Source: Chitinophagaceae bacterium
GTDB lineage: Bacteria; Bacteroidota; Bacteroidia; Chitinophagales; Chitinophagaceae
Assembly: GCA_021299955.1 (NCBI GenBank)
Contig: JAJTFQ010000025.1
Coordinates: 1 to 35,652 of the forward strand
Direction of reading: 5' to 3'
Length of the DNA: 35,652 bases
The translations under genes and the position numbers were made by a program. This document shows, piece by piece, positions 1 through 35,652 of this stretch. Positions within the stretch are counted from its first letter, which is position 1. Each line of letters opens with the position of its first letter. The notes beneath the pieces are model-generated. The model saw nothing but the letters and a program-made list of their open reading frames with translations. It was not told the origin of the DNA and did not search any database.

Positions 1-57
1 GTTGGGGGAGATACTACGTCGAGCAATGGTCAGGTAAAGAATTTTGCAGGTGCAACA

Positions 58-1008
58 CTACTCAAAATCGAATAAGGTAGCGGTAAAAACACCTTGTTCC
101 GGGGATTTCAGCGCGACTTTCCAGGAGCCGTCATAACGGACGAGGGTGGGCACCAGGTACCTGCCGGCATGACCCAGTTCGACATGCATCCTGACGTCAA
201 ACCGGTAGACACCGGCATCATAGCGCATGGCATAGGTCCGCTCCATGACCTCGAAACTCCGGTAGTCGAACCAGGTCTCCATTTCGTCGATCACGATGCG
301 ATCGCGATCCAGCATACCGAGATCCTTGCGGGCGGAGATCCGGAAGACATAACAACGTACACCCTTTCTGTCCTGAATGTCGATGTCAAAATCGTAGAGA
401 GGGCGGTGATCCGCATCGAAGATGCGGGTCTTGTCGCCCATCAGCGGGATCCCCGGGATATCGGCTCCCGGATTGAAGAACAACGTTTTCAACTGTTCTT
501 TGTGCCGGTCCATCCCGGAAGTTCCGCGCGTCCTGGGGGCGTGATCCCTGACCAGATTGTGCTGGCCGCAGATGGTATCAAAGGAATGAAAAAGCGCATC
601 ATAGAGCCGGGCCGTGTAATATCGGTGAGATCCATCCCTTTCGAAGAAGTCTCCGGTTTGTGAGGACTCGATGACGCTGGTAACACGACATCCCGACCAG
701 GCCGTTTGTCTGGTCCGGCTTCGGTAGCCGGCACCCTGACGGCCCCTTCGTCCGGCCATACGGATGTCATTGAGCGAACTGTAGGACAGCACCCGAAGAT
801 TTCGGAAAGCTTTGTAAAAGGTGGTGTCACGCCGGACACGTTCGATGAATCCGTTGACATCCATCCCAGACCTCACGACAACCTCCGAAAGGGTTACCAT
901 CGCGCCACCGGCATCCACCGTATCGCGAACCTGTGCGGAGGCGGGAAGTCTCATGACCATACATACCACTGCAATGAAGATCCTGAAAAAAAATCTTCGC
1001 TTATGCAT
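58..1008 (-). CDS. Secreted protein of unknown function
   Basis: I do not recognise a named family. From the chosen start the protein is about 316 residues and begins with a basic n-region (MHKRRFFFR), a hydrophobic stretch and a likely signal-peptidase I site (LPASAQ), so it should be exported. The mature N-terminus (VTLSEVVV) followed by a helical segment resembles the region that follows a carboxypeptidase-like regulatory domain in many Bacteroidota surface proteins, but no such domain precedes it here. The rest is rich in alternating hydrophobic and charged residues, suggesting beta structure. An earlier in-frame ATG at 1086 overlaps the deformylase stop codon (TGATG), so translational coupling with def is possible; the start at 1008 is preferred because it puts the signal peptide at the N-terminus. 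Function unknown. Confidence 0.7.
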   Translation of the reverse strand: MHKRRFFFRIFIAVVCMVMRLPASAQVRDTVDAGGAMVTLSEVVVRSGMDVNGFIERVRRDTTFYKAFRNLRVLSYSSLNDIRMAGRRGRQGAGYRSRTRQTAWSGCRVTSVIESSQTGDFFERDGSHRYYTARLYDALFHSFDTICGQHNLVRDHAPRTRGTSGMDRHKEQLKTLFFNPGADIPGIPLMGDKTRIFDADHRPLYDFDIDIQDRKGVRCYVFRISARKDLGMLDRDRIVIDEMETWFDYRSFEVMERTYAMRYDAGVYRFDVRMHVELGHAGRYLVPTLVRYDGSWKVALKSPEQGVFTATLFDFE

Positions 1009-1085
1009 GGCCGTTAGTAACATACTGAATGAATGGCTGTTCGACAGGATCGGCTGTATATCAGGGTGTCCTTGACCTCGTGTCA

Positions 1086-1667
1086 TCAGGATTTAGGATA
1101 GAGCATGCGGTAGTCTGTCCTCACCCTGCCCTTGGTGATCTCGTCGAGTTTTTTGCGCAGCAGTTTACGCTTCAACAGGGAGATGTGATCGATGAACAGT
1201 CTGCCATCGATGTGATCATATTCATGCAGGATGACGCGTGCAGTGATGCCATGGAAGGTTTCGTCCCTGGGCTGAAGGGTTTCGTCGAGATAAGTGATCC
1301 TCACGGCTTGGTGGCGCATGACATCCTCACGGACTTTCGGAATGCTGAGACAGCCTTCGTTGTAGGCCCATGTATCACCGGTGAGTTCCTGGATCCTGGC
1401 ATTGATGAATACCCGCTTGACGCCGGGTTCGTCGGGGTAACGTCCTTTCTCGTCGTCGTCCTGATTTTCGAAGATCTGGGCGCTGTCGACCACGAAGAGC
1501 CGGATCGAACGGTTGATCTGCGGAGCGGCCAGTCCTACGCCGCTGGATGCGTACATCGTCTCCCACATGTCCTCGATGAGCTTGTCGAGCTGGGGATAAT
1601 CGGGGGTGATATCAGCGGCCACCTGCCGTAACACGGGATGGCCATAGGCCACGATGGGTAAAATCAT
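1086..1667 (-). CDS. def: Peptide deformylase
   Basis: Removes the formyl group from the N-terminal methionine of nascent proteins at the ribosome, using a metal ion. At 193 residues it has the normal family length and all three family motifs: GVGLAAPQ (residues 43-50), EGCLS in the middle (its Cys is a metal ligand) and HEYDH near residue 150 (the two His ligands and the catalytic Glu). The start ATG at 1667 lies four bases after a TAAATTTG -7 box, which implies a very short or absent 5' leader. The gene overlaps or abuts the secreted protein downstream and is probably co-transcribed with it. Identification is secure. Confidence 0.97.
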   Translation of the reverse strand: MILPIVAYGHPVLRQVAADITPDYPQLDKLIEDMWETMYASSGVGLAAPQINRSIRLFVVDSAQIFENQDDDEKGRYPDEPGVKRVFINARIQELTGDTWAYNEGCLSIPKVREDVMRHQAVRITYLDETLQPRDETFHGITARVILHEYDHIDGRLFIDHISLLKRKLLRKKLDEITKGRVRTDYRMLYPKS

Positions 1668-1671
1668 ATTG

Positions 1672-1679
1672 CAAATTTA
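1672..1679 (-). promoter_or_regulatory. -7 box of the def promoter
   Basis: TAAATTTG on the minus strand matches the Bacteroidota TAnnTTTG -7 consensus exactly and ends four bases before the def ATG. I see no convincing -33 TTTG upstream. The position implies a leaderless or nearly leaderless mRNA. Confidence 0.5.
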
Positions 1680-1789
1680 CGAAAAAGGCGGATGAAGGAA
1701 GGAACAGCATCGGAATTGGATCCTCAGAACCGGTTGCCAGCAACTTGGTGTACCTTCATGCAGGCGCACAGAAACAGGCCGATCGAACC

Positions 1790-2659
1790 ATGAAAGTCAG
1801 CGGATTCAGCTTTATCAGGAATGCCATCAAATATGATTATCCGATTGTCGAAGCCATCCGGTCGATCCTGCCGCTCTGTGATGAATGTGTTGTTGCGGTT
1901 GGAAATTCAGACGACGGCACCCGAAAGCTGATCGAATCCATCGATCCGGGAAAGATCCGGATCATCGATACGGTATGGGATGACTCGCTCCGGGAAGGCG
2001 GCGTGGTGCTGGCTAAAGAGACCGACAAGGCCTTTCGCGCCATCTCACAGGATGCCGACTGGGCCTTCTACATTCAGGGAGATGAGGTCGTCCATGAAGA
2101 CGATCTGCCGTTGATCCGGGCTGCGATGGAACGTTATCTTCCGGATGATCGGGTGGACGGTCTTCTGTTCAAATACCGGCATTTCTATGGTTCCTATGAC
2201 TTCATCGGGGCATCCAACAAATGGTACCGACATGAGATCAGGGTGGTGCGGAACCGCCCGGACATCCATTCCTACCGGGATGCCCAGGGATTCCGAAAAG
2301 ATCCGAATGAAAAGATGAACGTCAAGGCGATCGATGCCTGGATCCACCATTATGGATGGGTGCGCGAGCCGGAGGCCATGCAACGCAAGCTGGAAACCTT
2401 CAATAAATACTACCACGACGACCAGTGGATGGAGCAGCACATCTACCAGGCCGATGCCTTTGCCTACGAAAAGCACATCACCCAGCTGGCGCGTTACACG
2501 GGCACCCATCCTTCTGTGATCCGGGCCCGCATTGAGCGGGTCAACTGGCAATTCGATGCAGATCCCTCCTTTTCTAAAAAGAGGATGAAAGATCGTTTAA
2601 AAGATCTGCTTCGCATGATCGGTATTGATACCAATTACCGCAACTATCGGATCATCTGA
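1790..2659 (+). CDS. Glycosyltransferase, GT2-like
   Basis: A 289-residue protein with a GT-A-like N-terminus: a short beta strand (VSGFSFIRNA), a conserved Glu/Asp-rich nucleotide-binding region (VVAVGNSDDGT near residues 40-50) and an acidic metal-binding motif (FYIQGDEVVHEDD near residue 90). It has no signal peptide and no obvious membrane span, so it should act in the cytoplasm, probably transferring a sugar from a nucleotide donor onto a cell-surface glycan or lipid. The acceptor cannot be told from the sequence. The start at 1790 was chosen over an in-frame GTG/ATG-like start at 1745, because the MKVSGF start places the first beta strand at the N-terminus as in the family. A weak -7-like TACCTTCA lies at 1751-1758. 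It stands alone, transcribed divergently from def. Confidence 0.8.
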   Translation: MKVSGFSFIRNAIKYDYPIVEAIRSILPLCDECVVAVGNSDDGTRKLIESIDPGKIRIIDTVWDDSLREGGVVLAKETDKAFRAISQDADWAFYIQGDEVVHEDDLPLIRAAMERYLPDDRVDGLLFKYRHFYGSYDFIGASNKWYRHEIRVVRNRPDIHSYRDAQGFRKDPNEKMNVKAIDAWIHHYGWVREPEAMQRKLETFNKYYHDDQWMEQHIYQADAFAYEKHITQLARYTGTHPSVIRARIERVNWQFDADPSFSKKRMKDRLKDLLRMIGIDTNYRNYRII

Positions 2660-2703
2660 TCCGGGTGTTTCCTGCCTGCCTATCGGTGAACCAGGATCGC
2701 GGA

Positions 2704-2735
2704 TTTGTATAAATCCGGCCGATTCGATAACTTAT
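2704..2735 (+). promoter_or_regulatory. Candidate promoter of the sialate O-acetylesterase gene
   Basis: TTTG at 2704-2707, a 20-base spacer and TAACTTAT at 2728-2735 resemble the Bacteroidota TTTG-N19/20-TAnnTTTG promoter. The -7 box overlaps the upstream in-frame ATG at 2734, so transcription would begin after it. This supports translation from 2761. Confidence 0.45.
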
Positions 2736-2760
2736 GCAAAATTTAACCCCGCCTCCAAAC

Positions 2761-4203
2761 ATGAGACAAACATTCATTGCGCTGATCTGTGCACTGGCCC
2801 TGAATACGGGCATCGCTCAGGTCAAGCCCGCCGGCATCTTCGGCGACCACATGGTACTTCAAAGACAAAAGCCCATTAAGATCTGGGGTACTTCATCTCC
2901 CGGAGAAAAAATTGCCATCGCGTTCAACGGCGCCTCGGCAAAAACCAAAGCTTCCAAAACAGGCGAATGGATGGTGACGCTCCCTGCCATGAATCACGGC
3001 GGGCCCTTCGAGATGAGCATTGAAGGAAAGGATAAGGTCACATTCTCAGATATCCTGATCGGCGAAGTATGGCTTTGTTCGGGACAATCCAACATGGAAT
3101 GGGTCGTCAACAATTCCGACAGTGCCAAGCGGGAGATCGCCCAGGCCAATCATCCGCAGATCCGGCATATCAAGGTTCCGAAGAATCCGGCCCTGCAACC
3201 GCGGACAGACATTCAACCCGCCGCCTGGCAGATATGCAGTCCGGAGACCGTAGCCCAATTTACGGCCGTGGGATATTTTTATGCCCGTGAGATCCAGGAA
3301 AAACTGGGCGTTCCGGTCGGATTGGTGAACTCTTCCTGGGGCGGTACACATGTCGAGACCTGGATCAGCGGGGATGTACTATTCTCTCATCCCGAATTCG
3401 AGGCGCTGAAGGCGAAATACCCGACGGTGGACACGGTCATGAAAAATCCGAACACCTATGGCGCGCTGCTTTATAACGGCATGATCCATCCGCTGGTCGG
3501 ACTGGGCATGCGTGGTGCGCTCTGGTATCAGGGTGAGAGCAATGCCTCACGCGCTGATCAATACAATCTTAGTTTTCCGATGATGATCCAGGACTGGCGG
3601 AAGCGTTGGCAGGAGGATTTCCCTTTTTACTTTGTACAGCTGACCCATTTCCAGGCGGCGAAGGGTAACAGTCAGAACGGAGGCAGCACCTGGGGCGAGT
3701 TGCGGGAGGCGCAGACAAACACCCTCAAACTGCCCAATACCGGCATGGCCGTGATCATCGACATCGGCAATTCCACCGACATCCATCCCCGCAACAAGCA
3801 GGACGTGGGCAAGCGGCTGGCCCTGCAGGCCCTGGCCAAAACCTACGGAATGGACATCCCGCATGAAAGCCCCATGTTCGATACCATGACCATCGATAAG
3901 CGACGGGCGATCATCAGCCTGAAGCACACATACAAGGGATTGTCGGTCAGAAACCGGTACGGTTACATCCATGGATTCGAGATGGCAGGCGCCGACCAGC
4001 AATTCCACTACGCAAAAGCGGAACTGCGCAAGGACAAGATCATCGTCACCTGCGATAAGGTGAAGGATCCGGTCGCCGTGCGCTATGCATGGGCTGATGA
4101 TCCAAACGACCTGAACCTGTTCAATTCGGCCGGACTGCCCGTCAATCCGTTCCGGACGGATAACTGGACGAAAAAGACGAAAGGAGCCGGATTCGGGAAG
4201 TAA
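2761..4203 (+). CDS. Sialate O-acetylesterase (SASA family)
   Basis: A secreted SGNH-type carbohydrate esterase of 480 residues, expected to remove acetyl groups from sialic acid or from other acetylated glycans in the periplasm or at the cell surface. From the start at 2761 there is a clear signal peptide (MRQTFIALICALALNTGIAQ). The catalytic serine motif is LCSGQSNME near residue 110, a second block is LWYQGESN near residue 258, and the Asp-His pair is in STDIHPRNK near residue 340. The start at 2761 is preferred to the in-frame ATG at 2734 because of the signal peptide and the promoter position. The gene is followed by a strong terminator. The substrate is not decided by sequence; related enzymes in plant-glycan degradation act on acetyl-xylan or pectin. 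Confidence 0.9.
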   Translation: MRQTFIALICALALNTGIAQVKPAGIFGDHMVLQRQKPIKIWGTSSPGEKIAIAFNGASAKTKASKTGEWMVTLPAMNHGGPFEMSIEGKDKVTFSDILIGEVWLCSGQSNMEWVVNNSDSAKREIAQANHPQIRHIKVPKNPALQPRTDIQPAAWQICSPETVAQFTAVGYFYAREIQEKLGVPVGLVNSSWGGTHVETWISGDVLFSHPEFEALKAKYPTVDTVMKNPNTYGALLYNGMIHPLVGLGMRGALWYQGESNASRADQYNLSFPMMIQDWRKRWQEDFPFYFVQLTHFQAAKGNSQNGGSTWGELREAQTNTLKLPNTGMAVIIDIGNSTDIHPRNKQDVGKRLALQALAKTYGMDIPHESPMFDTMTIDKRRAIISLKHTYKGLSVRNRYGYIHGFEMAGADQQFHYAKAELRKDKIIVTCDKVKDPVAVRYAWADDPNDLNLFNSAGLPVNPFRTDNWTKKTKGAGFGK

Positions 4204-4208
4204 CTCAA

Positions 4209-4263
4209 TGATATCAATAAAAAAGGGGCAGACCGAACATCTGCCCCTTTTTTATTGATATCA
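4209..4263. terminator. Bidirectional intrinsic terminator
   Basis: Perfect inverted repeat with 24-base arms (4209-4232 and 4240-4263) around a 7-base loop. The core is GGGGCAGA/TCTGCCCC flanked by six A on one side and six T on the other, so it gives a GC hairpin plus U-tract in both directions. It lies between the convergent acetylesterase and aldolase genes and can end both transcripts. Confidence 0.95.
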
Positions 4264-4270
4264 GGATGGA

Positions 4271-4921
4271 TCACATCTTCTTGGCATCTTCCAGGAACTT
4301 GGCCAGTCCGATGTCGGTCAGCGGATGCTTGAGCAGTCCGAGGATCGAATCGAGCGGACAGGTGCAGATATCTGCGCCGGCTTCAGCAGCCTTTACGATA
4401 TGCAGAGCGGAACGGATGGACGCCGCGAGGACCTCTGTCCGGAAGTTCTGGATCGTATAGATATGCGACAATTGAGAGATCAATTCCATGCCATCCCAGT
4501 TGCTATCGTCGATCCGGCCGATGAACGGAGACACGTAGCTGGCGCCGGCCTTGGCGGCCAGGATGGCCTGTCCGGCGGAGAAAATAAGCGTACAGTTGGT
4601 GCGGATACCGTTGGATGAGAACCACTTGATCGCCTTGATGCCGTCCTTGATCATCGGCACTTTCACGACGATGTTCGAATGCAGGGATGCCAGGCGCTTG
4701 CCTTCTGCGACCATGCCTTCGAAATCGGTGGATAGCACTTCTGCGCTTACATCACCATCGACCAATTCGCAGATGGTCTTGTAATGATGCTCGATCGCTT
4801 CGGTGCCGCGGATACCTTCTTTGGCCATCAGCGAGGGGTTGGTGGTCACCCCATCGAGGATCCCCAGGGCATTGGCTTCACGGATCTGGTCGAGGTTGGC
4901 CGTGTCGATGAAGAATTTCAT
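4271..4921 (-). CDS. fsa: Fructose-6-phosphate aldolase / small transaldolase
   Basis: A 216-residue cytoplasmic member of the short transaldolase (TalC/FSA) class, forming a Schiff base between its lysine and dihydroxyacetone or a sugar phosphate. The N-terminus (MKFFIDTANL), TTNPSL (residues 26-31), the catalytic lysine in VVKVPM (Lys87), TNCTLIFS and SPFIGRIDD are all characteristic. Length is normal. The family contains both true fructose-6-phosphate aldolases and small transaldolases, and sequence reading alone does not separate them. It lies 43 bases downstream of the SRP RNA on the same strand, but that RNA appears to end in its own terminator. No clear -7 box is visible directly upstream of the ATG. 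Confidence 0.92.
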   Translation of the reverse strand: MKFFIDTANLDQIREANALGILDGVTTNPSLMAKEGIRGTEAIEHHYKTICELVDGDVSAEVLSTDFEGMVAEGKRLASLHSNIVVKVPMIKDGIKAIKWFSSNGIRTNCTLIFSAGQAILAAKAGASYVSPFIGRIDDSNWDGMELISQLSHIYTIQNFRTEVLAASIRSALHIVKAAEAGADICTCPLDSILGLLKHPLTDIGLAKFLEDAKKM

Positions 4922-4964
4922 GATCGTATGTTTTGATGTGCGTTTTAACGAATGGGCAAAAAAA

Positions 4965-5060
4965 TGGCAGGTGATTTACATCGCACCGCTCAACCGTCTA
5001 CCCTTGCTGCCTTCCGGCCCTGGGGGAGTTCAACAGGAGCTGGTCGTGTAAGACCTGCCA
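4965..5060 (-). ncRNA. ffs: Signal recognition particle RNA (small bacterial type)
   Basis: On the minus strand the apical loop carries the hallmark GGCCGGAAGGCAGCAAGGG (about 5001-5019), which is the Ffh-binding region of SRP RNA. The ends pair through TGGCAGGT/ACCTGCCA (5060-5053 with 4972-4965), giving a single long hairpin of about 96 bases without an Alu domain. A run of seven T on the minus strand (4964-4958) follows directly, so the terminal stem can double as the terminator. A good promoter lies just upstream. The RNA joins Ffh to target nascent membrane and secreted proteins to FtsY. Confidence 0.96.
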
Positions 5061-5063
5061 TTG

Positions 5064-5095
5064 CAAAGATAATGAATTCCGGTAACCTGTCCAAA
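5064..5095 (-). promoter_or_regulatory. Promoter of the SRP RNA
   Basis: Minus strand: TTTG (5095-5092), a 20-base spacer, then TATCTTTG (5071-5064), ending three bases before the first paired base of the RNA. This is the best match to the Bacteroidota primary-sigma promoter in the window and fixes the likely 5' end of the RNA near 5060. Confidence 0.8.
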
Positions 5096-5141
5096 TACCT
5101 GCCGGCAGGATCCGGAGATCATCCCACAGGATAACGAGGCA

Positions 5142-6302
5142 CTATCCTTCTGCCCAGCTCATGGCATATCCGGGATTTTCGATGGACAGTGCCTGCCGGG
5201 TCAGCATCAAGGGATGGAAGGTATCGACCATCACGGCGAGTTCCCGCGTCTCTTTCTGGCCGATGCTCTTCTCCACCGTCCCGGGATGCGGCCCGTGGGG
5301 GATGCCTGAAGGGTGCAGGGTAAGCATTCCGCGGGTGACGTGCTTTCGGCTCATGAAATCCCCATCGACATAGTACAGCAACTCATCGCTGTCGATATTG
5401 CTATGGTTGTAAGGCGCCGGAATGCCCTGCGGATGATAGTCATACATCCTGGGAACAAAGGAGCAGATCACAAAATTGTGCGCCTCAAAGGTCTGATGGA
5501 CGGGCGGTGGCTGGTGTACCCGGCCCGTGATGGGTTCAAAATCATGAATGCTGAAGGCGAAAGGATAACAGCAACCATCCCATCCGACCACATCAAAGGG
5601 ATGATGGGCGTAGTGCAGTCCGTAAAGCATCCCCTTCTTTTTCGTCTTTACCAGAAAGTCACCTGTTTCGTCGATCGTATGAAGCCGGTGCGGCGGCCGG
5701 ATGTCTCGCTCACAATATGGTGCGTGCTCGAGGAGCTGTCCATATTTGCTGTGGTAACGTTTGGGGTAGCGGACCGGGCTGAAGGATTCTACGATGAACA
5801 GCCGGTTGTCGGGGCCGGCGAACTCGATCCGGTAGATGGTCCCGCGCGGAACGACCAGATAATCACCATAAGCAAAGGGCAGTTCGCCATACATCGTGTG
5901 CAGGACGCCGGATCCCTCATGTACGAAGATGACCTCGTCGGCGTCGGCATTTTTGAAGAAATAACCTTGCATGCTTTCCTGGGGGGCGGCGAGTACAATG
6001 TGACAATCATTGTTCACCAGCACCGGTACGCGGGATGCCAGATAGTCCGTTGCCGGCGCGATGCTGAATCCTTCGAAGCAGCGATGCTTCAACATCCGTT
6101 CCTCGGCGATCTCAGGTGCCACGCTGACCGGTTCATCGGTGGCGATGATGCGGGTCGGCGGATGACAGTGATACAGCAGGGAATAATCATTCGAAAAACC
6201 TTCGGTGCTGAAAAGCTGTTCGGAATACAGGCTTCCATCCGGCTTGCGGAACTGGGTATGACGCTTGTGCGGGATCTCTCCCAGGCGATGATAATGGGGC
6301 AT
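5142..6302 (-). CDS. hmgA: Homogentisate 1,2-dioxygenase
   Basis: A cupin-fold, Fe(II)-dependent ring-cleaving dioxygenase converting homogentisate to maleylacetoacetate in tyrosine and phenylalanine breakdown. From the start at 6302 it is 386 residues, starting MPHYHRLGEIPHKRHTQF as is typical. The C-terminal half holds the metal-site regions: PPPVHQTFEAHNF, YNHSNIDSDELLYY (His plus acidic ligand) and SGIPHGPHPGT (His), the last closely resembling the TPHGPD segment of the human enzyme. The reading frame is open upstream to 6497, but those 65 residues are Cys/Ser/His-rich, unlike the family, and start upstream of a promoter. No other tyrosine-degradation gene is adjacent. It may be a bacterial HmgA-like subgroup rather than the strict orthologue. 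Confidence 0.85.
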   Translation of the reverse strand: MPHYHRLGEIPHKRHTQFRKPDGSLYSEQLFSTEGFSNDYSLLYHCHPPTRIIATDEPVSVAPEIAEERMLKHRCFEGFSIAPATDYLASRVPVLVNNDCHIVLAAPQESMQGYFFKNADADEVIFVHEGSGVLHTMYGELPFAYGDYLVVPRGTIYRIEFAGPDNRLFIVESFSPVRYPKRYHSKYGQLLEHAPYCERDIRPPHRLHTIDETGDFLVKTKKKGMLYGLHYAHHPFDVVGWDGCCYPFAFSIHDFEPITGRVHQPPPVHQTFEAHNFVICSFVPRMYDYHPQGIPAPYNHSNIDSDELLYYVDGDFMSRKHVTRGMLTLHPSGIPHGPHPGTVEKSIGQKETRELAVMVDTFHPLMLTRQALSIENPGYAMSWAEG

Positions 6303-6354
6303 GGTGCTGTTTTTAAGATTGCAGGAAATAATACGGCCGGAGCATCCGGCTTGT

Positions 6355-6465
6355 TCAGGCGGAATGAGGAAGTGCCTGAAGACAGCATGCAAGTGCGGTG
6401 AGCAGGAAGACGTACTTCCAGCGCCGCTTATCGATCCACCAGGTGAAATTGCGGAAGAATGGCAT
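6355..6465 (-). CDS. Candidate 36-residue small membrane protein
   Basis: A short open frame starts at an ATG (6465-6463) about 17 bases after a consensus -7 box (TATCTTTG, 6490-6483) on the minus strand, and ends at a TGA (6357-6355). The predicted peptide begins MPFFRNFTWWIDKRRWKY and continues with a hydrophobic stretch (VFLLTALACCLQAL), an arrangement of amphipathic basic segment plus short membrane helix. It lies upstream of hmgA on the same strand, in a different frame from the open frame extending hmgA. No family is recognised. The evidence is the promoter position and peptide character only, so this may be untranslated leader. Confidence 0.4.
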   Translation of the reverse strand: MPFFRNFTWWIDKRRWKYVFLLTALACCLQALPHSA

Positions 6466-6490
6466 ACCTTACAATCGTGCTGCAAAGATA
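6465..6490. promoter_or_regulatory. Divergent overlapping -7 boxes
   Basis: TACCTTAC at 6465-6472 on the plus strand would serve the metallophosphoesterase, and TATCTTTG at 6490-6483 on the minus strand would serve the small peptide and hmgA. The two boxes face each other within 26 bases, so the transcripts would overlap at their 5' ends and RNA polymerase binding at one may exclude the other. The minus-strand box is the stronger match. Confidence 0.45.
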
Positions 6491-6502
6491 AACGCAATCA
6501 CA

Positions 6503-6994
6503 TTGAAACGCATAGGCCTGATCTCCGACACACATGGATTCCTGGATGATGCCGTATTCCGACATTTCGAAAAATGTGATGAGATCTGGCATGCCGGAGA
6601 TTTTGGTGACCGATCCTTGTCGGACCGGCTGGCGGATTTCCGGCCGCTGACCGGCGTCTTTGGTAACATCGACGGGTACGATATCCGGTCGATCCACCCG
6701 GAATTCCGTTGCTGGTCGTGCGAAGACCTGAAGGTGCTGATGATCCACATCGGCGGTTATCCCGGGAGATATGCTCCGAAAGCCCGGATACTCTTACATG
6801 AACATCGGCCGGGACTCTTCATTACAGGCCACTCGCATATCCTGAAGGTGATGCACGACCCCAGGTTGGGTTGTCTGCATATGAACCCGGGTGCCGCAGG
6901 GAAACAGGGATGGCACAAGGTGCGTACGCTGATCCGGTTTACAGTGGAAGGATCTGATATCCGGGATTGCGAGGTGGTGGAGATGGCACGGTAG
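6503..6994 (+). CDS. YfcE/MJ0936-type metallophosphoesterase
   Basis: A calcineurin-like phosphodiesterase of about 163 residues. Metal-binding motifs are in order: GLISDTHG near the N-terminus, WHAGDFGD, GVFGNIDG (family GN-D/H), a His in MIHIGGYPG and the GHSH motif near residue 112, then NPGAAG. These match the YfcE/VPS29-like group of small cytoplasmic phosphodiesterases, whose natural substrate is often unknown. The start is uncertain. An ATG at 6398 would add 35 residues unlike the family and lies upstream of the -7 box at 6465. The TTG at 6503 puts the first beta strand and DTHG in their normal places (MKRIGLISDTHG), so it is preferred. Confidence 0.85.
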   Translation: MKRIGLISDTHGFLDDAVFRHFEKCDEIWHAGDFGDRSLSDRLADFRPLTGVFGNIDGYDIRSIHPEFRCWSCEDLKVLMIHIGGYPGRYAPKARILLHEHRPGLFITGHSHILKVMHDPRLGCLHMNPGAAGKQGWHKVRTLIRFTVEGSDIRDCEVVEMAR

Positions 6995-7119
6995 GTCCAT
7001 CCGTGCACAGGATCGAACCTCAGGCCCAACATTGAATTTCGGGCATCAACATTCAACAGCCGATTTCCGGCTCAATCCGGCAATATGTGGGGGTAAGACG
7101 CCTAGAAATTAACCCAAAT

Positions 7120-7127
7120 TACCTTCA
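7120..7127 (+). promoter_or_regulatory. Candidate -7 box upstream of the CPFC membrane protein
   Basis: TACCTTCA matches TAnnTTnn of the Bacteroidota -7 box but no -33 TTTG is visible at the right distance. About 85 bases of AT-rich leader follow before the ATG at 7214. The stretch 6995-7119 shows nothing else I can assign. Confidence 0.25.
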
Positions 7128-7213
7128 TGTAGTCAGCAATTATGCATATTTCATCGATGAAAAAAAAATCAGAACATTTTTTGCAAAATGATGTTCATTG
7201 ATTTGAACGAGGC

Positions 7214-7729
7214 TTGTATACCATGCACAATAACTGTAATCATTGCCCTGACCGGCGAACAGCTGTGCGCCCAAAAATGGGCATCGCGTCCTGGCTCCTG
7301 CTGGCGCTGTTACCGAAGTGTCCGTTCTGCATCATGGCGTTCACATCCACCGCCATGCTTTGCGGAGAGGGCGTCATGACCACATCCTCCCTCACACACA
7401 ACTCCCCACTCACGATCACGATCACGGCGGCACTGGGTATGTTGACCCTATTGGCGATCGTATTCAACAGAAGAGGGGTAAAAACCATCTACGCGCTTTT
7501 ATTCTCCATCCCCGGACTGTTCATGATCATGTTCAGCGTGATCCGCCAGGGTGGACAACCGCTCTATTATTCCGGCACCCTGCTGCTGTTTGTGGGTGTA
7601 TGGATGAACGGCAGTTTACCCTGGTTATGGAAGAATATGTTCCCCGGCGGGGGCCGTCTCGGCTTCCAACGCATATATAAATACTTAAATGGTTCCGCCC
7701 AGGTGTCTGGAGAAACACGACGGAACTGA
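7214..7729 (+). CDS. Small integral membrane protein with CNHC and CPFC motifs
   Basis: A 171-residue protein of no family I can name with certainty. A short N-terminal segment carries CNHC (residues 8-11), then a first membrane helix ends in LLPKCPFCIMAF, followed by a Cys in AMLCGEG and about three more hydrophobic helices (TITAALGMLTLLAIVF, IYALLFSIPGLFMIMF, YYSGTLLLFVGVWM). The Cys pair at the membrane edge recalls MerC/MerT-like or thiol-redox membrane proteins. It ends 26 bases before coxM on the same strand and may share its transcript. A role in metal or redox chemistry for CO dehydrogenase is only an inference from position. An alternative start at 7223 would also keep all motifs. 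Confidence 0.65.
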   Translation: MYTMHNNCNHCPDRRTAVRPKMGIASWLLLALLPKCPFCIMAFTSTAMLCGEGVMTTSSLTHNSPLTITITAALGMLTLLAIVFNRRGVKTIYALLFSIPGLFMIMFSVIRQGGQPLYYSGTLLLFVGVWMNGSLPWLWKNMFPGGGRLGFQRIYKYLNGSAQVSGETRRN

Positions 7730-7734
7730 ATCCA

Positions 7735-7742
7735 TAAGTTTA
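7735..7742 (+). promoter_or_regulatory. Candidate -7 box of the cox operon
   Basis: TAAGTTTA (TAnnTTTA) ends 13 bases before the coxM ATG at 7756. No -33 TTTG is visible at 19-21 bases, so this is a weak assignment. The operon might also be read from the upstream membrane-protein gene. Confidence 0.3.
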
Positions 7743-7755
7743 AAACCCATACACG

Positions 7756-8628
7756 ATGATTGCTCAGTCATTCAACTACGAATCACCAGCCACGCTGGCT
7801 GAGGCGATCGCCCTGCTCAACGAGCACGGAGATGAAGCCAAAGTGCTTTCTGGCGGACACAGCCTCATTCCAATGATGAAGCTGAGGTTTGCGACCCCGT
7901 CGTATCTCATCGACATCAACCGGATCCCGGGATTGTCCGAAATTGTCGAGGATGTGGACGGCACGATCCACATCGGCGCCCTGGTCAGGGAGTCGCAACT
8001 GGAACACTCGGAACTGCTCGGCAGACATTTTCCGATCTTCAAGGATGTCACCAAACTCATTGCAGATCCTCAGGTGCGTAACATGGGTACCCTGGGTGGT
8101 AACCTGGCGCATGGCGACGCAGCAAACGACCATCCGGCGGTGATGATCGCCTTGCGGGCTTCTGTGATCATCACGGGTGCTGATGGAGAACGTTCCGTTC
8201 CGATCGATGATTTCTTTTATGGTTTCTATATGACGGCCATCCAGCAAGGCGAGATCCTGACAGAGATCCGTTTGCCGGTTCCGCCCAAGGGTACGGGCAA
8301 TGCGTATCACAAGCTGGAACGTAAAGTTGGCGATTACGCCACTTCCGGAGTTGCGGTACAGATCACGCTGGATGAATCTGGCGTGGTCACGGCGGCAGGT
8401 ATCGGACTGACCAATGTCAATCCTGTTCCGCTGAGGGCTGTCCGCAGCGAAGAAGCGCTGATCGGCAAACCGCTGAGCGACGAAACCATTGAACTTGCCG
8501 CTCGCTTCGCTTCGGAAGATTGCAGCCCCAGCACTGATCTGCGCGGATCTGAAGAATACAAGCGCCACGTGACCGGAGTGCTGGTCAAGCGGATGATCAA
8601 AAAGGCCGCTGAAAGAGCTCAGTCTTAA
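7756..8628 (+). CDS. coxM: CO dehydrogenase medium (FAD) subunit
   Basis: The flavin subunit of the molybdenum hydroxylase, 290 residues, passing electrons from the iron-sulfur subunit to quinone or another acceptor. FAD-binding motifs are seen at LSGGHSLIPMMKLR (about residues 33-46, the AGGHS-type loop) and MGTLGGNLAHGDAANDHPA (about 110-128, the TxGG-type loop). The C-terminal CO-dehydrogenase-flavoprotein domain follows. Its length nearly equals that of classical CoxM. It begins the M-S-L order with 27 and 30 base gaps to the next genes. Alone it could belong to any xanthine dehydrogenase-type enzyme; the form I assignment comes from coxL. Confidence 0.95.
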   Translation: MIAQSFNYESPATLAEAIALLNEHGDEAKVLSGGHSLIPMMKLRFATPSYLIDINRIPGLSEIVEDVDGTIHIGALVRESQLEHSELLGRHFPIFKDVTKLIADPQVRNMGTLGGNLAHGDAANDHPAVMIALRASVIITGADGERSVPIDDFFYGFYMTAIQQGEILTEIRLPVPPKGTGNAYHKLERKVGDYATSGVAVQITLDESGVVTAAGIGLTNVNPVPLRAVRSEEALIGKPLSDETIELAARFASEDCSPSTDLRGSEEYKRHVTGVLVKRMIKKAAERAQS

Positions 8629-8655
8629 ATATTAAATCGTAGAAACAATATAAAT

Positions 8656-9162
8656 ATGACTAGGAAGATATCAGTCACCGTCAACGGTACAAAACATGAA
8701 CTGGAAGTAGAACCCAGGCTCCTGCTCGTGCACATGATCCGCGAGGTCCTCAACATGACCGGCACCCATATCGGATGCGATACCAGCAGCTGCGGTGCCT
8801 GCACCATTCTGCTGGATGGCAAGAGCATCAAGAGTTGCACCGTGCTGGCCGTTCAGGCCGATGGGCATAGCCTCACCACCATCGAGGGACTTGCCCCCGA
8901 GGGAGGTCCGCTCCACCCGCTCCAGGACGGCTTCAAGGAAAACCATGGTCTTCACTGTGGATTCTGCACCCCGGGCATGATCATGCGTTGCGTAGAGCTC
9001 CTCGAGCACAACAACAACCCGACGGAGGAAGAGATCCGTTGGGGCATCTCCGGCAATCTCTGCCGCTGCACCGGATATAACAACATCGTCAAGGCCGTCC
9101 AGTGGGCGGGTGCGAAGATGCGTGGGGAAGAGACCCCTTCCACTGAGCCCGAGTTCGTCTGA
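8656..9162 (+). CDS. coxS: CO dehydrogenase small (2Fe-2S) subunit
   Basis: A 168-residue subunit with two [2Fe-2S] clusters carrying electrons from the molybdenum site to FAD. The N-terminal plant-ferredoxin-type domain has [16 protein letters not shown] (about residues 40-55). The C-terminal four-helix domain has [11 protein letters not shown] (about 99-109) and [10 protein letters not shown] (about 135-144). All eight cluster cysteines are present. The start codon is preceded by the AU-rich leader ACAATATAAATATG, a pattern repeated at other gene starts in this island. Confidence 0.97.
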
Positions 9163-9192
9163 TCCCATCATTCAACACATAAATTCATCATC

Positions 9193-11559
9193 ATGATTCA
9201 ATGTAAGACTTCGAAGTCCATCGGAGGGATGGGACACTCCCTGAAACGCAAGGAGGACGCCCGATTCATCCAGGGGAAAGGCAACTACGTCGATGACGTG
9301 AAGCTGCCCGGCATGCTGTATATGGACATCGTACGCAGTCCATACGCATATGCCAAGATCAAGAAAATCAACATCGAAGAGGCCATGAAAGTGCCCGGTG
9401 TTGTTGCCGTCGTTACCGGTCGTGACCTGGAGAAATACAACCTCCACTGGATGCCCACGCTAATGAGCGACACGCAGATGGTACTGCCCACGGACACCGT
9501 GATGTACCAAAGCCAGGAGGTCGCCGCCGTCATCGCCACCACCAAGTACGCCGCGCGCGACGGACGCGAGGCCGTGATAGTGGAATACGAGCCCATGAAG
9601 CCGGTCATCGACCCTTTCAAGGCCCTTGATCCTTCTGCTCCGGTATTGAGGACAGACAAAGAAGGCAAGACAGACAACCATATTTGGAACTGGAAGGTGG
9701 GCGATAAGGAAAAAACCGACAAACTGTTCGAAACGGCAGACATCGTCGTGAAAGAACAGATGCATATCCCCCGTATCCATGTGGCATCGATCGAAACCTG
9801 CGGTTGCGTAGCTGACTACGACAAGGTGAACAATCACCTGACGATGTACATGACCACGCAGGCGCCCCATGCCATCCGTACCGTGATCGCGCTGGTAGCC
9901 GGCCATGTAGGCCTCACTGAAGAGAAGGTTCGCGTGATCGCGCCGGACATCGGAGGTGGCTTCGGTGGTAAAGTGCCCGTTTATCCGGGATATGTGATCG
10001 CCATCGCTGTCTCATTCCTGGTGGGCAAGCCGGTCAAGTGGATCGAAGACCGCAGTGAAAACCTGCAGGCTGACAGCTTCGCACGGGATTACCATATCAC
10101 GGCGGAAATGGCCGGCACGAAGGACGGCAAGATCCTCGGTACCCGCTTCAAGATCCTCGCCGACCATGGTTACACGGATGCGTCCGCCAACCCGTCGAAG
10201 TTCCCCACCGGCATGTTCTCTATTGCCACCGGTAGTTATGATTATGACACGACCTACATGGAGTGTGATGCCGTATACACCAACAAACCCCCGGGAGGTG
10301 TGGCCTATCGCTGTTCCTTCCGCGTGACCGAGGCTGTCCATGCCATCGAGCGGATCACTGACAGATATGCCCTCGAGATCGGAAAAGATCCTGCAGATCT
10401 GAGGATGCAGAACTTCATCAAGAAAGAAGATTTCCCCTGGAAATCCCCGACCGGATGGATCTATGATTCCGGTGATTACCATGCTGGTCTGGAAAAAGCC
10501 ATGCAGGCAGTCAACTACCATGATCTGCGCAGAGAGCAGGCTGAAAAGCGTTCTCGGGGCGAACTGATGGGCATCGGCCTATCGACCTTCACAGAGATCG
10601 TAGGTGCAGGTCCTTCCAAGGACTTCGATATCCTCGGCATCAAGATGTTCGACAGTGCTGAGATCCGCGTGCATCCCACCGGCAAGGCCATCGCCCGTTT
10701 CGGCACGAAGAGCCAGGGACAGGGTCATGAAACAACCTATGCCCAGATCATCGCGGAAGAACTTGGCATTCCTGCAGAGAACATTGCGATCGAAGAAGGA
10801 GATACGGACACTGCACCTTACGGACTCGGCACATACGCCAGTCGCAGTACCCCGACCGCAGGTGCCGCTGCCGCCATGGCTGCACGCAAGTTGAGGGACA
10901 AGGCCCGCAAGATCGCCGCCTACCTGCTCGAGGTGAGTGAGGAGGACCTGGAATGGGAACCCGGCAAATTCAGCGTGAAAGGAGCTCCGGAGAAATCCAA
11001 GACCATCCAGGAGATCGTATTCGCCGCCTATACCAACCACCCGCAAGGGATGGAGGCCGGATTTGAAGCCACCCACTACTACGATCCCCCGAACCTTACC
11101 TTCCCCTCAGGCGCCTATATCTGCGTGGTGGACATCGACCGCGAAACATGTGAGATCAAAGTCAGAAGGTTCGTCGCCATCGATGATTGCGGGAACATCA
11201 TCAACCCGATGATCGTGCAGGGTCAGGTCCATGGTGGTCTCACCCAGGGCATCGCCCCCGCGATGTACGAAGAACTCATCTATGACGAGTCCGGGAATAT
11301 CCTGAATGGTACGCTCATGGACTACCTCGTACCGACGGCTGTTGAGTCGCCCAACTGGGAGACCGGTCACACGGTAACCCCCTCCCCTCACCATCCGATC
11401 GGTGCCAAGGGCGTGGGAGAATCCCCGACCGTCGGTGCACCTCCTGCGATCGCGAATGCCATCGTGGATGCACTTTCGCCGTTTGGCATCACACATCTGG
11501 ACATCCCCATCACGCCCTATAAGATCTTCAAGGCGCTGAAGGAAAAGCAGGTGTTCTGA
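9193..11559 (+). CDS. coxL: Form I [MoCu] CO dehydrogenase large subunit
   Basis: The catalytic subunit, 788 residues, oxidising CO with water to CO2, two electrons and two protons at a Cu-S-Mo centre bound to molybdopterin cytosine dinucleotide. The N-terminal ald_Xan_dh_C a/b hammerhead begins about residue 15; GGGFGGK lies near residue 255. The loop VAYRCSFR holds Cys374, equivalent to Oligotropha Cys388, which binds copper. This AYxCSFR sequence separates form I (true CO dehydrogenase) from form II and from xanthine dehydrogenases (AYRGAGR or others). The catalytic glutamate is in GVGESP (Glu743). No substitution was seen in these sites. The closing stretch of the operon's structural part is followed by a hairpin. 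Confidence is high for form I by motif; CO oxidation itself is inferred. Confidence 0.96.
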   Translation: MIQCKTSKSIGGMGHSLKRKEDARFIQGKGNYVDDVKLPGMLYMDIVRSPYAYAKIKKINIEEAMKVPGVVAVVTGRDLEKYNLHWMPTLMSDTQMVLPTDTVMYQSQEVAAVIATTKYAARDGREAVIVEYEPMKPVIDPFKALDPSAPVLRTDKEGKTDNHIWNWKVGDKEKTDKLFETADIVVKEQMHIPRIHVASIETCGCVADYDKVNNHLTMYMTTQAPHAIRTVIALVAGHVGLTEEKVRVIAPDIGGGFGGKVPVYPGYVIAIAVSFLVGKPVKWIEDRSENLQADSFARDYHITAEMAGTKDGKILGTRFKILADHGYTDASANPSKFPTGMFSIATGSYDYDTTYMECDAVYTNKPPGGVAYRCSFRVTEAVHAIERITDRYALEIGKDPADLRMQNFIKKEDFPWKSPTGWIYDSGDYHAGLEKAMQAVNYHDLRREQAEKRSRGELMGIGLSTFTEIVGAGPSKDFDILGIKMFDSAEIRVHPTGKAIARFGTKSQGQGHETTYAQIIAEELGIPAENIAIEEGDTDTAPYGLGTYASRSTPTAGAAAAMAARKLRDKARKIAAYLLEVSEEDLEWEPGKFSVKGAPEKSKTIQEIVFAAYTNHPQGMEAGFEATHYYDPPNLTFPSGAYICVVDIDRETCEIKVRRFVAIDDCGNIINPMIVQGQVHGGLTQGIAPAMYEELIYDESGNILNGTLMDYLVPTAVESPNWETGHTVTPSPHHPIGAKGVGESPTVGAPPAIANAIVDALSPFGITHLDIPITPYKIFKALKEKQVF

Positions 11560-11581
11560 TGTATTGACAACCATCAATCAT

Positions 11582-11632
11582 AGGGCGGCAGACATCGCAA
11601 GTGAACTCACGAGCATGATGCGCTGCCGCCCT
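11582..11632 (+). terminator. Hairpin between coxL and coxG (candidate attenuator)
   Basis: AGGGCGGCAG (11582-11591) and CTGCCGCCCT (11623-11632) form perfect 10-base arms. The 31-base interior has a further small hairpin (GTG-AACT-CAC, 11601-11610). The T-rich but interrupted TTTCATTTAT follows. It could act as a partial terminator or as an mRNA-stabilising structure for the coxMSL part of the transcript. Confidence 0.6.
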
Positions 11633-11655
11633 TTCATTTATCTAAACAAATAAAT

Positions 11656-12180
11656 ATGAACGCAACGATATCAAAAACCTTCCAGGTGGCACATCCGATA
11701 GACACCGTATGGGCTAACATCACCAATCCTGAGAAGATCGTAGTATGCGTGCCGGGAGCCGCGCTCACGGAAATGATCGATGAAAATAACTTCAAGGGAG
11801 AAGTGGAACTGAAATTCGGTCCCGTGAAAGCGAAATATGGCGGCAGCATCAGTTTCCTGGAAAGGGACGTACAGCAGCACAGCATGAAAATGAAAGGCGC
11901 AGGTACCGACGTAAAAGGCAAGGGTGGCGCTGACATGCTGCTGGATGCGGTGCTGAAAGAAATTGAAGGTGCCACGGAAGTCAGTGTTACCATGGATGTC
12001 ACCGTTCAAGGTATGCTCGCCCAGTTCGGTAGCCGGCTTGTGACAGACGCGACCTCTCATGTATTCGATCAGTTCGTGAGCAATTTCAAGAATCAGCTCG
12101 ACGGCAAGGAAGTCAAGGGCGCACTCAGCGCGGGTGCCATGATGGGCAGCATGATCAAGGGAATGTTTGGCGGGAAATGA
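11656..12180 (+). CDS. coxG: CoxG, SRPBCC-fold CO dehydrogenase accessory protein
   Basis: A 174-residue SRPBCC/START-like protein of the CoxG family: N-terminal strand SKTFQVAHPIDTVWANI, then the diagnostic VPGAALTEM (near residue 35) and the DVTVQGMLAQFGSRLV segment. CoxG proteins have a hydrophobic pocket and have been reported in mycobacteria to bind menaquinone and link CO dehydrogenase to the membrane. After the fold (about residue 150) a tail rich in Gly, Met and Ala (SAGAMMGSMIKGMFGGK) could lie on a membrane. The gene starts after an ACAAATAAATATG leader and is 9 bases upstream of coxD. Identification is good; its role here is by analogy. Confidence 0.93.
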   Translation: MNATISKTFQVAHPIDTVWANITNPEKIVVCVPGAALTEMIDENNFKGEVELKFGPVKAKYGGSISFLERDVQQHSMKMKGAGTDVKGKGGADMLLDAVLKEIEGATEVSVTMDVTVQGMLAQFGSRLVTDATSHVFDQFVSNFKNQLDGKEVKGALSAGAMMGSMIKGMFGGK

Positions 12181-12189
12181 CGACCAACC

Positions 12190-13071
12190 ATGGATGAACT
12201 CAACAAACCGGAACAACTGGCAGCCCTGCTGGAGGAAGCACGTTATGTTGCCGATCCGGAGATGCTGACTTCTCTATTCCTGCTGCTGAAACTAAGGAAA
12301 CCCCTCCTGTTGGAAGGGCCCCCAGGTGTAGGAAAGACGGAATCCGCCCTTGTGCTGTCAACCATTTTGGACGTCCCGCTGATCCGGCTACAGTGCTATG
12401 AGGGACTGGATATCAGCTCAGCGGTGTACGAATGGAATTACCAGCGACAGTTGCTCTCCATCCGAATGCAGGAGTCATCCCAAATGACCACCGAAGAGAA
12501 GGAGCATAAGATCTTCGGTGAGGACTACCTGCTGAAACGTCCGTTGTTACAGGCCATCACGCAGGTTGACAAATCACCGGTGCTCTTGATCGACGAGCTC
12601 GATCGGAGTGATGAGGAGTTTGAAGCCTTCCTGCTCGAGTTGCTGTCTGCCTTCCAGATCACGATACCGGAACTGGGCACCGTGCGTGCCACCCACAAAC
12701 CTTACGTGATCCTGACCTCCAATCGGACCCGGGAACTGAGTGATGCCTTGAAACGCAGATGCCTTTACCATTGGATCGGATATCCGGGGCTGGAGAAGGA
12801 AATGTCGATCGTCAAAAAGCGGTTGCCCGGCATAGATGATGGTTTGCTTGAGGCCGTCGTCCGACAGGTACAGCAATTCCGGCAGCAGAAATTATCAAAG
12901 GTGCCCGGCATCAGTGAAACCATCGACTGGACAGAGAGTCTGGTGGCACTGGGTCATCGTTCGCTCAATCGGAAGGCAGTGGAAGATACACTGGGTGCCA
13001 TCCTGAAGTCGTCTGAAGACATCGAACTCGCACGTCAGCAAATGACCGAATCCGTTCCTTCGACCCCATGA
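12190..13071 (+). CDS. coxD: CoxD, MoxR-type AAA+ ATPase
   Basis: A 293-residue AAA+ ATPase, near the length of Oligotropha CoxD, thought to unfold or remodel apo-CO dehydrogenase during assembly of the Cu-S-Mo centre. Walker A is GPPGVGKT (residues 43-50), Walker B is LLIDELDR (about 133-140), sensor 1 is ILTSNRTREL, followed by the arginine-finger region LKRRCLYHW. It overlaps coxE by four bases (ATGA), so the two are translationally coupled, as expected for MoxR/VWA pairs. MoxR ATPases also mature other enzymes, but the neighbours make CoxD the clear choice. Confidence 0.95.
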   Translation: MDELNKPEQLAALLEEARYVADPEMLTSLFLLLKLRKPLLLEGPPGVGKTESALVLSTILDVPLIRLQCYEGLDISSAVYEWNYQRQLLSIRMQESSQMTTEEKEHKIFGEDYLLKRPLLQAITQVDKSPVLLIDELDRSDEEFEAFLLELLSAFQITIPELGTVRATHKPYVILTSNRTRELSDALKRRCLYHWIGYPGLEKEMSIVKKRLPGIDDGLLEAVVRQVQQFRQQKLSKVPGISETIDWTESLVALGHRSLNRKAVEDTLGAILKSSEDIELARQQMTESVPSTP

Positions 13072-14210
13072 AGATCCAGGCGTTCCAGACGGGCAGCCTT
13101 AGTGAAAGCATCGTTGCATTCGCGCAATACGTGCGAACGCACGGGCTTAATGTCGGCATTCAGGAAACCCAGGATGCCCTGCATGCCGCAGCACTGGGGT
13201 TGATGGCGGACAGGCAGCAGTTCAAACAGGCGCTGAAAGCCTTGTTCTGCACGACTCCGGAGGAATGCATGCTCTTCGATCAGTTGTTCGCCCAATTCTG
13301 GGACACCAATCCGATCGATCTGCATCAACGCAAAAGCGAAGTGAAGATTCAGGGCAGCGTGAATCGAAAAACGAAGGCATCTGTGGTCATGCTCGGACAA
13401 GGGCAGACTGCCGGACGTATTGACGAAGAAGCGCGGAATGTCAGCGGTGCACATGCAGCGGAAAGGCTAAAGAAAACGGACCTTTCCCTGCTCACGGAAA
13501 TGGAGGCCTCCCAACTGGAAGAGATCGCCCGGAGACTATGCCGGGAAATGGCCGTGAGGATGAGGCGAAGACTCAGGCAACATCCCAGAAAAGGGATGGC
13601 CGATCTGCGCAAGACCGTACGCCAAAGTATCTCAAGCGGGGGGGAACCCATACGGCTTTTCCACCGCATGAATACGCCGAAAAAGCAACGACTGATCGTA
13701 TTCCTCGATATCAGCGGATCAATGGATAAATACTCTCTCTTTCTGCTGAGATTTATTTGTGCGCTGCGCGATCATTTCAGGCAGTTGGAAGCCTTCGTAT
13801 TCAGTACAACCCTGAAACGGATCAGTCGCGGGCTGCAGGCCAGACAACTGGAAACCGTTGTAAGAAATATTCAGGATCACACTGACCACTGGAGCGGTGG
13901 GACACGCATTGGCGAATGCCTGCAACAGTTCATCGAAGTCTACGGAAAACGCATGCTCAACGGATCACCGACGATCATCGTGCTGAGTGACGGATTAGAT
14001 ACCGGAGATGTGTCTCGACTGGGGACGGCACTTTCTCAAATGCACGCGCGTTCAAAACGGATCGTATGGCTGAATCCGCTCAAGGGTATGAAGGATTATC
14101 AGCCACTGGCCCGGGGGATGCAGGCAGCCATGCCTTCGATTGATGATTTCAGATCGGCACATAACCTGGAAAGCCTGCTGGAACTCGAAAATATATTAAG
14201 TCATGCTTGA
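13068..14210 (+). CDS. coxE: CoxE, VWA-domain maturation protein
   Basis: A 380-residue protein with a helical N-terminal half (MadC/CoxE-like) and a C-terminal von Willebrand A domain. The MIDAS motif is FLDISGSMD (from about residue 211), with the later WSGGTRIG and VLSDGLDTGD elements completing the metal site. It works with CoxD: the AAA+ motor acts on its target through the VWA partner, probably during copper insertion into CO dehydrogenase. It overlaps the upstream gene by four and the downstream gene by eight bases, a tight operon. Confidence 0.94.
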   Translation: MKIQAFQTGSLSESIVAFAQYVRTHGLNVGIQETQDALHAAALGLMADRQQFKQALKALFCTTPEECMLFDQLFAQFWDTNPIDLHQRKSEVKIQGSVNRKTKASVVMLGQGQTAGRIDEEARNVSGAHAAERLKKTDLSLLTEMEASQLEEIARRLCREMAVRMRRRLRQHPRKGMADLRKTVRQSISSGGEPIRLFHRMNTPKKQRLIVFLDISGSMDKYSLFLLRFICALRDHFRQLEAFVFSTTLKRISRGLQARQLETVVRNIQDHTDHWSGGTRIGECLQQFIEVYGKRMLNGSPTIIVLSDGLDTGDVSRLGTALSQMHARSKRIVWLNPLKGMKDYQPLARGMQAAMPSIDDFRSAHNLESLLELENILSHA

Positions 14211-14664
14211 ATTCTACGAAAAGATTGCCAACCTTGTCCGTGCTCAAGCCCCGTTTGCAATGGTGCAGGTCGTCGGCCGACAGGCTCCTAGCAGTAGTAA
14301 GCTGGGCGACAAGGCCATCGTAAAAAAGAACGGCCGTATGGAAGGTTGGATTGGCGGGGGCTGCGTACAAGGCATTGTGCTGAAGGAATCAGCTGATGCC
14401 ATCGCCAGCGGAAAGCCCCGGTTGGTGAGGATTGGGAAGGAATTGCAGCACCATCAAAAACAGGAAGGCGTCATGGAATACCGAATGACCTGCCAGAGTG
14501 AAGGCCAGGTAGAGATATACATAGAACCCGTACTGCCCAGGCCACATCTCTTGGTGATCGGGAAATCAGAGATCGCAAAAGCCCTGGTCTCAGGGAGACA
14601 GAGACGAAGAATCACTGCTCCAGGCCTTGAAAAAAGAGTCTTCCTACGTGGGATTCATCTCTAG
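14203..14664 (+). pseudogene. coxF: coxF-like XdhC protein, 5' fragment
   Basis: The N-terminal XdhC/CoxI domain of a CO dehydrogenase maturation factor: GWIGGGCVQG at about residues 46-55 is the family's GG-C loop, and PRPHLLVIGKSEIAKAL (about 111-127) is the start of the Rossmann fold. After Val/Ser at about 14590 the frame becomes a basic tail without family resemblance (GRQRRRITAPG) and stops at 14664. The same stretch read in another frame gives SQGDRDEESLLQAL, the expected later part of the Rossmann domain. Compared with CoxI at 15084 about 50 residues are missing at this junction and the frame is shifted. It therefore appears to be the front half of a gene broken by an internal deletion, unless the assembly is wrong here. 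Confidence 0.8.
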
Positions 14665-15061
14665 TCGAAAAAAAGCTGGCACCATGTCTAACTACCTGCT
14701 CGACGCGGGTGTCGATCCGGCTTCGCTGGATCGTCTGCATACCCCTGCGGGGATAGATATTAACGCCAAGAAACCGGATGAAGTAGCGGTCAGTATCATG
14801 GCCGAAATTATCCGGGTCAAGAATAACCTCGACCTGTCTATCCCAACCGAATCTTCATCGGTCCTCGAAGAAGAAGCCCCTTCCTATTACATCAATCCGG
14901 TATGCGGGGTACCAGTGGATATGAAGCATCCAAAACATGTGATGCAATACGGGAAAGAAACCGTATATTTCTGTTGCGACGGGTGCAAGATCAAATTCGA
15001 AAAAGATCCGGATAAATATATGAAGGCAAGGGAGGCGGGACTTCCGCCTGAAGGCATGTAA
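14627..15061 (+). pseudogene. coxF: coxF-like protein, 3' fragment: XdhC C-terminus plus YHS domain
   Basis: In the frame that becomes open near 14588 the sequence continues the XdhC C-terminal domain (ALKKESSYVGFISSRKKAG, then DRLHTPAGIDINAKKPDEVA), and ends in a YHS-type domain (about 14880-15040) with INPVCGVPVD and YFCCDGCKIKFEKDP. The YHS cysteines suggest metal binding; copper is attractive since the pathway must deliver copper, but this is inference. The listed start is a TTG; a GTG at 14648 or an ATG at 14684 could start a shorter protein holding the YHS domain. Whether it is still translated is unknown. It precedes coxI by 22 bases. Confidence 0.75.
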
Positions 15062-15083
15062 CCTTATATTTAATTTGTTTTCC

Positions 15084-16241
15084 GTGAAAGAGTTGAAGGA
15101 AATTGTGATCGCCAGTGATGCCGCTCTCCGCAACGGACAACGAGTGGCACTCGCATCCGTCGTTCATCTCGACGGATCCTCCTATCGGAGACCGGGTGCG
15201 CGGATGCTGGTGACGGATGAAGGAGAGATGACCGGCGCGATCAGTGGTGGTTGTCTGGAAGGAGACGCTTTGCGGAAGGCCATGCATGCGATCAGCCAGG
15301 GTAATAACCGGCTCGTTACATACGATACCACCGATGAGGATGATATGTCAATCGGCATTCAGTTGGGTTGCGCGGGTGTCATTCAGGTGCTGTTCGAACC
15401 TGTCGATGTCAACCAACCTGACCATCCCATAGAACTCATCAGAAAAGCCCATGCCGTCAGGCAGGCCTCGGTGCTGGTGACGCTGTTCGATCTTTCCACC
15501 CGGCATGGCGTTCAGCCGGGCACCTGTCTGCTGATGGAATCGGACGGCAGGCTGACCGGAGATATTCCCGTTGCACATCTGCGGGATGAAATCATCGGTG
15601 AGATGACAGTAGTCATGCAACAGAAAAGATCTGTATTCAAGGAATACAGATCTGCGGCCGGTGCGATAACAGCCTTCATCGAATACCTGCGGCCGCCGGT
15701 ATCACTTGTCGTCGTCGGGGCAGGCAATGATGCCATACCCATGATGCAGTTCGCCGAAAATCTGGGATGGGACGTCCGCATAGTCGATGGCCGAAACACC
15801 CATGCGCGTCCGGAAAGATTCGTCGCCGCCTGCCAGGTGTTGGTCAGCAAACCAGAAGCCGTGCTGGATCAGATACCCATCGATGAGCGTACCGTTTTCG
15901 TGATGATGACGCATAACTACAACTACGACATGGCCATGCTGAAAGCCTTGTTGCAGACGGAGGTCCCGTACATCGGTATGCTGGGGCCGAAAAAGAAGCT
16001 GCAACGGATGCTGGACGACATGAAAGCCGAGGACTTCATCCCGGATGATAGCATGATGTCCAGGGTGTTCGGTCCGGCCGGACTCGAGATCGATGCGGAA
16101 ACACCGGAAGAAATTGCATTAAGCATCATCGCAGAGATACAGGTGGTTTTTGGGAAAAAGCCAGGAGGGATGCTGCGCGACAAAGCAGATGTGATCCATT
16201 CGAGAACCGATATCCGGATCGAGACCGTCAGGATCAAGTGA
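15084..16241 (+). CDS. coxI: CoxI, XdhC-family maturation protein
   Basis: An intact 385-residue XdhC/CoxI protein. Domains: N-terminal XdhC_CoxI with ISGGCLEGDALR (about residues 52-63), a middle Rossmann fold opening with VVVGAGNDAIPMMQF (about 209-223), and the C-terminal block PYIGMLGPKKKLQRML. XdhC proteins bind molybdenum cofactor and help sulfurate and insert it into their client enzyme, so this is expected to load CoxL. The start is uncertain: the GTG at 15084 (VKELKEIVIAS) fits the family, whereas the TTG at 15075 overlaps a -7-like TTTAATTTG. It serves as the reference for the deletion in the coxF-like gene before it. Confidence 0.93.
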   Translation: MKELKEIVIASDAALRNGQRVALASVVHLDGSSYRRPGARMLVTDEGEMTGAISGGCLEGDALRKAMHAISQGNNRLVTYDTTDEDDMSIGIQLGCAGVIQVLFEPVDVNQPDHPIELIRKAHAVRQASVLVTLFDLSTRHGVQPGTCLLMESDGRLTGDIPVAHLRDEIIGEMTVVMQQKRSVFKEYRSAAGAITAFIEYLRPPVSLVVVGAGNDAIPMMQFAENLGWDVRIVDGRNTHARPERFVAACQVLVSKPEAVLDQIPIDERTVFVMMTHNYNYDMAMLKALLQTEVPYIGMLGPKKKLQRMLDDMKAEDFIPDDSMMSRVFGPAGLEIDAETPEEIALSIIAEIQVVFGKKPGGMLRDKADVIHSRTDIRIETVRIK

Positions 16242-16347
16242 GGATGAACACCGAAGGTTCGAATGGTGTGCGAAGCAGACGTCTGAACATAATATCAGGG
16301 ATGGTTGTTTGAAGCCGGATCCTGTAAATAAATATAAGCTTGGAATG

Positions 16348-16364
16348 GTTCATGGTCCATGAAC
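16348..16364. promoter_or_regulatory. Perfect palindrome upstream of moaA
   Basis: GTTCATGG-T-CCATGAAC has 8-base arms around one base and lies 25 bases before the moaA ATG in the 148-base gap after coxI. It could be a repressor or activator operator or a small RNA hairpin. It does not resemble the ModE consensus, and there is no U-tract. Confidence 0.4.
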
Positions 16365-16389
16365 TGATCCGTCATCAAAATTCAGCCAT

Positions 16390-17370
16390 ATGATCGTCGA
16401 CGGTTTCAACAGGGTGCACGATTATCTGCGGATCTCCCTCACGGACAACTGCAATCTCCGTTGTTTCTATTGCATGCCCGAAGAGGAATATGAATTTACG
16501 CCGGCGAGTAAACTGATGCAGGCCGAAGAGATCGAAACCATCGCCAAAATTTTCGTCGCCAACGGTGTGAATAAGATCAGGCTGACCGGTGGTGAGCCGC
16601 TGGTCAGGAAAGATGCAGCAGACATCATCCGTCGATTGGGAGCCCTCGGTGTGCGACTGACACTTACCACCAATGGAACCCGGCTGCATGACTTCATGGA
16701 TGTCATCAAAGCCGCCGGCATTACCTCCCTCAACATAAGCCTGGATACCCTCGACAAGGATCGCTTTATGCTTATGACCCGCAGGGATCAATATGATCGG
16801 GTCAGGAGCAACATCGCACTGGCCATCCGCGAGGGACTGCATGTAAAAGTGAATGTCGTGGCCATGAAGGGTCTGAATGACGGAGAGATCGTTGATTTCA
16901 TCCGTTGGACGAAAGATGAGCCGATCCATGTCAGATTCATTGAGTTCATGCCCTTTAGCGGAAATAAATGGAACAGCGATCGCGTCATGACCTGGCAGCA
17001 GATCCTGGAAGTGGCTACGAATGCCTTTGATGTGCTTCCGCTGGAACGTGAGAAACACGAGACTGCGAAAAAATACATCATTCCCGGGCATCTCGGAACC
17101 TTCGCCGTCATCAGCACCATGAGTGCGCCGTTCTGCAGCGATTGCAATAGGATGCGGCTCACCGCAGATGGCAAGATGAAGAACTGCCTCTTTTCGACCA
17201 CAGAGACAGATCTGCTCACCCCACACCGGCAGGGCATGGATATTGTTCCGCTGATCTATCAAAGCATTCGGGATAAGCAGAAGGCACTGGGTGGACAATT
17301 CACCACCGACATGGAGAAGATCGAGACATCGAAACTAGAAAACCGCAGTATGATCACGATCGGGGGATGA
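16390..17370 (+). CDS. moaA: GTP 3',8-cyclase
   Basis: The first enzyme of molybdenum cofactor synthesis, a radical SAM protein that rearranges GTP to 3',8-cyclo-GTP. It has 326 residues: the CxxxCxxC SAM cluster at Cys21, Cys25 and Cys28 (CNLRCFYC), the GGEP motif in LTGGEPLVRKD, and the C-terminal cluster site APFCSDCNRMRL with the third Cys in KMKNCLFS. It ends in the essential Gly-Gly tail (ITIGG). All functional elements are present. A gap of 94 bases separates it from moeA. Confidence 0.97.
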   Translation: MIVDGFNRVHDYLRISLTDNCNLRCFYCMPEEEYEFTPASKLMQAEEIETIAKIFVANGVNKIRLTGGEPLVRKDAADIIRRLGALGVRLTLTTNGTRLHDFMDVIKAAGITSLNISLDTLDKDRFMLMTRRDQYDRVRSNIALAIREGLHVKVNVVAMKGLNDGEIVDFIRWTKDEPIHVRFIEFMPFSGNKWNSDRVMTWQQILEVATNAFDVLPLEREKHETAKKYIIPGHLGTFAVISTMSAPFCSDCNRMRLTADGKMKNCLFSTTETDLLTPHRQGMDIVPLIYQSIRDKQKALGGQFTTDMEKIETSKLENRSMITIGG

Positions 17371-17375
17371 ACGCA

Positions 17376-17389
17376 GATTTGCTCAAATC
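17376..17389. promoter_or_regulatory. Palindrome upstream of moeA
   Basis: GATTTG-CT-CAAATC, 6-base arms around two bases, five bases after the moaA stop codon. A -7-like TATCTTTA follows at 17442-17449. It may be an operator of a secondary promoter for the moeA-to-desulfurase operon; nothing in the sequence decides this. Confidence 0.3.
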
Positions 17390-17464
17390 GGCTGCTCAGT
17401 ATTTGAATGGGAATAATATACCCACTCGTCTTTCTCGACCCTATCTTTATTGATGATGGAAAAA

Positions 17465-18640
17465 ATGATCACCGTGGATCGGGCACTCGAGCTCATCTGT
17501 TCACATATCCGCCCTTTAGATGCGGAGATGAGCAAACTCACAGATGCAAGAGGCCTGGTGTTGGCTGAAGATATTTACTCGGCCTATGATATCCCGGCCT
17601 TCCCACAATCCGGGATGGACGGTTATGCTTTTTCATTTCAGGAAGGCTTAACATCCTATCTCATTGAAGGAGAAGTAGCGGCAGGAGATGCTCAGACTTT
17701 TTTATTATCTGCCGGTAAGGCTTCGAGGATATTCACCGGTGCGGCCGTCCCTCCGGGAGCGGATACTGTGCTGCCACAGGAAAAAGCGCAGATCACAGAT
17801 GGCAGGCTGGCATTCGATTCATCAGTCATCAAGAAAGGTGATAATGTCAGGCTTCCCGGATCCGAGATCGCAAAGGGATCACTGGCGTTGTCTGCAGGCG
17901 CTGTGCTGCATCCCGCGCGGATCGGTTTCCTCTCCGGCATAGGCATCGCTGAGGCAAAAGTGATCCCGTCTCCGAAGGTATCCATCATCGTAACCGGCAA
18001 TGAACTGCAACAGGCCGGTGAGCCACTGGGATACGGACAAGTATATGATTCTAATTCACCAATGCTAAAGGCCTGCCTGGAGCAACTGGGCATTCGGGAT
18101 ACTCATATTTATTTTTCAGGAGATATCCCGGAAAGATTGAACCAACTGCTCGATCTGGCCTTACAGACATCCGACCTGGTATTGATGACAGGCGGTGTCA
18201 GTGTGGGGGATTATGATTTCACCCTCGGTGCGTTTGAAGCCTGTGGGATCGTCAGTCATTTTCACAAGATCAGACAGAAGCCGGGCAAACCCATGCTCTT
18301 CGGAACCCGGAACCATCAGGCCGTGTACGGATTGCCCGGCAATCCAGCTTCCGTGCTTACCTGCTTCTACGAATATGTGCTACCGGCCATCAGCATCATG
18401 ACGGGGGATAAAAAAGATTTGAAGGTCAGACAAGCGAAGCTAAGTCATGCCCATCGCAAGCCGGCGGGACTGACCCATTTCCTGAAAGCAAAAAATGAGG
18501 GAGATTTCGTAACATTGAAGGGCGGTCAGGAATCCTACAAACTATCGTCCTACGCTGAAGCCAACTGCATCGCGGTATTGACGGAAGAAGCTACCGACTT
18601 CGCGGAAGGACAGCTCATCGATATTCATATCATCCCATAA
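17465..18640 (+). CDS. moeA: Molybdopterin molybdenumtransferase
   Basis: Inserts molybdate into adenylylated molybdopterin to form active cofactor. From the ATG at 17465 it has 391 residues, normal for MoeA. Motifs: PAFPQSGMDGYAF near residue 45, IFTGAAVPPGADTV near 93, VYDSNSPMLKACL near 193, TGGVSVGDYDF near 240 and GLPGNPASVLTCFYEY near 285. Upstream ATG codons at 17450, 17453 and 17456 are in frame, but the -7-like box (TATCTTTA, 17442-17449) would place transcription start beyond them, and MITVDRALEL is the family's usual N-terminus. It is 9 bases upstream of the TauE gene. Confidence 0.95.
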   Translation: MITVDRALELICSHIRPLDAEMSKLTDARGLVLAEDIYSAYDIPAFPQSGMDGYAFSFQEGLTSYLIEGEVAAGDAQTFLLSAGKASRIFTGAAVPPGADTVLPQEKAQITDGRLAFDSSVIKKGDNVRLPGSEIAKGSLALSAGAVLHPARIGFLSGIGIAEAKVIPSPKVSIIVTGNELQQAGEPLGYGQVYDSNSPMLKACLEQLGIRDTHIYFSGDIPERLNQLLDLALQTSDLVLMTGGVSVGDYDFTLGAFEACGIVSHFHKIRQKPGKPMLFGTRNHQAVYGLPGNPASVLTCFYEYVLPAISIMTGDKKDLKVRQAKLSHAHRKPAGLTHFLKAKNEGDFVTLKGGQESYKLSSYAEANCIAVLTEEATDFAEGQLIDIHIIP

Positions 18641-18649
18641 GTCGAAGTC

Positions 18650-19381
18650 ATGTCCGTCGAGATCCTTTTTCTGGTACTGCTATTCATCGTGGCCTTCCTC
18701 TATGCCTCGGTGGGTCACGGCGGCGCCAGCGGCTATCTTGCCCTGATGGCCTTGTTCAGCATGTCGCCGGCCGTGATGAGGCCCACGGCGCTGCTGCTCA
18801 ACCTCTTCGTCTCCCTGTCGGCATTCATCCTGTTCTATCGGAGTGGTCATTTCAAGTGGAAGATATTCCTGCCATTCGCCCTTGCATCCATTCCCTGCTC
18901 CTTCCTCGGCGGGATGATCGAGATGGACGCGGCCATCTATAAAAAATTACTGGGTATCCTGTTGCTGATCCCTGTGGGACGCATGTTGATGAGCACTAAC
19001 GGTGACGAACAAACGAAAAATATTCCGGATGTAAAATTATCGCTGCTGATCGGCGCCATCATAGGATTTTTATCCGGTCTGATCGGTATTGGCGGCGGGA
19101 TCATTCTGTCGCCTGTCTTGTTGTTGTTGTCCTGGACCACCCAGAAACAGACGGCGGCCATCAGCGCGCTGTTCATTTTCGTAAATTCGGTGTCGGGACT
19201 AGCCGGACAATTCTCGCAGGGGATCGAACTTCAACCGGACATGTTCGCTTATGTGGGTGTAGCCTTTGCCGGTGGATCAGCAGGCGCCTGGATGGGATCT
19301 GCGAAACTCGATCACCGGGCACTGAAGTATCTGCTCTCCATCGTACTGACCGTAGCTTCCCTCAAACTCCTGCTCACCTAA
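18650..19381 (+). CDS. TauE/SafE-family membrane permease
   Basis: A 243-residue integral membrane protein of the TauE/SafE (sulfite exporter, DUF81) family with about eight hydrophobic segments. The two family repeats are visible as ASVGHGGASGYLAL near the N-terminus and GLIGIGGGIILSPVLLL in the second half. Members export sulfite, sulfoacetate or other organosulfur anions, and many are unassigned. It lies inside the molybdenum cofactor operon with 9-base gaps on both sides, so the substrate may relate to sulfur or oxyanion handling in cofactor synthesis. This functional link is inferred from position only. Confidence 0.9.
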   Translation: MSVEILFLVLLFIVAFLYASVGHGGASGYLALMALFSMSPAVMRPTALLLNLFVSLSAFILFYRSGHFKWKIFLPFALASIPCSFLGGMIEMDAAIYKKLLGILLLIPVGRMLMSTNGDEQTKNIPDVKLSLLIGAIIGFLSGLIGIGGGIILSPVLLLLSWTTQKQTAAISALFIFVNSVSGLAGQFSQGIELQPDMFAYVGVAFAGGSAGAWMGSAKLDHRALKYLLSIVLTVASLKLLLT

Positions 19382-19390
19382 TTACTTGCT

Positions 19391-19621
19391 ATGATTGATG
19401 TCAGATTTTTTGGACAATTGACGGATCGAACCGGATGTAACACTGTAAGTCTCGAAGATCAGCTTGATACGGATCACCTGATCCGACAGTTAAATGAACG
19501 GTTCCCCGCGCTAGCCGGCGCCAAATACATGCTCGCGGTAGATAACAAGATGATCCAGGCTAATACCATCCTATCTGACGGTTGCAGGGTAGACCTGCTG
19601 CCGCCCTTCTCCGGTGGTTGA
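19391..19621 (+). CDS. moaD: Molybdopterin synthase small subunit
   Basis: A 76-residue ubiquitin-like sulfur carrier ending in the essential Gly-Gly (LLPPFSGG), which becomes a thiocarboxylate and donates sulfur to precursor Z. It starts MIDVRFFGQLTDRTG, as is usual for MoaD, and contains DGCRVDLLPPF near the C-terminus. It is followed after 16 bases by the MoeB-like activating enzyme that adenylates its C-terminus, and MoaE, its partner, is next in line. Confidence 0.95.
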   Translation: MIDVRFFGQLTDRTGCNTVSLEDQLDTDHLIRQLNERFPALAGAKYMLAVDNKMIQANTILSDGCRVDLLPPFSGG

Positions 19622-19637
19622 GATAACGTAAGCGCAG

Positions 19638-20750
19638 ATGCAGGAAAGATATCATCGACAACTGATCCTGAAAGGATTCGGGACCGCAGCGCAGCAACGG
19701 TTGGCTGATGCGCGCGTATTGGTGATCGGGGCTGGTGGGCTCGGCTGCCCGATCATGCAGTACCTGGTGGCAGCGGGTGTCGGACATATCGGCATTGCTG
19801 ATCATGATCGGGTCAGCCTGTCCAACCTGCACCGGCAGGTATTGTTTGGAGATGAAGACATCGGAAGCCTGAAGGTCGAGGTAGCGAAACGGAGATTGAT
19901 GGCGCTCAACCCCGAAATAAATATAAATATCTGGCCCGTATCCTGGACGCAAAGTCATTGCTTAGATCATTTCCCAACGTACGATGTAGTGGTAGATGCG
20001 ACCGACAATTTCGCCACGCGGTATCTGATCAATGACGCCTGTGTCCTGCTGCAGAAGCCGCTGGTATTTGGTGCCGTTTCGCAATACGAAGGGCAGGTCG
20101 CGGTCTTCAATCACCTGAGATCAGATGGTTCCAGATCCGTAAATTACCGTGACCTGTTCCCCGTTCCGCCCCAGTCAGGCGAGGTGCTGAACTGCGCAGA
20201 GGGCGGGGTTCTTGGCGTTCTTCCCGGCATCATTGGATCGATGCAGGCCATGGAAGTCATCAAACTCATCACAGGCATCGGTGAGCCGCTGGCTGACCGC
20301 TTACTTACATATGATGCATTGTTTCAGCAATTCCTCGATTTCACGTTGTCGCCTCACCCCGACAGTGCAGCCATGACACCTCCCTCCCCGAAGGAATACC
20401 TGGCCCTCGATTATGCCAGAGCCTGTAGCATGGACATCACCGACCAGAAGGAAACGGATCCGGGTGATTGGAGGCAGAACCATCTTGCCAATCCGCTTGT
20501 TGATATACGGGAAGCGCATGAACAGCCAAGGTTGGCGGAACTTTGCGCTTCCCTGGGCGTGACCCTGGTGGAAATTCCGATGTCGGGTCTGCATGAACAT
20601 GCGGGAGAATTTTCCGGAAAAAGCGTGACCATCATCTGTCAATCCGGGAAAAGAAGCCTGGCCGCGATCAGGATACTCGAACAGATGGATGAAACAATCA
20701 TGGCCCGCAGTCTGAAAGGCGGTGTAAACGCCTTGTTTACATTTAAATAA
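19638..20750 (+). CDS. moeB: MoeB/ThiF-type activating enzyme fused to rhodanese
   Basis: A 370-residue MOCS3-like fusion that adenylates the MoaD C-terminus and can deliver sulfur through its rhodanese domain. The E1-like domain (1-255) starts RYHRQLILKGFG, has the nucleotide-binding VLVIGAGGLGCP, the VDATDNFATR segment and the conserved Cys in NCAEGGVLGVLPG. The rhodanese domain (about 275-370) has the active-site loop CQSGKRS. The usual zinc-binding cysteines are missing: the first CxxC pair of E. coli MoeB (CYRCLF) is NYRDLF here, and the second pair is absent in the SPHPDSAAM stretch. Some Bacteroidota homologues may share this. Function as the MoaD activator is strongly supported by position between moaD and moaE. 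Confidence 0.92.
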   Translation: MQERYHRQLILKGFGTAAQQRLADARVLVIGAGGLGCPIMQYLVAAGVGHIGIADHDRVSLSNLHRQVLFGDEDIGSLKVEVAKRRLMALNPEININIWPVSWTQSHCLDHFPTYDVVVDATDNFATRYLINDACVLLQKPLVFGAVSQYEGQVAVFNHLRSDGSRSVNYRDLFPVPPQSGEVLNCAEGGVLGVLPGIIGSMQAMEVIKLITGIGEPLADRLLTYDALFQQFLDFTLSPHPDSAAMTPPSPKEYLALDYARACSMDITDQKETDPGDWRQNHLANPLVDIREAHEQPRLAELCASLGVTLVEIPMSGLHEHAGEFSGKSVTIICQSGKRSLAAIRILEQMDETIMARSLKGGVNALFTFK

Positions 20751-20759
20751 ATATAAGCG

Positions 20760-21203
20760 ATGGAACCCAGGAAACCCAAGAACATTTTCATGGAAGGTCC
20801 GATATCTCCGACCTTTATCGCAGACAGCATTGCGAAACATGAAGGCAAGACATCCATTGGCGGACATGGCATCTTCCTGGGCCAGGTACGCGCCGATGAG
20901 ATCGATGGAAAGCCGGTGACCGGCATCGAGTATACAGCGCAGTCGGAGATGGCACTGGAGCGTATGGCGCAGATCCGGGAAGACATCTTTGCCAAGTATC
21001 CGCTGACCTGTATGCATGTACATCACAGCCTGGGCATCGTGCCTGCAGGCGGGCTCTGCCTCTTTGTATTTACTTCTTCCAAACACCGGAAGGCCGCGAT
21101 GGATGCGTGCTCGGAATGTGTGGAGCGCCTAAAGGCAGAACTTCCGATCTGGGGCAGGGAGATCTTCAGTGATGAGTCATACCAGTGGAAAGTCAATCAG
21201 TAA
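20760..21203 (+). CDS. moaE: Molybdopterin synthase large subunit
   Basis: The catalytic subunit of molybdopterin synthase, 147 residues, binding the MoaD tail and transferring sulfur to precursor Z. Family motifs include GGHGIFLGQVR, HVHHSLGIVPAG and SSKHRKAAMDAC. The lysine equivalent to E. coli Lys119 is in ERLKAE (Lys125), but the position of E. coli Lys126 (WKRE) is Gly132 (IWGREIF). This may be a lineage trait. The start codon is preceded by AAATAAATATAAGCGATG, the AU-rich leader seen elsewhere in the island. Confidence 0.93.
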   Translation: MEPRKPKNIFMEGPISPTFIADSIAKHEGKTSIGGHGIFLGQVRADEIDGKPVTGIEYTAQSEMALERMAQIREDIFAKYPLTCMHVHHSLGIVPAGGLCLFVFTSSKHRKAAMDACSECVERLKAELPIWGREIFSDESYQWKVNQ

Positions 21204-21219
21204 TTCTTAAAACGGCTAC

Positions 21220-22131
21220 ATGGTCAATATCACCCATAAATCCAGCACGCTTCGCGAAGCCATAGCGACGGCCATCCTGAAAGTATCGAAACAGGAAACC
21301 ATCGATACGATCATGGCAAGGAAGGTTCCGAAAGGCGATGTCTTCGAATTCAGCAGGGCCGCCGGTTTGCTGGCCTGCAAGAAAACCTACGAGGTGATCC
21401 CTGACTGCCATCCATTGCCGGTGGAGTTCACTTCCATCCAACATGAGATCTCGGGACTGGAAGTGCATATCCGGGTTGAAGTGCACACTGTCTACAAGAC
21501 CGGAGTGGAAGTGGAAGCCATGCATGGCGCAGCGGTCACGGCCCTGACGATGTACGATATGCTCAAACCCATCGATGACGGCATTGAGATCTCCACCATC
21601 CGGCTGGAGAAGAAGAAGGGCGGGAAATCAGACATCAAATATGCCTACCCCGATACTGTACGTGTGGCGGTCATAACCTGCAGCGACAGCGTCAGCAAGG
21701 GACTCAACACGGATAAAAGCGGAGATGTCATACAGGAACGACTTGGCAAACACCGGCTCAGCGTCTCCTGCCGGCTTTGCATCCCGGATGAATTCAACGT
21801 CATCCAATCTACCGCCGCCAGGCTCATCGAAGAAGGTTATCAACTCATTCTCTTCACCGGCGGCACAGGACTTTCGCCCAGGGATGTAACTCCGGACGCG
21901 ATCCGACCGCTGATCGAACGAGAAGTACCCGGCATCATGGAAGTGGCCCGCGACTACGGCCAGCAACGGACACCCTACGCCATGCTCAGCCGCGGCATCG
22001 CCGGCTTTGCGGGAGACGCCCTGCTGATCACGATGCCGGGATCTCCGAGGGGCGCGGCAGAAAGCATGGATGCTATTTTTCCATACATATTGCATGTGTT
22101 TCGGGTGAAGGAAGGCGTGAGACACGATTGA
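21220..22131 (+). CDS. moaCB: Bifunctional MoaC-MoaB/MogA fusion
   Basis: A 303-residue fusion. The N-terminal MoaC domain (1-138) converts 3',8-cyclo-GTP to cyclic pyranopterin monophosphate: it shows DCHPLPVEF, VEVEAMHGAAVTALTMYD and the KKGGKSD end. The C-terminal MoaB/MogA domain (from about 145) adenylylates molybdopterin before molybdenum insertion: VAVITCSDSVSKG, FTGGTGLSPRDVTPDA and MPGSPRGAAESM. Such fusions are known in bacteria. With moaA, moaD, moaE, moeB and moeA this completes synthesis of the mononucleotide cofactor. It nearly abuts the following desulfurase gene. Confidence 0.95.
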   Translation: MVNITHKSSTLREAIATAILKVSKQETIDTIMARKVPKGDVFEFSRAAGLLACKKTYEVIPDCHPLPVEFTSIQHEISGLEVHIRVEVHTVYKTGVEVEAMHGAAVTALTMYDMLKPIDDGIEISTIRLEKKKGGKSDIKYAYPDTVRVAVITCSDSVSKGLNTDKSGDVIQERLGKHRLSVSCRLCIPDEFNVIQSTAARLIEEGYQLILFTGGTGLSPRDVTPDAIRPLIEREVPGIMEVARDYGQQRTPYAMLSRGIAGFAGDALLITMPGSPRGAAESMDAIFPYILHVFRVKEGVRHD

Positions 22132-22139
22132 AAATAAAT

Positions 22140-23288
22140 ATGAGCGGCTATCCCATATATCTCGACTACAATGCAACCACGCCCTGCGATCCGCAGGTGG
22201 TGGAGGCCATGTTGCCCTTCTTCTCGACACATTTCGGGAATGCGGCCAGTAAAAGCCATGCGCATGGCTGGTATGCAGAAGAAGCCGTAGTCATGGCGCG
22301 GGAGGATATAGCGAGCCTTATCGGGGCATCACCGAATGAGATCATATTTACTTCGGGTGCCACAGAATCGATCAACCTCGCGATGCGCGGTCTGGCGGAA
22401 GTGCAGCCATCTCCTCACGGTCATATCATCACCGTCGCCACGGAACACAAGGCCGTTCTGGATGTGTGTGAGCATCTGCGATCAAAGGGAATGGATGTCA
22501 CGGTACTGCCGGTGAATGGAGCCGGACATGTCGACCTGGACCAGCTGCGGGATGAGATCCGCCCTGATACGCTGATGATCGCCGCGATGTATGCGAATAA
22601 CGAAACCGGTCTCTTCCATCCCATCCGGGAGATCTCACAAATTTCCCGCGAGGCTGGTGTGCTCTTTTTCTGTGATGCAAACCAGGCGGTGGGAAAGATC
22701 CCCGTAAATGCCCGGTCGGAAGGCATCGACATGATGGCCTTCTCCGCACACAAGATGTACGGACCGAAAGGCGCGGGTGTATTGTACATCGGAAAAAGGG
22801 ATAAAAAGATCGACCTTGCCCCGCAAATTTTCGGCGGTGGGCACGAACGTAAACTGCGCAGCGGCACACTCAATGTCCCGGGCATCGTGGGGATGGGAAA
22901 GGCGGCGCTCATTTGCCGAGATCGGATGGCGGATGAATCAGTGCGTCTGGCCGGCCTGCGCGACAGGCTCCGCAACAGCCTGTTGAATATCGATGGTGTT
23001 CGTCTGAATGGCGACGAAAATAATATGCTGGCTCATGTCGCCAACCTTTGTTTCGACATCAACGGAGGCGACCGGCTGCTGAAGATGATCTCACGGATGG
23101 TTTCGGTGTCTAACGGATCCGCCTGTTCATCGGTGACACAGGCGCCATCGCATGTCCTCAAGGCGATGGGACTGACGGATATGCAGGCCCTTTCATCCAT
23201 ACGTTTCAGTCTTGGACGATTCACGTCGGAAGCGGAGATCGACATCGTCACTTCCGCCGTCTGTGATGCGATCGCCCGGCTGCGATAG
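22140..23288 (+). CDS. Cysteine desulfurase (NifS/IscS family)
   Basis: A PLP-dependent enzyme of 382 residues taking sulfur from cysteine. Motifs: YLDYNATTPCDPQV at the N-terminus, TSGATESINLAMRG, ATEHKAVLD, YANNETG, the PLP lysine in FSAHKMYGPKG, and the persulfide Cys in SNGSACSSVTQAP near residue 326. It lies 8 bases after moaCB and begins after AAAATAAATATG, so it appears to belong to the operon. Its likely job is to feed sulfur to the rhodanese/MoaD system or to the bridging sulfide of CO dehydrogenase; a general iron-sulfur role cannot be ruled out. An upstream TTG start at 22128 is less likely. Confidence 0.93.
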   Translation: MSGYPIYLDYNATTPCDPQVVEAMLPFFSTHFGNAASKSHAHGWYAEEAVVMAREDIASLIGASPNEIIFTSGATESINLAMRGLAEVQPSPHGHIITVATEHKAVLDVCEHLRSKGMDVTVLPVNGAGHVDLDQLRDEIRPDTLMIAAMYANNETGLFHPIREISQISREAGVLFFCDANQAVGKIPVNARSEGIDMMAFSAHKMYGPKGAGVLYIGKRDKKIDLAPQIFGGGHERKLRSGTLNVPGIVGMGKAALICRDRMADESVRLAGLRDRLRNSLLNIDGVRLNGDENNMLAHVANLCFDINGGDRLLKMISRMVSVSNGSACSSVTQAPSHVLKAMGLTDMQALSSIRFSLGRFTSEAEIDIVTSAVCDAIARLR

Positions 23289-23300
23289 AGGATAGATCCC

Positions 23301-23308
23301 TAAATTTG
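23301..23308 (+). promoter_or_regulatory. -7 box of the GNAT gene
   Basis: TAAATTTG, an exact consensus match, ends five bases before the ATG at 23314. It suggests a near-leaderless transcript and marks the end of the cofactor operon. I see no clear -33 element. Confidence 0.5.
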
Positions 23309-23313
23309 CGACC

Positions 23314-23847
23314 ATGAGCGAATCCCGGTTAATCCCTGTAAACTACACACTCCGGCAAGACCAGGTCATCCTACGACCATTGTACCCGGAAGACCTGGAT
23401 GTACTGTATTCGGCGGCGTCTGACCCGCTGATCTGGGTGCAGCATCCCAACCCCGACAGATACCGACGTGAAGTTTTTGAAGTCTTTTTTGAAGGAGCCA
23501 TTGCCTCTCAGGGAGCTTTCCTCATCCTGGATGCATCGAATGGAGAAGTCATCGGCAGCAGCCGCTTCTACGACCACAATCCGGAGGCCCGGGAGGTGAA
23601 GATCGGTTATACCTTCTTCGCCAGAAGATGCTGGGGCCAGGGCTTCAATACGATCGCCAAACAATTGATGACCGAGCATGCTTTCCAATGGGTCGACCGG
23701 ATCATCTTCCAGATCGGGGCGGGCAACCTTCGATCGCAGATCGCGATCGGGCGGATCGGCGCGCATAAGATAGGGGAAGAAGATGTGGCTTATTTCGGGG
23801 AATTGCCCAAACGCAATTTTATCTACGCGCTCGACAGGAAGATGTAA
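23314..23847 (+). CDS. GNAT-family N-acetyltransferase
   Basis: A 177-residue acetyltransferase of the RimJ/RimL-like GNAT subgroup. VILRPLYPEDLDVLY opens the fold, GEVIGSSRFYD and VKIGYTFFARRCWGQGFN give the acetyl-CoA pyrophosphate loop (RxxGQG type), and the segment IFQIGAGNLRSQIAI closes it, as in enzymes acetylating N-terminal or small-molecule amines. The substrate is not known. Its own promoter separates it from the upstream cofactor operon. Confidence 0.88.
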   Translation: MSESRLIPVNYTLRQDQVILRPLYPEDLDVLYSAASDPLIWVQHPNPDRYRREVFEVFFEGAIASQGAFLILDASNGEVIGSSRFYDHNPEAREVKIGYTFFARRCWGQGFNTIAKQLMTEHAFQWVDRIIFQIGAGNLRSQIAIGRIGAHKIGEEDVAYFGELPKRNFIYALDRKM

Positions 23848-23879
23848 GGCCGGCGCGGGGAAATCTCCCCCGAATTCAG

Positions 23880-23887
23880 TAACTTTC
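23880..23887 (+). promoter_or_regulatory. -7 box of the lipoprotein gene
   Basis: TAACTTTC, close to TAnnTTTG, lies 22 bases before the ATG at 23910. A -33 box was not found. Confidence 0.35.
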
Positions 23888-23909
23888 GTTCACAAAACCC
23901 TTCAATCAC

Positions 23910-24341
23910 ATGCGACTCATACTCCTGGCCGGCATGGTATGCCTGGCTGCTGCATGCAATCGTTCCGACGATCTGCTCACGGAAGCAGAGGTCAAGGCTG
24001 TGATCGCCAAATTCGACCAAGGCTGGCAGACAAAGAACGCTAACCTCGTAGACTCAGTGCTGTCGCAACACTATGTGTATTACACCCAATCCGGTTACAC
24101 CTTTGACAGACCCAGTCTGCTGGCGACGGCCGGATCCGAAGTGTACACCCTTCAGAGCATGGAACGTGAGGCCCAGACGATGCAGATCGAAGGCAGCACC
24201 GCGGTCGTAAATACAGTCTGGAAGGGGAAAGGACATTACCACGGCGAAGTCTTCAACGATCGCCAACGATGCAGCATCACCATCGTCAAGCACGAAGGGA
24301 AGGTAAGGATCCTCGCAGAACACTGCACCCCGATCAAATAA
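23910..24341 (+). CDS. Small lipoprotein, SnoaL/DUF4440-like fold
   Basis: A 143-residue protein with a lipoprotein signal peptide: MRLILLAGMVCLAAAC has the lipobox ending at Cys16. The mature part begins with a helix (AEVKAVIAKFDQGWQTKN) and continues with beta strands (TAVVNTVWKGKG, RCSITIVKHEGKVRIL), the pattern of an NTF2-like DUF4440 domain. It should be attached to the inner or outer membrane. No catalytic function can be assigned. It has its own -7 box and is separated from the receptor gene by 63 bases. Confidence 0.75.
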   Translation: MRLILLAGMVCLAAACNRSDDLLTEAEVKAVIAKFDQGWQTKNANLVDSVLSQHYVYYTQSGYTFDRPSLLATAGSEVYTLQSMEREAQTMQIEGSTAVVNTVWKGKGHYHGEVFNDRQRCSITIVKHEGKVRILAEHCTPIK

Positions 24342-24374
24342 GCTGAACCCTTCACCAGTCGCCGCCAACCCTCC

Positions 24375-24382
24375 TATCTTAC
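24375..24382 (+). promoter_or_regulatory. Candidate -7 box of the receptor gene
   Basis: TATCTTAC lies 22 bases before the ATG at 24405. The match to the -7 consensus is partial and no -33 box is seen. Confidence 0.3.
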
Positions 24383-24404
24383 ACGCATCCCCACGATCCC
24401 GCCC

Positions 24405-26831
24405 ATGCGTTTTATTTTTCCGATGCTGACCATTCTGTTCCTGACAGGCATCCCGGAGCAGGCCGTCAGCCAGACGCAAGTTACCCGCATCCTCCGGGGA
24501 CGCGTCATCGATTCTGCAGGAAACCAGCCGCTGGCGGGAGCTACCATTCAACTGCTGAAGACCGGAAGGAAAACACCGGTGGCCGGCACCGTTAGCGGCC
24601 AGGATGGTCGGTACAGATTGGAGACCGGCAACGGAGAATATGAGATCATCGTTGAATATGCAGGTTATCAACCGCGCAGATCGGCGGCATTTCGGCTGAA
24701 TGATGCAACACCCGAAAAAGACCTCGGTGAAATCAGACTGGCACCTGCCGTGGCTGTGCTGCAGGAAGTGGTGGTACAGGCAGAGAAAAGTTCCATGCAG
24801 CTGGCCCTCGACCGGAAGATCTTTAATGTGGGAAAGGACCTTGCCAATGCCGGAGGTTCAGCCAATGACATCCTGATGAACATCCCATCCGTTTCCGTCG
24901 ATCCGGAGGGAACGGTCAAGCTGCGCGGGAGCGATAACGTCCGCATCCTGATCGACGGCAAGCCATCCGGACTCGTCAGCATCAAGGGCGGCAGCGGACT
25001 CAACAACCTGCAGGCCGCCATGGTGGAGCGCGTTGAGATCATCACCAACCCGTCCGCCCGATATGAGGCCGAAGGCAATGCCGGCATCATCAACATCATC
25101 CTGAAAAAAGATCGTCGACAGGGATTCAACGGCTCCTTCGAACTGATCGGCGGACAACCCGTTAATTACGGACTGGCGGCCAACCTCAACTATCGCAGGG
25201 ATAAGATCAATTTCTTCCTTAACTATGGTGTCGCCTACCGGATACAGCCCTCCCGTGGACGGATGACCCAGGAACTCTACGGAAAGGATACCCTGCGCAT
25301 CATGAAGCAGCACGACGAGGCGGAACTGCTTGGTTTCAACAATAACATCCGCGCAGGCCTCGATTATTTCTTCACCGAGAAGAGTGTGCTGACCCTGGCC
25401 TATCTGTACCGACGAAGCCAGGGCAACCGACGCCGCAGCTTCGTGTACGATGATTACATTTTCGATCTGAACAACTTACAAAGCAGACAGGGACGGACCC
25501 AGGATGAGGAGGAGACCGAACCAAACACCGAGATAACGGTCAACTATAAACGAAGTTTCGCACAAAAGGGACACGAACTCACCGCTGAAGTCAAGTACCT
25601 CGATTACTGGGAGAACTCCGACCAAACCTTCGAACAATGGCCTGAGATCAGTGCGGGAAGGCCTGTCACCACTGCAGCCAGAACCATTCAGCGATCCTTG
25701 AACGACGAGTGGGAAAAGCAATACCTCCTGCAGCTCGACTATGTCAAACCCATCGGCAGTGAAGGCAAGTTCGAGACCGGTCTGCGTACCAGCTTCCGCA
25801 ACATGGTGAATGACTACGTGGTGAGTGAACGCAATGCCACCGGCGGTTATGTTCCCCTACCCGGCCTCGACAACATCTTCGAATACGACGAAAACATCCA
25901 TGCCACGTACGCGATCCTGGGCAACCGAAACGGGAAACTCAGTTATCAGGGTGGATTGCGCGCGGAATGGACGGATGTCACCACCATCCTGCGGGAGACC
26001 GGACAACGCAACCCGCGCAATTACGGAAACCTCTTCCCGAGCGCACATCTGACCTACAGCCTGCCGAATGACCACGGGATCCAACTCAGCTACTCGCGTC
26101 GGGTAAGACGGCCGGTGTATAACGATCTCAGCCCCTACGCCACCTTTTCGGATGCCAGGAATTTCAATGGTGGCAACCCCGACCTGGATCCGGAATTCAG
26201 TGATGTCTTCGAGATCGGTCATCTCAAATCCTTCCCCAAGGGCGCTTTCAGCGCTTCCGTTTATTTCAGGAACACCACAGAAAAGATCGAACGCATCCGG
26301 CAGGTGGACAAGCTGGGCAACGCCTTCACCCAGCCGCAGAACCTGCTCGGAGAAAAAGCTTACGGCATCGAAGCCACCGGCAGCGCCAACCTGCGCAAAT
26401 GGTGGAAGCTCGATGCGAACATCAACTTCTTTCACGCCCGGGTGGATGGCAGCAATATCCTTTCCGTTTATAAGACCGAAACCTTCAGCTGGTTCGCGCG
26501 TCAAACATCGCGCTTCAGCCTGAAACACGACCTCGACATCCAGCTGCGCATGAACTACGAAGCCCGGCAGCGACTCGTGCAGGGCAGCCGCAAGGGGTAT
26601 TTCTTCACTGACCTCTCTTTCAGCAAAGACATCCTCGCACAACGCGGAACGCTCACCCTCAATGTGATGGATGTCTTCAACTCCCGGAAGGTCTTCTACA
26701 TCATCGAAGGTCCGGGATTCCATACGGACGCACTGATGGGATTCCGCCCCCGTCAGATCAACATGACCTTCTCCTACCGCATCCGGCAGGCCAAGGGAAC
26801 CAAGACCGTGAAAATGATCAATACTGACTGA
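24405..26831 (+). CDS. TonB-dependent outer membrane receptor
   Basis: An 808-residue outer membrane beta-barrel protein. Order: signal peptide (MRFIFPMLTILFLTGIPEQAVSQ), a carboxypeptidase-like regulatory domain (about 28-108, GRVIDSAGNQPLAGATIQL), a plug domain (about 120-225, SANDILMNIPSVSVDPEG, then VEIITNPSARYEAEGNAG), and a large barrel to the end. It resembles the Bacteroidota outer-membrane beta-barrel group (OMP_b-brl_3) rather than SusC: no SusD partner lies nearby. The ligand is unknown; peptides, metals or siderophores are all possible. It may carry material for the enzymes around it, but the context does not say. Confidence 0.88.
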   Translation: MRFIFPMLTILFLTGIPEQAVSQTQVTRILRGRVIDSAGNQPLAGATIQLLKTGRKTPVAGTVSGQDGRYRLETGNGEYEIIVEYAGYQPRRSAAFRLNDATPEKDLGEIRLAPAVAVLQEVVVQAEKSSMQLALDRKIFNVGKDLANAGGSANDILMNIPSVSVDPEGTVKLRGSDNVRILIDGKPSGLVSIKGGSGLNNLQAAMVERVEIITNPSARYEAEGNAGIINIILKKDRRQGFNGSFELIGGQPVNYGLAANLNYRRDKINFFLNYGVAYRIQPSRGRMTQELYGKDTLRIMKQHDEAELLGFNNNIRAGLDYFFTEKSVLTLAYLYRRSQGNRRRSFVYDDYIFDLNNLQSRQGRTQDEEETEPNTEITVNYKRSFAQKGHELTAEVKYLDYWENSDQTFEQWPEISAGRPVTTAARTIQRSLNDEWEKQYLLQLDYVKPIGSEGKFETGLRTSFRNMVNDYVVSERNATGGYVPLPGLDNIFEYDENIHATYAILGNRNGKLSYQGGLRAEWTDVTTILRETGQRNPRNYGNLFPSAHLTYSLPNDHGIQLSYSRRVRRPVYNDLSPYATFSDARNFNGGNPDLDPEFSDVFEIGHLKSFPKGAFSASVYFRNTTEKIERIRQVDKLGNAFTQPQNLLGEKAYGIEATGSANLRKWWKLDANINFFHARVDGSNILSVYKTETFSWFARQTSRFSLKHDLDIQLRMNYEARQRLVQGSRKGYFFTDLSFSKDILAQRGTLTLNVMDVFNSRKVFYIIEGPGFHTDALMGFRPRQINMTFSYRIRQAKGTKTVKMINTD

Positions 26832-26895
26832 GCACATATGGGCCCGGAGATACTAACGCTGATGGCTAACCGAAGATGATACGGACGCCGGATGG

Positions 26896-27357
26896 TCAGG
26901 AAAACAGCCTCGCATCTGGCCTGATCTCCCGCACATCGACCAGTTTGACATGACGGAGGAACCGCACATGCCCGGGATGCAGGATCAGGTTTCGCTGGAC
27001 CGGCAGTACAGCTGAGGGGGCCAGAAAACCTATGAAGTCAGGATCTGACAGCCATTCCTTGCCCATTTGCTTCAAGCCCAGGTGATCTGGTTTTCGCCAG
27101 TCAGCCGGTAATTCATCCATAGGTATCGACCGGATGGGGGCGGCATCCGACACCTCGATATACGCCAGGTAAAGCAGGTCCGGCAGATCTCGAACGTCGG
27201 CATGCACCAGCACTTCAAGCATGGCCAGCGCCGGATTTTCGCTGGCATATAAGGCATGTGTTCCGACCGGATTCCAGCGGCCGCCCACCAGCCAGGCGCC
27301 GGTGCCGGACAGATCCGAAGCGCGTACACGGGAGGTTACGATCCGATAATACAACAT
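26896..27357 (-). CDS. RES-domain toxin
   Basis: A 153-residue RES-family toxin, an NAD+ phosphorylase/ADP-ribosyltransferase-like enzyme that kills or stops growth by consuming NAD+. The family Arg-Glu-Ser residues are seen as YRIVTSR at the N-terminus, LYASENPALAMLE (Glu) and PSAVLPVQRNLILHP (Ser). GRWNPVGTHALYA is the typical substrate-pocket region. It starts 7 bases after the stop codon of its antitoxin, on the same strand. Family membership is clear; activity is inferred. Confidence 0.92.
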   Translation of the reverse strand: MLYYRIVTSRVRASDLSGTGAWLVGGRWNPVGTHALYASENPALAMLEVLVHADVRDLPDLLYLAYIEVSDAAPIRSIPMDELPADWRKPDHLGLKQMGKEWLSDPDFIGFLAPSAVLPVQRNLILHPGHVRFLRHVKLVDVREIRPDARLFS

Positions 27358-27364
27358 GACGGAC

Positions 27365-27889
27365 TCAGGTGAGGATACCCTCTTCGATACGGGTGAGGAT
27401 GGACCCGACGAGGCGGATACCGGTGGGGCTGTTCATCAGGGAGAGTGGCGTTTGGCCAGACAATGCATGATTAGGGCGTTGCAACCAGCGCTGCAGGCGA
27501 TCCTGATCTCCGAAAACAGATAATCCCCGGGCCACTAATTGGGCCATTTCTATGGCCAGGGAGGAGGACAGACTATCCATGGTGTCATCGTTTCGCTTTC
27601 GTCCGAGGGTTTTGTAGGAGAGGTTCAGCAATTCCGCCATCTCCTTCATGGGGATGGACATCACCGAGGCGAGGGTAGCCAGTGCCTTCTTCTGCAAGCC
27701 TTTGCGGCTCAGGGCGACATAGTCCAGCGCAGAGGAGGGTTCCTCGACGAGGGAATTGGCTCCGCCAAGTATGGCCCAGGTCAGTTGCGCTTCCGATCCT
27801 TCTTTTCCGATCAGGGCTTGCAGGTACGCATCCTTCCCGGATGGCCGTGCCTTACGTTTGGGAATGATAACGGACGACATTACGGACAT
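27365..27889 (-). CDS. Xre/MbcA-type antitoxin (DUF2384)
   Basis: A 174-residue antitoxin pairing with the RES toxin. The N-terminal part is basic and helical, ALATLASVMSIPMKEMAELL with LSYKTLGRKR is a helix-turn-helix (about 85-115), and the C-terminal DUF2384 region has GLSVFGDQDRLQRWLQ, PLSLMNSPTG and a final helix that blocks the toxin pocket in known complexes. The pair is probably autoregulated. The start at 27889 lies six bases after a TATCTTTG box; a second ATG at 27880 is also possible. Confidence 0.9.
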   Translation of the reverse strand: MSVMSSVIIPKRKARPSGKDAYLQALIGKEGSEAQLTWAILGGANSLVEEPSSALDYVALSRKGLQKKALATLASVMSIPMKEMAELLNLSYKTLGRKRNDDTMDSLSSSLAIEMAQLVARGLSVFGDQDRLQRWLQRPNHALSGQTPLSLMNSPTGIRLVGSILTRIEEGILT

Positions 27890-27916
27890 TTGTCACAAAG
27901 ATACTACCTTTTTGTC
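27884..27916 (-). promoter_or_regulatory. Promoter/operator region of the RES-Xre operon
   Basis: TATCTTTG (27903-27896, minus) ends six bases before the antitoxin ATG. Inverted GGACA/TGTCC half-sites flank the box at either end of this interval, and a GACA-TT-TGTC palindrome overlaps the start codon, possible binding sites for the antitoxin. Operator function is inferred. Confidence 0.4.
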
Positions 27917-28030
27917 CATTTTAAAATACAACTTCCCTTCAAGTGGCCATGATTCTATTGGTGGACATCATCAAACATTCCCGTAAGGCTGAGTGAAAAA
28001 TCGTAATTTATGGCCTTAAAATTTAATAAT

Positions 28031-31000
28031 ATGTTACGACTTCTGTTGCCTGTACTGTTGGGCTTCTCTGTGTGGACAGGCTGGGTAATGATACCCGGAT
28101 CTGACACCGGTACGTTCGCCGGCTGGGCGTTGCCAAGTCAGGATACCATCCGAAAGGATACCATGGTATACACCCCGTTCAAGGATCTTCCGCTGAAACC
28201 TGCTCGGGAGGTGGCCTTTACCACCTCCGAGGGCACCTGGATGAGTGTGGACATCAGTCCGGATGGTCAAACCATCGCCTTTGATCTGTTGGGAGATATC
28301 TATACGATACCTGCAGCAGGCGGACAGGCCACTCCGGTGACCAAGGGCATCGCGTATGAGACGCATCCGCGGTTCAGTCCCGATGGTAAGAAGATCCTGT
28401 TTACCAGCGACCGCACCGGGAGCGATAATATCTGGTACATCGACATGGAGAAGAAGGATACGGTCCAGCTCACCCGCGAACGCACGGAGGATTTCCCTGC
28501 CGCGGTATGGACACCGGATGGGGAATACATCATTGCCTCAAAAGGACGCAGGGTTCCGAAGTTGTGGATGTATCACAAAGACGGCGGCGGCGGCATTCAG
28601 CTGATCGACCAGCCGGCGAGTCTGAAGACCATCGATCCCTTCGTCAGTCACGACGGCGAAACTGTGTACTTCAGCCAGCGCAACGGATCATGGAATTACA
28701 ACGCCCTGCTCCCGCAGTATCAGATCGGCACCTATGACCGGAAAAAAGGACAGTTGAATACGATCACTACCCGTTACGGATCGGCCTTCACCCCCACGCT
28801 GTCAAAGGATGGCCGCTGGCTGGCGTATGGCAGCCGGTATGAAGACAAGACCGGACTGGTACTTCGCGACCTGAAGACAGGCGACGAGCGCTGGCTGGCC
28901 TACCCGGTACAGCGCGATGACCAGGAATCCATCGCCCCGCAGGGTGTGTATCCCGGCATGTGTTTCACCCCTGACAGCCGCGCGCTGATCGCTTCATGGA
29001 ACGGGCGGATCTACCGGGTAACCGTAGATGGGGGTCAGGCCGTGGAGATCCCTTTCAAAGCGGATGTCCGGGTAGAGATGGGTCCCCGTCTGTATCAGAG
29101 TTATGCCATTTCCGATACCAGCCATGCGTTGGTCACCCAGATCCGCGACGGTGTGCCTTCACCGGACGGCAAACAACTGGCATTCACCGCCCTGAATCGG
29201 CTCTATGTCATGGAGTACCCCAACGGGCAGCCGCGTCGCCTGATGGATCGTGAAATGACCCAGGCCATGCCCGCCTGGAGTCCCGATGGAAAACAGATCG
29301 CCTTTGTCACCTGGGACGAAAAAGAAGGCGGTCATCTCTACAAGGTACCTGCCAGTGGCCCCGCCCTGCCGGTAAAGCTCACGAAGGAATCGGCCTTCTA
29401 CATGCAGCCTGCCTGGAGCCGCAACGGGCGCATCGCCTTCTTCCGTGGCCCGGCCCGCCTGTTCCGCGATGCGGAGGATCCGTTCTTCAGCGGAGCCGAG
29501 GGTGAACTGGTATGGATGGCAGACAACGGTGGAGAGATCCGCCGGATAGATATGGCCCGCAACCGTGGCAATGTCCATTTCACAAAGGATACGACCCGTC
29601 TCTTCCTCAATGCCCCCGGCGGACAGCTGATCTCCATCAGATGGGATGGCACGGACGAGAAGGTACACGCAAAGATCAGCGGTATCACCACCTATGGATC
29701 TGTAGCCGATGCTGATGGCCATGGTGCCGGGAGCACGCAATATGTGATGGGCCGGCCGATGATGTCCGCAGATCCGCTGAACCATTGCATGCTGCCTGAG
29801 TCTGCCAGCAACCGGGAGCCACAGAATATGCCTTCCGCGGCGGAAACGATCCTGATGGCGCCGGTGGGCGATCAGGCCATCGCACAGGTCAACAACAACA
29901 TCTACGTGGTAACGATCCCCGAAGCCGGAAAGACTCCAAGTATTTCGGTTTCAGATCCGAAATCCTCCAGTTTCCCTGCCCGCCAGCTCACGGAGATCGG
30001 CGGAGAGTTCCCTGCCTGGGAAGCGGATGGAAAGCGGGTGCACTGGTCGCTCGGTAACGGACACTGGGTGTACGACATCGCTGGCGCCAAACGCTTCGAA
30101 GATTCTGTCAAGACCGCGAAAAAAGCAGAGGACAAACGCAAGACCGATAGTCTCATCGCCCTGAACACAGGCGGCCCGAACGCGAAAAAAAGAGCGGACT
30201 CCCTGCAGAAGGCCTTCAAGGATTCCATGGCCGTTGTGTACAAAAAAGATACGGCGCGCGCGCGGAAAGACAGTGTGGCAGAGGCCCTTGCGAAAAAAGA
30301 ACCGAAATTCGAACCCCTGGAGCATCAGGTGAAAGTGGCTTATCGCCGCGATATACCAACCGGAGCCATCCTGCTGACCAACGCCCGGATCGTCACCATG
30401 CGCGGCAATGAAGTGATCGAGAACGGAGACATCCTGATCGTCGGGAACAGGATCAAAGCCGTGGGGCCCAAAGGCACGCTGCAGGTGCCTCCCGGAGCTA
30501 AAGTGATCGAATGCGCAGGCAAGACCATCACACCGGGATTCGTGGACACGCATGCGCACATGTGGCCTTTCTGGGGACTGCACAAGAACCAGGTTTGGCT
30601 GTATGCCGCCAACCTGGTGTATGGTGTGACCACGACCCGCGACCCGCAGACTGCCACCACTGATGTGCTGACGTACGGCGACATGGTGGAGTCCGGACAG
30701 ATCGTCGGACCGAGGATCTACAGCACCGGACCCGGCGTTGGTTACTGGTCATACAATCTCAAGGACCTGGAACAAACCCGAAATGTCCTCAAACAGTACA
30801 GCAAATACTACAATACCAAGTATATCAAGATGTACCTGGTCGGCAACCGCCAGCATCGTCAGTGGGTGATCATGGCGGCCAAGGAACAGGGACTGATGCC
30901 GACGACCGAAGGCGGCCTGGATTTTAAACTCAATATGACACAGCTCTTCGACGGATACCCGGGTCATGAGCATGCCATTCCCATCCATCCGCTGTACAAT

Positions 31001-31615
31001 GATGTGATCCGCACCATTGCGGCCTCCAAGATGACGGTGACACCTACCCTCCTCGTCGCTTATGGCGGTCCCTGGGCGGAGAACTATTTCTACACCAACG
31101 AAAGCCCGCTGAAGAACGACAAACTGCGCAGGTTCACGCCTTATGAAGAGTTCTCTTCCAAGATCCGTCGCAGGGCGGGGGCGCTGGGTGGATGGTTCAC
31201 GGAAGACGATCATGTATTCAGCAAGCATGCACAAGGCATGCGGGCACTCGTTGAATCGGGTGGCCTGGCCGGCATTGGCAGCCATGGCCAGCTTCAAGGT
31301 CTGGGTTACCACTGGGAATTATGGAGTGTGGCCAGCGGCGGCATGAGCAACCACGACGCGCTGAAGACCGCGACGATTCTGGGGGCAACAGGCCTGGGAC
31401 TGGATAAGGATCTGGGATCGATCGAGCCCGGCAAACTGGCAGACCTCATCCTGATGGACAGAAATCCGCTGGAAAATATCCGCAACACCAATTCCATCAG
31501 CAGGGTGATGAAGAACGGAAGATTGTATGACGGACTCACGCTCGATGAGATCTATCCTGCCAAGCGCCCGCTGGAAACCGGCTGGCAGAAGCCGGACCCG
31601 CGCTTTCAAAAATAA
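28031..31615 (+). CDS. Secreted TolB-propeller amidohydrolase
   Basis: A 1194-residue exported protein. It begins with a signal peptide (MLRLLLPVLLGFSVWTGW), then WD40-like/PD40 repeats (about 50-480, e.g. ISPDGQTIAFDLLG, FSPDGKKILFTSD), a second propeller part, a Lys/Asp/Ala-rich linker (about 690-760) and a C-terminal metal-dependent amidohydrolase domain. The metal motif DTHAHMWPFWG is near residue 838, HEHAIP and GIGSHGQLQGLGYHWELW follow, with the C-terminal GSIEPGKLADLILMD. The upstream in-frame ATG at 28010 overlaps a -7-like TAATTTAT (28004-28011), so 28031 is preferred. Related proteins are annotated as imidazolonepropionase-like hydrolases; the substrate is unknown. Confidence 0.85.
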   Translation: MLRLLLPVLLGFSVWTGWVMIPGSDTGTFAGWALPSQDTIRKDTMVYTPFKDLPLKPAREVAFTTSEGTWMSVDISPDGQTIAFDLLGDIYTIPAAGGQATPVTKGIAYETHPRFSPDGKKILFTSDRTGSDNIWYIDMEKKDTVQLTRERTEDFPAAVWTPDGEYIIASKGRRVPKLWMYHKDGGGGIQLIDQPASLKTIDPFVSHDGETVYFSQRNGSWNYNALLPQYQIGTYDRKKGQLNTITTRYGSAFTPTLSKDGRWLAYGSRYEDKTGLVLRDLKTGDERWLAYPVQRDDQESIAPQGVYPGMCFTPDSRALIASWNGRIYRVTVDGGQAVEIPFKADVRVEMGPRLYQSYAISDTSHALVTQIRDGVPSPDGKQLAFTALNRLYVMEYPNGQPRRLMDREMTQAMPAWSPDGKQIAFVTWDEKEGGHLYKVPASGPALPVKLTKESAFYMQPAWSRNGRIAFFRGPARLFRDAEDPFFSGAEGELVWMADNGGEIRRIDMARNRGNVHFTKDTTRLFLNAPGGQLISIRWDGTDEKVHAKISGITTYGSVADADGHGAGSTQYVMGRPMMSADPLNHCMLPESASNREPQNMPSAAETILMAPVGDQAIAQVNNNIYVVTIPEAGKTPSISVSDPKSSSFPARQLTEIGGEFPAWEADGKRVHWSLGNGHWVYDIAGAKRFEDSVKTAKKAEDKRKTDSLIALNTGGPNAKKRADSLQKAFKDSMAVVYKKDTARARKDSVAEALAKKEPKFEPLEHQVKVAYRRDIPTGAILLTNARIVTMRGNEVIENGDILIVGNRIKAVGPKGTLQVPPGAKVIECAGKTITPGFVDTHAHMWPFWGLHKNQVWLYAANLVYGVTTTRDPQTATTDVLTYGDMVESGQIVGPRIYSTGPGVGYWSYNLKDLEQTRNVLKQYSKYYNTKYIKMYLVGNRQHRQWVIMAAKEQGLMPTTEGGLDFKLNMTQLFDGYPGHEHAIPIHPLYNDVIRTIAASKMTVTPTLLVAYGGPWAENYFYTNESPLKNDKLRRFTPYEEFSSKIRRRAGALGGWFTEDDHVFSKHAQGMRALVESGGLAGIGSHGQLQGLGYHWELWSVASGGMSNHDALKTATILGATGLGLDKDLGSIEPGKLADLILMDRNPLENIRNTNSISRVMKNGRLYDGLTLDEIYPAKRPLETGWQKPDPRFQK

Positions 31616-31630
31616 ATATGGATCATATTT

Positions 31631-31671
31631 AAAAAGAAAGGTCCCGGATCTGATCCGGGACCTTTCTTTTT
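31631..31671. terminator. Bidirectional intrinsic terminator
   Basis: Perfect inverted repeat with 20-base arms (31631-31650 and 31652-31671) around one base. The core GGTCCCGGATC/GATCCGGGACC is flanked by AAAAAGAAA and TTTCTTTTT, so it works on both strands. It ends the amidohydrolase transcript and, from the other side, the regulator gene. Confidence 0.93.
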
Positions 31672-31735
31672 GTCCGTAATTTTTTCGGTTATTCGTATCC
31701 GTTAGTGCCTGGCGTGAGATCCTTTCCGGCAGGGA

Positions 31736-33409
31736 TCAACGGGCCAGTTTAAGGAATTCACTCGGAGAAATTCCGGTAATGTCCTTGAACTGCCTATAGA
31801 ATGACACCCGATTGGTGAACCCGGCCTGCAGGGCAATGTCGTTAAGACTTGTATCAGGCTTGCCTTCCAGGATGAGGCGGCGCGCCTCGTTGACGCGATA
31901 GCGATTCATCATGCCAGAGAATCCTGTTTCACTGAACATATTGATCGCCTGTGAGATATACTTCTGGTTCGTAGCCAGTTTCGTACTTAGTTCCTGAAGG
32001 CTGAAACCCGGATCCAGCCAGGGCTTGTCGCGTTCCATCACCTGAAGAATGGCCTGATACCTGGCCTGAACCGTTGCCTCCTCCAGATTGGAGGGCGGCT
32101 CTGTTTCCAGCGTTCTTTGCTGTACGGATGCTTCCGCAGCCTGCTGCATTTCTTCGAGGTTCTTCCGGAACAGGGCCCGAAGTTGTGTGCGCATGCGCTG
32201 GTGCTGACGGAAAATGACGATAACGGCCCCAATGGCGCTGAGCAAGAAAGCCAGCATCACCCACATGATCCGGTTGCGGTTCTTTTTGATATCACGAACC
32301 GCGGCATCAGAAGTGTCCAGGCGTTCCCATTCGGATATGACCCTGCCGGCGGCGAGGAATGTATCATCCCTTTTGACATTCACCAGTTCGCGAACGGACA
32401 GATAGCGCTGCAACAGGGCCTCCAGGTTGGCAGCTTCTCCGATCCTGGCCAGGCGGGTTGACAAAGCGGGTAATAGTTCTTCCATCCAGAGTTCAGGATG
32501 GGATGTGTAAGACAAGGTATCCGCCTGTTCGAGATATTGCATCGCTTTTCGGGCATCCCCCAACGCTTCATGAAGTCCGGCAAGTTCGATCAACACCCTG
32601 ACACGACTTTGGGTGGAATGAACAGACCATACCAGGGCTGCATTCAGCACCGACAAGGCCTCTGTCCATCTTGACAAACTCCGCAGAGACCTCGCCATGT
32701 ATATATTGTCCTCGGTAAATGCAGCACTGTCCCGAACTGTTTCGTGAAACCTGACAGCCAGCTCCAACGATGCCATGGCGGCGGTGAAGGATCCGTTGGC
32801 CAAATGAAAGGCGCCCTCCGCCTGATGGAGGTCTGCTAATACCCTATCATTGTCTAGCCGCATGGCCAACGGCCGAATATCCTTCAGTAATGCCTGGGCA
32901 TTGGACAGATCCTTCAGACGGGTTGAAACCCGCAACAGACCGGTGGTAGCGCGTATCATCCCTGCAGAATCTCCGGCGCGCTTCGCCAGGATCAGCGCAT
33001 CGGTGTAACGACCAGAGGCACCCGGGAATTTATGCTGTTGCTCCCTGATCATGGCCTTGCGCAATTCTCGTTCGAGATGGAACGATGGACGAACCTGGCT
33101 CCAGGCCGTGGAGCCCGCATAGGCATGAAAAAATACTTCGACATCAAAAGCTCCCGCACGGCCGTAGGCTTCTGCCAATAACAACGATGCATGAGCCGAT
33201 AAAGAATCATCCGGGTCATCTCTGCCACTAATGATGAGCTTGGAAAACGATTTCCTGACGCTGTCAGCCATTCCGGGGTCGGCCTTGAGCATCGTCTCCA
33301 TGCGAAGTAGCAACCGGCCTGTTTCCTGACCATGCAACAGTGGATCCTGGGTCAGCAGGATACTAACGGAAACGCATAACCGAAGAAGATTCTGACGGAG
33401 GCGGAACAT
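31736..33409 (-). CDS. Membrane-anchored TPR/AraC-type transcriptional regulator
   Basis: A 557-residue one-component regulator. It has an N-terminal signal sequence (MFRLRQNLLRLCVSVSILL), a helical TPR-like sensor region (about 40-370, with repeats such as AEAYGRAGAFDVEVFF and LAGLHEALGDARKAMQYL), one transmembrane helix (about 383-402, IMWVMLAFLLSAIGAVIVIF), a short cytoplasmic linker and a C-terminal AraC/HTH_18 DNA-binding domain (about 455-557) with LNDIALQAGFTNRVSFYRQF. The sensor should be periplasmic and the DNA-binding domain cytoplasmic, an architecture common in Bacteroidota. It lies 41 bases downstream of the M20 hydrolase gene on the same strand; its targets are unknown. Confidence 0.85.
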   Translation of the reverse strand: MFRLRQNLLRLCVSVSILLTQDPLLHGQETGRLLLRMETMLKADPGMADSVRKSFSKLIISGRDDPDDSLSAHASLLLAEAYGRAGAFDVEVFFHAYAGSTAWSQVRPSFHLERELRKAMIREQQHKFPGASGRYTDALILAKRAGDSAGMIRATTGLLRVSTRLKDLSNAQALLKDIRPLAMRLDNDRVLADLHQAEGAFHLANGSFTAAMASLELAVRFHETVRDSAAFTEDNIYMARSLRSLSRWTEALSVLNAALVWSVHSTQSRVRVLIELAGLHEALGDARKAMQYLEQADTLSYTSHPELWMEELLPALSTRLARIGEAANLEALLQRYLSVRELVNVKRDDTFLAAGRVISEWERLDTSDAAVRDIKKNRNRIMWVMLAFLLSAIGAVIVIFRQHQRMRTQLRALFRKNLEEMQQAAEASVQQRTLETEPPSNLEEATVQARYQAILQVMERDKPWLDPGFSLQELSTKLATNQKYISQAINMFSETGFSGMMNRYRVNEARRLILEGKPDTSLNDIALQAGFTNRVSFYRQFKDITGISPSEFLKLAR

Positions 33410-33450
33410 GGGAGGTGCATTCCTGGAGGTCGGAGACAGCTAACTGGTGG

Positions 33451-34755
33451 TCATTTCGGGGCGTTCATGAAATCGAGTGTCAGGTTCACCAGAGATATCA
33501 CACCCAGCTTCAATCCGCTCTCGTCGATGAAAAAGTCGGGCGTGTGATGTGAGGGTGTCGTTAGTGGGTCCTTTCCTTTCGGCATCCCGCCCAGGAAATA
33601 GAACAGTCCGGGCACTTTCTCCTGGTATAAGGAGAAATCCTCCGCACCTGTGCGCGGCGGGATCAGGATCACATTCTCCCGGCCTGCACTCCGCTGCAGC
33701 GAGGGCAGCATCTTTTCGGTGAGGGCCGGATCGTTGTAGGTGACCGGATAATGTGAAGCGTAAGGGATCTCGACCGTGGCCACCGCGCCAGCCGCTTCCG
33801 CGGTTTTGACCGCGATCTCACGGATCCGATCGTTCACCCTGCGCTCATCTTCCCGGCTGAAGGTGCGGATGGTACCTCGCATATCCACCTGTTCGGGGAT
33901 GATGTTGGAACGCACCCCGCCATGGATGGACCCCACGGTCACTACCGCGGGGTTTTCGGTGATGTCGAGATTCCGACTGACGATGGTCTGCAGGCTGTTC
34001 ACGATCTGCGCCGACACCACGATCGGGTCGACCGATGACCAGGGATAGGCCCCATGCGCCTGTCGTCCCTTGACCAGGATACGCATATCATTAACGGCCG
34101 CCATCGTACCACCGGGTCGATAATTGATCTTGCCAACTTCCGTCTGGGCATTGATGTGCAGTCCGAAGATCACATCCACCTTTGGATTCTCCAGCACGCC
34201 TTGTTTGACCATCAGCTCAGCCCCTCCTTCTTCTCCCTTGGGCACTCCTTCTTCCGCCGGCTGGAAAATGAACTTCACGGTACCCTTCAGGTCCTTTTTC
34301 ATGGATGACAGTACTTCGGCCACGCCCATCAGGATGGATACGTGTGTATCATGGCCGCAGGCATGCATTACGCCCACTTCGTTACCATCATATTGAGTTT
34401 TCACCTTCGACGCAAAGGGCAGGTCAACGCGTTCCGTGACGGGCAATCCGTCCATATCGGCCCGCAGGGCAATGACAGGGCCGGGCTTCCCGCCCTTCAG
34501 CAGTCCGACGACGCCGGTATGCGCCACGCCGGTCTTCACTTCCAGGCCAAGGGCACGCAGGTGATCGGCAATGATACCGGCCGTCCGGGTCTCCCGGTTG
34601 CCAAGTTCAGGATGCTGATGGAAGTCGCGACGCCAGGTGATGACCTTCGGCTCGATCTGGTCGACGAGTTTAACCGTCGCCATGCGCAACGGATCCTGCT
34701 GTGCGACGGTCGTACTGGCGGACAGTGCGAACAGAATACCCAGGCAAGTTCTCAT
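33451..34755 (-). CDS. Secreted M20 amidohydrolase (hippurate/IAA-amino acid hydrolase type)
   Basis: A 434-residue M20D-family metallohydrolase cleaving N-acyl amino acids. Start at 34755 gives a signal peptide (MRTCLGILFALSASTTVAQQ). Motifs: ALRADMDGLPV, MHACGHDTHVSILMG (metal ligands), FIFQPAEEG (catalytic Glu), a His in FGLHINAQ and TGAEDFSLYQEKVPG near the C-terminus (last ligand). Length is normal. The open frame extends upstream to 34863, but that part is not signal-like and contains no family match. A -7-like TAATTTCC lies at 34785-34778. It probably shares a transcript with the AraC-type gene downstream. Confidence 0.9.
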   Translation of the reverse strand: MRTCLGILFALSASTTVAQQDPLRMATVKLVDQIEPKVITWRRDFHQHPELGNRETRTAGIIADHLRALGLEVKTGVAHTGVVGLLKGGKPGPVIALRADMDGLPVTERVDLPFASKVKTQYDGNEVGVMHACGHDTHVSILMGVAEVLSSMKKDLKGTVKFIFQPAEEGVPKGEEGGAELMVKQGVLENPKVDVIFGLHINAQTEVGKINYRPGGTMAAVNDMRILVKGRQAHGAYPWSSVDPIVVSAQIVNSLQTIVSRNLDITENPAVVTVGSIHGGVRSNIIPEQVDMRGTIRTFSREDERRVNDRIREIAVKTAEAAGAVATVEIPYASHYPVTYNDPALTEKMLPSLQRSAGRENVILIPPRTGAEDFSLYQEKVPGLFYFLGGMPKGKDPLTTPSHHTPDFFIDESGLKLGVISLVNLTLDFMNAPK

Positions 34756-34829
34756 GATGCAAACGTTTTTGTGTAGGGAAATTACGCCGGCATGCGCAAA
34801 CATTGGATATTTTTTATTTTCTTTAGCGC

Positions 34830-35652
34830 ATGAGGATTGACGCACACCAGCATTTCTGGACATACGACCCGGTACGTCATGGATGGATCGACGACCGCAT
34901 GCAGGTCATCCGCAAAGACTTTCTGCCGGAGGATCTGGCCCCTGAGCTCGCCACTGCCGGCATGGATGGTTGCGTGGCCGTTCAGGTTGATGAAACCGAG
35001 GATGAGACCCGTTACATGCTCGACCTGGCGGCCGGGCATGATTTCATCAAGGGAGTGGTCGGTTGGACCGACTTCAAAGCCCCGGATATTTCAGATCGGC
35101 TGGCCCGCTGGCGCGAACACCCGCGGCTGAAGGGATTCCGGGCCATCATGCAAGGGCAACCGGATGAAAAATACCTGACCAACCGGGCTTTTATTGAAGG
35201 CATCGGCCAGCTCGAAGGCACCGGCTTCAGCTACGACCTGCTGGTCTATCACGATCAACTCCCCTCGCTGATCCGATTCACCGAACGCTTCCCCGACCAG
35301 CCCTTCATCCTCGATCACATCGCCAAACCCGATATCATCAACGGTCGGATCAAGCCCTGGAAGGAGCACATGAAGACCCTCGCCCAGCATCCCGGCATCT
35401 ATTGCAAGCTGAGCGGGATGGTCACAGAAGCCGACTGGAAGAACTGGAGATACGAAGACATGGCTCCTTATCTTGAGATCGCAGGAGAGTGTTTCGGCAC
35501 AAACAGACTCTGCTTTGGCAGTGATTGGCCCGTTTGTCTGCTGGCCGGAGGGTATCAGACCGTGAAGGCCATCATCGACCGATTACTGGGTCAGGTAACA
35601 GAAGCGGAACGTGAAAAGATCTGGGGAATCAACGCTTGCAAATTCTATAATC
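34830..35652 (+). CDS. Fuconolactonase-like amidohydrolase (3' end outside window)
   Basis: The first 274 residues of a TIM-barrel metal-dependent hydrolase of the COG3618 type; the frame is open to the end of the window. MRIDAHQHFW gives the HxH metal motif at His6 and His8, VDETEDETRYML and FILDHIAKPD (His on a later strand) follow, and LCFGSDWPVCLL near residue 230 carries the conserved Asp. Family members hydrolyse sugar-acid lactones, as in L-fucose or L-rhamnose breakdown, or 2-pyrone-4,6-dicarboxylate. The sugar is unknown. It is transcribed divergently from the M20 gene across a 74-base gap; no clear promoter was seen there. Only a few residues seem to be missing at the C-terminus. 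Confidence 0.85.
   Translation, partial: MRIDAHQHFWTYDPVRHGWIDDRMQVIRKDFLPEDLAPELATAGMDGCVAVQVDETEDETRYMLDLAAGHDFIKGVVGWTDFKAPDISDRLARWREHPRLKGFRAIMQGQPDEKYLTNRAFIEGIGQLEGTGFSYDLLVYHDQLPSLIRFTERFPDQPFILDHIAKPDIINGRIKPWKEHMKTLAQHPGIYCKLSGMVTEADWKNWRYEDMAPYLEIAGECFGTNRLCFGSDWPVCLLAGGYQTVKAIIDRLLGQVTEAEREKIWGINACKFYN

Follow-up and report, generated by a model that had tools for sequence, protein, structure and literature searches.

A 35,652-nt stretch of DNA from a Chitinophagaceae bacterium (contig JAJTFQ010000025.1), hereafter the window, carries an operon for a form I [MoCu] CO dehydrogenase, and the small membrane protein encoded directly before it may be its copper supplier (we put this overall explanation at a probability of roughly 0.6). 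Mo-S-Cu CO dehydrogenase is the enzyme by which aerobic bacteria take up CO from air. The membrane protein is named PKCPxC here, and no Pfam or NCBIfam family matches it at cut-off. An earlier note on this DNA had placed the operon at 7756-16241; the ORFs are indeed found there, but the cluster starts at 7223 and the molybdenum-cofactor genes, located downstream of the cox genes on the same strand, run to 23288. A coxF-like XdhC gene between coxE and coxI, split into two ORFs, had been missed. The annotated features are:

7223..7729, + strand: PKCPxC membrane protein, 168 aa (family search, hydrophobic helices), ending 26 nt before coxM
7756..8628, + strand: coxM, FAD subunit (Pfam FAD_binding_5, CO_deh_flav_C)
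8656..9162, + strand: coxS, 2x[2Fe-2S] subunit (Pfam Fer2, Fer2_2)
9193..11559, + strand: coxL, form I Mo/Cu large subunit (TIGR02416, motifs, tree)
11656..12180, + strand: coxG (PF06240 COXG, 4.1e-21)
12190..13071, + strand: coxD, AAA+ ATPase (Pfam; 53% identical to the same-step gene of Afipia carboxidovorans, L012)
13068..14210, + strand: coxE, VWA protein (VWA_CoxE, 4.3e-55)
14203..14664, + strand: coxF (XdhC family), N-terminal piece of the interrupted gene (XdhC_CoxI, 5.1e-17)
14627..15061, + strand: coxF, C-terminal piece with YHS domain (XdhC_C 6.6e-17, YHS 1.8e-9)
15075..16241, + strand: coxI, XdhC/CoxI family (Pfam)
16390..17370, + strand: moaA (Radical_SAM, Mob_synth_C)
17450..18640, + strand: moeA (domain scan)
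18650..19381, + strand: TauE/SafE family membrane protein (same place in L019, L095, L096 and L202)
19638..20750, + strand: ThiF/MoeB-like (domain scan)
20760..21203, + strand: moaE (domain scan)
21220..22131, + strand: moaC fused to a MoCF_biosynth domain (domain scan)
22128..23288, + strand: class V aminotransferase, cysteine-desulfurase-like by family (domain scan)

Judged from its sequence, the operon almost certainly encodes a [MoCu] CO dehydrogenase of form I, as the earlier note had proposed; the host genome belongs to Bacteroidota and is Chitinophagaceae-type. The AYRCSFR motif with Cys374 is present in CoxL, which scores 1230.6 bits on the TIGR02416 equivalog (cut-off 991.15), and the gene order is coxM-coxS-coxL. 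The three subunits and coxG, coxD, coxE and coxI all lie on one strand as had been described, in agreement with Pfam. Among 108 aligned CoxL rows, 94 carry the AYxCSFR loop and the remaining 14 a YRGAGR loop. The phylogeny with form I and form II references that the note had called for placed the window CoxL within the form I clade; in this quick tree of 103 rows, 90 form I rows split from 13 others at SH-aLRT 100 (no bootstrap; long branches flagged; L005, L009, L016, L017 and rows <650 aa left out, identical rows merged). The equivalog score, the tree and the motif alignment rule out a form II identity. The GVGESP glutamate (Glu743) is also there, but it does not separate the two forms as had been claimed, because form II rows carry Glu at that position too.

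The earlier note doubted whether this lineage had been documented for form I. The phylum is already named in published surveys: Bacteroidota are among the coxL-bearing phyla of Cordero et al. (2019), and two 2026 surveys likewise list them. Therefore, the headline of the note is not new. Oxidation of trace CO by the host is plausible from the gene content, since two haem-copper oxidase genes were found in the genome. It carries a caveat, as CoxF is disrupted in this MAG; in Oligotropha, CoxF is required for copper insertion and delivers copper in the assembly model (PMC4240915). A RuBisCO-family match was observed in 2 of 12 cox genomes (the window genome and G797).

Alignment against three relatives revealed a 146-nt internal deletion and a frameshift in the window coxF, so that this accessory maturation gene, which is no criterion of the enzyme sequence, is not intact. 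The operon could accordingly be decaying in this species, its enzyme no longer matured, and the patchy spread (seven of the 37 genomes in the genus have coxL) and a related locus (G515), where coxMSLGDE are missing from between PKCPxC and a CoxF fragment, would fit such a loss. We consider it unlikely, given that the remaining cox ORFs of the window are unbroken, that coxF is one open frame in L016, L095 and L096 (as in L018, L019 and L024), and that the break is possibly an assembly error because the MAG is fragmented into 219 contigs. The C-terminal domain of CoxF is a YHS domain, as read solely from Pfam scans of CoxF proteins chosen by their tails. An HMA domain takes its place in three Bacteroidota genomes, in which PKCPxC was not found, while L029, also with no PKCPxC match, keeps a YHS-like tail.

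The PKCPxC protein of the window has cysteines at positions 5, 8, 33, 36 and 47, and it matched no Pfam family at cut-off and no NCBIfam model at E 0.1. The PKC..C motif lies within a hydrophobic N-terminal helix and homology extends over the full length. P31, K32, C33 and C36 are common to all 31 aligned rows of cox and non-cox types, an invariance partly due to selection because the motif itself had served to collect some of them (rows of the two alignments were picked by motif pattern, although most cox-linked ones were first found by tblastn without it). Profiles of the cox-type and other homologues align with each other (hhalign 98.5%, E = 2e-15). Predicted models were middling (pLDDT 68.6 and 73.4), and a Foldseek search of the first against the PDB gave 64 matches at E<=10 and none at E<=0.001. 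One motif match, in L045, falls within a 617-aa minus-strand frame and was taken as chance.

PKCPxC follows the cox genes closely. In the family, 17 of 394 genomes were found to carry coxL (E<=1e-230). Each of the 17 also shows, on the contig and strand of its coxL, a strong PKCPxC match (E<=1e-30); three further genomes have a strong match, each in a partial cox locus. The association is significant (Fisher P = 4e-27, uncorrected for relatedness). In a set of 60 related genomes, PKCPxC occurs in eight, namely the seven with coxL and G022, where the match is flanked by coxM and coxS. In 33 named Bacteroidota-type loci, PKCPxC lies directly before coxM in 19, within 1.5 kb on the same strand in three, and about 5 kb off on the opposite strand in six (Flavobacteriaceae). 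Cultured strains that have both the CO dehydrogenase and the PKCPxC genes are Flavihumibacter stibioxidans YS-17 (L019), F. profundi KCTC 62290 (L018), Niastella vici DJ57 (L024) and Robiginitalea aurantiaca M39 (L041). Outside Bacteroidota, 46 of 47 coxL genomes gave no PKCPxC match, so it does not belong to the cox genes of every phylum; the exception is a weak match in a Myxococcaceae genome (G833, E = 2.8e-5) with a PKCPMC motif. PKCPxC is not indispensable either, because no match was found in the Bacteroidota-type cox genomes L029, Rhodothermus L050, G062, G067, G108, G116 and G237. These phylum and family searches scored the best nine or fewer candidates per genome for PKCPxC and two for coxL, so misses are possible; 11 of 24 weak family-search matches (E 1.5e-5 to 8e-4) and four phylum-search matches in loci with no [KR]CPxC motif were left aside.

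The link to copper comes from the distant homologues. Non-cox homologues (E<=1e-6) were detected in 16 genomes, ten of which have a copper enzyme nearby: nine have, at most 3 kb away, a gene of tyrosinase or haemocyanin-like type (a tyrosinase would be expected by chance in 0.018 genomes) and one a copper amine oxidase next door. Three of these nine homologues are fused to a SCO1-SenC-like domain. In the other six genomes no copper enzyme was found nearby (G764 and G787 were checked for tyrosinase only). Copper is required by both tyrosinase and copper amine oxidase, molybdenum and sulfane sulfur by neither, so copper is the factor common to the PKCPxC neighbours. PKCPxC may therefore also bring copper to CO dehydrogenase, and from the neighbours we see about an even chance that the protein before coxM delivers the Cu(I) of the Mo-S-Cu site. 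In the route that we infer (copper binding, topology, direction of transport and every hand-off alike), Cu(I) would bind the PKCPxC motif within the first membrane helix and pass to the N-terminal CxxC, placed in the cytoplasm. From there it would go to the YHS tail of CoxF, which together with CoxE and CoxD would set it on Cys374, beside the molybdenum sulfur. The available part of the Oligotropha assembly model (PMC4240915) names no membrane copper importer. With a little less assurance, PKCPxC might represent an undescribed Bacteroidota family whose small membrane proteins supply copper, each to a partner enzyme of its own, be it CO dehydrogenase, a tyrosinase, a haemocyanin-like oxidase or a copper amine oxidase. 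For CO dehydrogenase it would then be the missing copper entry step, feeding the YHS or CopZ-like tail of CoxF.

Instead of moving copper, the paired cysteines could serve to reduce Cu(II) or to relay sulfane sulfur destined for the Mo=S ligand. The TauE/SafE and cysteine-desulfurase-like genes within the cluster suit such a redox or sulfur relay, and homologue L096 gives a weak hit (E = 3.4e-5), short of the cut-off, to NF045645, a small redox family, but the copper needs of the tyrosinase and amine oxidase neighbours make it improbable. Still less probable is an anchor holding CO dehydrogenase or its maturation complex at the membrane with no metal function: PKCPxC is a small helical membrane protein and a recruiting role of this kind was proposed for CoxG in Oligotropha (PMC4240915), but coxG is also present in the window and an anchor would hardly account for the invariant motif residues, even if part of those rows was motif-gathered. 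That the operon is a plain known one, as published form I coxL in Bacteroidota might suggest, and the upstream gene an unrelated passenger is very improbable in view of the co-occurrence over 394 genomes and the position near cox in 19, 3 and 6 of the 33 named loci.

The copper-supply reading matters because an enzyme-linked membrane protein, together with two interchangeable metal-domain tails of CoxF, would offer a concrete and testable copper route; should the wider family serve tyrosinases and amine oxidases likewise, Bacteroidota would have in it a general module for copper provision.

Among known protein families, MerC (PF03203) resembles PKCPxC in being a small membrane protein with paired cysteines. 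Five of six stand-alone homologues matched PF03203 weakly (E 0.003 to 0.8, 10.7 to 18.5 bits), the sixth (L030) did not match, and one SCO1-fused homologue reached E = 1.6e-4 (22.7 bits), all below the Pfam gathering score of 27.6 bits. As hhalign against MerC proteins of related genomes also gave only 1.6% for the cox type and 28% for the other, PKCPxC was ruled out as a MerC. The SCO1/SenC copper chaperone domain carried by three homologues is absent from the window protein. Concerning whole clusters, Afipia (Oligotropha) carboxidovorans pHCG3 and Thermomicrobium roseum share the coxM-S-L order and catalytic motifs with the window (CoxL identity 58% and 68%, respectively), but no PKCPxC protein was found in either cox stretch. 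The Afipia cluster also has coxD, E, F and G, although its CoxF has no YHS tail, whereas the Thermomicrobium stretch examined has a single XdhC gene after coxMSL, whose product includes YHS. The closest counterparts are other Bacteroidota loci (Flavihumibacter stibioxidans, F. profundi, Niastella vici and Saprospiraceae MAGs), whose CoxL is 81-92% identical to that of the window. L029 (Saprospiraceae) differs in lacking PKCPxC, and L018, L019 and L024 in the unsplit coxF, but in nearly all of these loci the PKCPxC gene stands upstream, followed by coxM, S and L.

Gene calling and Pfam searches confirmed the position of every cox gene that the earlier note had given, all on the plus strand of the window, which is contig C41 of the host genome (3.0 Mb, 219 contigs, completeness 76%). 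The window CoxL bears AYRCSFR, including C374, and GVGESP, including E743, scores 1230.6 bits against TIGR02416 (cut-off 991.15) and has the CoxL structure 8uem as its top solved relative (1072 bits). The phylogeny that had been proposed as a check, a quick tree of 103 rows without bootstraps, placed it among the 90 form I rows (SH-aLRT 100), within a 35-row Bacteroidota group (support 86) and separate from 13 outgroup rows. Both motifs had been put forward as markers of true CO dehydrogenase; the Cys loop does discriminate form I from form II, whereas the Glu is found in form II rows too. The window enzyme is a further member of a known enzyme kind. At this Glu, which is retained, KGVAESP replaces KGVGESP in 12 of 108 aligned CoxL rows:

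L035, L037, L038, L040, L041-L044, L047, L049, L051, L054: KGVAESP rows from Flavobacteriaceae, SAR324 and one Deltaproteobacteria MAG

Whether the lineage was documented had been left in doubt; at phylum level it already is, as a passage of Cordero et al. 2019 (PMC6794299) names Bacteroidota among coxL-bearing phyla and passages of PMC13203968 and PMC13240472 report likewise. Above the cut-off, coxL occurs in 8 of 395 sampled Bacteroidota genomes and in 16 of 394 genomes sampled from the host's family, where one more match is partial, and is patchy within the genus (7/37 genomes, host counted). Among the best 80 named loci, the closest CoxL is that of a Flavipsychrobacter MAG (94%), and the top non-Bacteroidota one among the matches listed reaches 79%. 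The host genome holds two haem-copper oxidase matches and electron respiration is therefore possible. The host genome also has a RuBisCO-large-family match, at G000:C34:2578-3408 (1.1e-63).

Further genes of the window are as follows:

7223-7729, plus strand: ORF of the PKCPxC membrane-protein family, ending 26 nt before coxM
16390-23288: genes for the molybdenum cofactor, in which moeA and the ThiF-like gene flank a TauE/SafE gene; broadly similar gene order in loci L019, L095, L096 and L202
26896-27889, minus strand: RES-domain and Xre/MbcA/ParS-type genes, a toxin-antitoxin-like pair

The PKCPxC protein of the window has 168 residues, with Cys at 5, 8, 33, 36 and 47. Its Pfam scan gave nothing at or above cut-off (best YibE_F, E 0.0066) and its NCBIfam scan no match at E 0.1. 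P31, K32, C33, P34, C36 and N129 are invariant in all 31 rows of the protein alignment, partly by selection as rows were chosen by motif pattern; the majority had first been recovered by tblastn alone. Two AlphaFold models (pLDDT 68.6 and 73.4) predict helices at 21-29 and 34-47 with the motif in between, then at about 62-81, 87-108 and 111-129, and the positive residues suggest that both termini are cytoplasmic. Profiles of the cox-type and other-type proteins align with 98.5% probability over 124 columns, as against 1.6% for cox-type versus MerC. The Cys-bearing N-terminus of the L096 homologue (17823-18278, minus) gave E 2.8e-5 against DUF7479 and E 3.4e-5 against the DVU_1557 redox family, both under cut-off.

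Among the best 80 named CoxL loci, 33 are of Bacteroidota type (Rhodothermus included), and 28 of these have a PKCPxC homologue in the fetched flank: immediately upstream of coxM in 19, within 1.5 kb of coxM on the same strand in three (L028, L030, L031), and about 5 kb upstream on the opposite strand, adjoining moeA, in six Flavobacteriaceae loci. The L016 homologue, cut off by the end of its contig, comprises its C-terminal part only, and that of L027 has masked bases. As for the five loci lacking a flank homologue, sequence ends too near coxM to judge in L017 and L042, in the L047 genome the gene sits on a different contig, and searches of the L029 and L050 genomes gave no PKCPxC match. In a Flavobacteriaceae genome (L207, G874:C72), PKCPxC lies on a separate contig, adjoining a moeA-like gene and not far from a TauE/SafE-like one; these two neighbours were named by eye.

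Across 60 related genomes, coxL was found in 7 and PKCPxC in 8, the eighth (G022) having coxM and coxS adjoining on a short contig. Strong matches (E<=1e-30) occurred in 20 genomes of the 394-genome family sample, including all 17 with coxL, where the two genes share contig and strand in every case; 24 further genomes gave weaker matches. Fisher P values, uncorrected for kinship, were 4e-27 (394 genomes) and 2e-8 (60 genomes). The three coxL-negative genomes with strong matches all hold partial cox loci:

G799: PKCPxC adjoins coxM and coxS
G462: PKCPxC adjoins coxI and a MobA-like gene where the contig ends
G515 (L202, G515:C237): PKCPxC, then a fragment of CoxF followed by coxI and Moco genes; coxMSLGDE absent, possibly a deletion scar or assembly collapse

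In the 395-genome phylum sample, three of the eight genomes with coxL above cut-off had a strong match: the host (G000), G358 and G429, where the match runs across a stop codon. The others were G062, G067, G108, G116 and G237; inspection of the cox loci of G062, G116 and G237 found no PKCPxC, and 46 of 47 non-Bacteroidota coxL genomes searched gave no match.

Homologues outside cox loci (E<=1e-6) came from 16 genomes, 13 of the family and three of the phylum sample. A tyrosinase-family match occurs in 11 of them, and in nine PKCPxC is no more than 3 kb from a gene for a tyrosinase or haemocyanin-like protein (165 to 2569 nt between matches), against a chance expectation for tyrosinase of 0.018 genomes, based on rounded genome sizes. 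As genera g25 and g204 each appear twice, independent events number fewer than nine. The neighbour is of haemocyanin type in G773 and G577, and in G437 the PKCPxC and copper-enzyme genes overlap. Three of the nine (G539, G622, G798) carry fusions:

L161, L162, L163: SCO1-SenC domain with C-terminal PKCPxC membrane domain, about 545-551 aa, near tyrosinase genes

The G642 homologue, whose motif is PKCSAC, adjoins a copper amine oxidase gene (2.6e-161). Six genomes show no copper link: none was seen among the inspected neighbours in G534 and G591, nor in G347 and G142, where tyrosinase is located elsewhere, and the tyrosinase search found no tyrosinase in G764 and G787. As a control, 30 MerC-type loci, 28 of which come from a single genus, were searched with the same copper-enzyme queries and gave no match.

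What CO dehydrogenase, tyrosinase, haemocyanin-like proteins, copper amine oxidase and SCO1 share is copper, and the simplest reading is that PKCPxC is a membrane protein providing copper to its partner enzyme. In the cox case CoxF would be the acceptor, a route of which we infer every transfer step. Among the matches listed from open-licence literature, no title dealt with a protein of this sort alongside CO dehydrogenase or tyrosinase, and the wording 'YHS domain' was absent from the candidate papers text-searched; as far as could be found, the copper module is undescribed.

Between coxE and coxI of the window, Pfam detected an XdhC-family gene that ends in a YHS domain and is split into two ORFs; alignment with L016, L095 and L096 revealed a 146-nt internal gap and a frame shift. 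The gap matters because CoxF is described, in the relevant part of PMC4240915, as the copper supplier in Oligotropha, where coxE and coxF mutants yielded purified CO dehydrogenase with essentially no copper. The gap may be genuine or may stem from faulty assembly; in L098 and L099, from the genomes with the closest CoxL, contigs stop before coxF. By Pfam, the YHS tail is present in the window fragment and in all six full CoxF proteins scanned (L011, L018, L037, L085, L088, L096), which were chosen by their tails, while all three CoxF from the PKCPxC-free loci of G062, G116 and G237 end in HMA:

L143:10786-11844, L199:16865-18115, L200:16877-18022: CoxF of Bacteroidota cox loci without PKCPxC, C-terminal HMA replacing YHS; CopZ-like in L143

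The G237 tail resembles CopZ (TIGR00003 7e-14, CopZ model 4e-13, both below curated cut-offs). L029 has a YHS-like tail without PKCPxC, hence the pairing is not strict, and YHS tails without PKCPxC also occur in other phyla. Afipia CoxF carries neither a YHS nor an HMA tail.
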